DNA of 64,000 nucleotides from Diplolepis rosae (taxonomy: Eukaryota > Arthropoda > Insecta > Hymenoptera > Diplolepididae), in the NCBI GenBank assembly GCA_030998225.1, contig JAPYXD010000704.1, positions 2,108,001 to 2,172,000 of the forward strand, written 5' to 3'. This document shows, piece by piece, positions 1-64,000 of the stretch. The notes beneath the pieces were generated by a model. It was not told the DNA's origin, did not search any database, and saw nothing but the letters and a program-made list of their open reading frames with translations. The stretch's first letter is position 1. The number at the start of each line of letters is the position of its first letter. The position numbers and the translations under genes are program-made.

Positions 1-1
1 A

Positions 2-133
2 GTTTGCAATTATTGTAAAAAACCCGGTCATTTAGTACGAGACTGCAAGATACGACCAAATAGCCAATCACAAACAGCTCATCAGGAAAACTCCAAAGCT
101 CTCCCCAGCACGGGTGCACTGAGGAAAGCATAA
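2..133 (+). CDS. gag: gag C-terminal fragment (CCHC nucleocapsid)
   Basis: The window opens inside this frame, so the start is missing. It encodes a CCHC zinc knuckle, CNYCKKPGHLVRDC (C-x2-C-x4-H-x4-C), followed by a Ser/Gln-rich tail and a TAA at 131-133. The same end of gag is found in copy B at 57,566-57,700. The downstream protease frame is -1 relative to gag and already open across this stop, the usual gag-pol relation in gypsy elements. I see no classical slippery heptamer at the overlap. Confidence 0.85.
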   Translation, partial: VCNYCKKPGHLVRDCKIRPNSQSQTAHQENSKALPSTGALRKA

Positions 134-1424
134 ATCGAGAACCACTGGCATCCAATTCTAACGATCATACAACAACAACAATAAATATTTCAAAGTCCAC
201 TTCAATTCCATCAATTATAATATCAACGGAAGGTCTAAAAAATCCAACACACATGATGATTGATACTGGTGCTGCTCGAAATTTAATTAAACAAAAGGTT
301 CTCAACCCTGAACTACCCATAAATAGCCAAAACGTATTGAAACTTACAGGAATTAATGATTTACCACTTTACACGTTAGGACAGGTAAAAATAAACATTT
401 TTGGTTATCCAACGATATTTAACATTATTCCCAATGAAGTCCCAGTAGAAGAAGATGGAGTATTAGGATCAGAATTTTTCAAGATAATAGTGTGAATATA
501 AACTATACTTCAAAATGCTTAGAAATTGAGAACCACTGTTACCCTTTTAAATCTGCCAATACATTTACTATTCCAGCTCGAACAGTTACAACATTTTATG
601 TTAATATAAAAAATACAGAAAGGAGTGAAGGGTATGTACCTCGATTACATATCCAAGATGGCGTCTACGTAGGTGACGCAGTTGTAAAAAATCGCAGAGG
701 AAAGGCTTATTTAAAATTTGCAAACACAAATGAAATCCCAATTACATTATCCTTCCCAATAGTTAATTTAGAAGACTTTGAAGAAAAAGAATGTTATAAA
801 CAAATTGAAACTTTAATTAATTTCAAACAAACAAATAACGAAGATTTATCAAGTAAAATATTAAATAACTTTTTAAAAACTGACAATTCTCTAATTAACT
901 CATGCAAATTTTATAATGTAACAGACGAAGACAGAGTAGAATGTATTAAAAAACTTCTTCGATTAGACCATTTAAATCAAGATGAATATGAACATGTAGA
1001 AAAATTAATTAAAAATAATGCTGACAGATTTCAAATCCCAGGAGAACCACTTGAAGCTACTAATGTACTACAACATTCAATTCCAACTGTAGATGACGCT
1101 CCAATTTTTTCAAGACAATATAGATTTCCCCCAGTTCACAAGGAAGAAATTACAAGACAAGTCGATGAATTATTAAAAAATAAAATAATCAAGCCCTCAC
1201 AATCACCATATAACACTCCAGTGTGGATAGTTCCTAAAAAAACCTGACTCCCAAGGAAAAATAAAATGGAGAATGGTTCTTGATTTTCGTAAATTAAATG
1301 AAAAAACAATTGGCGATTCGTATCCTCTACCTAATATAAACGATATACTTGATTCTCTAGGATCAGCAAAATATTTTTCAGTGTTTGATTTAGCTACCGG
1401 TTTTCACCATATAAAAATGAACCC
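130..1424 (+). pseudogene. pol: pol fragment: protease and N-terminal reverse transcriptase
   Basis: The retropepsin active site DTGAAR lies at about 262-280. Then come the linker and the RT N-terminus, including the LDFRKLNEKTIGDSYPLP region and the FSVFDLATGFHHIKM catalytic motif A near 1,380-1,420. Compared with copy B there is a frameshift near 480 and a second near 1,240 in an A-run, and the RT ends abruptly at about 1,424. The YxDD motif, RNase H and integrase are absent. Beyond the breakpoint the sequence belongs to an unrelated antisense gene. This is a dead pol gene. Confidence 0.85.
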
Positions 1425-1912
1425 AATAATCCTCAAAATCAGGGGCAATAAAATCCTCTGGGTCCCGAGGTATATGGTCAAGCGGCCACAGATCCCTTCC
1501 CTCACTAATCCGAGGCTCGTTTTCAGCAGGTTCAAACTGAAATAAATAAACAAACCAATTAAAATTAATTTCACCATCAAGATATAATAATATTAGAAAT
1601 TTAATACTTACTCCCTCGTCAGGGAGATCCCCCTCTTCACGTATCAAACGCCTCCGACTCATTTCCCAGTCATTTAACATTTCGATGTTCCAGGTCGTGC
1701 GATCTTCAAGAAAACGGGCATACAAGTACAGATCCCACGATACATGCACACGATACACTGCATTTATTTCAGGAGCTGGTGCCTCTTCCATTTCAACCTC
1801 CGAATCGGTAAATTCTTCGATCTCCAGTTTCTGAACCACTCGACTCTTCTAAATTTTCCAAAGCCAGCCGCTTCACAGGGGGTTCAAAGTCCTCTGGTCG
1901 ATCATTTTCCAT
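1424..1912 (-). pseudogene. Unrecognised acidic gene, truncated
   Basis: An ATG at 1,912 follows a promoter-like stretch. The first exon reads through an acidic N-terminus, needs a one-base frame change near 1,835, and continues through a Trp- and Arg-rich stretch (WDLYLYARFLEDRTTWNIEM) to a possible donor GTAAGT near 1,613. A second exon after a TTTATTTCAG acceptor near 1,535 encodes a Pro/Asp-rich segment (IPRDPEDFIAPDFEDYW) and stops where RT sequence begins at 1,424. I do not recognise the family. It is probably the 5' part of a spliced gene cut by the rearrangement that joined it to pol. Confidence 0.45.
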
Positions 1913-1934
1913 GTTGACTGCTAAAGAAAAACTG

Positions 1935-1968
1935 AAGCAGACCGTCCAAAACATCCCTATTTATACCT
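1935..1968 (-). promoter_or_regulatory. TATA box and initiator for the 1,912 gene
   Basis: On the minus strand a GTATAAATAG box at about 1,958-1,967 is followed about 30 bases later by a TTCAGT initiator-like sequence and then the ATG at 1,912. The spacing fits an RNA polymerase II core promoter. Inference from sequence only. Confidence 0.4.
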
Positions 1969-2313
1969 AAGGTTAACAAAGCTATTACATTCAGTCCAAA
2001 CCTATTGAGAAAAATACACGACTCTGATCTAACTTACATTAAAATCACAAATATTAATTCCTTTTTATAATAAAAAGAGAACGCATAACGTAAATAATAT
2101 AAATAAAACTAAATATTTCAAAAAAAAAAACAACATTCATATGACAATACGCACACACAAAAAAAATCAATCACAAATATGTATAAATATTAATCTAAAA
2201 CTAATAATAATAAATTAAATATATTCATCACAAAAATTAATCCTTGCAGTCGCCCCAAAACTGAAAATGAAATTTTTTATTTTTAAACAGATAAAAATTT
2301 AGAATTAGACAAA

Positions 2314-3487
2314 TTAGTAAATAATTTTATACATTACCTCAACAACTTCATCATTTATGATACGGTATCGTTTCTCTTTAATAATGAAAGGAACATCCTC
2401 CATGTTATTCCTTATAATATGCGAAAGAATCTTCTTGTTTTTTTCTAGCCTACTACTATTTACGTAAAACCAATCCATGGGTATACGCAAAATTCGCCCA
2501 CAACAATCAATATAACGGTCATTTACCTTGATTGCAATATACGAATTTTGACCCGTCCATTTAAAATCCTCAGGCCCTACCTACAAAAAAAAAAAAAAAA
2601 AACACAGAAGAATTAGAGAGATGTATGAACAATCCAAATTTTGCAAGATATATTCCTATTACTTACACGAAAAATTTTCTGCTGATGTATTATCCACCTC
2701 ATTCCCCCGGAAGAAAAAGGTTCTCCAAAATTTTTACATGGCCTCAACCAATCCTCGATTTTCATTCGACGATTGGTTTGCCATTGTTTTGGAAGACGAA
2801 TTTTCGGTTTTAACCTGAAATTAGGCCTCACCAATCGCCTTCCATCCTGCATCCACCGAATTCGTGAAGGATCCAACTGTTAATAATAAAGAAAATTAAA
2901 TACTATTTCAAAATAGGCAACTGTTTTAAAAAAAAAAAAAAAATAAACCATCAAAACCATCAAAACCAACTTACCCTTTTTAACACATTATCTCTGCCAA
3001 TATTGTAAAATATCCCTCTTAAATAAAAAGCTCCAGAAACCCCATGGAACGCTACCTGCTGCCTCAATTCATCAAGCAAGGCAATTCTTTTGTCCGCAGG
3101 TAACGAGTTCCACTCACAAGGACACTTCACAGTTTTCCCTCCACAAAAAACGTCAAAACCACTGTTCACATTAAATTTCAAACCCACTGATTCCAATTCT
3201 TCTATTATTGTCCTTAAGTCACCTTCAGATCGACATTCAACGTTCCCAAAATCAGAATCTAACTCAGTTACTAAAGATCTGAAATCAGTTCTGTCTACAC
3301 ATTGACCTCGTATCACTTCTTCACATAATCCCTCCAAATCTATATCATCACTTGATTCCTTACTTTTTCTTACACTGATATCATGACTCGAATCCGAAAT
3401 TAAATCACTAGCCTTTTCAACATTTACATTACTTGATTCCAACAAAGTAAAATCAATTTGATTTAATAATTCAAAAATCTCCTCCAT
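2314..3487 (-). CDS. Unrecognised three-exon gene inside copy A
   Basis: Three exons splice cleanly in phase 0: 3,487-2,975, 2,876-2,667 and 2,580-2,314, giving about 329 residues with no internal stop. Donors are GTAAG and GTAAGT, and acceptors end AACAG and TTTGTAG. The protein starts with an acidic, Ser/Asp-rich half, followed by a compact region containing GVSGAFYLRGIFYNIGRDN. A basic middle exon (RIRWMQDGRRLVRPNFRLKP) and a C-terminal exon with a KWTGQNSYIAIKV segment follow. I do not recognise a family. It lies antisense inside a retroelement, in the place where RT to envelope should be, so it may be captured or come from another mobile element. The clean splicing suggests it was recently functional. 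Confidence 0.55.
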
Positions 3488-4088
3488 GTTTCCTTAGTAT
3501 GTTATTTCACTTCCAAATATATATCAAGACTAAAAGTCTAAACTACATTGGCTCTTTCATTTCCTATTTTCAAATTTTACGAGCATACCAATCACCAGCT
3601 AAAACTCGTATAGGTTTCCTTAAAAATTTTATTACCCTAATCGTCAGAACTTTCATGGCTCAAACAATATAAAATTTTCTTCTTTCTTGACCAATGTCGT
3701 CTAAAAAACCCTTGTCAATTCTTGACTTTTACTACTTTTTTATTTCTTTTTTTTCTCTCCTCTTTCTCACATCCAACCAAATACAAACCCATATTTTCCA
3801 TCCTTTCAACCTTCCTGGTACAGGTACAATCCATCCTTCTCTTTCTATACTGTAAAACCACAGCATGATCACTGGGAATGTACCTTTAGAAGAACAGTTT
3901 TTGTAAGGGTATTGTAATATAAGAATTGTTTTTCTAATGGAGAAATAGAATACCTTTCAATAATGTAGAACTTCTGTTAGAATCAAATTTTGGATACTTT
4001 TGCACGAATTAAATAGATAAAGTATAAAAATTATATAATCAAGGGTATAGTTAAGTAAATTTAGATCCCTTTCTTTTTAAATTTATAG
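3488..4088 (+). other. Non-coding junction and leader before Cys-rich gene 1
   Basis: 3,488-3,810 is AT-rich and I see no gene in it; it contains the promoter side of the antisense gene. From about 3,815 (beginning near CCTGGTACAGGTAC) the sequence resembles copy B at about 46,700-46,960. That marks where retroelement sequence resumes after the antisense cassette. The segment ends with a splice acceptor, AATTTATAG, one base before the ATG at 4,090. Confidence 0.5.
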
Positions 4089-4089
4089 A

Positions 4090-4497
4090 ATGATTCCGAC
4101 TGCGGCAGAACCGATCGTGTTCCACTCAGGACCTGTGGACGGTGTATGTCCACAGGATTATCCAATCACATATGGACATTTAATAAATAGTTTTTGTTTC
4201 GACTTAGAAGAGTCAACCTTATTCATTTATTACAGTCAGCAAACAACAAAGAAATTTTGCCAATTTTGCTTCGAAAAATTACCAATTCCAGAACAAAATG
4301 AATACGAATTCTGTACCTCATGGCACTCAGTTTGTAAAATACAATGCGTTAATATGAATTGTAACGGTTGTAGGGAAGCATTAATAACGCCACGCTGTAG
4401 GGCAATCGACTGTAAAGGTTGTACTGAGCAATTCTTAAAAAATAAAATGCAACTTCAATTAGGAAACGAAGTTATAGTTGAAAATGTTTTTCGATAA
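4090..4497 (+). CDS. Retroelement accessory Cys-rich protein 1 (copy A)
   Basis: A complete 135-residue protein that aligns over its whole length with the copy B protein at 46,266-46,673. Paired cysteines (CQFC near residue 57, then CxxxC, CNGC, CKGC) suggest a zinc-binding fold with several CxxC knuckles. There is no signal peptide or membrane segment, so it should be cytosolic or nuclear. An acceptor-like AATTTATAG lies immediately upstream of the ATG, implying expression from a spliced subgenomic message. It is intact here although pol beside it is ruined. Function unknown; a zinc-ribbon-like regulatory or nucleic-acid-binding role is only a guess. Confidence 0.7.
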   Translation: MIPTAAEPIVFHSGPVDGVCPQDYPITYGHLINSFCFDLEESTLFIYYSQQTTKKFCQFCFEKLPIPEQNEYEFCTSWHSVCKIQCVNMNCNGCREALITPRCRAIDCKGCTEQFLKNKMQLQLGNEVIVENVFR

Positions 4498-4618
4498 AAT
4501 ATTATAAATTGTAGTCATAAATAAAATTTCAAATATGTCTAGAAAATTCTCTTTAAGCAAAACACTGTTAGGATCTAGTTAGTATTTTAAAGCTCAATAA
4601 CGAATTTGTTATAGAAAA

Positions 4619-4977
4619 ATGCTGCCGCAAGATTTTGAATCCATTCAAGCCGAAAATCCAGAAAACGACGAACAGTACTACCAACCGTATATCGATCAAA
4701 TAATTATGAAACATTTTTGTTGTTACTCTCAGAAAACGAAATATATCAGAATACTTTAGATCAAAAATTCATATGTAAAGAATGTTACAGATTTAAAATT
4801 ACCTTTTTTGAATCAGAAATATCTGTACCTTTCCTTAACCGCCACATTGTAACCACGGATCTTAACGGATTAAAATGTTCTGTCTGCGAAGAGCAAATTT
4901 TTCATACGTTTCAGAGCAGACCAATGTTTTCTTTGCACTGAATATCTCTTTGAGTTAGCAAACGCGGAAAACGAATA
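4619..4977 (+). pseudogene. Retroelement accessory Cys-rich protein 2 (copy A, frameshifted)
   Basis: The ATG at 4,619 follows a TTTGTTATAG acceptor, and its first residues (MLPQ, acidic) match the copy B protein at 45,695-46,126. The frame is lost near 4,710 and continues in another frame that carries CKEC and CSVC pairs. It shifts again near 4,910 before the final CFLC pair. Two indels therefore separate it from the intact 143-residue homologue. It is decayed in copy A, while its neighbours on both sides are open. Confidence 0.65.
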
Positions 4978-5086
4978 ATTTATAATCCATATACATAATT
5001 ATTAACAATAATAATAACTAATTTCCATTTATATCAAATTAAATCACAAACAACTCAAATAGATAATTCTTTTGCAGATAAGGACA

Positions 5087-5536
5087 ATGGCAATGCAACA
5101 AAGAGATTTGACAAAGGGTAGCGCAGTACAAATACTTAATGAAATAAGTATTGAATATGATTTTTCAATACCAGAATACACAGTAAAATCTCTTGGAATA
5201 CATCAAGAACTACCGCCATTCGAGGCAACTTGTGAAATTTTAAAAAATAATGTAACCTATGCTTGTGTTGGAGAACCTGCGTCCCAAAAGAAAGTAGCAA
5301 AACAAAATGCAGCAGCTAGAGTCTTGGAAACACTTTCCACGAAATATATATTTTTAGAAGAAAAGTTAGAAAAATGCTTAATAACAGAATCTAAATTTTA
5401 TAATATAAGCGATAAAAACAATAAAGAAGCTTTACAAAAATGGACTAATTCATGTGAAAGGTGTTTTCAAAGAGGACATTTAGCTCGTAACTGCCGCAAC
5501 CCTCTACGTAATAAAAAATATAAAAATAACCCTTAA
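5087..5536 (+). CDS. dsRNA-binding motif plus CCHC protein (copy A)
   Basis: The ATG at 5,087 lies ten bases after a TTCTTTTGCAG acceptor. The upstream TTG in the same frame is not needed. Residues 12-85 form a double-stranded RNA-binding motif: LNEISIEYDF helix 1, then the strand region, then the QKKVAKQNAA helix 2 signature (KKxAK). Near the C-terminus is a zinc knuckle, CERCFQRGHLARNC (C-x2-C-x4-H-x4-C), followed by a basic tail. By my hand count the longer frame (154 residues) is identical to the copy B homologue at 113 positions without gaps. dsRBM proteins of many viruses sequester dsRNA from Dicer. That role here is inference; RNA chaperone or packaging functions are alternatives. Confidence 0.8.
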   Translation: MAMQQRDLTKGSAVQILNEISIEYDFSIPEYTVKSLGIHQELPPFEATCEILKNNVTYACVGEPASQKKVAKQNAAARVLETLSTKYIFLEEKLEKCLITESKFYNISDKNNKEALQKWTNSCERCFQRGHLARNCRNPLRNKKYKNNP

Positions 5537-6004
5537 AGAATATTTTCACTAATCTACTACATTATAAAAATTATATTTTATATATTACAGCATGTTATTT
5601 ATAATTTACAAATATAAAATACCCCATTCACGTATAAAAAATATTAATGTATTCAGTTATATAACAAAATAAATCATTGTAACCTTATATTAATACTAAG
5701 TTCAAACTATTTTGAAAAAAAAAAGAGAAAAAAAAAAAAAACTATGTAATAATTTATAACAAAAACTTTTAATATTAAGACAATATAAATTTGTATCCAA
5801 AAAATATGTTAATATTTGAATTTATCAAATTGTGAAAATGCAAAAAAAAAATACAAATTGTAGAACAAACGTCGAAATGAATGTTATATTTATCATTCAG
5901 ATATTGTTATCAGAAAAAGAGTTGAATGTATTTCTTCAAAACAAAAAAATGTATTCTTCTACCGAAGTTTCGATCGCGGATCGTTAACTCCCCGCGCTCG
6001 AACT
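5537..6004 (+). other. AT-rich 3' non-coding region of copy A
   Basis: Between the dsRBM gene and the polypurine tract the sequence is AT-rich with A-runs and no open frame of note. The corresponding region of copy B carries an additional TA-flanked MITE that is absent here. Confidence 0.5.
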
Positions 6005-6015
6005 GAGGGGGGAGG
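6005..6015 (+). other. Polypurine tract
   Basis: GAGGGGGGAGG lies directly before the LTR start TGTCACG. Copy B has AGGGGGGAAGG in the same place. This is the plus-strand primer site expected at a 3' LTR. Confidence 0.8.
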
Positions 6016-6865
6016 TGTCACGTCCCGCGACGTATTTGAATGTATATAATACACACAGGCTGGTTTGAGTTAGAAATCTATGAGAGAATCGATAAAGGGG
6101 AATAGGGAGTAGGGGAAGTAGGGAGCAGTATAGGGCCCCTTCTCCTCTAAGAAGATATGACTACGTCACGATTTTCGCTGACCGTCAATTTGTATAGAAA
6201 AATATAAAAGAGGCCCACACCAAGAGAAAGCAGTCAGTAAATTCTTCGTCTAGTTCGACACTTAAATTTTCCTTCGGATTTATAACCGGTCTCGCGACAA
6301 TAGTCCAGTGCGGTATTTCAATTTAACTTCGGAAATCTCTGAGTTTGAGATTAATAAAATTTGATTGGGACAATTTAAAATCCAAGTTCGGGAGTCGTAA
6401 AAGTCATCGTAGACTTGAATAGATCTTGTAAAGATCTTCGAACAGTGTCGTAAATTTGAATCACCGCCCTTTACGGAATATACCTGTGCGGCCTATAACT
6501 CCGTCTCTCTCACACACTTGGAATACACCTGTGGGGATCCAGTACTTACAACTCACCGCCGTGTGGATTAAACCTCAACACAACTTACGAATCATAAAGG
6601 TACCGAACCTCTCTCTCTCTATCTTTATTCTTTGTCTCTTTCTCACCTACGTACCGACCAGCCTGTGCCTACATTATATAAGAATTGTCTTAACGAATGT
6701 ATATCCGGAAATTTTACCCAGTAAAATAAATTCAATTTGTATTATTTTCATAATCATTGTGTCTTTCATTGACTTATCCTCATCCCTAAGCGAGGATCAT
6801 TCGATCCTAACTTAAAAGGAGGAATCTTCGATCAAAGCAAGTATTTACGTATTTGTGACGTAACA
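6016..6865 (+). repeat. 3' LTR of copy A
   Basis: The LTR begins TGTCACGTC right after the polypurine tract and ends GACGTAACA, so the two ends are inverted (TGTYACGTC). It carries an AATATAAAAG box at 6,201-6,210 and an initiator-like TCAGT about 30 bases later. AATAAA-type signals lie near 6,353 and 6,722. The last 80 bases match the copy B LTR end (43,050-43,130) closely, while the rest is more diverged. Confidence 0.8.
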
Positions 6866-9800
6866 ATTCATTAAAATTTAATACTTGATTTTTAAATTTA
6901 TTCATTTATTAATTAAAATTTAATAATTTATTATTAAATTATATTTAATTATAATATAATTATAATATAATATTTAATAATTAATTATAATTTAATATTA
7001 TAATTAATTAATCAATGTTTAGTGACTACCAATAAGCTTCTGATATTAAAATCAATAAAAAATTCAAAATCAAACTCATCATATTATACGTCCAAATGTT
7101 CAACCTAATATCTTGCGCTATATCGTTCGACTTGAACATTTTCAATTTATACAGCTTAAGGCCATGGATCAACCGGGTCACGTGACCAAATTCGTAGGTT
7201 AATCGAACCATGTAAGATAACTTTCTTTGTTTCTAATATATCTACTTGAAAATTCGAAGGACGTAATAAAAGGCGGGGAGGATCGTCTGTTAACTTCGTT
7301 TCACTAAAAATTTTGCAAAAATTTTATTTTTTAGAAAATAAAACTGGGAGTTATCGGCAATTACAGCTCTGTAACGCCATTTCCACAGGAAATGGAATAT
7401 CGACCTGAAATTTTGGAACGTGAATACGAAAGTACTAAGGCAGGTTTCTTGGGTGTCGAATATCGAAATAAATACAAAAATTATTTTATGTAATTGATAA
7501 CATTACCACAAAAAATCTAGAATTTTTTTGAAGCGCCACCTATGCATAGTGTCGCACTGTAGGTGCTAAATTCAAAAGCGGGCACTGATTGTCGGTAAGA
7601 ATGATAATCAACAGGTAAACTAAAATGAACGATTCGTAAACCTCGTTGATGTAACTCGCATTTGTAACAATGAATGAATATCACGATAACATTTATTAAT
7701 TCAAATGATGAAATACCTGTAAAATGCGAACGAAAAATCACGAAATATCTACATTATCACTGTCAATCTTGGAGCTCCCCTTTTTATCGACAGTGCTGTT
7801 AGGTGGCACAAACTTTACTTCTGTTCTCGTCCGCAATACAGAGGACAGAGGTAACTATATAGACAGGTGATGTACGAGGTTATGTGCGTCGGTATTTCTG
7901 TAGGAATTATAAAACTTTTTTTCATTATACATTCAACGCTTTTGTCACGACTTTTCATTCCTACTTTCTAGTCATTTCCCAAAATATCCCCGCTTTTATC
8001 CAACTTGGAATTTTAAATGTGGGCAAAAAATCGATACGCATGGAACTCAATTCATCAGCTGATGTGGTTGATCCATGGCCTTAAGCAAATGTAAGCTTGT
8101 CGGTATCCTTGAGGATTGAGGGGCACGGGGAGAGTTGGGGACAGGGCCCCTAAGGTTTAGTTGGCGAACTACTTCTATCGACAAATCGGCGGGCAGAGGT
8201 GTACGGGGGGACCTGAACATTTTCGCCGGACGCGCCGTCTACAATCTTCGCGGGGAACTAGGCCTGCACCGCATCTAGGCTTATAATATCTTTGCCACGG
8301 GTATTCCTTCAACTACTCGATTGCAGCGCTGCCCAAGCGGCCACTTTCGAAACTACTACTCGTCACGATAAGGGAACATCCTCCACCACGGGAGATGCCA
8401 GACCTGTCTATACGATCGTGGCGATGCCGATGCGATACTTCAAGTATCGAGTTAGTCCAAGCAACAGGGAATTTGTTAGGACATTATTTATTTCAGAAAA
8501 CGGACTGCGCCATCAGAAGAAAGGTTGGTCATAAAGTAATTGTGTCATGTTTTGGACAACGATAGAGTTCTTAAATTCTCGAGAATTTAAGTTGGTGGAA
8601 TATAACCGAGAATATTACAGAATATAAGAGAATTTGGAGAATTTATGTTTTAAACATCAATTTATGTGTACTTGTCAATTTTGAAAACATGTTTGTTATT
8701 AAATAAGAGGCATTTGATTGTGTACATGTGTTTGAAATGAAAAAGAACCTTGAAATTGTTTTACTCTCAAGATATTAAAACTTTTCACCGCTGAAATTTT
8801 AGGTTATTTTCACTTTGAATTTAATACTAAAGATATTAAATTAACATTATCTCCATAATTATAAAAATTTCAATGAATTCTATTAATTTCTTCAGTAAAC
8901 TAAACGTCTTATTTGCATGAAATTCTTTAAACCATTTTTATTAGAACAAAATAGAACATTATTATATTTTAATTATGTAAAACACATTACTTTAATGACC
9001 TTGAGAATCGTATTAATCATTTTCAGCCTTTTGTTTTCATTTTCCTCAATACTGTTCAACTTTTTAAGACCTAGCATATAAAATATAGAGTAATATAGCT
9101 TAAGCTACATTTTAAAAGAAAATATTTAACATTTGACCTTCATAAACGCTTAAATCGTAGTATAAAAACTTTTGAGAATGCAACTTTAGTAAAAAAATAT
9201 TGATATCACTTATACCTATTCTCTACCTATTCCTAAGTATGTACCCATCGTTGTCGAAAAATATGAGACTAACATATTATCATTAAGGTAGTTGTCGTGC
9301 CAAGAAACAGGTCTCTGAAGAAAAAAGTTCTTTTATGATTTTGAGACTTGAAATGATATCATTAGTCGTTTCATATGAAACAGACAAAATTATTTCTTAT
9401 GGAGAAAATTTAAAAATCACGAAAAATAATACTTTTAACATTATTTGTTGTAATAGAATCTTTTCTTACTAAACCTTCTTATCAATTTTTTGAAAATAAT
9501 TGAATTTTCATAAATCATGGCCTATTTTACCAGTAGAGTTATAGAGAATCTTTCCCCCAAAAGAATAAGCCATGATTCATGGAAATCCAATAATTTTTTT
9601 CTTGCACAGTGCACTAGGTTAAATTTCGAATAAAAAAATTGGAAAAATTCCAATATTGCTTTTGCTAAGAAAAACATTTTTATAAGGTATATAAAACATA
9701 TAATCATGAATTTTCTATAGTACTCCTTTCAAACATATATTTATATGATTTTTATTATGATTTCCCTGCAGATGGAATGTTTTCGAATTTTCCCTTCGTT

Positions 9801-11756
9801 TTTGATACAATTTTAACTCTTTGCACAATGCAAGAAAAAAATGATACATTCATAATGACAATTTACTGCGATTTGGAAGAATCTTAGCTTTAAAATAAGC
9901 CCAAGAACATTAATAAATGTTGATTATTTTGAAAGTTTTTTAAAATTTAAGAAAACATTGAAATCTAGACTTTTTTTGCAATACCTTCTTCAAAATTTAA
10001 CAAAACAACTTCATTCTGGACTCATTTTATAGAGAATTTTGATGGCATTCAACTCATAATGAGAGAAAATTTCATCACTCACAAAATTAAAATTAAGATA
10101 ATTGAAGTAATCATCGAAAAACACGTGGTCCCCCAATTTTGAACGGTAGTGTATTCTAATTAAATAAACTAATGTTTCCATTGCATTTGATATCCTTCGC
10201 TTCGTCTCATTCAGTCTCATTAGGATCAACTTTTCGTGATAAGTACTTGCAGACCCGGCAACCACCGGCAACAGGCAAACGACGTGTTGTGATTATGATA
10301 TTCATTAAATTTCGACAGACGCTTATCATATACAATCAGAATATGTTTGAAATATTGAACTATAATTTTATACGCAATCAATAATTGATTCTGATTGTTT
10401 AAAACATTTAAAAAGTCAAAATGAGAAAATTCTCATAAATTCTAAGAGAATTTATCTGCCGGTTATATTCTCGGTAATGTATTTATTATTTTATTTTATA
10501 AGCATGTCTAGATGTCTAAAGCCTGTATCACTCGTCGCCTCAAGAAAGCCTAAAACAAAATGTTCCATTTATAAAATAAACCAAATCTCAAGTCTCCAGA
10601 ACGATCGTGAAAGATTAATTTATGTGGAAACTCTACATCCCCTAAATAATAAGGGAATAATATTACGTTACCAGAGACTGACCCCCCGAGGCGAAAACAC
10701 ATTATATGTATTTTGACACTTATGTGTATGCACTTGACAAGCTTAAAAGCGCGCGTGGGTCTAACGCCCATTATTGGTCACTAATAGGCCTGTCGTTTAG
10801 TACTTTAAAGTAAATCCGGACCAATTAAAGACATGAAAATTCCTAACAAAGAATTTCAGAGCCAATGATATTAAAGTTAACGCCTTAAAGACCCAAAATC
10901 TCAAGGTGGAGAATTAATGTTTTAAGCCTCGGAGGATCACTCTCTGCACCTTTATACTTTACTTTTTGTTTGACTTGTCTTCTTACTCGGTCGCTTTTCT
11001 GTACGCGGAAATTTTCTCCAAACACCCTTTCCAAAAAGATCACCAGTGTATAAAAATAAATAACAGTTTATTTAAATTCACGTTTTAAACTTTTTTAAAA
11101 CTAAAAAAAATTCAAATTCCTATTTTTATAGGATTTCAAATCGGACCGCGCACTAAAAACTTAAAATCTATTTCGTGAAGTTTCATGAAGACGGCCCTGA
11201 GATCGGGTCGTCACAGTTTCACGATCGTAGCTCCTCAGCAGGGTAGGGTGTACCAGCCCTGTCCAGAGTTGGGTAAGTAAAATACTCTAGGTAATTTACG
11301 TAGTTTTGAAAGATTTAAAGAATGTATCGACAAGCATGTTCTCGTTTTCAACACATTCTTCAAATCCTTCAAAACGTTCAAAACAAACGGTCATCATAAC
11401 CTACAAATTTATGACATTTTATTTTATATTAAAAAATTAAAAGAATGAAAAGCGACAAGTAGGTACTCAAAATAAGCGGAAATAAAATTTGCACTTGAAA
11501 AATATAATTATTAATAAATTTATGACTTACTTTTACGCTAGAAAATTTTGCTTCATCAATTTCCCAATGATTCCCATATATTTCTTTCGTCCAAGACCAA
11601 CCTAACTAACAGTCTATCCCTACCACATGGCCTATGACGTCAACTTGGTTATCTCAATACAGCAAGTATGGTTTACTTTCTTGAAATTCTCAGCATATTT
11701 GCAAGACCACAAATAGATAATTTAAAAAAATATATAATGCAGAAATATTTTTTAGC
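6866..11756. other. Gene-poor AT-rich region
   Basis: I find no supportable gene here. 6,880-7,020 is almost pure A/T with short palindromes. 8,100-8,480 is a more GC-rich patch with an 80-codon open frame that shows no recognisable domain. Near 8,570-8,620 and 10,420-10,480 there are short stretches in opposite orientation sharing ACCGAGAATAT and GAGAATTT, possibly the worn ends of a DNA element, but I cannot establish it. The remainder shows only chance open frames. Confidence 0.4.
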
Positions 11757-12038
11757 GCAAAATAATACAATAAGGAATTTTAAAAAAATTTATTTAAAAA
11801 GTTTCGATAAATTATACCTACTAATCAAATTTTACCTGCGAATAGTATTGCCTCTTTCAATAATCTATATTTTCAATAAATATTATCAAAATTAAGAAAT
11901 ATAAAATTTAAAACAAAAATAATAAAATCATTGTTTTTTTACAGTTTTCTAAAAATAGGTTTAAACTTATATCAATAAAGAATATTTTTTAAAAAAGTAG
12001 AGAATAAGAAACCAAAAATTAATACCAAATATTCTTAA

Positions 12039-12774
12039 GAGATTATATACACTTGTGTTCGAGAAAAAAAGCGGATTTTTACGATTTTTTTTGGAAAAAC
12101 AACACATTTTTTTTAAAAAACTGAACGCCTATTTATTTATACATGTGAAAAAATCTTTCACGAATTTTTTCAAAAAAAAAAAATTCATAGCTGGAGTCAT
12201 TATTGCCATTGTGCTAAAACACAATTTTCCCGACATCTCTTGCGGTGAGCAAGATAAAGAAGGAACTGCTTATCTGAAATACACAAAACAAAAACAAAAC
12301 TGTAGTTGGTACCTTTACGCTGTGCGTGAACGAAGGATTTTGCAAAATTCATTTTTTTACAAAAATGGTGATCGTTTTTCTAAAAAGTTTGATTTTCGAA
12401 CGTCTGAGCTTTCGGTTTTTGCAGCAAGAAAAAAAAATTTTTGCTTGAAATTTAAAATCCTTCGTCCTCTCAGAGGCTATTATTATTGTTAGTAAGCCTG
12501 CAAAAATTTAGACTGATCTGGTTAACGGTTCTCGAGAAACTGTGCTCACCGCAACCGCACTTTTTGAAAAATCAAGTTTCGAGGAAACGCTCGTGGAGCG
12601 TGACATGCAGATGACTCGCAGTTGCAGATAGCGCGCTATCAAGAGCTGCCAAATCGGTTCTACTGCTCAGATCTGTATGATTTTTTGGAAAAAGATTCTC
12701 TGAGATATGTACTTTCAGAAAGTGCAATAAAAAAATTTTCGATTTTTTCAATCAACACAAGTGTATATAACCCC
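12039..12774. mobile_element. piggyBac-like TTAA element, left copy
   Basis: A 736-base element with inverted ends (GAGATTATATACACTTGTGT and ACACAAGTGTATATAACCCC) flanked by TTAA at 12,035-12,038 and 12,775-12,778. The right palindrome arm lacks it (empty site near 42,773), which proves insertion. A second copy in reverse orientation lies at 38,612-39,345. Its open frames show no transposase domain, so it is non-autonomous. piggyBac membership is inferred from the TTAA duplication. Confidence 0.75.
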
Positions 12775-12802
12775 TTAAATAATTTGAAGGACTTACTTGA
12801 GA

Positions 12803-12920
12803 ATTTCCATTTTTTAGTTCAGATGTAGAAACATCATTGTCCGCAATTATGATGTCCTCACTAATTGGAGTATTATTTTCTTCACTAGCATCAATGCCGC
12901 TTAATCCACTGCAAACATTC
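12803..12920 (-). pseudogene. Second exon of hAT-like transposase gene (left arm)
   Basis: The reverse complement of the right-arm exon at 42,634-42,752. It is bounded by a TTTGCAG acceptor and a GTAAGT donor and encodes an acidic Ser/Asn-rich linker (GIDASEENNTPISEDI). Together with the BED-type exon at 15.2-15.4 kb it is the 5' part of a transposase gene pointing left. No catalytic domain is seen further left. Confidence 0.4.
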
Positions 12921-13042
12921 CTTAAATAAAATGTTTAAAATAATTCACATAAATTTATTTATGTGAAATAAATGTTTTCTTATGTGAAATTTATGTTTAT
13001 TTAAGTGAAAATAAAAAAACAATTAATATTATTTATCAATAT

Positions 13043-14978
13043 CCCTATTGCAAAAATCCTCGAGAAAATCCTCGTCTTATTTTCGGACGAGGAAAACACG
13101 AGGAAATTCGCGAGGATTTTCAAATTCCTCGAGGAAATCCGCGAGTCAGAGAATTAATCCTCGCGGAATTCCTCGAGAAATTTAAAAATCCTCTTTCCTC
13201 GTCCGAAAATAACACGAGGATTTCCTCGAGGATTTTTACATTCTCATCATGGATGAGAAGGTATTGGTTTTATGTGAAAAATGACTCGAAATTTTCATCA
13301 AATCTTTACGTTTTGAGACCCCCTGAGTCAGAAAAAACGGTTTTTACGAAAGTGTCTGTCAGTCTGTCTGTCTGTACAAGGAAACAAATGAACTGTCAAC
13401 TTGAACATCTGGAGTGTCAAACTAATTGTATTGGAGTTTTAACTATGGGATAACATTCTACATGGTGTAAAGTACTATCTGTGAAGTGTAAAAACTAGAT
13501 GTTCAGTTTGACTTTCCCAGAGTGTATGAGAATCCTGGAATGTAAACCTAAGTATCTCAGGAGCGTTAGCTCGATCATGTCGGAGTGTAAGTGTTGACAG
13601 GTTAACTATTTCAGAATGGAAACCTGACATTCTGTCGATATTCAAACAGACTATAAAATTATGGTCTCCCTGACTATCAAGAAAAAATGATAGATAGTTC
13701 GTGGTACTATCTGCAATATAAAACTGACATACCTAAATTTTGACACTCAAAGTTTGACACTCCATTTTTCTCCGTGTAGTAGGTCGTGTGCGGCATAACT
13801 CTCGATAGAATTATCAGAATGAATTGAGCTTTGGCACACTTTATCGGAGCCGAATAAGTAAGGACATGTTCGTTAACCAGCCACATCCAATCAAAATTTA
13901 GGGATTGAACACTACTTTTGTGTTTTTGAAAATAACTTTGTGAAAAAATCAAAAATTTTAATACTGGTTTTTGATAGTGCTCATAAATCTCTACAAATTA
14001 TCATGATAACATTTTTTGATTAAATCAAAATTAGAAATGTTACAGCATATTAAAACTGGAAAAAAGTCAATATCAAAATTCCATTTTCCAGTTAAATTAT
14101 ACGAGATACGAAAAAACGTTATAATACAATATTATTTTCTACATAAAAACCTACAAATTTGAATTGTAACATGTTTACATAAGATGCATATTTTTCTTTC
14201 TAATTTAAAAAAAACTATTGAAAATCCAAAATTCAATTTTCTAACAATAATATGTGAAATATGAAAAAAATGTAAGAATACAAAGTTGTTCGTTTTTTTA
14301 AAAAGATCTAAAATTTTGTCTAACACAGTTTCTAATAAAACATATATTTTTTTTTCAATTCCAAAAAATACGATTAAAATTCAAAAATTCCATTTTTTAG
14401 ACAAAATATGTGAGATACAAAAAAAAGGTTTAGATGGAAAATTGTTTGCCTAAATGTGGTCTACAAATTCTCATTAAGACATTTCGGGACATGATGTATA
14501 TCTTATGTTTTGATTTTTAATATTAAAAAAATTCGATTTTTTTCACCAAAATATGTGAGATACAAAATAAGCGTTGTTCTGCAAAATCGTTTCCTCAAAT
14601 AAAGTCTACGATTGTTTTTCCTTTTTTAGATATTTGGAAGAAAATAAATTATTTTAATGATGTAATTTAATCAAAAGTTACTGAAATGTAAATTGAATTT
14701 CCTGTTTCACTTAAATTCAAAAAGGAATTGCGTGACTTTGAGAAAATGTGTAATTCACATCATTTGTAGTATTATTATAAAATTGGTTTAAGCTTCAGTA
14801 TCAAATTATAAGAAATAAATTTAAATGTATGCGAAGAGCACAAGACCAAGCGCGAAGCGCGAGGTCCGGAAAGAACGGAGCGCGACGATCAAATCGCGCG
14901 CCCTAGGCGCGCTCAAACTTGCGAGTGAAGCGCGCGATGAGAATGTGCCCGCGAGGCGGGCAGATTTTTTCAATAGGG
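13043..14978. mobile_element. CCCTATTG hairpin MITE with a 1.73-kb insertion (left arm)
   Basis: The ends CCCTATTGCAAAAATCC and its inverse bound a hairpin rich in AATCCTCG and CGAGGA repeats. The same MITE is only 162 bases long in the right arm (42,346-42,507). Here it is split by a 1.73-kb insert, described separately. Confidence 0.6.
13238..14963. mobile_element. Unclassified 1.73-kb insertion
   Basis: Absent from the right palindrome arm, so its limits are defined to within a few bases, with a likely ATTTTT target duplication. It begins with ACATTCTCATCATGGATGAG, has a GTCTGTC microsatellite at about 13,355-13,375, and long AT-rich parts. It ends in a striking GC-rich block (14,825-14,960) with repeated GCGCGAAGCGCGAG-like words. 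No coding domain or inverted ends were recognised, so I cannot assign a class. Confidence 0.5.
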
Positions 14979-15154
14979 TATACATCATTAAGCACAAAAC
15001 TTCTCCAAAATATGATTAAAAAAACAAATGAACAGCATTTAGTTTGATATATTAAACAACATTTTATAATGATAATAAAGTATGATCGTCAAAAATATTT
15101 TTTAACCACAGATAAAACGGAGATACACTAAAAGCAAAGAAAATCTCGAAAAAT

Positions 15155-15432
15155 TTACGAATTTGAGGTTACAATATTAACCGGTATACTCAAGATAATT
15201 ATTTGGATGAACAAAAATAACAATATTCTACAATTGCTTACCTGTACAACTACATACCTGTGTCCCAAAAGGCGATTATATCCAACATTTTTTAACACTT
15301 TAGTACAAAATGAACATTTTGCAAAATTTTTATTTTTCTCTTGCAAGCGCAGAAAGTTCAATTTATTCCATGGAATATATGGAAGCCCGAAGTGGGATTT
15401 TATTTTCCCCCGTTTTTTTTAGTCGACATTGA
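15155..15432 (-). pseudogene. BED-finger first exon of hAT-like transposase (left arm)
   Basis: Homologue of the right-arm exon at 41,885. The sequence CSFCTKVLKNVGYNRLLGHR looks like a BED-type zinc finger, the usual N-terminus of hAT transposases. The start-proximal frame is broken: a poly-A/poly-G difference after the first codons leads to a stop. Both first cysteines are present here, while the right copy has lost one. Confidence 0.45.
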
Positions 15433-15540
15433 TGATATTGTTTAATTAACAATGTTCACGTTTAAAAGAAACTTTTCGGGAACAGAACTCAACAGAACTG
15501 AACGGAACTTTGAAAAAGTGAGGCTATATACAGTTCTATC

Positions 15541-16335
15541 AGGCCGTGTTCGCGAGCATAGGCGATAGCACGAACGAATAATAAGGAGACCAAACTGCCA
15601 TGGGAAACTTTTCCGAATCTGGCAGGAGCAAAGGCACGGTAAGTGCCCGGCTTGTAAGTTGGAAGTAGTGGAAAGGAGTGCGCAAGTGCGCAGTTGTCCT
15701 CTTCTTACTCACGGGAAAATGTGCGAGTGAGACAAACTTGTTAAATTAATCTAAGCCAGAGAGGTTATGCAACCCGGTACGCGACACGACATAGCTAAGA
15801 AAAAAATTTATTATATTAAATGCATTATATTATATTACATGCAATCTTCAAAATCTTGAAAATTTCTCGGATTAAATTCCCTCACCTTTAAAGGAAAAAA
15901 CTATTCAACATTATTTAACACACCATTTACCAAGTAATAACAAATACCATAATTTCAATTTCAAGATTTAGAATCTTATTTTCGATATATACTTACCACT
16001 TTTATAATGCACTCCTTTAGCTTTATAGAAGTCCTGAGATAATATATATATTTTTTTTCAACTAAATTTAAATTGAACAAATATCTGCCGCTTGCAAATG
16101 ATCAAAAAATCGATCAAGATAACCACTCTGGCTTAGATCAATTTGACAGATTCGTCCTACTCGCACATTTTCTCATGAGTAAGAGGAGGACAACTGCGCA
16201 CTCCTTTCCACTACTTCCAACTTACAAGCCGGGCACTTACCGTGCGTTGCTCCTGCCAAGTCGCTTACATGGAGATAGGTCTCCTTATTATTCCTTCGTG
16301 GGCGATAGCGGCCACTATACTTTGATCCTGTTTTG
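15541..16335. mobile_element. Hairpin MITE with ~180-base inverted ends (left arm only)
   Basis: 15,541-15,735 and 16,155-16,330 are inverted copies (the GCCGGCTTGTAAGTTGGAAG and AAGTGCGCAGTTGTCCTC regions) around an AT-rich loop. It begins exactly where left and right arms lose similarity (AGTTCTAT at 15,540), so it is an arm-specific insertion or rearrangement. Its outer sequence, GGCCGTGTTCGCGAGCATAG, recurs at 16,853 and 37,300. Confidence 0.55.
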
Positions 16336-16399
16336 AGCTTACGCCAGATGGCGCCGAAGTATAATTTCCTAAACCTCACCCCGCTGACATCCGCACCAA

Positions 16400-16670
16400 A
16401 GCTACATCCATGGAGACTAGATATAAGGAGACCAATCTCCATATATCCATTCCCGAAATAAAGTTCTGCTATGTACATAGTTACAAAACTTCCCGATGAT
16501 GGCATTTGTGTTCCCTGGGTTCAAAATGGCGAAGCCCAATACACGGTGCTTATAAACCGTGGATGCCGCCATTTTGCACCCAGGGAACACACGTGCCCTC
16601 ATCGGGAAGTTTCATAACTAAGTGCTTGGCTGAACTTCATTTCGTGTTTTGTGAAGTACGGCCATAAGAG
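16400..16670. mobile_element. Foldback MITE (left arm)
   Basis: CTTCCCGATGATGGCA at 16,489 pairs with the inverted copy ending at 16,609, with imperfect arms extending about 50 bases outward. The same structure lies in the right arm at about 37,545-37,805. The overlapping open frames of 60-110 codons are hairpin artefacts. Confidence 0.55.
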
Positions 16671-17029
16671 AGTTGTGCATTGACGCGTCACTCGAGGTTT
16701 TTTACGTAAATTACCTAAGTGAGGTATTTTACGTAGAAAGCCGGTAAAATACCTAATAAATTACGTGTCAAGGTGGCGGCCTTATAGAACTCAGGCCATG
16801 CACGCGTAATGCTTTAGACAGCCCCGTCCGACTCTTTAATATTTCCAGGCCGTGTTCGCGAGCATAGGCGATAGCGGCCACTATACTTTGACCCTGTTTT
16901 GAGCTTACGCCAGATGGCGCCGAAGTATAATTTCCTAAACCTCACCCCGCTGACCTCCGCACAGTAGTAACGTAGTTACATCGTATATCTCTAATGATCA
17001 CTAAGACACTAAGATGTGCTAAAATGCTA

Positions 17030-17400
17030 ACGGATGGGAATAAACTTCGAGGTTTAATAAAACTATGTAAGTCATTATTATTAAGTAAGTATTCGAATCG
17101 CATTGATAAACTTGCTTTTTGTGATTGCAGTTTTCTGATAAGTGTATCCTTATATACATGGAGTATTATTATTTCAATGTATATATTTGTAATTTTCGGA
17201 CGTTTGAGTGATCATCTCTATTTGTGTTTAGCCTGACAGTACTCTGCGATACACAGTTAAAACTCCATGTATGTCAGGATGCACTCATCAGGAAACTGCA
17301 ATCACAAAAAGCAAGATTATCAATACGATTCGAATAACTACTTGATAATAATTACTTGCATAATTTTATTTGACCTCAAAGTTTATTCCGATTTCAGTAT
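17030..17400. repeat. Hairpin with imperfect 145-base arms (left arm)
   Basis: 17,030-17,175 and 17,255-17,400 are inverted copies sharing CTTTTTGTGATTGCAG and ACATGGAGT. It is matched in the right arm at about 36,750-37,125. The 80-codon open frame seen in both is part of the repeat and shows no domain. Confidence 0.55.
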
Positions 17401-17615
17401 TTCCTGAATTATCTGAACGTGATCTGAACATGATCTGAACAGTCATCTATTATTTTCTTTTAGGGTTTTGAGCTTAAGCCAGATGGCTCTGACGAAATCT
17501 ATGTTGGGCCACCACTAAAGCCAGCCCCGTCCGACTCAAAAAAAGATGGCCGGTCCTTATTGCTACGCGTTTCTATCTTATTATTTTCGTCTCACGGCGG
17601 CGCTTTCCGCGTGTA

Positions 17616-19324
17616 GGTGTTACAAGCCGCGCATGCCCGTATTTCGCGGCGAAGGTGATTGGTTTGTTCTTCTCGGAGTAAATCCTTGAAAGGAACCGGG
17701 AAAGTCCAATTTATAAAATTACGAAAACACTGATTCGTTCAAATAAAGTTTAATATTAAATGCAACCTTATAATTAATTGAGTCTGGGCGCAACAGTTAA
17801 TACACTAGCCCGACCGCGAGAACAGTTGATTATTGAAAACGCTACAAGTTCGACGAGTGGACTTGTAGATGAGTCAATTCGCAGGTTCGGTTAAAATCTA
17901 TCTAACATTCACTCCGCAAAACGCTACAAACCATCCTCGTAGCTCACCCCCACGCATCCCCTCTCTCACCAGTTCGCATGCTGGCCCTCGCTTGGCACAG
18001 CCCGAGTAAGCGCGACCGGGAAAATCCGAGTCCGAAGAAACACGAGTCGGAAAATCCCAGCCCTAGCCTCTCGCCTCGGCTACAGGCTTTTTATGATGAA
18101 GAAAGTGAAGTTCGAAGAAGGGTAGTAAAACAGTAAACCCTTCATGAATCATCTTTACTTCCTTCTGGCGACCAGATATACCTTTTCAATGACTCTGTGT
18201 GTATTCGGACAACTCGTTTCTGAATAGATTCACACAGATGTTTTATGCTTAGTTTTTCTTAGTTACTGTGCGTGAATTACTGCTGTAAAATCCTAACTCT
18301 ATCTTAACTAAATTTATTCTAATCCTATCGTCCAGACTCAACTTTCTCATCCTTAAACTATAGCGTACATAATTCAAGTAGAAACTAACAAAGGAGTCTT
18401 AAAACTAATTTACAATGTTGAGGTCTTTATTGAAGGCATCTGTTGAACACTCGGACTACTATTATACTAGATACATTATTATTACTATTTAAATTTTACA
18501 TGGAAAACTAACCAGATTCTATGCTTTTCCCAAGGTCTCTTTATTACTTTATATATTCCAGGTTTGTTCGTGACAACCTCTTTAAACAGTCGGAATTTCC
18601 CAGATTAGTATTAATTTATTTTATTTTAAATTGAATACGCGCGGACAAGTATGGCGCCTTCACATGTGACGTCATACGAGACACGAGCGAGAGGTAGTCG
18701 CTCGTAACATAGGCCTACAATAACATGTAATCTAATGGGAGAAATGTTTAAAATATTTTTAATTTAAACATTTACGAAGTATAAAGACGAGTTACTTTAA
18801 AAATTTATTATTTTTGTTAGTATAGATTATTTCTAGAGTGTTAATTATATGTATAAAATAATGGAAGGAGAGAAATAAATTGTGAAATAATTATATTTTT
18901 TAATGTAAGGATTTTCAAAAGTTAGTAGTCTTATCTTCGAATAACACGAATAATGAACGTAAATTGTGTTAAATAGGAAAAGAAAATTTGATATATATTA
19001 GAGTTATTAAAAATTTGTTGAATAAGGGAAATGAATAAATATATCAAGCGTGATAAATACATTTTTGGGTTTGAAAGACTGAACGGTACATATATTTCTT
19101 TTTCACATTTATGAAATACATATATCAATTTCAGTACTAATAAAATACATAATTTATTAATAAAATAAAATTAAGTAGAACATTGATTTATTGCTTTTTT
19201 CAAAAGCATATAAAATTTTAACACAGTAAAACAATAATTTAAATAAAATATAGCTCTGAGTCTCTTTCGCAATAAAAAACTTTAATTTAATAAATAATAT
19301 ACGTTAGAAGGCTAAAAAACTAAG
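17616..19324. other. Left part of the palindrome spacer, no gene seen
   Basis: 17,640-18,100 is relatively GC-rich with no long open frame. From 18,700 the sequence becomes AT-rich. By position it should be the left half of the unit that carries the THAP remnant at 35.5-36.5 kb, split by the TA element. I see no transposase coding sequence in it. Confidence 0.4.
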
Positions 19325-20279
19325 TAGGGGAGAAGCGGCGAAATTGGCGCGTCGTCTAAATTGGCGCACCCTATTTTTCAGAAAATGATAACATAACAAA
19401 AAATAAAAATAGTTCTATCGTGTGCATTCTTGTATGACATGTATTTGATAGAAAACATTATAAAAATCTAATTGCTTAATACAGTTTTATTGCGATTAAT
19501 CGTTTTTTGGCATAATGGTTATGTTCGAAGCCATTGAGTTAAATCGTTAAATAATAGTGATTCAAGGTGAATTAGATTAATGCAACGATTTTATAATCTT
19601 TGATATTTAATCTTACGATTAGGATAGAATATTTGTATGAAAAAATAAGCATTTTACGTAAAAAGTATTTAATTAATGAACGATGCACTTGCGGCAAAAT
19701 TGGCGCATACGAAATTCAAATCAGAGGCGAAGTTGGCACACGTGTTGTGTTTCTGGAAACCGGTGACTGAAGTCAAGTGCTCGGATGTTTATGATTGAAA
19801 ATATAAAGAAGATAGTAAGTACACAATTATTAATATATAGATATATACATTTGAATGTTGCTGGACTTTTCTGCTAATCTTTTTCTTAAGATTTTTTGTG
19901 ACATGGGAGGTAATGTGGTTCGCAAAACTCATGTAACGACTTTTTAAGGTTATATTCATTGGAACAATCAGTGGTTAAATTTTTTTTTAAGTTTGAGGTA
20001 TTAAGGCATTTTAAAAGCGATTTTTAATAATTAATTTGCAGTCTGACAGTGTTTTGAAAGTTTTCTCGATTTTAAGATGTGAAAGCAATGTAAGTAAAAA
20101 ATTTGTATTTTTGATTGATTGTTTCTATTATTTATAATTCTTCTAAAGTTAATAATTGTATATACTTCTGATTACAAATTCAAATAATTCTCTATAAAAA
20201 TGATTTCAATTTGAATATTCACTTAAATATCCACAATTGCCAGTATTTTATTGTACAAATATAAAATATATTTTAACTT

Positions 20280-21215
20280 CCCTACTGAAAATTCCTATGT
20301 AGCTCCCTACGTAGGTCCCTATTTAGGAAACTATATAGGTCCCTATATAGGAACCTATATAGGATCCTATATGTCATCCTATAGGTACAACCTACAGGAA
20401 ATGACCTACTATCCTATGTAGTTTTCTACGTAGGTTCCTACAAAAAGTCCTATGTTTGAACCTACATCTTGCACCTATGTGAAACCCTGCGAGTTGCCCC
20501 TTTATAAAATCCTATTTTACTGCCCATGAATTTCACCTACCTAAAATCCCATGATCGTACCTACGAGCTGCACCTATCCAAAATCCTCTTACCGTACCTA
20601 TGAACAGCACCTGTGTAAAATCCTATTACTATCCCTGGGAACTACACCTATTTGACATCCTATGACCATACCTATAAACTGCACCTATGTGAAATCCTAT
20701 ACATAAAAAGTCTTCCTACGTGAAATCCTACGATCTGCACTACAAGTTGGACCTACGCGAAATCCTACGTTCCTTTCTGTATGAAGTAGACCTATGTGAA
20801 ATCCTACGTACGCTCCTCCATGAATTGGCCCTACATAAAATCATATGTTTATTCCTATATGAATTGTCCGTACGTGAAATTGTGCATTCGTTTCTATCCT
20901 TTCTTAAAATAAACTAACAGGGCCCAAATAGGAAAGATTGACTTATTGATCTTCGATTAAGAAATATAATTGAAAGCGGTTCAACTGAGTTTCTTAGTCG
21001 GCGCTCAATCGTTCCCAATTATATCCTATCAGTTTTTTGTAGAAAGGTTATGAATCGGCCCTATTTGAAATACTTTAAACACCCTGGAAAGATCTTTTGT
21101 AAATTCTTCTCTTGGTACCTGTAGTGGGATCGGATTCCAACTTCTGTTGAAAGATAATTATTATAATTATTATCATCAGGTCTATAATTCGTAGACTGTA
21201 AATACAAGGCGTAAA
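20280..21215 (+). repeat. EnSpm left terminal inverted region
   Basis: Inverted copy of 34,190-35,086. Dense sub-terminal repeats based on CCTAYRTRNGAAATCCTA occupy the first 650 bases. Such arrays are transposase-binding regions in plant CACTA elements. The 65-codon open frame at 20,720 is a by-product of the repeats. Confidence 0.75.
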
Positions 21216-24200
21216 AAAATGCTTATGAACATATATTTTAATAAGTTACTGATTCTTCAATGTAACTTTCTTTTTTATTTACATTTTTCAAGTTTCTCAA
21301 GTGAAGCATACATTATAAAATATAATTTACAAATAGAAAGTCTGTGTATCAATCAATCTCTCGTTTCAATGGCTAGTACGAACAAAGATTGGGAACTGTG
21401 CAAACATATCTTTATTTTTGTATATTAATATTAACACATACTTTTGTTAAATCAGCAGTTGGTATGACAGTCTCTCGATCGGCGATAGATGTTATTTTTT
21501 GTAACATTTCCAATTGACCTGTAAAAGCGGGCCGTGTTCGTAATTGTTTAACTATAACAAATTCTTTTGTGGATTCTTTATCAACAACAAATTCAATGAT
21601 TTCAACATAAGAGCCGTCAATTAATTTTGCAAATGCGTTATTAGAGCGTCTATTCTCTTTTGTTGAAGATAAATATAAACATCCGCCTTTCACCATTTTT
21701 TTGTACGAGCGTGCCCGATGTGAAAGATCTAACTTTTCAGTCCAAATCGTTCTGACATCAGACGAAGTGCCGAAGTATCGTGAGTCGGACAATTTTATAC
21801 TATTCTTTATCATAGACGTACCTAATTTAGAACAAAAAGTTTGGACATCAGAAGACGCGATTGAATAGACGTGTTTCTTAAGCGTATTGTAGCTATAATT
21901 TAGATTAATGTGACGACAGACTTGGTAATGTACACCATTAGCAGCATGAATTATCTTTAATAATTTAAAATTACCGGATTCAAAGCCAAATGCTGAATGC
22001 GCGTATAGTGGTCCCCAATTCAATACACTTTTTGCTAAATGTAGTGGAATGTGTACATTGTAAGTCATAGAAAGTTTAGAATATAAAGCTTCTGTACCGA
22101 TTACAAACTGATGTAATAAAATATCTGCCCGGTTCAGTTCAGTAATAGAAATTTCTGACTTCAAAAGAATGTATAAAGCTTCTACTAGCAAAATCCAATG
22201 AAGAACATATCTTCTATCAATAGAAAAGTGAAGGATGAGTGAACTATAGTACAGCGTCCAATTTTCCCATTCACGTGCCTTCCAAAACTCTTTATCTTTT
22301 AATGAACGCGTTAGCCGACAAATTTGATGTGGAGCTTTAATGGAATCCATAGTTTCATTAATTACATCCATTTCATCTTTCTTAACGAAACGGGATGATT
22401 CTTTACTGCTACCGAACCACATGTTGGCAAATTGTTTACCGATACCAGCTATAATATGCATATAATCTGGCACAAAGCCTTCAATAATTTTAAATTTTTT
22501 CAAATTGATTAATTGTGAAGGGTTTTTGAAACCGAAGCATGGGTTTTTTTCAGTGCATTGTTTCATATGCAAAATTGAATCGTTTTCATTTCGACTATTT
22601 ACATTCGTTTGCAACAGAGGATATTTATGACTACCCGAGTTAGGCTTCCCTTCATTTACAACCCATTCTCAGGGATGGAGACACCAGTTGCAACCATAAC
22701 GGCCATTAAATTGTGTAAGACCCTGCATGGGTGCCCGTGCTACAGAATCTACACAAGAGACCAAGGAGAAAACTTTTATGATACGTTCTTCATTGTTTAT
22801 ATGGCATTTAATTCCGTGGTCAGACAGTTTGTTCATATCTTCGACAAAAGGTTTAAGAAAAACATTCATGTCTGGCTTATTTTTTCCGAACCATAAAGCA
22901 ACTACAATTAACTCACTTGTTCTAATAGAAATCGGTAATTCGTTGATCATAATGTAAATTGGCCAAATTGAATATGAAGAACTTTCGAAAAGAGGAGCTC
23001 CATCAGTATTGAAAACGGTGGATATGTAGCGATTTCTATCCTCAGGATCTAAACTATTCACAAATTCCCTGTACAATTCACCATCATATATGTCTCGCAA
23101 AATATTTCCTTCATGTTGTCTGATACTCATTACTTCATCATAATAATCAGAATTCGCTTCCAACAAATCTGCTATTTGAGATGATGGGTCGAAGGTTACA
23201 AAAAAATTTTCGTACATAGGATTTCGAACATCAATTTCTGTACTACACAAGCTGCAATGTTTTTTCGAATCTGAGCGTATAAATATTCCTATATAGAAAC
23301 CACATTTATTACATAAGCCGTGAAAAATCGTAGAATTTTTAGGATTAAACAACTTATCAATTAGAAAGCGTGATTCTGGAATTATTTATCTAGCAAAAAT
23401 ACAATTAATAAGTACGCACAAACTAGAAACAGCAGAAAAACTAAGAGAATTTACCAATGCATACTTAATAATCATCATTACGAGTTCCCCTACACTAACT
23501 TTTACCGGCATTTCACTTGTTCTGAAATAAACCTACAGCAATTGAATTTTAAAGTTTAAAGTTAATCCATGATGAGAATGTAAAAGCAACATCTCGGATG
23601 AGACACGTAAGAATAATTTGGGAACGACTATAAAACTTGTTATCTCGGAGGAAAACAGTGAGACAATAAGAAAGAATGAAAAAGTTTGAAATACCTCGAC
23701 AGTCATGTTTTCTGTATTTCTAAGATTACTATTGTGCAACTCCTCAGCATCTTCTTCAATGAAGGCATGACTCTCCACAACTGACTTCAATGTGTTAATG
23801 ATAGATTCTGTCCATGTTACAGGTACAAGGTCACCTTCTGGAAGATACTCGTCTTCATTCTCCACCACCTATGTTGAAAAAATCGTTAAAACTCACTTAG
23901 GAATACTAAAAAATGTAAATGATTAAAAATGAAAATTTGAATATTCACCTGCTCAGTTTGTATGATGACATGTTCAAAACTGCTTCCTTCGGGGACAGCG
24001 GGAAACTTGCCCTCTTTAACTGACTGTTTTTGGAGCCCTTCTCTTCGTATACCTTCGTCAGAAGAAGTACTCCAACTCGTTGATGCTGATTCCTACAAAA
24101 TTTGAAATAGTATATTGCATTACAAGGGACGAAACACAGCGATTGCAAACGAGTGTGAAGTTTGCTGCCCGAGCGAAGTGAGGGCTGCAGTCACACGAGT

Positions 24201-24741
24201 TCCATTCGCTGTGTTTTGTTTTGAGTAATGCATACTATTTTCCATAGCAACTGCTTTGAGAATTTGATTTTCGGTAGCTGTGAAGCGGGAGGAATTACTT
24301 TTAATGACTTCGACTTCTATTAATATGTTGTTACTGCAGTCGAAACAAATATGTTAAAATCCCTTACTTGCTCCTTTCCATCATTTTTAGCTTAAAATAA
24401 GTCTTCAAGCACATAAATTAAAATACAAATTTCTATATTGAACAACACAATTTTACAAGTAAAAAGGTACAACATATATTTTCAATTTCAATATGTATTG
24501 TTTCTTAAAAATTCAAATGAGAAGGTCTTTAAAATGTGAGAAATTTAATTTCTTATCTTTATCAAAGCAATATTAAAATATAGACTAAATCCATTTCAAA
24601 TCAGACAGGCAATGTAATTTCAAATCGCAGAATCGGTCTTCAATGAAAAATGGTATTTTTCAAAAGAAATAAGGTGACATGTAGTATTCTATTTTTAAAA
24701 AAATCAATTTTTGCGACGTTATGGGCATTTCGGTTTTTTAA

Positions 24742-25266
24742 GGTGGCTTGAGCGTTTCGTGTCGTATGAAATGAGGGGCACCGTGGGGGCACGTGTTACA
24801 TGAATGCTCATTGCTACTTATTTTTTTAATAATCATATGTATTATAGTTACATCTGAGTAGAAGGGTAAGAAATCACGGAAATGTCCCCTGAAAAAAGTG
24901 ATAGTAAAAATTTATTAGTTTCACCTCGAGGCGGTTTTTTATATTCTGTACTTTTCTCGCAATTTTCTCTTGATTGAAGTCGTCAACCCTTTGTTTTTAT
25001 AATACTAATAGATTCCTCGAAATCGAAAGTACTATTATATATTTGATTTATGGGGACTTGTGTTTTGTTCCGGAGTTTCGCCGATTTTGATGAGGAATCC
25101 CATAAGACTACGTGTTAAACTGACATTTTTTCGGTAGCGATTTTTTCGGCATGGACATCGTCAACCACGGTATTTCTTTTTTCCAAATGAATCTAGCATA
25201 TTTTATTAAGATAATCTCTAAGTTTCAGAGCAATCTGTAATTTTTTTCAAAAACGCTCAAGCCACC
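24742..25266. mobile_element. TTAA-flanked MITE 1 in transposase intron
   Basis: GGTGGCTTGAGCGTTT and its inverse AACGCTCAAGCCACC lie at the ends, flanked by TTAA at 24,738-24,741 and 25,267-25,270. About 525 bases with no coding capacity. piggyBac-type by its target duplication. Confidence 0.7.
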
Positions 25267-25280
25267 TTAAGTTGTTTTAA

Positions 25281-25940
25281 GGGGGTAGTATACATTCATT
25301 TAGCGTTTTTTCAAAAAAAAATTTTTTTGTAGTAAAATTTATTTCAGTACATTAGTCATTTGTTATATGATAATGTACATATTGAAAAGTTGAAAAAAAA
25401 TTGTTGTTTATTTTTATCTAAATCCGGCGAAGATATGGCAGCCTGAAAAAAACTCCTTTTTGCTGACGACCACGATTTCTGAACTCTGGAGGATCTGAAA
25501 GCAAAAATACAAAATGATTCTTAAAGACTACATGAGTGGCCGCAGCCGGGAGTAGAATCGTGAAAAAAATGAAAAATAACAAAATGGCGGACGCTGAAAA
25601 TTTTTCCCTCAGTTTTTACCATTACAATTGTTTGAAAAATTATCAATTATTAATTTAAAATTCTAATTCTACTACGAGTTACAGCCATTCATGTATTATT
25701 TGAGAATCATTTTGTTTTTTTGCTTTCAGATGCTCTAAAGTTCAGAAATCGTGGTCGCCAGCAAAAAGGAGTTTTTTTCAGGCTGCCGTATCTTCGTTGG
25801 ATTTGGATAAAAATAAACAACAATTTTTTTTTAACTCTTCAATATGTACATTATCATGTAACAAATGATTAATGTACTGAAATAAATTTTACTATAAAAT
25901 AAAAAAATTGTGAAAAAACGCTAAATAAATGTATACCCCC
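25281..25940. mobile_element. TTAA-flanked hairpin MITE 2, abutting MITE 1
   Basis: Nearly the whole 660-base element folds back on itself: GGGGGTAGTATACATTC at the left, GTATACCCCC at the right, and internal GGCAGCCTGAAAAAAACTCC pairing with GGAGTTTTTTTCAGGCTGCC. Left flank is TTAA, right flank ATAA (one change). It begins only ten bases after MITE 1. Confidence 0.65.
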
Positions 25941-27540
25941 ATAAAACAACACTATTTTTTTTAAAGCCTCTACAATTTGTGACCTAATTAAGATATTCTG
26001 GTACAGTTTATGGTCCACTTGCAATAATCACAAAAAAGTGTTGACAAAATGAAAATTAAAAAAAAGGATGTACTTTTTCTATAAATATTCAAAGTCGATT
26101 TCCTCAAAAATCCCATCTTTTTGTTGCACAAATTTTTGTTTCATTGCTATTCATATGAGGAAGGAATCGTGCAAGTTTAATACGCACTAAACCATTTTGT
26201 AGTCAGGAGAATTTTTTCCAAACAATTTTTTAAACAATTTTTTGCAACATTCACACATCCTCTACAGAATATACAGTTAAACTTTAACAAATAATTATTT
26301 GAACCTTTTCATATTATGTATTCTTATCTTCGAAGTAATTATGTTAATTCCTCAAAACCACTTAAAAACTTCAAAAATTTTCTTGAATTACTTAAAATGT
26401 CTTAAAATTTCCTAGTCACTTAAAATCACTTTAAATGTTTGAAATACCTTCAAATTTTTGTTAAATTTCAATATTTTTACAATTTTTTTGCGGATTTAGA
26501 AAGAGAACCCCTAACTCTACCAGAAGCTATAAAAAAATCTGAATTTCTCGATTAGATCAAAAGTTATAGTGGCTTTAAAAATAAATTGTGTTTTTTTGAG
26601 AAACTACCTACAAAAATCGAATACTCACAAAATCGCGAAAATAGATTTTTCTTCAAAACAGAAAAATACATGCCAACACATTTATTTTAAAAAATAATAT
26701 ATTTTATCAGCAACAGAGTCTGCCTGTCTGATTTGGAATGGATTCGATCTATAGAATCCAATTTTTTTTTAAATTACAGTTTCTTATAGAATGTCGAGCA
26801 CGCTACGAACATTTATTTTTTTTCCAAAAGTAATGGAATTTTTAGAAACTATTTAAGTACAATAACATTTTAATCTTTATCATATCATGTCGTCATTGTC
26901 AGGAAACTTGTCAACCGACTCTTTTCTTTTCTCCTTCATCTCACTTTTCAGCTCCTTTAATTTACTTCTTTGCTTCTTTCTGGAAGAGTAATATGGTACT
27001 GCATTGTCGGACTTATCAGAAGAAGTCGATGATTCCTGAAAAACGTAATAATATTGTTACTTAGCAAGATTTAAATTTATTTCAATCCCGTATTTAATTA
27101 TAATATTTCTGAACGAAAATGAGGAAATCGAGTTTTCAGGTTAGAACTTGGATCCGTCATACCATTCATTGATATATCATATATATAATAAATTTGAAAA
27201 CAATTTATTAATTAAAAAAACGTACCTTGGCATCCTTGCCAGACAGCTTTTCGTTTCTCTTTTTTCTCCTTGTAGGAAATTGCGAACGTAAATTAGTACG
27301 CTTTTTGGGTAACTTGTCTTCCTGAAAATTATCTTCAGAACTACTCCAGCTTCCGGACTCCTGTGAAATAATTGTTATGTATTCAATCTTACTTAGAAGA
27401 CAAATTTCTACTGTCGAAATGTGTCAGATTATTAAATACATTCAATTTTAACTTAGAAACAAATTAAATATATAACTTAATTAATGTATTCAAACTTTTC
27501 AATTTATATAATTTCTTGCTCCTATTGAAAATAGTCAAAC

Positions 27541-27605
27541 AGGTCACTGCAGTATAGGATCCTATATGTTTCACCTATATAGGTGCTATCTATACGAAAT
27601 AACAC
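27541..27605. promoter_or_regulatory. Internal copy of EnSpm terminal repeat words, transposase side
   Basis: GTATAGGATCCTATATG and CACCTATATAGGTGC lie just downstream of the transposase first exon. These are the same words that fill the element's terminal regions, suggesting a transposase-binding or autoregulatory site. Inference from motif identity. Confidence 0.45.
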
Positions 27606-27799
27606 AGTATTTGACAAATAATTAAAAGTTATATTTATAATTAGTATGAATAATTATACGAGAAAGATAAATCAAAATTAAAAAACTACTTCAGCTTTTC
27701 ATTACAAAGAAGCCGCTGTACAAAACATATATTTCAAGGTTAGACGAAACTGTTGAATGTATCATCTGCATGTGCAATAATTATGTATGTACTTACCAT

Positions 27800-28422
27800 G
27801 TGTCACTCGCGTTGAAAATACGCAAGTTGTTTGGCATATAATGTAATTTTCGCTCACACTATTCAAGAAATAAGTTTTATTATATACAGATGCTATCACA
27901 AACAACGAGAAATCAGGAAAATTATTTAAAAAGTAACCGTCTTGTACTTTCGCGTAATTCTACGGTTTTATAAGCAATAATTTCCAATGCTCTCTCAGGC
28001 ATATTGCCATCATTGGCTATTCCTTCTATAGCATGCAACAACGCCGGCGCAATGAAATTGGCGCGAAGGAAGAAGCAGTCAGAGCAGCGTTGCTAGCGTT
28101 GCCATTTTTCCTCCATACATTGTAAATGTAAAGTCGTTAATTCTTTGTCTCTTAGTTTGATTTTATTTTCCGGGTGCCGTCCCATGTGGACGCAAAATGC
28201 AAAGCAGGAAACCAACAGCCAATTACAGAACACCTTTAGGAAGAAAGAAATCTAGATCTTTTCTGTAATTGGCTGTTCGATTTGCGCGTTGCATTTTGCG
28301 CCCACAAGCATTTCAAGTTCAAGCGTGTTTAAGTTCACCTCGTGGTTCGCGCTTACAGGTGTGCTTTTCTAATCTCGCGTGTCGTGTCCTGTAGTTTGCA
28401 ATATTTATTTTAGTTAAGAATA
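27800..28422. promoter_or_regulatory. Divergent promoter region of the EnSpm element
   Basis: The two genes start away from each other across this region. It contains an inverted repeat, GACGCAAAATGCAA with AACAGCCAATTACAGAA at 28,188-28,235, pairing with 28,262-28,302. That includes a CCAAT-type CAGCCAATTACAG word on both strands. No clear TATA box was seen. Confidence 0.45.
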
Positions 28423-28857
28423 ATGTCTTCCTGCAGTAAGCAAACGATTACACACGCGTACATTCAATATCTTAAAGACAAAGAAAAGGAAATTGTGACG
28501 TTAACACAATTTGTAAACTGCAATTTATCGAGTATCACATGTGGACAAAGTGCGAAAGTAAAATGGTTCAATGATGTTACCAAGAAATATGAGATACATG
28601 AAGCCTACATACACTTCTTGGGGAGTAAGTAATTTTTTGGTTTCTTATTACATATGTTATTGTTTCTGCATCATAAATTTGTAGTGCCCAACAGTGTTTT
28701 AATTAATAAAAATCCGCGAGTGTTTCCTTCTGTAATAGCTATAGCTATGAAGTATTTATTTTTACTGCTATTGCACAAGTATGCATGTATAATATAATTA
28801 TATTCCTTTCTTAATATTATTAATTATAATTTCTTTAAATCAATTTGTTAATGTAGT

Positions 28858-28970
28858 TCACACTAGGAGGTTTCTGTACAGGAACCTCCTATATAGGATC
28901 CTATATAAATACCTATAGGACGTGACAATACTATATAGGGTCCTACACTTATAGGAATTTTCAACAGCAC
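28858..28970. promoter_or_regulatory. Internal copy of EnSpm terminal repeat words, BEN-gene side
   Basis: CTCCTATATAGGATCCTATA and further CTATAGGA, TATAGGGTCCTA words lie in the first intron of the + strand gene. With the cluster at 27,541 it brackets the divergent promoter region symmetrically. Confidence 0.45.
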
Positions 28971-29639
28971 TTATCCAGCACTGTTAAAATCAAGAATTTC
29001 ATATTGAACCACATTATTCGACTATTTCGTTTTGCGCAAAAAAAATGAAATGTAAAAAATTTTTCGCTCTGTACACATGATTCTTTGTAAAAAATAGGGT
29101 TCGGCCCAGAGGGAAAAAATATGTAATAATACTTATTGAGTAATATATTAAATCGAATTTTAAAGGTAGAACTGTGTTCGAACTCCCGGAAATCTAATTT
29201 TTTCGTTTCTTTGGTAGAAAATTCACTCTTGAAATGAAAATTATTTGTTCAATTAATCTATTAATTTGCATTGTTGAAAATGTAAGAATTTACTAATTTT
29301 TTTTTTAATCCACTCTTGGATATAAGTTGAACTGTTGTTTTCACCTACTTATTTCTGTTCGGTTTTTTTAAAACTTCGATAAATCACATTTTTGTATGAA
29401 AATTAATTTTAATTCTTGAAAATCCAAGAGTTTCATGATTTTGTTGAAAATATAGATATTTAGTTCAAAATGAAGTAATTTCGTTGCAAGTTTACTTTCA
29501 TGGTTGTAACTTCAACTTTTTGTTATTGAACGTTAATTCTCCTTGCTGAAAATCCATATTTTTGTTAAAAAATTTGGTTGTATATTTTGTTACAAATTTA
29601 AATATTTTTATAATTTAATTTAAATTTAAGAATTTGAAA

Positions 29640-29775
29640 TCTTTCTGTGGAAAAAAGACGCTTCCGACTGCGCTGGGACTCAAGCTTAGGTCTTTCGATT
29701 GCCAGAGCAACATTATTGGAGAATCACTAGTCGCGTATCAGATAGGATACGTTACCGACAGGTGTCCTCGCAGAC
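29640..29775 (-). repeat. tRNA-derived SINE-like repeat
   Basis: On the minus strand the sequence resembles a tRNA: a region ending in an anticodon-like segment, then a T-arm of the type TTGAGTCCCAGCGCAGTC. A second, shorter copy of the T-arm half (GGGCTCGAATCCCAGCGCAG, minus strand) lies at about 30,085-30,165. Between them are inverted AT-rich copies (29,815-29,995) sharing AAATTTGAATTTAATTTGCA. It is SINE-like rather than a functional tRNA gene. Confidence 0.4.
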
Positions 29776-30446
29776 AATTTCAAACTCCTATATCGCAAAT
29801 AAATGCAAATTAAATTCAAATTTTAATTAAAATTTGAATTTAATTTGCATTTATTGCATTTAAAAATCATATAGATCAAAAAGAAAGCTAAAAAACTATA
29901 TCGCAATAAAAATTAAAATTTGAATTTAATTTGCATTTATTTGTGATATAGTTTTTTAGCTTTCTTTTTGATCTATATGATTTTTTTAGCTTCCTTTTTT
30001 ATAATACGTTCATAAATTAATGAATTTAATGTAAAGAAACTGACCCAATGCCAATACAAAGATATTTGAACGAATTAAATTTAAGAATTTAAAATTTTTC
30101 TGTAGAAAAAAAGACGCTTTTGACTGCGCTGGGATTCGAGCCCAGGTCGTTCGATTGCTATTGAAATTTTTATACTTTTTTGAAATTATTTATTTTATTT
30201 TCAGCCAGTGACTCTGATGTACTGCAACAAGTACAAACAGTTGAAAAAAATGGGACTCGTTTAAAGCTGCCCTCGCAGAAAGTTCTTCAGTCAATAAGTG
30301 TGGAAGAACAGGAACAAGAATCCAGAGAAGTTGATTCAAAAATTAAAGTATGACAAGATGTTTAAAATCTGCATAGAAATTAAATTTGTTTTCTATTTGT
30401 TATACTTTAAATTTCTTTTAGTGATTATTATTTTAAATAATAATAA

Positions 30447-30930
30447 TTGATACGTTTGCATTGGCTTTAGGGTCCATAAATGAAAAAGTCTATTTAATCA
30501 GACGTTTCGGCTCTGATCGGAGCCCTCATCAGTGATATTTTTTAAAATCTTCTATGTAGGAAGTAGGGAATCCTTTTTCTTTAGTAAAAAACTTTGGTTG
30601 AATACAGAATTTTTTATCCTGTTTTTCCGTTCTCTATGTAATTTTTTTAGAAGACACATGATTTCCCACCAACTCACTGTAAGATGTTATGTTTGTAACT
30701 TGAGTTGGTGGGAAATTATGTGTCTTCTAAAAAAATTCCATAGAAAACGGAAAAAAAGGATAAAAAATTCTGTATTCAACCAAAGTTTTTTACTAAAGAA
30801 AAAGGATTCCCTACTTCCTACATAGAAGATTTTAATAAATATCACTGATGAGGGCTCTGGTCAGAGCCGAAACGTCTGATTAAATAGACTTTTTCATGTA
30901 TGGACCCTAAAGCCAATGCAAACGTATCAA
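30447..30930. mobile_element. Near-perfect hairpin MITE in BEN-gene intron
   Basis: TTGATACGTTTGCATTGGC at 30,447 and its inverse at 30,930 bound arms of about 220 bases that pair almost perfectly (TCAGACGTTTCGGCTCTGAT; GGAAGTAGGGAATCC). The loop is short, near 30,690. The 97-codon open frame on it is a hairpin artefact. Confidence 0.65.
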
Positions 30931-32155
30931 GTATTATAAATCAAATCAAGGTTCAATACAATCTACCATTTTAATTATTTTAAATATTTGATAAAAACCA
31001 GTATTACATATACATATATATATATTTGTTTTTCTCGCACACAATATAGAGAGCCATAATGGAAACTGCTAAGTCAAAAATGAATGAGGAAATTCTCCAT
31101 AAAAAGGCAAGTGACGTCTTGATGAGGTCAAGAGAGCCTCTATCTTTGCTCTCGACAACAAATATAGAAAAAAATTTGGAACCCAGTCCCAGCCTCCCAT
31201 TTTCTGCCTCTACTAATCACACAGAAAAGTCACCTGAACTCGATGAGGAAGAAAACTTGCAAGCTAAAGGAGCAGCAAGTAGACATTTCGACAAGGAAAT
31301 CATATATAATGAGATAGCACCAGAACAATCAGAAACGGAAAACCTTGAAGATAGCCAGATGGATTTTGAACTTTCGCTAGAGAAAGAAAACGTTCTAAAC
31401 GAACAAGCAGAACCTAGTGTGTCCGAGAATAAAAGATTTCAACGTAAGAAGCAGGAGAAAAGTCGTGAAGTGAAATTACAAAAATACGACACGGTTAATG
31501 ACCAGGTATTCATTCAATAACATTATTTATATTTAGATGAGATATACATTTAATATATAAGTATGTTTTTCTTATATGTTGAAAGACTTATCTCGGTGGT
31601 GGGATCTTCGTGGAGACATCGGATTGGAATTCGATCAATGCTATCAATAAGCACGGTCCATTTATAATAGGTCTGGCAACAACAATTTGAGGCGATCAAC
31701 TTGCAGATATGTGTTTAGATCTGAAAAAAGCCAGACCACGGTATGAGGGTCAAATACGGAAAAAATTCCCAAAAAAGATGATAAAAGCCATTGAAGGTAC
31801 ATATTCATAAAAAAAATGCTAATCTCATATTCTGCAATTTTGTTATGCTACTGGAAGTTGTATCACGTTTATATTTTAGATGTTTTCTTGGACAAGCTGC
31901 GGTCCCAGGGGTATAAGGGAAACCGCAAACTGAAGCACCTTCTTAAAACAGTAAGAACTACTCTTACGCGTAAAGTAAATGATTTGAATAAAAAATGGAA
32001 TAACGAAGTTGGAGGTAGGTTGAAAAACTATTATATAAATTTCTCTTGTGATAAGAAATTTTTAAAATATTTTTATAACAATTTATCAAATGTAATCATC
32101 TGGGTCGCTACCATTCTTTGAAGCGAATTTAATCAAATTGATTATTATACTATTA

Positions 32156-32336
32156 TGGTGCCTATCAATGGCAGATAAAAGCAGTGGATGAAACTTGAAA
32201 ACGTTTAGTCATTATGATATGTAGCCAATGGCAGAGCTCCTAAGGAGCACTAGGTGAATGTCATTGGCTCCGCTGCTTAATGACAAAACGTTTACAACTT
32301 TCATCCACTGCTTTCATCTGCCATGAGACGGCACCA
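32156..32336. mobile_element. Short hairpin MITE
   Basis: TGGTGCC and AGCAGTGGATGAAA at the left pair with TTTCATCCACTGCT and GGCACCA at the right, about 181 bases. It lies in the last intron of the BEN-like gene. Confidence 0.55.
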
Positions 32337-32545
32337 TGAGAATGAATTTCCTGTACCAGACAAACGTTCATCATTTTTTCGTTAACTTTAAAATTATTTC
32401 ATTCCAAACACTTGAATATGTTGTGCCTCCGATTTTCAATGCTTAATTGAAAGAACATAATATTTTTCTTTTGCAGATGACAGTGACAGCGTTTCAGAAT
32501 AAACTTTTATTAATCGTTTACACCATATATGTATAATATGTGTGT

Positions 32546-32831
32546 GTGACGCGCTCCGAGAAAAGGAACTTTAGGTCCAAACATTCATTACATTCTTATA
32601 TTGTGTGTGCGTGTGTCCTGGCGCGCTTTGGGTAAACTTGCTCAACGACGGCGAAGAATCCTGAATGCATAGATACGCAGCGCAAGTGTGCAGTCGTAAA
32701 TGGAGGGAGTCGAAACACTCGAGCTCGTCCTCCACCACGTATTATACTAGAACAGGAGCTCGCCGCTTCAATCGGTTCTCCTGTAAAATCCGTCATTCGT
32801 ACCTAAGGTTCCTTTTCTCAGAGCGCGTCAC
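32546..32831. mobile_element. MITE with 31-base inverted ends
   Basis: GTGACGCGCTCCGAGAAAAG pairs with CTTTTCTCAGAGCGCGTCAC. It lies just beyond the stop of the BEN-like gene. Another partial end (GTGACACGCTC) follows in an AT microsatellite at 32,840-32,852. Confidence 0.6.
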
Positions 32832-33275
32832 ATATATATATGTGACACGCTCTATATATATTTACTCGTTCTTCATTTTAAATGTTCTTTTAAAAAAATT
32901 TTACGTTTTGTATTTTGCATTAATTTTATCAGTTCGCAAGTGCTGCCCTACAACGTAAAAATTGATCCAACTAACTTTGGGCCGAACGCTTGTAGCAAGA
33001 ATTTGTACACTTTTTAGCCATCACAGGCTACCAAAATGTAACTTACATCACCTTTTTCGTTGCAGGGCAGTATATCTGACTGCGTTAGTGGGCACAAATA
33101 GTGCTAATTTCATATTTTATGGTAGACGTTACAATTACGTTCATGAGTACAAATAGGGCACCCCCCTAGGTCATTCTATATTATTAATGTTACTAGAATA
33201 TTACATAGGATATAAATGTCGGACCTTCGGAATATTTAAGGGCATGTAATTGTCTGTCATTACCATTATTTTAAA

Positions 33276-33841
33276 CGCCCTAGCGGACCCGGTTGACAGA
33301 ACGGTCAGAAAACACTCTGACTGTTCTCTGACCGTTCTTTGACCTTTCATTATTATGACTATGAAATTTAAAAAAAACATCCAAGTCAATGCAATTATGA
33401 CACTGCAATAAAATTTGAATAAGAAGGTGTAGGAATAAATATAATAATATTATTCTTTATCGAAAAAAGTTATAAAAACATCATATACCTGTCATTGAAG
33501 GCAGTGCAGTGGTTCACCATTTGCGGTACGTCTCCACCATCAGGAATGGCTATTGGTAAAAGTGAAATAAAAGTAGTTGCGTCTCACTTCAACCAATGGT
33601 CAACCTTGACAGTGGAGACGTTCCACACATGGTGAACCACTGCACTGCCTTCAATGACACATATATGATGATTTTCTAACTTTTGTCGATAAAAAATAAT
33701 ATTATTGCATTTATTCCTACACCTTCTATTTCAAATTTCGCCACAGAATCATGATTGCAATGCTTTAAATGTTATTTTATCGTTCTTAACCATAATAATG
33801 CGTATTATCTGACCGTTCTCTCAACCGGGTCCGCTAGGGCG
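33276..33841. mobile_element. Foldback MITE
   Basis: CGCCCTAGCGGACCCGGTTGA at 33,276 and its inverse ending at 33,841. The centre contains a second palindrome (GGCAGTGCAGTGGTTCACCA and its inverse), so nearly all 566 bases can fold. No coding content. Confidence 0.6.
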
Positions 33842-34189
33842 AATTTCATCGAACTAATTATTAGAATGAACTCTCCGTTCAAGACAGATGTCCATCGTTC
33901 TTTTATTTGTGTACGGTTTGTTACTGAAAATCTATTCTAATAATTAATTTATGAGTAAGTTCATTTAAAATGAATGGCGATGTCATAGATGAATAGAAGT
34001 CCTTAAGGGTGATAGACTTATAAGTTTTTGATAATAAGTTTTCTAACTGTACGAGACTGCAAAGGCTTTAAAGAGTATCTACTTTTATATCATGTTTTAT
34101 AGTTCTTAAGACGTGTAACATGTAAATAAAGAAGAAGCTTACATGCAAGAATCAGAAACTTATTGAATCATGTGTTTGTTAGAAATTTT

Positions 34190-35086
34190 TGTACGCGTTG
34201 TATGTATAGTCTACAAATTTGAGACTTAATGATAAATATTATTTTAATAATTTCTTCACAGAAGTTGGTTTCCGATCCCACTACATATTCCAAGGAAGGA
34301 ATTTACAGAAGTTCTTCCCAGGGTGTTTGATGTATTTTATATAGGGCCAATTCTACATCGAAATAGGGCCCTTCTACAAAAAAACTGAAAGAGCCAAATC
34401 GATTTGTGTTGTATTTCTTAATCGAAGATCAATAAGTCAATCTTTCCTATTTGGGCCCTGTTAGTATATTTTAAGAAGGGATAGAAACGAATGCACAATT
34501 TCACGTACGGACAATTCATATAGGAATAAATATATGGTTTTATGTAGGGCCAATTCATGGAGGAGCGTACGTAGGATTTCACATAGGTCTACTTCATACA
34601 GAAAGGAACGTAGGATTTCGCGTAGGTCTAACTTGTCGTGCAGATCGTAGGATTTCACGTAGGAAGACTTTTTATGTATAGGATTTCACATAGGTGCAGT
34701 TTATAGGTATGGTCATAGGATGTCAAATAGGTGTAGTTCCCAGGGATAGTAATAGGATTTTACACAGGTGCTGTTCATAGGTACGGTAAGAGGATTTTGG
34801 ATAGGTGCAGCTCGTAGGTACGATCATGGGATTTTAGGTAGGTGAAATTCATGGGCAGTAAAATAGGATTTTATAAAGGGGCAACTCGCAGGGTTTCACA
34901 TAGGTGCAAGATGTAGGTTCAAACATAGGACTTTTTGTAGGAACCTACGTAGAAAACTACATAGGATAATAGGTCATTTCCTATAGGTTGTACCTATAGG
35001 ATGACATATAGGATCCTATATAGGTTCCTATATAGGGACCTATATAGTTTCCTAAATAGGGACCTGCATAGGAATTTTCAGTAGGG
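34190..35086 (-). repeat. EnSpm right terminal inverted region
   Basis: Inverted copy of 20,280-21,215, with the same arrays of CCTATATAGG-type words. It ends CAGTAGGG at 35,086. Confidence 0.75.
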
Positions 35087-35486
35087 TTTGGCTGGTTTAT
35101 GTGAATAAAGGTATAAAAAACTTCACATATCTTGATATACTATCTCAAATTTAGTTTCAAATTATAACTACCTCTTTTCATCAACCTTTGCTACTGAAAT
35201 GTAATTCTAAATCTATGAAAATATAACTAATACGTGTCAAGAGAAGATTATAATATTAGTGCGTCAATTTACCCGACATGGCGGGTAAATTGACGCAGGT
35301 GCAGTCCTTCGGAAATCTGAATAAAAACCTGCTTTAATAATTTTCAATGCAATCTTTATCCATTGGAAAGTATAGAAAAGATATCCAGCTATTAAATAAA
35401 TGTTTTTTCATCATTTTTAGTCATATACTTTCTTTTTAAACTCGCACTTTCTATTAGGTGCGCCAATTTCGTCGCTTCTCCCCTAT

Positions 35487-36357
35487 CACACAGCTTTGCT
35501 GCTTTTCTTTTCAAGGCGCTTTCTTTCGTAATCTCAGCTTTTTCTTGACGATTCTAATTCTAATTTGCAAGTAGTATTGCACAATGTTTACTTAAATTCG
35601 CAGAAAATCAACTGAAATGCGTTTCTGTTACGATGATGCTTTTCAAAGAGACATTCTACTTTGGCATTAACAATAAATTTTGTTTCATGCGATTTGTTTA
35701 AAATTAGCTTAGTTATGTATATTTTTCGCTAATTTTACTTTTTTGAAGGAAATTATTCTTCTGGAAAATTGGCTTACTAATTCAAGGAATAATTGGGAAA
35801 AATTTTGGAATTAATTTGAAAATAAATTTTTCTTACAATAAAAGGTAAGAAAATTAGCTAATGTAACATCTTCATATTTTCATTTATTTATTTAAACTAA
35901 AACCATCCCAAATATAAAGGAACTCAAGAATAATAAGAGATGGAAAAAAAAGTCAGAGGAACAGCCTGAAAACATCAGACATCTTCTTTAGGTTAGAATT
36001 CGGACATTACAATTGAAGCAATAAAAATTGAAAATGATATCTATTAAAATTTTAAAAAAATTGATCACATTAAGTTTTACACAGATATTAATTATTATTT
36101 ATATACTTATTTATACATACCGATGCTATAACATTTCCAGCAGGATCCTTTACTTCTCTCTTCCAAATAACCTCTTCTTTAAGAAAATGTTTCTCGCAAA
36201 CAAACTGTCCGGCTGTTACAATAAAATTTTTTTTTATTGCTTTTTGATATTCAGCAACTAAATCTTTAGACACTTTGAAAAAATGAATTTTCTTGCTGTT
36301 AGCACGAGTTGAACTGTAACCCGATGAACAGTTTGGGGCGATGCACTTATTAATCAT
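35487..36357 (-). pseudogene. Internally deleted THAP/P-like transposase
   Basis: 36,357-36,088 encodes an 89-residue THAP domain: CIAPNC near the start and CEKHF about 45 residues later (C-x2-4-C ... C-x2-H), the DNA-binding domain of P-element transposases. Near 35,700-35,490 a degraded sequence resembles the C-terminal tail seen at 38,373 (the AEI..KKKAAKL type). The catalytic middle is missing. It is a deletion derivative, with the TA MITE inserted just past its end. Confidence 0.55.
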
Positions 36358-38372
36358 TTTATTATCACCGATCCACTATAATACAGCACAAGATTATTTT
36401 AATTGAATCCACTATTTTTTTATAATTTAATCCACTATTATTTCAATATTATTTAGTTTTTTCAACACATATTTATCTCATTTGTTTACATCGTTTACAT
36501 ACAACTGCATGTCAGTGTAGGCCTACACGCGGGAAGCGCCGCCGTACGGCGAAAATTATAAGATAGAAACTCGTAACAATAAGGACCGAAAGTTTTCTGC
36601 TGAAATACTCAGGCCATGCCCGCGTAATGCTTTAGTGGTGGCCCAACATAGATTTCGTCAGAGCCATCTGGCTTAAGCTCAAAACCCTAAAAGAAGATAA
36701 TAGATGACTGTTCAGATCATGTTCAGATCACGTTCAGATAATTCAGGAAATACTGAAATCGGAATAAACTTTGAGGTCAAATAAAATTATGCAAGTAATT
36801 ATTATCAAGTAGTTATTCGAATCGTATTGATAATCTTGCTTTTTGTGATTGCAGTTTCCTGATGAGTGCATCCTCACATACATGGAGTTTTAACTGTGTA
36901 TCGCAGAGTACTGTCAGGCTAAACACAAATAGAGATGATCACTCAAACGTCCGAAAATTACAAATATATACATTGAAATAATAATACTCCATGTATGTAA
37001 GGATACACTTATCAGAAAACTGCAATCACAAAAAGCAAGTTTATCAATGCGATTCGAATACTTACTTAATAATAATGACTTACATAGTTTTATTAAACCT
37101 CGAAGTTTATTCCCATCCGTTAGCATTTTAGCACATCTTAGTGTCTTAGTGATCATTAGAGATATACGATGTAACTACGTTACTACTGTGCGGAGGTCAG
37201 CGGGGTGAGGTTTAGGAAATTATACTTCGGCGCCATCTGGCGTAAGCTCAAAACAGGGTCAAAGTATAGTGGCCGCTATCGCCTATGCTCGCGAACACGG
37301 CCTGGAAATACTAAAGAGTCGGACGGGGCTTACTAAAGCATTACGCGTGCATGGCCTGAGTTCTATAAGGCCGCCACCTTGGCACGTAATTTATTAGATA
37401 TTATACCGGCTTTCTACGTAAAATACCTCACTTAGGTAATTTACGTAAAAAACCTCGAGTGACGCGTCACTGCACAACCCTGGCCCTGTCTAACTAAGAA
37501 CAAAATGGCGGTTCCTTAGTGATCACAGTTTGTATGTGCGAAGCATGGAGATTAGATATAAGGAGAACAATCTCCATATATCCATTCCCGAAATGAAGTA
37601 GTGCTAAGTACATAGTTACAAAACTTCCCGATGAGGGCATGTGTGTTCCCTGGTTGCAAAATGGCGACGTCCAATACATGATGCTTATAAACCGTGGATG
37701 CCGCCATTTTGCACCCAGGGAACACACGCGCCCTCATCGGGAAGTTTCCTAACTAAGTACTTGGCAGAACTTCATTTCGTGGTTTAAGAAGTACGGCCAT
37801 AAGAGATTGGTCTCCTTTTATCTATTCTCCATGGTGCGAAGTTTTCTCACCAGTTCACATTGCACGCGTCACGCTCTACAAAAGCATTATACTACTAGAC
37901 AAATATAGTATTTTAAAAAATTTAAATAATTAAATTTCTGAACCATAGGAAATGAAAAAATTTTCCTAAAATGATTCTAGGACATAAAATACACATTTTC
38001 CATAAATCAATTAATACAAAATAAAAAAAAGAACACATTAAACTTCGTAAAATATATACTGTGGATACGCATGAAGAATTCTTGAGACCCTGAACAAAAT
38101 TTTTTTTATGTTATCCCCATATAACTGAAAATATATTTAAAAATAAATAAAAAGCTTAAGCTTCTAAATAGAAGTATTTTCCATTTTTATTTTCCAGCTT
38201 CAAACGAATGAAATGAAAAATAAATATTTTGTTAAGCCCTGTGTTCAACGTAAAAAACCATGTGAAGGGAAATATATACTCAATTAAAAATTTGTAAATG
38301 TAACAAAAAATATTCATTACTATAAAATTTGCTAGTACATATTTTTAGCATGTACAGATCGATGATGACTAG

Positions 38373-39775
38373 TTAAGTGTCGCATAGCTTGGCTGCTTTT
38401 TTCTTGACGACGCTAACTTTTATAATCTCAGCCATTTCCTGTCTTACGAATTGTCTCATCCGTATTTGAAGATAAAATTGAATTATATGTGCTAACATCT
38501 CCACAGCTTCAATGGCATGTTCTTTGCATTGAAAACTAAATTTTGTTTCAGATGAAATTAAATCGTCTAGAACTGGATCAAAAGAATTGCTACACCGGCA
38601 ATGTTTGTTAAGGGGTTATATACACTTGTGTTGATTGAAAAAATCGAAAATTTTTTTATTGCACTTTCTGAAAGTACATATCTCAGAGAATCTTTTTTCA
38701 AAAAATCATACAGATCTGAGCAATAGAACCGATTTGGCAGCTCTTGATAGCGCGCTATCTGCAACTGCGAGTCATCTGCAAGTTACGCTCCACGAGCGTT
38801 TCCTCGAAACTTGATTTTTCAAAAAGTGCGGTTGCGGTGAGCACAGTTTCTCGAGAACCGTTAACCAGATCAGTCTGAATTTTTGCAGGCTTACTAACAA
38901 CAACAATAGCCTCTGAGTGGACGAAGGATTTTAAATTTCAAGCAAAAATTTTTTTTCTTGCTGCAAAAACCGAAAGCCCAGACGTTCGAAAATCAAACTT
39001 TTTAGAAAAACTATCACCATTTTTGTAAAAAAATGAATTTCGCAAAATCCTTCGTTCACGCACAACGTAAAGGTACCAACTACAGTTTTGTTTTTGTTTA
39101 GTGTATTTCATATAAGCAGTTCCTTCTTTATCATGCTCACCGCAAGAGATGTCGGGAAAATTGTGTTTTAGCACAATGGCAATATTGACTCCAGCTATGA
39201 ATTTTTTTTTTTTGAAAAAATTCGTGAAAGATTTTTTGACATGTATAAATAAATAGGCGTTCAGTTTAAAAAAAAATGTGTTGTTTTTCCAGAAAAAAAT
39301 CGTAAAAATCCGCTTTTTTTCACGAACACAAGTGTATATAACCCCTTAAATAGATATTCGACAACTGTGATAAGCTTGTATAACTTAACATTTGGATGTA
39401 TGAAATCTTTATTTATTTTTGCAAATCTACTCAAACTTTCAGGTAACTTATCACAAGAAAAAGATATTCTATCTGCATGAATTTCAGAAGTAGTCAAAAA
39501 TGCATTTAAGCATGTCGAACACTGAGTGTGCTGTTTAATGTAAGCAGTTATACGACCAGTTGTGTAAAAAATCAAACAATCTCTAACGGCTTGTAAAGCA
39601 TAATCGCTACAAAATCACTAAAATCAGTGTGTTCACAATCGATTATTGCTTTCAACTTTTCTCGAATTTCTTGAATTGCGCTTTTACTATTCGACTGATG
39701 TAATTCTTTCAATTTTGAAATTGTTATCAAGGGCTGTGCACCGAAAATTTTTTTTTTCCGAGAGTCAACTATCAC
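38373..39775 (-). pseudogene. P-like transposase C-terminal fragment
   Basis: Frames at 39,775-39,600 and 39,575-39,350 encode a region with FYTTGRITAYIKQHTQCSTC, typical of the C-terminal part of THAP/P-element transposases. A frameshift lies near 39,600. The frame is then split by a TTAA element (38,612-39,345) and resumes at about 38,600 through the basic tail to a TAA at 38,373. The N-terminal half is absent. Assignment by resemblance. Confidence 0.5.
38612..39345. mobile_element. piggyBac-like TTAA element, right copy
   Basis: A 734-base copy of the element at 12,039-12,774 in reverse orientation, flanked by TTAA at 38,608-38,611 and 39,346-39,349. It interrupts the P-like transposase fragment. 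The two copies sit at non-equivalent sites in the palindrome, so they are independent insertions. Confidence 0.75.
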
Positions 39776-39779
39776 CCGT

Positions 39780-41000
39780 AGTTAAGTCGAACCTAGTTGA
39801 AATAACACGGATTCCTGTTTAAGAGAATTACGTACATATAGTTAAACATACCAATATAAACCTTGATACAGAGAAATAAATAATTCTAGTTCTATTACCA
39901 ATTAAATTCAATTAACATTGCTATGCTGTTATTAAAAAACTCCGCTATAAACAGAATATCTTCTGTATTTATTACTTTTTCACTGTGTAAACAAAAATTT
40001 ATTTTTGTCAATAATTCTTTAAGACCCACTTTTATCAATATAAATTTTGCTCTATTAGATCATAAACGTAAAGTTGTTTTTTGGTCATGTTTAATACATG
40101 CGCCTGAAAGGATCTGTCCGTGAAATCAACTTGCTTTCTTTGTTTTTCTTATAAACTTGAACTTTGTCATTTCAACTAGGATTGCAAAGTTGGCGCCTGT
40201 CCTAACTAGGCAAAATTGTTGATTCCTTGTACGCGGGTACAAGGAATTTTTTTCGGTGTAGAGGGTTGCCATCGAAAGTACTACACTCAGAAAAAATATT
40301 TGATTGAACCAAAAAAATTATTTGTATAAAACACTTTTTTTGATGTAATGAAATGTTTTGTTTTAATAAAACAAAATTTTTTTGATTCAAACAAAATATC
40401 TTTGGATCAAACAAATTATATCTTTGACCATATATCAATGCATTAATTTCTTTTTTTGAAGAAAAATTAATTTGATTCAAACAAAATATCTTTGGATCAA
40501 ATAAATTTCTGCCTTGATTCAAACAAATATATGTCTAGGCATACCTGTTAAAACCAAAAAGCCCCTCTCTCGAACCAATACACCACCCGCGGAACCGCCT
40601 TTCGGCTTTAAACTTCACAGGTGGTTGGTTCCAGCTTAAAGTCGCGTACGACTCTTCCGTCATCCGTTCGCCCGGAACTTTCACCTGCTTTCACATGCGG
40701 CCACTCGCCCGTTAGGCAAACCGAATAGCCGCGCCAGTCAGGGGAGGAACAAAGAGATTCCTCCCCCGAACGACGCGGACAGCCAAGTCCATCTGAGACG
40801 TAGGACTGCGGGTATATTTGCAAGAAGGTAGGTGTAAAAGGATGATCGTTTGTTCCTCCAAAAGAAAAGGAACACAAAGTTAGTGAAACTGTTATGCAGT
40901 ATTGATAATATTTCCTTCCAAATCTCATACTGAATAAAATATTTTTATCTTGTTCAGTTAAATTTTCTAAAATTAATGAAACTTAAGAAATACTAAATGG
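39780..41000. other. Mixed repeats, no gene seen
   Basis: 40,280-40,550 contains several direct repeats of TTGATTCAAACAAAATATC and TTTGGATCAAA. 40,555-40,860 is a GC-rich stretch whose longest open frame (106 codons, - strand) shows no recognisable domain. I see no gene. Confidence 0.4.
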
Positions 41001-41126
41001 ATTTTAAATGCAACATCAACGACACTATATTTCTTATACAAATCTATTTTGTAAAAAAATAGAAAAGTGCTTTCTTCGATATTTAATTTATATTTATATT
41101 ATATTATATATATTATTATATATATG

Positions 41127-41316
41127 CAAGGACGAATCTAGAAAACAATTTTGGGGGGGGGGGGGGTCCGATCGAAAACATCCGGAGCAATCCGGAAAGC
41201 GTCTCTTACGGTTGAAAGACCGTGTGCTGTACGGGTATTGAGATTTGAGGGAGTCTGATATTTCTTGCGGGGGGGGGGGGTCGGACCCCAGGACCATTCC
41301 TCTGGATCCGTCCCTG
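41127..41316. mobile_element. hAT-type MITE with 8-base target duplication
   Basis: The 190-base element has ends CAAGGACGAATCTAGA and TCTGGATCCGTCCCTG (inverted, three differences) and is flanked on both sides by TATATATG (41,119-41,126 and 41,317-41,324). The 8-base duplication and CAGGG-like end are hAT features. G-runs of about 14 and 12 bases lie just inside each end. Confidence 0.75.
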
Positions 41317-41884
41317 TATATATGTTATATATTTATTTAAAGTGTTATTTAATCACTTATTTTCAGAAAATCACCCGTTCAATTGTCAATGGCGGAGCGA
41401 GAGAGAAGAAAAGTAGTACGAAGGGAGGTACGAGCTATGTACTTAATTGAAATAAAGTTGTTAGTTGTTTATCGAGTTCATTGATTGCCACGTCCGCATA
41501 CAAGCGGAGTAGGCCGCTAACCAGAATATAATATACAAATTAGATACTGAAACCCTAAAAGCGTGACGCGTGCAACGCGCTCGGTTGAGAAAATTTTGCA
41601 CATAGAAACTATAATCACTAAGGGAAGCAAGTTCTCGTCGTTGCCGGCAGCGAGTCGGATCTGTCGGATAGGGCTGGGCAGGGTTGTGCAGTGACGCGTC
41701 ACTCGATGTTTTTTACGTAAATTACCTAAGTGAGGTATTTTACGTAGAAAGCCGGTAAAATACCTAATAAATTACGTGCCAAGATGGCGGCCTTATAGAA
41801 CTGTATATAGCCTCACTTTTTCAAAGTTCCGTTCCCGAAAAGTTTGTTTTAAACGTGAACATTGTTAATTAAACAATATCATCA

Positions 41885-42752
41885 ATGTCGACTAAAAATA
41901 AACGGGGGAAAATAAAATCCCACTTCGGGCTTCCATATATTCCATGGAATAAATTGAACTTTCTGCGCTTGCAAGAGCAAAATAAAAATGTTGCAAAACG
42001 TTCATTTTGTAGTAAAGTGTTAAAAAATGTTGGATATAATCGCCTTTTGGGACACAGGTATGTAGTTGTACAGGTAAGCAATTGTAGAATATTGTTATTT
42101 TTGTTCATTCAAATAATTATCTTGAGTATACCGGTTAATATTGTAACCTCAAATTCGTAAATTTTTATAGATTTTCGAGATTTTCTTTGCTTTTAGTGTA
42201 TCACCGTTTTATCTGTGGTTAAAAAATATTTTTCACGATCATACTTTACTATCGTTATAAAATGTTGTTTAATATATGAAACTAAAACCTGTTCATATGT
42301 TTTTTTAATCATATTTTGGAGAAGTTTTGTGCTTAATGATGTATACCCTATTGAAAAAATCCTCGAGGAAATCCTCGTGTTATTTTCGGACGAGGAAAGA
42401 GGATTTTCAAATTCCTCGAGTAATTCCGCGAGGATTAATTCTCTGACTCGCGGATTTCCTCGTCCGAAAATAATACGGGGATTTTCTCAAGGATTTTTGC
42501 AATAGGGATATTGATAAATAATATTAATTTTTTTTTTATTTTCACTTAATTAAACATAAATTTCACCTAAGACAACATTTATTTCACATAAATAAATTTA
42601 TGTGAATTATTTTAAACATTTTATTCAAGGAATGTTTGCAGTGGATTAAGCGGCATTGATGCTAGTGAAGAAAATAATACTCCAATTAGTGAGGACATCA
42701 TAATTGCGGACAATGATGTTTCTACATCTGAACTAAAAAATGGAAATTCTCA
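41885..42752 (+). pseudogene. 5' exons of a BED-finger hAT-like transposase (right arm)
   Basis: Exon 1 from ATG 41,885 to a GTATG or GTAAG donor near 42,055-42,075 encodes about 60 residues with SFCSKVLKNVGYNRLLGHR, a BED-finger-like pattern with one Cys changed to Arg here. Exon 2, 42,634-42,752, has a TTTGCAG acceptor and GTAAGTCC donor and encodes an acidic linker. The remaining exons are missing: the retroelement begins at 43,046. Upstream at 41,689 a CAGTGACGCGTCACTCGA sequence could be the element's terminal repeat. Confidence 0.45.
42346..42507. mobile_element. CCCTATTG hairpin MITE (right arm)
   Basis: A 162-base element with inverted ends CCCTATTGAAAAAATCC, flanked by ATA on both sides. 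The uninterrupted counterpart of the left-arm copy at 13,043-14,978. It lies in the intron between the two BED-gene exons. Confidence 0.6.
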
Positions 42753-43045
42753 AGTAAGTCCTTCAAATTATTTGAGAATATTTGGTATTAATTTGTGGTT
42801 TCTTATTCTTTTCTTTTTTTAAAAATATTCTTTATTGATATAAGTTTAAACCTATTTTTAAAAAACTGTAAAAAAACAATGATTTTATGATTTTTGTTTT
42901 AAATTTTATATTTCTTAATTTTGATAATATTTATTAAAAATATAGATTATTTAAAGAGGCAGTACTATTCGCAGGTAAAATTTGATTAGTAGGTATAATT
43001 TATCGAAACTTTTTAAATAAATTTTTTTAAAATTCCTTATTGTAT

Positions 43046-43808
43046 TATTATGTCACAAGTACGTAAATACTTACTTTGATCGAAGATTCCTCGTTTTAAG
43101 TTAGGATCGAATGATCCTCGCTTAGGGATGAGGATAAGTCAATGAAAAGTACACAATGATTAGTAAAGTAATACAAATTGAATTTATTTAAATTAACACT
43201 GATATAAACAAGGTTAAAATTTTACAATGATTCAAACAATGGCATAGGGAATAGGTAAAGAGTAGAGAGAATTTTCGGTACCTTTGTTGAGTTGTGAATA
43301 GTCCCCTTTTTATGAATGATCCTCACAGGTGTGAGGGAGAGAGAAAGATTCTTCCACTGGTGCGACGATGACAGCAATAGGTATCCCACTGGTATGAGGA
43401 AGACAGAAACAAATATCCCACTGGTGTGAGGAGGACAAGAATAGTTATCTCACTCTACACTGACTCTAAGATCCTTTCAAAGATTGAAAGTACAATCGGG
43501 GAATTTACGAAACGTTTCTTCGGAAAACTGAACTAAACACGTATCTCACGCTGTAAATCCTTTTAAGATTTTTAGAAATTTGCCGCACTTAATTTTGCTC
43601 ACAAGACTAGTTTTCCCTTGGCGGTGTGTCCTTTTTATATTATATTTTTTGTTGACGTCACGCGTTGCGCAGTCTCCCGCTGCGTGTGACGTAGTTATAC
43701 CTCTCTTTTCAATAGGTGGTTTTCTCTCTCTTTTAGTAATTTCCCCAGATTTTTCTCTAGACCTAGCCTGTGCCTATAGTACATTCGAATGCGTCACGGG
43801 ACGTGACA
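43046..43808 (-). repeat. 3' LTR of copy B
   Basis: Begins TGTCACGTCCCG at 43,808 directly after the polypurine tract and ends near 43,046 (end sequence GTGACATAATA, decayed from GACGTAACA). The end is uncertain by about five bases because it adjoins palindrome-arm sequence. It contains a degenerate repeat of CCCACTGGTGTGAGGA-type units at 43,325-43,450. Confidence 0.7.
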
Positions 43809-43819
43809 CCTTCCCCCCT
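43809..43819 (-). other. Polypurine tract of copy B
   Basis: AGGGGGGAAGG on the minus strand, immediately before TGTCACG; equivalent to 6,005-6,015 in copy A. Confidence 0.75.
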
Positions 43820-44133
43820 AGTTCGAGCGCGGGGGTGAAGCATCCGCGATCGAATCTTCGGAAGAAGAATACATTCGTTAATGTTTTTGAAGATACATTG
43901 AATTTCTATTTCTGACGTAATAACCAACATTCATTTCGGCGTTTCTTTTACAATTTGTATTTTTTGCATTTGACTATTTGATGCCAATATCGAACATTTT
44001 TTTTTTTGGATCTCATAAAAATTTATTTTATCTAAATATTATAATTTTTTTGTTATAAATAATTACATAGTTTTTTTTTTTTTTTTGAAATAGTATGAAC
44101 TTAACATAAGGTTACATATGATTTTTTCTTATA

Positions 44134-44768
44134 CAGTAAAACCTATCGTAGCCGACACTCTCCTAACGAACATCCCACTCTGACGCTTCACATTATTGGT
44201 CGAGAAATGTGCATGGTCAGGGCCGTCTTAAACACCGTATTTGGAGGGTCCTCATATTTTTGTAAAAAATCTTAGTAATTTTTTTTCAATGAATATTTAA
44301 AATGAAATATTAATTTAATTAATGATTATATTTGAATTATAAATTTTAATTACAATTTAACTTCGAAAAATTGGAGAATTATTATAACCAATTATATTTC
44401 AACTTATTAAGATCCTAAATATGTATGTACAGTCGTGCAACATAACCTCAACTGTCATCTATACATTTCCCACTAAAAGCACTAAGTATTCCTTATAGTT
44501 TTTTATCGACTGAATTTATCCATGAAATTTTTAAATTATCAACAAAAGAACTGATTATTTTTCAAACTAACTTTTACTCACCTTTTTGCACAAAAGTAAA
44601 CACAAAAAATATGTACAAGCCGGTACGTGTGTTACTAAACACAGGGGCACCTGTTGTCACAGCACTGAACCAAGCTAGTAGTAAGTCCCTAGCAATTATC
44701 GCATGTCATTGGTACCCATCGTAGCCGAACTTGTCTCCCATATGTGTCGGCTACGATAGGTTTTACTG
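44134..44768. mobile_element. TA-flanked MITE (pogo/Tc1-type) in copy B
   Basis: CAGTAAAACCTATCGTAGCC and its perfect inverse bound a 635-base element flanked by TA. It lies between the last dsRBM gene and the LTR and is absent from copy A. No transposase. Confidence 0.7.
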
Positions 44769-44884
44769 TATAACTAAATACATCAATAATTTTTATTTCA
44801 TATTCGTAAATTATAAATATCATGTAATATAAAATAATAATATGTAAAACTGTAATATAAAACGTAATTTCATAATGTAGATTT

Positions 44885-45334
44885 TTAAGAATTATTTTTA
44901 TATTTTCTATTACGTAAAGGGTTGCGGCAGTCATGAGCTAAATGCCCTCTTTGAAAACACCTTTCACAAGAGTTGGTCCATTTTTGCAAGGTTTCTTTAC
45001 TGATTTCATCACTTATATTGAAAATTTTCGATTCTGGGATTAAGCTTTTTTCTTTCATTTCTTCTAAAAATACATATCTTGTGGAAAGCATTTCCAAGAG
45101 TTTAGATGCTGCATTTTGCTTTGCAGACTTTTTTTGAGGGGCTGGTTCCCCAATACAAGAGAAAGTTATTTTATTTTTAAAGATTTCGCAAGTTGCTTGG
45201 AACGGTGGCAGTTCTTGGTGTTTTCGAAGCGATTTTACAATATATGAAGGTTCGGAGAAATCATACTCAATGCTTATCTCGTTTAAAACTTGTACAACAG
45301 TGCCTTTCGATAGGTCTCTTGTCTGCAAGGCCAT
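44885..45334 (-). CDS. dsRNA-binding motif plus CCHC protein (copy B, distal)
   Basis: The ATG at 45,334 follows a TTCTTTTGCAG acceptor by eight bases. The dsRBM occupies about residues 10-80: LNEISIEYDF in helix 1, PPFQATCEI strand, QKKSAKQNAA helix 2 with the KKxAK dsRNA-contact signature. A zinc knuckle, CERCFQRGHLAHDC, and a basic tail follow. It is intact and close in sequence and length to the copy A protein at 5,087. It is the last gene before the LTR. dsRBM viral proteins often block Dicer or PKR-type sensing. Suppression of RNA silencing is plausible here but not shown. Confidence 0.8.
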   Translation of the reverse strand: MALQTRDLSKGTVVQVLNEISIEYDFSEPSYIVKSLRKHQELPPFQATCEIFKNKITFSCIGEPAPQKKSAKQNAASKLLEMLSTRYVFLEEMKEKSLIPESKIFNISDEISKETLQKWTNSCERCFQRGHLAHDCRNPLRNRKYKNNS

Positions 45335-45694
45335 TGTTTTGATCTGCAAAAGAATTACCTGTTTGAGTTGATGATTGAATTTATTGAAATTCTAAAGTTA
45401 GTTAGTTTTTTTTGTAATAATTTTGTGTTTGTTGATATATTCACTTTCCGCGTTTCCTAACTGAAAGAGATATTTCATGCAGAGAAAACAGTGGTCCGTT
45501 TTTAAGAATATTTTAATTTATTAAGGTTTGTCGTTACATTATAGCGGTTAAGGAAGAAGTAGTGGTGTATATGAAATATGATTTTAAACAACGAATAAAA
45601 ATTAAAAGGGAAAATTTTTTAACAAAAGTTACTAATAGATATTGTTTATATTTAGAAAAAAGAATAATAAAAAATATGTTTTGATTTATTATTT

Positions 45695-46126
45695 TTATTC
45701 GTCGTTGTTATAAATAATAGTCGATGCTTCGGAATCGACGTCGTTATACAGTGCTTCTTGTTGGTATAAATGAATTACACGTTCGGCACAAGTTACACAT
45801 AAATCTGCTCTTTGCCGCATGTAAAAAATTTGTGTATTGCAAATGGAGCAGTCGAGGCTAGATAGTTTTAATGTACAATATAAGTCTTTAGTAACTATGT
45901 CGTCTATTCGGATGGGTAATGTTACTTCGGTTTCGAAAAAGCTGAGTTCTGTCATCCAACAATCCTCGCAAACAAGTTTTATTTCGAGAACATTCATGTA
46001 AAAATTCTCGACCAGGGTTGTGCAGCAGTATTCTGACCATAATTGATTTTCAAAATACGGCTGAACATCCTGCTCGCTTGCTCGAACTTCTTCTGCTTCG
46101 ATTGTTTCGATTTCTTGGGGCAGCAT
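45695..46126 (-). CDS. Retroelement accessory Cys-rich protein 2 (copy B)
   Basis: A 143-residue protein starting four bases after a CCCCAACAG acceptor. Acidic N-terminus, then CEDC, CSIC and CVTC pairs, in an order that echoes Cys-rich protein 1 upstream (an early CxxC followed by two late CxxC pairs about 15 residues apart). I read the two as diverged tandem paralogues with a zinc-ribbon-like fold. Intact here, frameshifted in copy A. Function unknown. Confidence 0.65.
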   Translation of the reverse strand: MLPQEIETIEAEEVRASEQDVQPYFENQLWSEYCCTTLVENFYMNVLEIKLVCEDCWMTELSFFETEVTLPIRIDDIVTKDLYCTLKLSSLDCSICNTQIFYMRQRADLCVTCAERVIHLYQQEALYNDVDSEASTIIYNNDE

Positions 46127-46265
46127 TTTTCTGTTGGGGAAATTTATAATATTTAAGGAATTTGAAATATTTGCAAAATTTACAATTTTTTAGTATTAAG
46201 GATTTTATTAAATTTAACAAAATTTTTCATGCGTGATTACATACGTGGAAGGTAGATACGTATAA

Positions 46266-46673
46266 TCATGCAGGGGTATTTTCTACTTGAACTTCGTTTC
46301 CTTGGCTAATTTCGAATTTATAATTTAAATATTGTTCGATGCATTCTCTACAATCAGCTGCTTTTTTTCGCGGAGTAATTAATAGTTCTTGACAACCGTA
46401 ACAATTCATATATATGCATTCCAATTTACAAATGGAATGCCATGAAGTAAAAAATTCACAGTTAATTTGAGTTTCCTGATCTAATTTCTCGAAACAGAAT
46501 TGGCAATATCTTTTTGTGGTTTGGTGGTTATAATATAAAAACAATGTTGAGGGTTCTAATTCGAAGCAATAACTTTGTAATAGGTGCGCGTATGCTATCG
46601 GATTGTCTTGCGGACATACACCCTCTACTGGTCCAAGATGGTTAACAATAGGCTCACTTGGAGTTGGTATCAT
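46266..46673 (-). CDS. Retroelement accessory Cys-rich protein 1 (copy B)
   Basis: A 135-residue protein with the ATG three bases after a CAATTTGTAG acceptor. CQFC, CKLEC, CYGC and CREC cysteine groups. It is homologous over its full length to copy A 4,090-4,497 and open in both copies. No membrane segment or signal peptide. Its upstream 300 bases (46,680-46,960) are also similar between copies, so the untranslated region may carry a regulatory signal. Confidence 0.65.
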   Translation of the reverse strand: MIPTPSEPIVNHLGPVEGVCPQDNPIAYAHLLQSYCFELEPSTLFLYYNHQTTKRYCQFCFEKLDQETQINCEFFTSWHSICKLECIYMNCYGCQELLITPRKKAADCRECIEQYLNYKFEISQGNEVQVENTPA

Positions 46674-47017
46674 TTTCTACAAATTGTTAGAATAGATTTA
46701 TTTTATTAAGGTCTGATAAGGAGATTGAAAAATAACTTTTTGAATATATTTTCTAATCATGCAAGGTAAAAGATTTTGCTAAAGGTATTTTACTTTCCGT
46801 CAGAAAAACAACTTTTATATTACAGTTTGTTTTTCCTTTAGTAAGAAACATTAAAGACGTGGGTACAAAAACTGTCCTTCTGACGGTATAGGACGTTCAT
46901 GCACGTGGTTTTGAGAAAAGTAAGGACGGAATGTACCTGTATCTGAAAAATTTTGTGAATTGACTTCAAGTGTATTAAAGAAAAGGGTGAAAGATGGAAT
47001 AAAGGAAAGGTCAAAAG

Positions 47018-48808
47018 TTAAACGTCAAGTCGGTCAGTAAAGGTATTTTCACTGAGCTTAAAGGAGTTTTTTTGTATAAGTTCTATACGTGTTGGCGTTT
47101 TGTTTATTTTTTTAGATATTTTTTGAATTTTCAATAGTAATAATCCTAAAATTGTAATCATAAGTAAAGTAATAAAGATTAGTGCTAATGTTAATTTATG
47201 TGCACTAGAAATAAAAATTGATGGAATGATTTTTTGAATGTTTGCATATTTTGTAACGATAAAGACATGGTTTTCGAAGATTGATAATGGCATGTCTTTT
47301 TTTTGCTGAAGAAGAAGTAATACCTTTTTTAGTAAGTGAGGCTCTTGAATGGAAATATTATATAAAAATGGTGAAATTATAGCAAGGGAAGTAGTTAATT
47401 TGCTGACTGGAATTGAATTATCCATTATATTCAAATGGTTTTGAAGATGGTAATATGGAGTTGATGAATCTAGATTGCAACCTGATTTTGTTTGCAAAAT
47501 TCCTATTCCTTGGAGTGTGATTAAGGTCTTAGAGTTTTTCGACATGATAAGAAAATTTGTCGGGGGAAAATTGTTGAGTATAGCCATCCATGATGAAATT
47601 GCAATGGTGTTAGAAAGGGATATTCACTAAAAGTGATGAATATTTTACACTTGTATGGTTGGGAATTTAGAAACATTGATGTTTCACAAATAGGATTGTT
47701 ATCGATGTTAGATATAGATCTTGGTGGGTGACAAAATGTTTGGAATCCATTTTGATAACATGCATTGAGGAAATTTTCATTTGTTATAAAGTATGATTGG
47801 TTATTTGAAGAAATAGCGAGATAAGAATTTTGAGTTTTTATGTAAATAGAGGAAATTACGTCAGTATTAAAATCGAGATGTATTGGAATTGGATGTGGTT
47901 TAAATAATTGAAATTCTTCAGCAGATGGGATTGGTATAGTCATAATAAAAATCAAGTACTTATCGAATAAGAAGTATTGTATTTTAGAAAATGGAAGGAC
48001 CATAGAAAAAAGAGATGTTGAAAGGTGTGGGTCTTCTTTGTTGGATTTGAAGTCTAAGAAGGTATCAGGAAGTAGCATAGGGTGCCATAAATTAGTTGTG
48101 GCATGGGTAATAGCTTCTGTAAGTTGGTCAAGGAGTAAAAGAAAAGATTGAGAAAGTCCATGCAGGTCTTTAAGCCAATTTGCTGCTAACATTCGATATA
48201 GGTGAATATTTGGATCTTTTTGAGAATTATGTCATTTTTTGTAGGTCATAATGTTGTCAAGTTTTGAAGAAAGATTTGTAACTTTTTGGAAAAATGGATT
48301 TGGAAGTAGAAATAAATTTTCTTTGGGCCAGTAAAGGGAGGTTTCATTTCTCATTCTTAATTCTAAAAGTACTTTTTGTATCTGTTGCAAGAATGGATCA
48401 TTAGTGTTAGAAATATTCGTGATATTACGAGCTTGTCTAAATATAAATGATATTTCTTCAAGAAAATAGTTGATGCGTTGTTCTATAAAATCAAGTTGTG
48501 TCTGATGATCGTATAAATTACAATTATTGGCAATATTTGAGAGTATGCAATATTCATATAATTTATGTGAGAAATCTATTATTTTGTATTTAAGTACGTC
48601 TGGCTGAAAGATATCGATATAAGATATAAAATGATATTTTTCAGAAAAAAGACGAACTTTTGAAATTGGTTCAAAATAAATCCCTGAAGAATGAGAAAAT
48701 TGTGATCCTATGAAGTATTTTTCTGCTTTGGAGAAAAGGAGTGGAATTAAAATTAAATACACTCTGGATGCTAGTTGATTAAGGAAATTCACTAGGCTTC
48801 TCGGAAGG
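47018..48808 (-). pseudogene. env: Gypsy/baculovirus-F-like envelope protein, broken
   Basis: An open stretch follows a TTTTTCAG acceptor at 48,811-48,809 and has no ATG of its own, so an upstream ATG must be spliced on. The N-terminus has a hydrophobic signal-like segment and then SSGIYFEPISKVRLFSEKYH, typical of errantivirus envelopes. A TGA stop at 48,234-48,232 and a frameshift near 47,540 break it into three pieces. The last has a long hydrophobic transmembrane segment (about 47,140-47,200) and a basic tail. In family terms it would be the fusion protein on the particle surface. As it stands it cannot make the full protein. Confidence 0.75.
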
Positions 48809-48851
48809 CTGAAAAAGAAAAGTAGGATTAATATTGAATAAAATAGGATGT

Positions 48852-49436
48852 TTACATATGGTTGGATTTAGGTCTAGAAGTTTTTTGGAGAAAAGGGGAA
48901 AAAAGTCTACTAAATGTTGAAGAGTTTCTTGGTGGAACTGGAGGGGGAAATTGGGTTGATTTGTCTACTTTAAGAATATTTTGTCTACGGCACTCTTTTG
49001 TAGCATGCATTTGAGTGTTACAAAATCTACAGGAATTTTCCCAAGGTATTAATTTTGGTCTTGGATCAGTTTGAATACTTTGATTTTTGGTTTTTTGCCT
49101 TTTTTTATCATCATTATTATAAAATTTTTCGTCGCAGAGATCGTATGATCTTATTAGTAGTAATAATAATTTTAAAGCTGCTCTATTTTCTGCTAATTCA
49201 CTAGTAGGGCCGGCTTGTATAACGAAATGTTCATTTATATTAATTTGTGCGAGAAAAAATGAGTTTGTTTTTGAATTCGGATCAGGATAGACTGTATATT
49301 GCGGTAACGGCAGTCCATATTTTATCGTGAAGTTTCTTAAAATTTCTACATGATTTAAAAATCCCATGGAGTCTGTTCTGTATTTCTTTTTTGGGTAACT
49401 TGGTACGTGTGTAGGCTCGTCGTAGTAATGCTCCAT
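48852..49436 (-). CDS. dsRNA-binding motif plus CCHC protein (copy B, middle)
   Basis: A 194-residue intact frame, twelve bases after a CCGATTCAG acceptor. Residues about 27-95 look like a dsRBM: HVEILRNFTIKYGLPLPQYT in helix 1 and strand 1, and ELAENRAALKLLLLL in helix 2. The classical KKxAK is replaced by a less basic sequence, so dsRNA binding may be weaker. A zinc knuckle CRFCNTQMHATKEC (C-x2-C-x4-H-x4-C) follows at about residue 137, then a Pro/Ser-rich basic tail. It is a diverged relative of the distal dsRBM protein. Confidence 0.65.
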   Translation of the reverse strand: MEHYYDEPTHVPSYPKKKYRTDSMGFLNHVEILRNFTIKYGLPLPQYTVYPDPNSKTNSFFLAQININEHFVIQAGPTSELAENRAALKLLLLLIRSYDLCDEKFYNNDDKKRQKTKNQSIQTDPRPKLIPWENSCRFCNTQMHATKECRRQNILKVDKSTQFPPPVPPRNSSTFSRLFSPFLQKTSRPKSNHM

Positions 49437-49475
49437 TGCAGTTGATTTCCTGAATCGGTATATGGAATGTTTATA

Positions 49476-50212
49476 TTAGAATTTATTGTACTGGTTGGGA
49501 GGTCTATATCCGCATTTAAAACATTTTTTAAAGCTTTTCGTAGAGAAAGATGATGCAGTATGATTATTATTTGTTTTCATTTTATATGAATTTGTATTTT
49601 TATCACAATTGTTATTTGAAGTAATAGGTTTTGTTATTTGGCTACTCGTTGAAGGTTTTGGATCGTTTATAGATGATTCTTGAATTGCTACATGCAAATG
49701 TTCTAGTGAGTTTATCAAACGTAGTTCACATTTTTCGTCTTTATGCGAAAGAGAATTAATAACTTTTATGGCAGCAAAATCCTTAGCTGTTTTTATTGAT
49801 TTTGCTATTCCTATTTGTTTAATGTTATTAATGAAACAAATTGCTATGTATGTTGAGTCTTTTGATGAGGTTTTTATTCGTAATACTGTATATTTTGGAT
49901 ACTCAAATTTATTTTCAGTGCAAATTTCGTTTAATTTTTTGCAATTTTTACTAATAGAGTTTGGTTGGACGTTTTGATTTGTTTCTTTGATTCATTAATT
50001 AAGGCATTATATAAATTTTGTGCTACCTTTTGCTTTACATTTTCTTTATCTTTGCCACTATTCATTATTATATAATTTTTATATTGTAAATTAACGTGAA
50101 ATAGACATTCATTATTATTGGTTTGTTCAATGAGTATCTCATAAATGAGGGGTGGATCTCCTCTTTGTTGAATAATTTTGTTTAGTAAGGTTGTAAAAGG
50201 AACATGCGACAT
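49476..50212 (-). pseudogene. Double dsRBM protein with degenerate zinc knuckle, frameshifted
   Basis: The ATG at 50,212 is one base after an ACATCTTCAG acceptor. The first frame (to 49,931) encodes one dsRBM-like unit: PFTTLLNKIIQQRGDPPLIY, ending KQKVAQNLYNAL. About 49,970-49,720, in the -1 frame, encodes a second unit with EYPKYTVLR and AKDFAAIKVINSL. That frame runs on to a Ser/Asn-rich linker and CFKCG, where the His and last Cys of the knuckle are missing. The frame change lies in ATCAAAACG near 49,975. It may be a mutation or a programmed -1 shift; I favour mutation, because envelope breaks occur nearby. Confidence 0.55.
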
Positions 50213-50222
50213 TCTGAAGATG

Positions 50223-52252
50223 TTAGATTTGGATAGAGTAGTGGGTTCTACTAAGTTCTTCTTTTAGTTCAGAGTGAGGATAAAGAGTTGTGTTTGTATT
50301 ATTGTGATCTTTACCTGAAGTAGTATTTGCGTAATACGATGGACTTTTAGGTGCCTCTTTTGAGCTTTGTGGCGCTGAAGCTGTTAGCAGTTCTTGATGA
50401 CTCTCAGCAGGAGGTCCAGAAGGTCGATGGGTACCTAAGTGTAATAAGAGGTTAGTGACCGAATCCCAGAAGGCGCCTAGTAGATGGAGAGACCATCCAA
50501 ATAATCTGTGTAGCGCATATCCATGAATAATGGTATCAGCTATCAATTTAATCCCTCTAATTATTATTATTAATCCCATTAGGCCTGCACTAGTAGTTCC
50601 AAAACTTGTAAAAATTGTTCAAAATCTACCCCATGCGGATTCAGCAATTTTATCAATTACATCTTCATTAAATAAATTCGTTAATGATATTCCTTGATTA
50701 ATAGTTGGATGTCCTGTTATTTCTCTAGCTAATGAATTTAAAATCATTGGTTTTTCTGCTGGAAACATAATATGATCTCGCAGTTTATCAAGATCAGATT
50801 GAGAATAAATGCCACTTGTTGCTAAGGATGAAGGATTTGTGTATTTCCAGGTTGCTTTTGTGAGAGGTTTAACTATAGTTGGTGCTATGGATTCGACAGG
50901 ATTTGGAAGTAATTTGTACCAGGTTTCTCCGAAAAGGTACATTGGTGGAAGGAAAGAATTGCAATTTGTTTGGATACCTGATTTTGTTAATATATGAGTT
51001 CGTGGAGAAAGGAAAAAGGATTAATTTCCTCTAAATATTGGTAGTTGTAGATAACATTCTTCAGTTTTGCGATATTTTACTTCAACCGGTATACATTTTA
51101 CGATATGTACTACTTCTCCTGCAATTACTGACATATATCCTGGGCCTTTCATTAAATGATATGCAAATTCGTCTGGTGATTGGGTTGCTAAGGTTAATGT
51201 ATTTCTAAAAACTTGCTGTTCAAGTATGCATCGTTGAGTAAGAACATCGTGATAAAGTCTATTTACTTCATTGCGTATGTGTCGTTCTACATATATAAAT
51301 TTAGAATTGACGTATGTGAAAATGTCCATATTTTGAACTTCTGAATGTTTATTTTCTAAAAATGAATTCCCAGGTCCGTTTCAAAAATTAATAATTTTGG
51401 ATGCTCAGTTTGTATTAAAACGTAACTGCAAACTGGTTTTCTTGTTTTTTCAGCCAGTACGAAGGTTATATCTTCAGTCGTTAAAGAATAAAAGGTTTCA
51501 GAATTGTCTCTCGTGTTGTCATATGTTTTATTTGCTGGTCCTTCATAAATAATTTCATATTTGTTAAAATTACATACGTCATTAGGTAATGTATCCGAGA
51601 ATGTTTGTCCATATTCTACGTCTGTACAGAATGTGTCTGAAAGTGTGCATATTATTCCAGATCCTAATTGAATTTTATTTGAATTTAAATGAATAGTCGC
51701 GTAATGTTCTTGTAAAGTTATTTTGAATATTGCTTGGACTACGACATTATTCCATGTTCCATATGGGTCAGAAAATTGTGTACCAGTACAGTCTCCGTTA
51801 GGTGTTACAGAACCTGCTAAAGTAACGCTATGAAATGAAGTTTCGTTTACTTTTAACTTTGATATCTGAAGAGAAGGGGTTACTAAAAATGTTCCTATTG
51901 TGTGCATTTGATTACATTGATCTCGTGTAACATCATGTATATATTCACTGCGGCCATTTGCTACTATGGAACTGTGAGAATGCATACCACAATGAGAGAT
52001 GGCGCGTCGAATTTCTATTTTGCATTGTATTACTTTTGTATTTGAAAATCCAGTTAATTGTAAAAGTTGTATATAAGTTCTTTCAACATGTACTTGAGAT
52101 CGAGGTAGATCACATTCTCCTACCTCTAGTAAAGATAATGTCGTAATATTTGATTGATTTGAACCGCAATCGAATCCTATGATGGCGTAGACTGTTGTTA
52201 TATAGATGAAGTTGCAAGTGAGCAGTGCCAAAAGGAAGCCTCGTAATCCCAT
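50223..52252 (-). pseudogene. Chuvirus-like envelope glycoprotein, broken
   Basis: The ATG at 52,252 lies two bases after a strong CCCCTTTTTTCCAG acceptor. A signal peptide (residues 1-23) is followed by FDCGSNQSNITTLSLLEVGE and CGMHSHSS, and further on YVERHIRNEVNRLYHDVL. Then comes DKLRDHIMFPAEKPMILNS. This pattern resembles chuvirus (Mononegavirales-like) glycoproteins rather than gypsy envelopes. A transmembrane segment and Pro/Ser-rich tail end it. It is broken by a one-base frameshift near 51,345 and stops at 51,023-51,021 (TAA) and 50,621-50,619 (TGA). By family it would mediate attachment and fusion. The family call rests on remembered motifs and needs a profile search. Confidence 0.7.
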
Positions 52253-52371
52253 CTCTGGAAAAAGGGGGTTCCAATTAGCAGCTTGCTTTGTAATATAAGA
52301 ATAGGAAAATGTTTTATCATTACATATGTATATTTTTGAAGTTATTGATTTACTTTTTGTATTTTACGTTC

Positions 52372-52653
52372 CTAGTTCATTATATCCAACATGTCGGCTA
52401 TGACAATGTGATTTGATAGCCGTAAACTGAGAATTAAATTTTTGTATGCGTCCGGTCCTCTTGTTTTGATTGTTGAAAAAATGTCTTTTATTATTTCTGG
52501 ATTGTTTAGATTTCTGATCCATGTGGGGATATTACAGTCGTCTTTCTTAAAAATTCCAGTTTGAATTAAGTATGGCCAGAGAGCTACCATGTCGATAAAA
52601 CAGGGAACTATTTCAATGAGATCATCTATGCGTTTGCGATGAATTTGTTCCAT
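52372..52653 (-). CDS. CARD-only protein
   Basis: An intact 93-residue frame; the ATG is 24 bases after an AAATTTCAG acceptor. The whole protein is one predicted six-helix death-fold: HRKRIDDLIEIVPCFIDMVA at the start, then LIQTGIFKKDD, then FSTIKTRGPDAYKNLILSLR. The TxRGPxAYxxLxxxLR pattern is the hallmark of CARDs of insect initiator caspase Dronc and its adaptor. With no caspase or other domain it should act as a decoy interfering with apoptosome assembly, or alternatively as a scaffold. It sits directly after pol. A capture from the host is likely, but I cannot identify the donor gene. Confidence 0.75.
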   Translation of the reverse strand: MEQIHRKRIDDLIEIVPCFIDMVALWPYLIQTGIFKKDDCNIPTWIRNLNNPEIIKDIFSTIKTRGPDAYKNLILSLRLSNHIVIADMLDIMN

Positions 52654-52770
52654 TATATCTGGAATAATGTGTTATGTCTGAAATTTCATATTTATTTTGT
52701 TTTATATATTTTTTTATTTTACTCATAAAACATATATTTTCATAAAAAAAAATTTTTTTTTTTTTATTTT

Positions 52771-52911
52771 TACTATTTATCGACAAAATAAAATTTCTAT
52801 ATATGTATATTTCTATATATATTTCTATATATATTTCTATATATATATATATATATATACATATACAACTTAAATAAGATATAGAAATTTTATTTTGTCG
52901 ATAAATAGTAA

Positions 52912-52944
<33 letters not shown>

Positions 52945-52950
52945 TTGTTT

Positions 52951-52990
<40 letters not shown>
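52771..52990. repeat. AT microsatellite and hairpin at the pol 3' end
   Basis: TACTATTTATCGACAAAATA (52,771) pairs with its inverse at 52,891-52,910, enclosing TATATTTC repeats, and a pure TA run follows to 52,990. The integrase frame runs into the TA tract and ends in Tyr-Ile repeats, so the original C-terminus is gone. Confidence 0.6.
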
Positions 52991-52994
<4 letters not shown>

Positions 52995-55210
52995 TAATCG
53001 TCATATGTTTTTAATTTTTCTTGTTGTGATAAAGGTTCACTGGAAGGTTCACGAGCTAGTTTACCAAAAACCAATTCATAGGGTGTGCATTTTGTGCCTT
53101 CATGTACACTAGTATTATATGAGAACATTGCTAGTTCAAGCCAATCATCCCATTCTGAATTTTTAGCAACAAATTGTTTGAGATATTCTCCTAAAACATG
53201 ATGTAAACGTTCTAATGACCCGTTTGATTGAGGGTGAAATGCTGTGGTACGAAATTGTTTAATTCTAAAACGTTTTGCTAATCTTTTTAATAAATGACTT
53301 AAAAAATCTCTGCCTTGGTCAGTAAGTACTCCTTTCGGTGATCCAAATATGCAAATAAATTTTTTCACGAAAGCGTCTGCTATCGTACTAGCTTGGTGAT
53401 TAGGAAGAGGTATTGCTAAAGAATATTTGGTAAAATTGTCTTGTATCGTTAGAATATATAAGTTACCAGATTTTGTTTCAGGTAGTGGACCAACAATGTC
53501 CATTGATATTTTTTCAAAAGCAGTAGTGGGTGTGTCAGTGATTACCATAGGATTTTTTGTTTTGACTCTGATTAATTTTTTCAGTTGACATTGTAAACAG
53601 CCTTGAATATATATTTGAATGTCTACTTTCATATTTTGCCAAAAAAATTTTTGGCGAATTCGACTATAAGTTTTTGTGACGCCTTTATGGCCTCTTAATG
53701 CTGAAGAATGAGCTTCTTCAATTAAATGAGTTCGTTGTTCCTTTGTTGGATATTGCGTTATTCCATTGCAAACAATAATTTTTGTAGTTGAATTTGAAAA
53801 AATTGAATCGAAAATTGATTTCACTTCTTCCCAAAGTATATGATTAATTCTGGAAGTTTTTGATATACTAATAGATCGTAATTTAAATTTTTGAGATAAT
53901 TCATGTAATGAATGAATTGATAATTTTATATTATTTAAAGTTTCAGATAAATTATCTTTAGTTTCTTCTTCAATTGGAAGTGCAAAATGGTAGTAGTTTC
54001 CTTTTTTAATCTCTTTTGCTATCCCCTTTTGTAAATTTTTAAATTTTGGTAATGTTTCACGTTTTTCTAAAGTTTTTGATCCGTTGTCGCGAGGAGTTCC
54101 ATTTGTTGTAACAAAATATGCATAATTATCTTTTCGCATAGTTAATTGATCGCGACATTCAACTAAATTTTTCTTCGTTATAATTTTTTCTGTTTGAGAG
54201 TTTATAGGGGGATTTTCTGGGGGTGGACGATTATAATTATCATGATCTTTATCGATTTTTTCAGGATTTATTTGAGATCTTCGGTTTAATCTCAAATTTT
54301 CTTCAAAATAAGGCTCTTCAAATTCTTCTTCCAATTTTTCTTCTTGGTTTTCTTCAAACTTCTCTTCAAAATTTTCCTCAAAATTTTCTTCAAAATTCTG
54401 TTCGAAATTCTTTTCAAAATCGTCTTCAAGATCATCTTCAAAATTCGCTTCCAAATTTTCTTCATAATTTTCTCCATCATTTCCTTCGTGTGAGGTTTCA
54501 ATGTCGTTGATTTCATCTTCTGAGGTTGAAAAATAATTCTCACTTTCTTCACTTTCAAATTCATTAATATTTTTTGGCTTCTTGGCATTCTTCTTCTTTT
54601 TGTTGTTTGCTTGAGTTCGTTTCAAATAATCTAAATAATCAGGATCAGAGTCCGAATCTGATTCTACTTTTGTTCGGCTTCCCTTTTGCACATTTATTTC
54701 TAGTAATTCGTTTTCAAATATTTGTTTTCTTGGCCTACCTCTCTTTCTTTTTGTTTGAGAGGGAATATTTTTCAAATTTGTAAGTAGATTTTTTCTTGGC
54801 CTACCTCGTGGTTTTTTCATAAGAGGTTTGGAAGAAAAATTTTCGTCTAATTTTTCTTGAGTTTCGTTTCGATTCAAATTTTTTGCTTTTTCTTGCTCTA
54901 TTCTCTTTTGAGCTCTCGTAGTAATAGTTTTCCATGATAAATTTTCGTATTTTTTGGAAAACACTGGACTTAATAAAAATATTGTCATAAAAATAAGTCT
55001 TGAAGCCATATTTTTGAATAAATTTGTGTATTTTAAAATATTCTTACCAATCTCACTGAGTGATTCTTCACTAAGGAATTCCGGAAAATATTCTGGAATT
55101 TTTGAGTCAATATTTAATATTTGGGCTTCCGGAATTTCGCTAAAATGATCTACGTCGTCTGGTACGATTTCTGGATTCAAGTTTCTTCGTTTTGAAGGTC
55201 TTACCTCATT
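52949..55210 (-). pseudogene. pol: pol, second part: AT-hook/acidic insert and integrase
   Basis: Separated from the RT part by a one-base frame change near 55,210. About 350 residues precede the integrase. They carry two AT-hook motifs (KKPRGRPRK near 54,810 and KRGRPRK near 54,745) and then a Glu/Asn-rich run built of NFEENFEE-type units (54,300-54,480). The integrase follows with an HHCC finger (HSSALRGHKG ... CLQC near 53,600-53,730). Next are the catalytic triad in SMDIVGPL, LTDQGRDF and NGSLERLHHV. The C-terminus is lost in a TA repeat. The AT-hooks could bias integration toward AT-rich DNA; that is inference. Confidence 0.75.
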
Positions 55211-55211
55211 T

Positions 55212-57572
55212 TTAGTTTTCTTGTTTTTTTCTTGTAAAAGTTTTCTTGGAAAACATTCTTTCTTGGGAAGTCATAAAAGTATCGTTATCATCAGCTTGTA
55301 AATATTTTGATTTCTCTTTGTTATCATCAATAGGGTTTCTTGAGAGAGCGTCTGCATTTACATTCATTTTTCCTGCTTTGTAAATTACATCAAAATCATA
55401 TTCTGCGAGTTTCAATCTCCAACGTGAAACTCGTGAACAAGGGTCTTTAGAATTTTGAAAACAAACTAGAGGTTTGTGATCAGTCACTAAAGTAAATTTT
55501 CTCCCATACAAATAAGGACGAAAATGAGTTACACAAAATATTATAGCAAGAGCTTCATTCTCATATGTATCATATTTTTTCTCAGTATCACTTAGACTAC
55601 GTGAAGCATATGCTATTGGCTTATCTTTACCTATTTTACCTTGTGATAAAATACCTCCTATTGCAAATCCTGAGGCATCTGTTGTGAGTATAAAAGGTTG
55701 AGAAAAATCAGGTCGTTGTAAAAGTGGTTCTTCACATAATTTTGCTTTTAAAATTTCGAAAGCTGCTTGTTGTTTTTCTGTCCAATTAAAAGGTGTATCT
55801 TTTTTTAGAAGTTGATTTAAAGGACTTGCAATTTTTGAAAATCCGTCAATAAATCGTCTATAATATCCTGCTAAGCCTAAAAATTGTTTAACATTTTTCT
55901 GTGTTTTTGGGACTGGAAAGTTTTTTACAGCTATTATCTTTTTTGGATCTGGACGTACTCGATTTTTATCAATTATATGACCTAAATATCCTACTTCAGG
56001 TCGTAAAAATTCGCATTTGTCTGGTTGTAAATGAAGATTTGCTTTTCTAAGTCTTTCTGCTAAATTGTTAAATTTAATTTCGTGCTCTTCTAGAGTATTT
56101 GCATATATAACTATGTCATCAAGATGTACAAAAAGTTCCGTTCCGATTAATCCAGTTAATGTTAAATCCATTAATCTTTGAAATATGGCGGGTGCTGTTT
56201 TCAAACCGAAAGGCATTCTATCGAATTCGTAATGACCGTGAGGTGTAGAAAATGCGGTTTTATGTGAGTCTTTTGGGTTCATTTTTATATGGTGAAAACC
56301 GGTAGCTAAATCGAACACTGAAAAATATTTTGCTGATCCTAGAGAATCAAGTATATCGTTTATATTAGGTAAAGGATACGAATCGCCAATTGTTTTTTCA
56401 TTTAATTTACGAAAATCAAGAACCATTCTCCATTTTATTTTCCCTTGAGAATCAGGTTTTTTAGGAACTATCCACACTGGAGTGTTATATGGTGATTGTG
56501 AGGGCTTGATTATTTTATTTTTTAATAATTCATCGACTTGTCTTGTAATTTCTTCCTTGTGAACTGGGGGAAATCTATATTGTCTTGAAAAAATTGGAGC
56601 GTCATCTACAGTTGGAATTGAATGTTGTAGTACATTAGTAGCTTCAAGTGGTTCTCCTGGGATTTGAAATCTGTCAGCATTATTTTTAATTAATTTTTCT
56701 ACATGTTCATATTCATCTTGATTTAAATGGTCTAATCGAAGAAGTTTTTTAATACATTCTACTCTGTCTTCGTCTGTTACATTATAAAATTTGCATGAGT
56801 TAATTAGAGAATTGTCAGTTTTTAAAAAGTTATTTAATATTTTACTTGATAAATCTTCGTTATTTGTTTGTTTGAAATTAATTAAATTTTCAATTTGTTT
56901 ATAGCATTCTTGTTCTTCAAAGTCTTCTAAATTAACTAATGGGATGGATAATGTAATTGGGATTTCATTTGTGTTTGCAAATTTTAAATAAGCTTTTCCT
57001 CTGTGATTTTTTACAACTGTGTCACCTACGTAGACGCCATCTTGGATATGTAATCGAGGTACATACCCTTCACTCTTTTCTGTATTTTTTATATTAACAT
57101 AAAATGTTGTAACTGTTCGAGCTGGAATAGTAAATGTATTGGTAGATTTAAAAGAGTAACAGTGGTTCTCAATTTCTAAGCATTTTGAAGTATAGTTTAT
57201 ATTCACACTATTATCTTGAAAAAATTCTGATCCTAATACTCCATCTTCTTCTACTGGGACTTCATTCGGAATAATGTTAAATATCGTTGGATAACCAAAA
57301 ATGTTTATTTTTACCTGTCCTAACGTGTAAAGTGGTAAATCATTAATTCCTGTAAGTTTCAATACGTTATGGCTATTTATTGGTACTTCAGGGTTGAGAA
57401 CCTTTTGTTTAATTAAATTTCGAGCAACACCAGTATCAATCATCATATGTGTTGGATTTTTTAAACCTTCCGTTGATATTATAATTGATGGAATTGAAGT
57501 GGACTTTAAAATATGTATTGTTGTTGTTGTATGATCGTTAGAAGTGGATGCCAGTGGTTCTCGATTTATGCT
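55212..57572 (-). CDS. pol: pol, first part: protease, reverse transcriptase, RNase H
   Basis: Open from 57,572, where it overlaps gag in the -1 frame, so it should be made by -1 frameshifting. In order: retropepsin MMIDTGVAR at about 57,446; a linker; RT with LDFRKLNEKT, FSVFDLATGFHHIKM, PFGLKTAPAIFQRLMD and catalytic FVHLDDIVIYA near 56,115. RNase H follows with LTTDASGFAIGG, YENEALAII, TDHKPL and NADALSR. The usual YxDD tyrosine is His here. It stays open to 55,212, where a one-base shift separates it from integrase. The best-preserved enzyme part of the element. Confidence 0.85.
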   Translation of the reverse strand, partial: SINREPLASTSNDHTTTTIHILKSTSIPSIIISTEGLKNPTHMMIDTGVARNLIKQKVLNPEVPINSHNVLKLTGINDLPLYTLGQVKINIFGYPTIFNIIPNEVPVEEDGVLGSEFFQDNSVNINYTSKCLEIENHCYSFKSTNTFTIPARTVTTFYVNIKNTEKSEGYVPRLHIQDGVYVGDTVVKNHRGKAYLKFANTNEIPITLSIPLVNLEDFEEQECYKQIENLINFKQTNNEDLSSKILNNFLKTDNSLINSCKFYNVTDEDRVECIKKLLRLDHLNQDEYEHVEKLIKNNADRFQIPGEPLEATNVLQHSIPTVDDAPIFSRQYRFPPVHKEEITRQVDELLKNKIIKPSQSPYNTPVWIVPKKPDSQGKIKWRMVLDFRKLNEKTIGDSYPLPNINDILDSLGSAKYFSVFDLATGFHHIKMNPKDSHKTAFSTPHGHYEFDRMPFGLKTAPAIFQRLMDLTLTGLIGTELFVHLDDIVIYANTLEEHEIKFNNLAERLRKANLHLQPDKCEFLRPEVGYLGHIIDKNRVRPDPKKIIAVKNFPVPKTQKNVKQFLGLAGYYRRFIDGFSKIASPLNQLLKKDTPFNWTEKQQAAFEILKAKLCEEPLLQRPDFSQPFILTTDASGFAIGGILSQGKIGKDKPIAYASRSLSDTEKKYDTYENEALAIIFCVTHFRPYLYGRKFTLVTDHKPLVCFQNSKDPCSRVSRWRLKLAEYDFDVIYKAGKMNVNADALSRNPIDDNKEKSKYLQADDNDTFMTSQERMFSKKTFTRKKQEN

Positions 57573-59326
57573 TTCCTCAGTGCACCCGTACTGGGGAGAG
57601 CTTTGGAGTTTACCTGATGAGCTGTTTGTGATTGGCTATTTGGTCGTATCTTGCAGTCTCGTACTAAATGACCGGGTTTTTTACAGTAATTGCAAATTAT
57701 TTCAGTATAATTTAAATCTTGTTGAGTGTTATTATTCTGTAAAAATCTATTTTCATATGATTTATTTCTATTTTGGAACTGTCCTGAGTTAAAGTTTTTA
57801 TATTGTCCTGGATTCCATTGTCTATTATTATTATTAACACTATTGCTATTATTGTAAAAATTTCTAGGAAAATTATTATTATTGTTGTATCTTTGATGTA
57901 AAAAATTATTATTATTGTTTTTATAATTATTATTTCTATTTTGCAAATTATTATTGTTATTGTTATTAAAATTATAATTTTTATTTCTTGAAAAAATGTT
58001 ATTCGGAAAATTATTGTAATTGTTTCTTGCAAAATTATTATTATTATTACTTCTTTGACCATTGAAATTACTATATCCTTGTTGGTTAGGACGCAAAAAA
58101 TTTTTTTGTTTATTATTAAAAACTGCATCTTGAGCTTTACTTAAATGAAAACATTTTTCAGCTGTGTGACCTGGTTTTTTACAAATTAAACAAATAGTCA
58201 TGTTTTCAAGTGCTACGTTAAATCGGGTTGTTTTATTATTTTTATTATTAGATGATTCGTCACTTTTTGAATAATCCATATTTTTATTTCTTCGTAGTGC
58301 GGAATTTGCAGCTAATCTTCGTTCTATATCAATACTGTCGCTAATAACTTCTTTAAAAGTATCCTTTTCTTCAACACGAATTTCTAACTCAGGACGCAAA
58401 CCGCGTATAAAACATTGAATTACGTCTTTTTCAAGGTTTACTTTAAAATTATTATCTACCTGACCATTATTATTGAGCCTGTGAGCATCTTCGATTTTGT
58501 CGGCAATTTCTTTTATCCTAGCAGCATAGGAAAGTACATTTTCTCTTTCCCACATAAATGTATTACCTAATTCTCCCTGTAACTGGTACACGCTTTTCGC
58601 AGGGGCATATACTCTTTTTAATTTTTCTATCAATTCTTCTATTGTTGTATAAGTAGAACCAGAAATGCATTTTCTGGCTTCTCCAGTTAATTTACCTCTT
58701 AATAGCCTTGCGAGGTTTTCTTGAGCTGCAGGTGTCGGTAGCATTGCCTTTGCCTCCATGCAACCCTCAATAAAATGTGACAATGGGAGGTTACTTCCGT
58801 CGAACAATGGGACCACCTCTAGCGCGTCGCGTAAGGATACCTGCTGGCTGTTGGGTATGACCACGGCCATCTCTCCGTTATTTACTCTTACGGGATTATC
58901 CTGATTTATGACTTCTGTGTCGCTTTTGTCGTCGTCGCTATCGTTGTTACTAATTATAGATTCGCGTGCCAATGAGGTTTCCAATCTTTCTTTCAAAGTT
59001 TTATTATCTACTGTTATTACTGTTGAGCTTAGCAAATTGAATTCGTCAAAATAAGATAATTCGTTCGTTAGAGTTTGATCTTGATTACTAGATCCTGTTA
59101 CAATGCTTAAATCTGGACAGAAACTTGAATGAAACCCGCTGGTTTTTTCTGAATTTTCACGTGATATATTTTGATTATTAATTAGAGTCTTTTCTAAACT
59201 TGAATCATCTAACTTAAGAGTGTTATCTAATTCTTGTTCTGTAGGGATTGGATCAGGGATATTTTGGCATTTATTATCAGTTGAATATTCTCTATTTCTA
59301 ATTGGTTTTATTTTTAAATTTTTAAA
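57566..59326 (-). CDS. gag: gag (5'-truncated)
   Basis: Open from the LINE junction at about 59,326 to the TAA at 57,566. There is no ATG in the preserved 5' part, so the true start is lost. The capsid-like region (about 58,850-58,290) contains WERENVLSYAARIKEIADKI, as in gypsy Gag proteins. Two CCHC knuckles follow: CLICKKPGHTAEKC (58,190) and CNYCKKPGHLVRDC (57,660). Between them is a long Asn-rich, Arg/Phe-containing low-complexity stretch. It forms the particle core and binds the RNA genome. It is translated together with pol by -1 frameshifting. Copy A preserves only its last 44 codons. Confidence 0.85.
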   Translation of the reverse strand, partial: FKNLKIKPIRNREYSTDNKCQNIPDPIPTEQELDNTLKLDDSSLEKTLINNQNISRENSEKTSGFHSSFCPDLSIVTGSSNQDQTLTNELSYFDEFNLLSSTVITVDNKTLKERLETSLARESIISNNDSDDDKSDTEVINQDNPVRVNNGEMAVVIPNSQQVSLRDALEVVPLFDGSNLPLSHFIEGCMEAKAMLPTPAAQENLARLLRGKLTGEARKCISGSTYTTIEELIEKLKRVYAPAKSVYQLQGELGNTFMWERENVLSYAARIKEIADKIEDAHRLNNNGQVDNNFKVNLEKDVIQCFIRGLRPELEIRVEEKDTFKEVISDSIDIERRLAANSALRRNKNMDYSKSDESSNNKNNKTTRFNVALENMTICLICKKPGHTAEKCFHLSKAQDAVFNNKQKNFLRPNQQGYSNFNGQRSNNNNNFARNNYNNFPNNIFSRNKNYNFNNNNNNNLQNRNNNYKNNNNNFLHQRYNNNNNFPRNFYNNSNSVNNNNRQWNPGQYKNFNSGQFQNRNKSYENRFLQNNNTQQDLNYTEIICNYCKKPGHLVRDCKIRPNSQSQTAHQVNSKALPSTGALRKA

Positions 59327-59334
59327 TTACCAAC

Positions 59335-59798
59335 CAAGACTCCCCTCCTGTCCAGACGGGCTTCTCCCCACTCTGGCGACTTACTATTAAAGTCACCCGC
59401 AATAAGGGGGACCGCCCACTAGCCTCTTTGAGGCTTTCCTCAAGGAGGAGGATCTGGGTCTCGAAGATCTCGAAAGGATCGTTGGGGGAGAAGTAGCAGC
59501 CGTACACACGTACCCCCGCCACCTCTACCCAAACGAACCCCGCGTCGGTCTCCAGGAACTCCGCGATGCTCAAATCAGGGCTGCAGACAAGGATCCCAGC
59601 CCTCCTTGATGCATCCTGGTACCAAGCAGAGTTTTCGGACCATTTGTGTTGCTCACTAATGAGCAACACATCGGCTCTCCTCTCCCTGGCAGTCTGCATC
59701 AGAATGTTCTGGGCTTCCTTCCCTATCCCGAGGTTGAGCTGTAGAAATTTCACTTTCCACCTCTCAACCTCCGGAGCTCCGCCCTGAATATTGGGCAA
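59335..59798 (-). pseudogene. R1-like LINE ORF2 fragment: AP endonuclease
   Basis: Overlaps the end of ORF1, as in R1-clade elements. It contains KFLQLNLGIGKEAQN, VLLISEQHKW (catalytic Glu) and VWVEVAGVRVYGCYFSPND. Near 59,404 a one-base shift moves the GDFN motif into another frame. The sequence ends at the junction before any reverse transcriptase. It would nick the target site in an intact element. Confidence 0.75.
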
Positions 59799-61036
59799 GA
59801 ACCGCTCCCCGAAGCATGGGCGACATCTTTTTCGCCCCTATCAGTACAAGTCAGGCACCGAGGGGGAGCCTTGCACTCCTTGGCCACGTGTGACGCGCCC
59901 CCACACCTCCAGCAGGCATCCTTCCTGCCTGGAAGCGTGCAGCCACGCAACACATGGCCGTATCCCTGGCACCTGAAGCACCAGGCAACCTCGACATGCT
60001 CTCGGATGCGGCAGTTCACCCACCCTACCCTTAGTCTACCAAGCCCGAACAAGCTCCGGGCGTCCGCCTCGTTTAAACGGACCACCGCAGTATGAACACC
60101 GCCAAAGCGTTTGTACAGCCTGCATTGGTCCCCGAGGTCTGGCTCGCCCAGTGCGGTGCAAAGCGCGGCAACAACCTCTTCTCTTCTGACTGTCTCTTCG
60201 AGGTCCCTAACTTCAAGGGACCTCTTCGAGACCAAAGATTTAACTTCGGCCTTCTCTCCGACCGCCTGGTCGAGCGCCTTTTCGAAGGTCAAGACGTCAC
60301 CCACTCTTTCTGAGGACCAGGAGAATCTCCTCCCTCCTGGTTCTCCGAATGGAGAGGACCTCCGCCCCTGCGTTTTCGGGGGTAACTTTCGCCTTCATAG
60401 CCTTCAGGATATCGGCGTAGGACTCTCCATCCTTCTCCGACACCCTGATAGCGTCGCCCGACCGTGCGGCCGGAGAGCGCCTCGCCAACTTCACCTTTGT
60501 TTTAGCCATTCCCCATCCTTTTTTGGGGTTTGGCATCTGGTGGCCGCAGCGTAAGTTGGCGATATGCCGCCCTTCCCTTTCTTGGGAAGCCGATCTTCGG
60601 GGGGAGAAGGAGCAACCCTCTTCTCCCCCTTTGTCAGCTTTTTTGTGGTATCTCCCAGAGACGCAGAGCGCAGTCTCCGGAAGATACCCATCTTTTTGAC
60701 GGCGGGGTGGGATTCCATCCTTTTCTGGATTTCCACCCCGCTCTCTAGTAAGCACTTGTGGGTGTTGAGCATTCCGCTCAACACCTCCGTAGCCTCACTC
60801 ACACTGTCCTTAACATGGTCATGGTTGTTTCTCAGCATACCCTGCTGGATAAGGCTGAGAGCCCTGGCCAAGCTCTCCATTTTCTTACTTTGCTCCTTCA
60901 GGAGCTGAAGGACGTCTTTCCATCCATCAGCCCCCGGAGGAGTGTGTGAGTGCGCATCAGGAGCCTTCACCGCTTCATCTCCTTTATTATTTTCAAAATT
61001 CATATTAATCTCGTCGTGTCTTAAGACGGTTCGCAC
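59750..61036 (-). pseudogene. R1-like LINE ORF1 (Gag-like, CCHC)
   Basis: Starts at 61,036. The first part has an amphipathic segment (QLLKEQSKKMESLARALSL) and a basic region. A frame change near 60,300 leads into the second part. That carries an RNA-binding region (GGVHTAVVRLNEADARSLFG) and three tandem zinc knuckles beginning CFRCQGYGHVLRGC and CWRCGGASHVAKEC, typical of R1/TRAS-type ORF1 proteins. The single frameshift makes it non-functional as read. Confidence 0.75.
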
Positions 61037-62170
61037 ATCATGGGAGCCCTACCGCAGTAGGGCTACTATCCCCGCCTGTATAGATCCCTAGTTATGTGCA
61101 CCGAAACCGAGAAGCGGCTTATCGGATGGTCGATCCTATCGGCACATTAAATGAAGCTAGTAAAAAAGGTTACGGGATAGGCCCGCGCCATAATGATGCT
61201 AAAGGTTTTTCGTCACCCCTATCGACCGAGCGGTGCCGGGTCCGCCCCGACACCTGACCCGGACTTCAGGCTAGACGGTGTGCGATTTATCCTACGTAGC
61301 GTCGGGTATAAGGAAATACTGACCAGGTTATCCTTCATTCCTGCGCCCGGACGTCCATGATTTCAACCCCGAAATTGGCTCGAACAGTAGAAACGTGAGC
61401 GGTTTTCCCAGTTTAACATGTGGTTTCACGGGATCTTTGCCCTTCGCGGCCGAACACCGGAGGGACTTACATTTACCCATATTACTTCCACAGAGGTAAG
61501 GTACTGACATCGCGTCCTACCCTGGTCGGGAGGCTACTACTCCTCCCTTGGCTAGTCTATCGGGAATATCCACCAGGCGCCGGCCGCAGCCCATTCACTC
61601 GGCAACGCATTCGTACTGGTATGTGTGGTTGTCGGTATCGTGCATGTGGTTGTGATGTGACCGCGAGAAGGGCACGAGGGAAGTTCAGCGTCACCGCCGC
61701 ATGCGCATTTGGGTTGATACCCCGATTAAGGGGCCCCCTGCATTCACACTGTTTCCACTCATGCGGCATCAAGGAACCTGTTCAAGGTCCCCTGATGCTT
61801 TTTGCTCCACACCGCGTCCTCACGCGTCCGAAGGTTGAGGAGAGACCATTCGAACGCGTGCGCCCGGCAGGCCCACCGCTAGGGAAAGTCTGTCTATAAG
61901 ACTCCCTTGACGGCCATCCTGACGGCGACAGCCCAGCTGTTGGAAGAGTCCTTTCGGCTACTACCATTGGCGGGCTGCAGGACGCGTCTTCTCCGTGCAT
62001 GGCCTCACACGTTCCTCTGGGTGAGACGCTGCCCTCCCGCGAAACGTCGTCTCGGGTATTGGTTGTGTTGCGTTCAGTGTTGCTGGAAGTATGTAGTGTC
62101 ATGTTGCTGTCTGTGTGTCCCCTCCTCCTTTCGCATCCGGGATTGGGACCGGCAATAGCGGAGTTTCTTT
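61037..62170 (-). other. 5' untranslated region of the R1-like LINE
   Basis: GC-rich sequence between the presumed LINE 5' end (near a T-run at 62,163-62,174) and ORF1. The open frames in it (up to 159 codons, both strands) have no recognisable domain and are compositional artefacts. Confidence 0.5.
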
Positions 62171-62389
62171 TTTTTTTGCAGTTATTATATGATTGCATTT
62201 CTTATTATAATATTTCCGAATAATATATAGCTGCAAGGAAAATGACAGATACTCATCAACCTCTCTTAGAAGATTTTCAAACTCTTCAATGCAAGTAACT
62301 TTAATGTAAATACTTGAAGAAACAAAAGGGTTTGCTTTCCATCTTCGCGTTGACAGGTGACATAATCTACAAAATTCAGAAAAAGGCAA
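62171..62389 (-). pseudogene. Short coding fragment interrupted by the LINE
   Basis: An open stretch with FCRLCHLSTRRWKANPF at its start, preceded by an acceptor-like TTTTCTGAATTTTGTAG, runs until the LINE 5' end. The CxxC at the start resembles the first half of a zinc-binding domain such as ZAD, but there is too little to decide. Confidence 0.25.
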
Positions 62390-62751
62390 AATGTAAATAA
62401 TATAAACTATACTTCACTTAGTAAACACATCTATATTGTATATTATTTTATATTTCATATAAAAGAACAGCAGTATACTTTAAAAAGAATGTTAACTATA
62501 ACGGTGCCACTGTATTTGTTTATCTGTTTTCGTGCAGTAGACCAGCCCCCTGCATCTCTGAGTTGAAAATGACATGAATTGTGACTGGCTGCCATGGTGG
62601 CGCTGACTGTTCATAGGGCCGCCTTACACGAAAATCACATTACAAAACATAGTTTTTCAAGCTTTTCTCTGTAAATTTTCGAGTTCTTGAACGATAGTGA
62701 GATAAAGTTCGCGAGTTTAGAAACAAATTTCCAAAAAAATTGATGTAAAAA

Positions 62752-63021
62752 ATGGTGAAATGTGTGTGTTTTGGGTGCAAACCCGGATATAAGTCTTGCT
62801 CTGACAAAGTTCGTTTTTTCATTGTACCGAAGGATGAAAATACGATAAAATTATGGCAAATTGCTATCCTTCGCGATGACATCAAATTAAAAGCAGGTCA
62901 TGCGAATTGCGGAAAGCATTTTAAGCCAGAAGATATTCTTCAAGTGAGGTTAACCTATACGCCCGATGGAGTAACAGTTTTGGGAAGAGTAATACATCGA
63001 ACACATTGTTTATTTTCTTAA
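62752..63021 (+). CDS. THAP-domain protein (P-like element derivative)
   Basis: An intact 89-residue frame consisting of one THAP zinc finger: MVKCVCFGCKPGY at the start and CGKHFKPEDI about 45 residues later (C-x2-C ... C-x2-H). THAP is the site-specific DNA-binding domain of P-element transposases and of host proteins derived from them. No catalytic domain follows. About 490 bases downstream the tail of the same kind of transposase appears (63,515). It is probably a deletion derivative that can still make a DNA-binding fragment, possibly acting as a repressor of related elements. Confidence 0.65.
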   Translation: MVKCVCFGCKPGYKSCSDKVRFFIVPKDENTIKLWQIAILRDDIKLKAGHANCGKHFKPEDILQVRLTYTPDGVTVLGRVIHRTHCLFS

Positions 63022-63514
63022 TTAGTTTAAAATAAAACATTGTATTTAATAGAGATTTTAACAATTAATTTCATAATATAATAAAGTTTAATGTCTCAAT
63101 ATTAATTAATTGTATCTAGTTGTGCAATGAATTTTTTTTGCACCGCAATAAATGTCTCTCAAATACTTATCTCAAACAAATTCAGTTACAAACATTTTGT
63201 GTGATAGGAGTTAAAAAATAGATAAATGAAAGTGACTGAAATAAAGAATAGATGAAAAAGAATATTTTTTAAAATTCTGAATTAAAGTTAATGCGAGCCT
63301 GTTAAAATTGCATTGTGTTGAAATGGAAAAAAAATTTCTGATTTCTAACAATTTTGTTATTAAAATAAAGTTTTGAACTTTATAAAAGAATATGTTTAGA
63401 TTTTTTGTTAATTTAGATTCCTTACTTTTTATAGCTCATAGTTTTACTGAATTACATAGAATTCCTAAAGTAATAGGAATTGCAACCTTAAATTTATAAT
63501 TTTAAAAAATTAAG
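63022..63514. other. Non-coding middle of the deleted P-like element
   Basis: AT-rich sequence without open frames between the THAP frame and the tail remnant. It occupies the place where about 500 residues of transposase would be expected. Confidence 0.4.
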
Positions 63515-63577
63515 ATGGCTGATATAAAGAAGGCCAATCTTGAAAAGAAAAAGGCAGCAAAGCTGACTGAGGCCTAA
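63515..63577 (+). pseudogene. C-terminal tail remnant of P-like transposase
   Basis: A short frame (MADIKKANLEKKKAAKL) ending TAA resembles the tail at 38,373-38,440 (AEIIKVSVVKKKAAKL). It lies after the THAP frame on the same strand, indicating an internally deleted element. 63,578-64,000 is AT-rich and I see nothing further in it. Confidence 0.45.
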
Positions 63578-64000
63578 CTTAATAATGTGCTCACATATCA
63601 AATATTATATTTATGAGATGTTCAAAATGGACGAGAACACCATATCATCTAAACAAAAAAATTAGACGTTAATATAAGTTATCAGAGAATTACTTTTATT
63701 AGATAAACTCCAGTCAATTAAAAAATCACTTTTACTCGATGTTATTTATACAATAATCTATGTTTAATTTGTTTTAAAACTATTTCACTGCTTTGAATTA
63801 TAATATATTATAATAATATATTATTAATATATTTCATAGTATAATATTAACAGATTTTAGTCCAAATTCCAAACAGTATTTTTGAAATGTTTTTTTTTTA
63901 AAAGGAGTTTCATTTAATTACAGTAGTAATATATAGCATATGTATTATATGTTATATTATATATGTGTTATATAATATGAAAAATTATCAAATTTTATTG

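What the first reader, a model, noticed from the sequence alone, without database searches (positions are those of the whole stretch)
43046..59330. A gypsy-type element with the gene content of a complex retrovirus
Downstream of gag-pol there are at least eight accessory genes over about 9 kb: CARD-only, chuvirus-like envelope, double dsRBM, dsRBM-CCHC, F-like envelope, two Cys-rich paralogues and another dsRBM-CCHC. Known errantiviruses carry gag, pol and one env. The gene set combines entry, apparent anti-apoptotic and apparent RNA-silencing functions in one provirus. The order is directly visible; the functional reading is inference.
Basis: partly seen in the sequence, partly recalled or inferred. 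Interest (0 to 1): 0.95.

Follow-up and report, generated by a model that had tools for sequence, protein, structure and literature searches.

The report
Multi-gene retrovirus-like element with two envelopes
The window holds a worn copy of a very large virus-like jumping element that carries two unrelated entry proteins plus six further small genes, and dozens of other copies in the same genome show marker genes of this set in the same order, which makes it look like an invertebrate counterpart of the complex retroviruses.

Summary
On the minus strand, 43046-59324, lies a 5'-truncated Ty3/gypsy-type provirus: gag, pol, CARD-like, chuvirus-type class III glycoprotein, double dsRBM, dsRBM-CCHC, baculovirus-F-type glycoprotein, two Cys-rich proteins, dsRBM-CCHC, 3' LTR. 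This copy is broken, but the host assembly could be searched with four marker genes. Grouped by strand, 150 of 150 clusters with at least two different markers keep the order CARD, class III env, F env, dsRBM-CCHC. Five of six chosen copies have two LTRs of about 762 bp, 98.8-99.6% identical, with 4-bp target duplications, about 17.6 kb overall. Overlapping pieces of five other copies show a second subfamily with the same order and downstream proteins 38-76% identical; dN/dS between subfamilies is 0.08-0.37 (NG86) or 0.10-0.53 (LWL85) for the accessory genes that could be estimated. An acceptor-like site lies 1-16 nt before each accessory ATG, and a donor-like site in U5 of five of five LTRs. 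I read it as a complex endogenous retrovirus. Roles of the CARD, dsRBM and Cys-rich proteins are inference. Host unnamed; RT phylogeny, and whether this pol occurs without the accessory genes, not tested.

The parts
43046..43808 (-). 3' LTR (763 bp; TGTCACG...GTGACATAATA in this copy; family LTRs end in GTAACA)
   Evidence: read by comparison with the 5 LTR pairs
43069..43074 (-). GTAAGT splice-donor-like site in U5
   Evidence: same site at LTR position 732-734 in 5 of 5 LTRs examined
43809..43819 (-). polypurine tract next to the 3' LTR
44133..44769 (.). small inverted-repeat element (MITE-like, TA target) between the last gene and the LTR; my reading of the sequence, taken as a secondary insert
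   Evidence: sequence
44885..45334 (-). dsRBM-CCHC protein, 149 aa
   Evidence: dN/dS 0.12 to subfamily 2
45695..46126 (-). second Cys-rich protein, 143 aa
46266..46673 (-). first Cys-rich protein, 135 aa
47018..48867 (-). baculovirus-F-type envelope, three pieces (one in-frame stop, one frameshift, initiator lost) in this copy; open frame of 618-621 codons without stop in 52 of 150 scored copies (my count)
48852..49436 (-). dsRBM protein with C-terminal CCHC-like knuckle, 194 aa
49476..50212 (-). double dsRBM protein; frameshift in this copy, one open frame of 262 codons in 2 of 3 other copies read
50223..52252 (-). chuvirus-type class III glycoprotein (PF24664), broken here by a frameshift and two stops; open frame of 774 codons without stop in 33 of 132 scored copies (my count)
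52372..52653 (-). CARD-like protein, 93 aa
52751..52990 (.). AT-rich inverted-repeat and (TA)n stretch where the integrase C-terminus should be
   Evidence: intact C-terminus in L002
52949..57446 (-). pol: DTG protease motif (recalled, no Pfam hit), RT, RNase H, long acidic/AT-hook linker, integrase; split in two frames in this copy
57566..59324 (-). gag with two CCHC-type knuckles (one by Pfam, one by reading), first about 36 codons lost at the LINE junction
1..6865 (+). second provirus in the window (cut by the window start), like subfamily 2 in its 3' genes: gag end, protease-RT to 1425, then a foreign segment ending somewhere before 4090, Cys-rich pair 4090-4969, dsRBM-CCHC 5087-5536, LTR 6016-6865

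Best explanation
It is a copy of a recently active, about 17.6-kb Ty3/gypsy-type endogenous retrovirus whose genome is LTR-gag-pol-CARD-class III env-double dsRBM-dsRBM/CCHC-F env-Cys1-Cys2-dsRBM/CCHC-LTR. Shown: marker genes of the set are linked in one order in many copies, two-LTR copies with target duplications exist, and two diverged subfamilies keep the genes in the same order with dN/dS below 1 where it could be estimated. Inferred from sequence signals: full-length RNA from the LTR promoter serves as genome and gag/pol mRNA, pol lying in the -1 frame; a donor in U5 is joined to an acceptor just in front of each accessory ATG, giving one subgenomic mRNA per accessory gene. Inferred from homology: the two envelopes mediate entry or cell-to-cell spread by two unrelated fusion machines; the terminal dsRBM-CCHC protein, which keeps the canonical dsRNA-contact motif, binds viral dsRNA and shields it from Dicer/RNAi or the piRNA pathway (about 50%); the CARD-only protein interferes with a host death-fold assembly, apoptosome-like (about 35%); the Cys-rich pair are zinc-binding regulators of unknown target. 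The confidence below is for the provirus-with-spliced-accessory-genes reading; the functional guesses carry their own odds.
For: Domains. Linkage: 284 same-strand clusters, 150 with at least two different marker genes, 150 of 150 in the order CARD, class III env, F env, dsRBM-CCHC, 43 of them with all four; 14 of 15 randomly drawn single-marker loci show three or more accessory genes in the expected order, counting one internal deletion (L040) and one whose last gene is on the opposite strand (L048). Two LTRs, 4-bp duplications, PBS, PPT in 5 of 6 chosen copies. Subfamily 2 with the same order. dN/dS 0.08-0.37 NG86, 0.10-0.53 LWL85. Mean acceptor score of the 8 accessory starts above that of all 100,000 random sets of 8 drawn from 124 control ATGs. 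Pol in -1 frame with 67-nt overlap in 5 of 5. CARD: 8 of the 13 Foldseek matches are CARD structures (ranks 1-7 and 9: MAVS, Apaf-1/caspase-9, Dronc), though at E 2.9-7.3.
Confidence: 0.82

Rival explanations
1. A graveyard: unrelated viral and host fragments accumulated next to a plain gypsy element, and the apparent gene set is an accident of this locus.
For: This locus does contain foreign inserts: a LINE at 59324, a MITE-like insert at 44133-44769, an AT-rich stretch at 52751-52990; the window copy has many frame breaks.
Against: Same genes, same order in 150 of 150 multi-gene clusters; two LTRs with target duplications outside the set in 5 of 6 chosen copies; dN/dS below 1.
Confidence: 0.01
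2. A simple env-carrying gypsy element in which one envelope works and the other genes are passengers in decay.
For: Two envelopes look redundant; class III env is fully open (774 codons) in only 33 of 132 and F (618-621) in 52 of 150 scored copies (my counts); the RNase H-integrase frame is open in 2 of 5.
Against: Between subfamilies the two parts of the F gene give dN/dS 0.17, the terminal dsRBM-CCHC 0.12, the other dsRBM genes 0.11-0.37 and the CARD-like gene 0.28 by NG86. dN/dS of the class III env was not computed.
Confidence: 0.06
3. The dsRBM, CCHC and Cys-rich proteins serve the element's own RNA (nuclear export of unspliced RNA, packaging, translation control), like CERV of the C. 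elegans LTR element Cer1 or Rev/Tat of complex retroviruses (recalled), rather than blocking host RNAi.
For: An element with many acceptors needs a way to export unspliced RNA; Cer1 needs CERV, made from a spliced mRNA, for this (PMC10309623, abstract read). CCHC knuckles and the missing KKxAK motif in three of four dsRBM regions fit viral-RNA or protein binding.
Against: The terminal dsRBM keeps the dsRNA-contact motif, and the only solved structure its profile finds at E up to 0.01 is a Dicer homolog (E 0.0069).
Confidence: 0.35
4. The CARD-like protein is an unrelated small helical protein.
Against: 25 of 40 relatives match CARD at E up to 0.1 and no other family matches more than 3; one ENA member carries a precomputed CARD annotation (P0116); structural matches are headed by CARDs.
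Confidence: 0.25

Closest known systems
Errantivirus and other env-carrying Ty3/gypsy elements (gypsy, ZAM, Tirant)
   Same: Ty3/gypsy-type pol, F-type envelope related to baculovirus F, LTRs, 4-bp target duplication
   Different: 17.6 kb; adds a second envelope of another fusion class, a CARD-like protein, three dsRBM proteins and a Cys-rich pair (the 'gag, pol, one env' plan of known members is recalled)
Anakin, a BEL/Pao element of mosquitoes with a chuvirus-derived glycoprotein (PMC7642597, search listing only; described in passages of PMC10084718)
   Same: retroelement that captured a chuvirus-type glycoprotein
   Different: different retroelement superfamily. PMC10084718 (passages read) found gypsy fragments next to such glycoproteins in Hymenoptera and Coleoptera but 'no clear evidence' of capture by Gypsy; here two-LTR gypsy-type proviruses around the gene are shown
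Metazoan errantiviruses with type III fusion glycoproteins (Chary and Hayashi 2025; not held, known only through passages of PMC13172572)
   Same: gypsy elements with type III fusion glycoproteins exist
   Different: whether any carries both envelope classes or extra genes I could not read
Cer1 with CERV (PMC10309623, abstract read)
   Same: LTR element with a regulatory protein from a spliced mRNA
   Different: no homology shown; gene content otherwise not read
Complex retroviruses (lentiviruses, deltaretroviruses, foamy viruses)
   Same: many small genes downstream of pol, splice signals at each (recalled)
   Different: Ty3/gypsy-type pol, no match to their accessory proteins among the Pfam hits, two envelopes (recalled comparison)
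Bdelloid rotifer LTR elements with captured ORFs (PMC5408684, passages read)
   Same: LTR elements that capture extra genes
   Different: ORF3 types such as GDSL esterase or DEDDy exonuclease; 'dsRNA' and 'double-stranded' occur 0 times in its text

Membership tests
Ty3/gypsy-type LTR retroelement (Metaviridae) | RT, RNase H and integrase in the order RT-RH-IN | tested here: met
   RVT_1 4.3e-34, RT_RNaseH 2.7e-37, Integrase_H2C2 9.2e-19, rve 4.8e-13
Ty3/gypsy-type LTR retroelement (Metaviridae) | two LTRs with TG...CA ends, PBS, PPT, 4-6 bp target duplication | tested here: met
   5 of 6 chosen copies; duplications exact in 4 of 5, one mismatch in the fifth; PBS-like sequence 14 nt behind the LTR in 5 of 5; tRNA-Gly identity recalled
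Ty3/gypsy-type LTR retroelement (Metaviridae) | RT phylogeny inside the group | not tested
genus Errantivirus | F-type envelope downstream of pol | tested here: met
   PF12259 3.8e-14
genus Errantivirus | three-gene plan, one envelope only (recalled) | tested here: not met
   two envelopes and further genes in the same proviruses
BEL/Pao element with chuvirus envelope (Anakin) | BEL/Pao-type pol (Peptidase_A17, recalled marker) | tested here: not met
   no such match among Pfam hits of the pol pieces at E up to 1
complex retrovirus | several accessory genes expressed from alternatively spliced mRNAs | tested here: inconclusive
   donor- and acceptor-like sites, no transcripts
complex retrovirus | pol of Retroviridae type | not tested
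   no RT tree; Pfam matches listed
CARD proteins | six-helix death fold | tested here: inconclusive
   25 of 40 members match PF00619 at E up to 0.1, best 1.3e-05; low-confidence helical model; CARD-headed but weak structural matches; none by profile in PDB sequences
dsRNA-binding (dsRBM) proteins | dsRBM with the C-terminal KKxAK contact motif (recalled) | tested here: met
   terminal dsRBM-CCHC: QKKSAKQNAA in alignment A3, Pfam above cut-off; motif not seen in the first dsRBM-CCHC and in both halves of the double dsRBM

The most novel reading that the evidence does not exclude
A previously undescribed class of complex retroviruses of invertebrates: a Ty3/gypsy lineage that evolved, independently of vertebrate complex retroviruses, a regulated spliced genome with two fusion proteins of different classes, a death-fold antagonist and dsRNA-binding counter-silencing proteins, and that has been spreading within about the last few million years.
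Probability: 0.25. Interest if true: 0.95.

Novelty: new variant of a known kind. Interest (0 to 1): 0.92.

Why it matters
Env-carrying gypsy elements are the invertebrate parallel to retroviruses, and as far as I recall they stop at gag, pol and one env. A family with two envelopes and six further maintained genes would show that retroviral complexity arose a second time in another family. It would also give candidates for proteins with which a retroelement meets host small-RNA silencing and cell death, and it supplies two-LTR gypsy-type proviruses around a chuvirus-type glycoprotein, for which an earlier survey reported no clear evidence (PMC10084718, passages read).

Tried and rejected
Rejected: chance ORFs and graveyard; an LTR pair around the window's minus-strand copy (none found; 5' end lost at the LINE); Troyka (no envelope, 3-bp duplications; PMC12440569 abstract and passages); a Pfam or structural identity for the Cys-rich pair (no Pfam family above cut-off, model pLDDT 62.4, no Foldseek match at E up to 0.001); relatives in IMG/VR (4 scans with class III env, IN and twice dsRBM-CCHC, none confirmed).

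Not answered: the genome search was busy. So the genome-wide tests with the integrase (does this pol occur without the accessory genes?), Cys1 and the first dsRBM-CCHC are missing. The four answered lists hold the best 132-150 scored of 1186-2273 first-look candidates. Searches were waiting scripts, and 118 also waited.

Literature: in the listings of 9 searches I saw no title or abstract start that describes a retroelement with this gene set; only open-licence PMC papers are held, full texts were mostly not read, and the eLife paper of Chary and Hayashi was not held; one search was a malformed request.
Full report
What is in the window. On the minus strand, reading 5' to 3', lie gag (to 59324), pol (57446-52949), a CARD-like ORF (52653-52372), a chuvirus-type class III glycoprotein (52252-50223), a double dsRBM protein (50212-49476), a dsRBM protein with a CCHC-like knuckle (49436-48852), a baculovirus-F-type envelope (48867-47018), two Cys-rich proteins (46673-46266 and 46126-45695), a dsRBM-CCHC protein (45334-44885) and a 763-bp LTR (43808-43046) (LTR limits). 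Seven accessory-gene pieces pass Pfam's cut-offs in this copy: the four class III pieces, one F piece, the terminal dsRBM and the second half of the double dsRBM. The CARD, the other F piece, the first half of the double dsRBM and the first dsRBM-CCHC fall below them.

This copy is broken. Both envelopes, the double dsRBM and pol have stops or frameshifts, the integrase C-terminus is replaced by an AT-rich stretch, a MITE-like insert sits before the LTR, and the 5' end is lost at a LINE fragment 108 nt inside gag. A second provirus on the plus strand (1-6865, cut by the window start) has gag end and protease-RT at 98% DNA identity, then a foreign segment, then the Cys-rich pair, the terminal dsRBM-CCHC and an LTR, with proteins at 62%, about 29-36% and 74% identity.

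Genome-wide test. The assembly holding the window (757.7 Mb, 428 contigs, unnamed) was searched four times with an answer: class III env piece, 132 scored of 1700 first-look candidates; CARD, 150 of 1186; F piece, 150 of 1928; terminal dsRBM-CCHC, 150 of 2273. Grouping hits on one strand with gaps up to 8 kb gives 284 clusters; 133 hold one hit, one holds two F hits, 150 hold at least two different genes, and these 150 are all in the order CARD, class III env, F, dsRBM-CCHC; 43 contain all four. Looser looks show a few exceptions, as expected where elements lie side by side: partners on the other strand within 25 kb for 3 (class III env-CARD), 1 (class III env-F) and 1 (CARD-F) hits, and the nearest same-strand partner within 20 kb of a dsRBM-CCHC hit in reverse order in 1 of 85, 2 of 66 and 1 of 84. 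Single-hit clusters are at least partly due to the truncated lists: of 15 drawn at random (5 CARD, 5 dsRBM-CCHC, 5 F seeds; the 31 class III singles were not sampled) 14 show three or more accessory genes in the expected order. Among these, L040 joins pol directly to Cys1-Cys2-dsRBM-CCHC and L048 has its last gene on the other strand; the fifteenth, L039, shows only pol and CARD in the stretch fetched.

Provirus structure. Six copies were chosen, not drawn at random. Five have an LTR pair of about 762 bp, 98.8-99.6% identical, beginning TGTCACG and ending GTAACA, with 4-bp target duplications (exact in four, one mismatch in one); the sixth (C127) gave no LTR pair in the stretches fetched. The five span about 17.6-17.7 kb. 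In all five a primer-binding-site-like sequence lies 14 nt behind the 5' LTR (tRNA-Gly by recall) and gag starts 906-915 nt behind it; pol overlaps gag by 67 nt in the -1 frame. The RNase H-integrase frame is open in two of five. The LTR identities suggest insertion within about the last two million years at a recalled insect rate of some 3e-9 per site and year.

Subfamilies and selection. Pieces of five further copies show a second subfamily; no single copy of it was read end to end, but the overlapping pieces give pol-CARD-class III env-double dsRBM-dsRBM/CCHC-F-Cys1-Cys2-dsRBM/CCHC. Protein identity to the window copy is 96-98% in pol, 89% in CARD, 96% over the main class III env piece but 71-76% in its C-terminal tail, 97-99% in the first dsRBM, and 38-76% in the later genes. 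The jump inside the double dsRBM gene is also seen at silent sites (dS 0.05 against 0.35), which speaks for recombination. dN/dS between subfamilies by NG86 (LWL85): CARD 0.28, bootstrap 0.10-0.76 (0.39); ds1 0.11, up to 0.69 (0.10); ds2 0.37, 0.21-0.60 (0.53); ds3 0.25, 0.14-0.39 (0.33); F 0.17 twice, 0.09-0.27 and 0.11-0.25 (0.20, 0.23); Cys1 0.08, saturated (0.27); Cys2 not estimable; terminal dsRBM-CCHC 0.12, 0.06-0.21 (0.19); integrase for comparison 0.13 (0.12). Class III env was not computed.

Families outside the genome record. In the large protein collection the terminal dsRBM-CCHC has 86 matches, CARD 51, Cys1 54 (one of them the window's own), the rest from unnamed ENA contigs of at most 13.6 kb, so I cannot say whether they come from other species. 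Some of these proteins are fusions that link neighbours, by my reading: integrase to CARD (P0130, P0137), CARD to class III env (P0135; P0132 and P0103 in a shifted frame), Cys1 to LTR (P0173). Longest-contig lengths of 1 kb or more coincide five times between dsRBM-CCHC and Cys1 (expected 0.8) and never between CARD and the other two (expected 0.8 and 0.5).

Expression model. For seven accessory starts in the window and the F start in another copy, the best acceptor-like site within 25 nt lies 1-16 nt before the ATG; the mean score exceeded all 100,000 random sets of eight among 124 control ATGs, although Cys1, ds3 and CARD are unremarkable singly. One GTAAGT lies in U5 of five of five LTRs. 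I infer spliced subgenomic mRNAs. The score matrix is my own approximation.

Function. The envelopes are assigned by family. The terminal dsRBM-CCHC keeps the KKxAK motif (recalled as the dsRNA contact) and the other dsRBM regions do not, so it is the one strong candidate for dsRNA shielding; an RNA-export or packaging role, as for CERV of Cer1 (PMC10309623, abstract), is a live rival. CARD is supported by 25 of 40 relatives at E up to 0.1 and by CARD-headed, weak structural matches, not by a profile search of PDB sequences. Cys1 and Cys2 are related only weakly (hhalign P 0.0024, probability 12%).

Novelty. F-type envelopes in gypsy and a chuvirus-type envelope in BEL/Pao are known; gypsy elements with type III glycoproteins are mentioned in PMC13172572 (passages). 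In the listings of nine literature searches I saw no element with both or with these accessory genes, but a key paper was not held. I rate it a new variant of a known kind, an env-carrying gypsy ERV raised to complex-retrovirus gene content.

Noticed in passing
3-21293 versus 57696-34111: The window is a huge, interrupted inverted repeat: collinear segments, many 95-98% identical, pair the two halves around a spacer of about 13 kb, with the two proviruses at its outer ends.
   Followed up: partly
1426 to somewhere before 4090: The plus-strand provirus has its RT-to-F part replaced by a foreign segment with minus-strand ORFs of 152 and 177 aa that match no Pfam family and look like pieces of an intron-containing gene.
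   Followed up: partly
21412-23385: Two minus-strand ORFs in the spacer of the inverted repeat; the one at 22669-23385 has a Transposase_21 (tnp2) match, E 2.2e-10, the other no Pfam match.
   Followed up: no
59325-61036: LINE-type fragment (CCHC ORF just below Pfam's cut-off, endonuclease-like start by reading) whose 3' part is missing at the junction with gag.
   Followed up: no
53746-55180: Unusually long acidic, repeat-rich linker with an AT-hook match between RNase H and integrase.
   Followed up: no
L031, L033 versus window 49476-50212: Subfamilies are mosaics: first dsRBM 97-99% identical, second 75-76%, with a matching jump in dS, so a recombination switch seems to lie inside one gene.
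   Followed up: partly
L040, L039: Deletion derivatives: one copy joins pol to the Cys-rich pair directly, another shows CARD behind pol and no further element gene in the 5 kb fetched.
   Followed up: no
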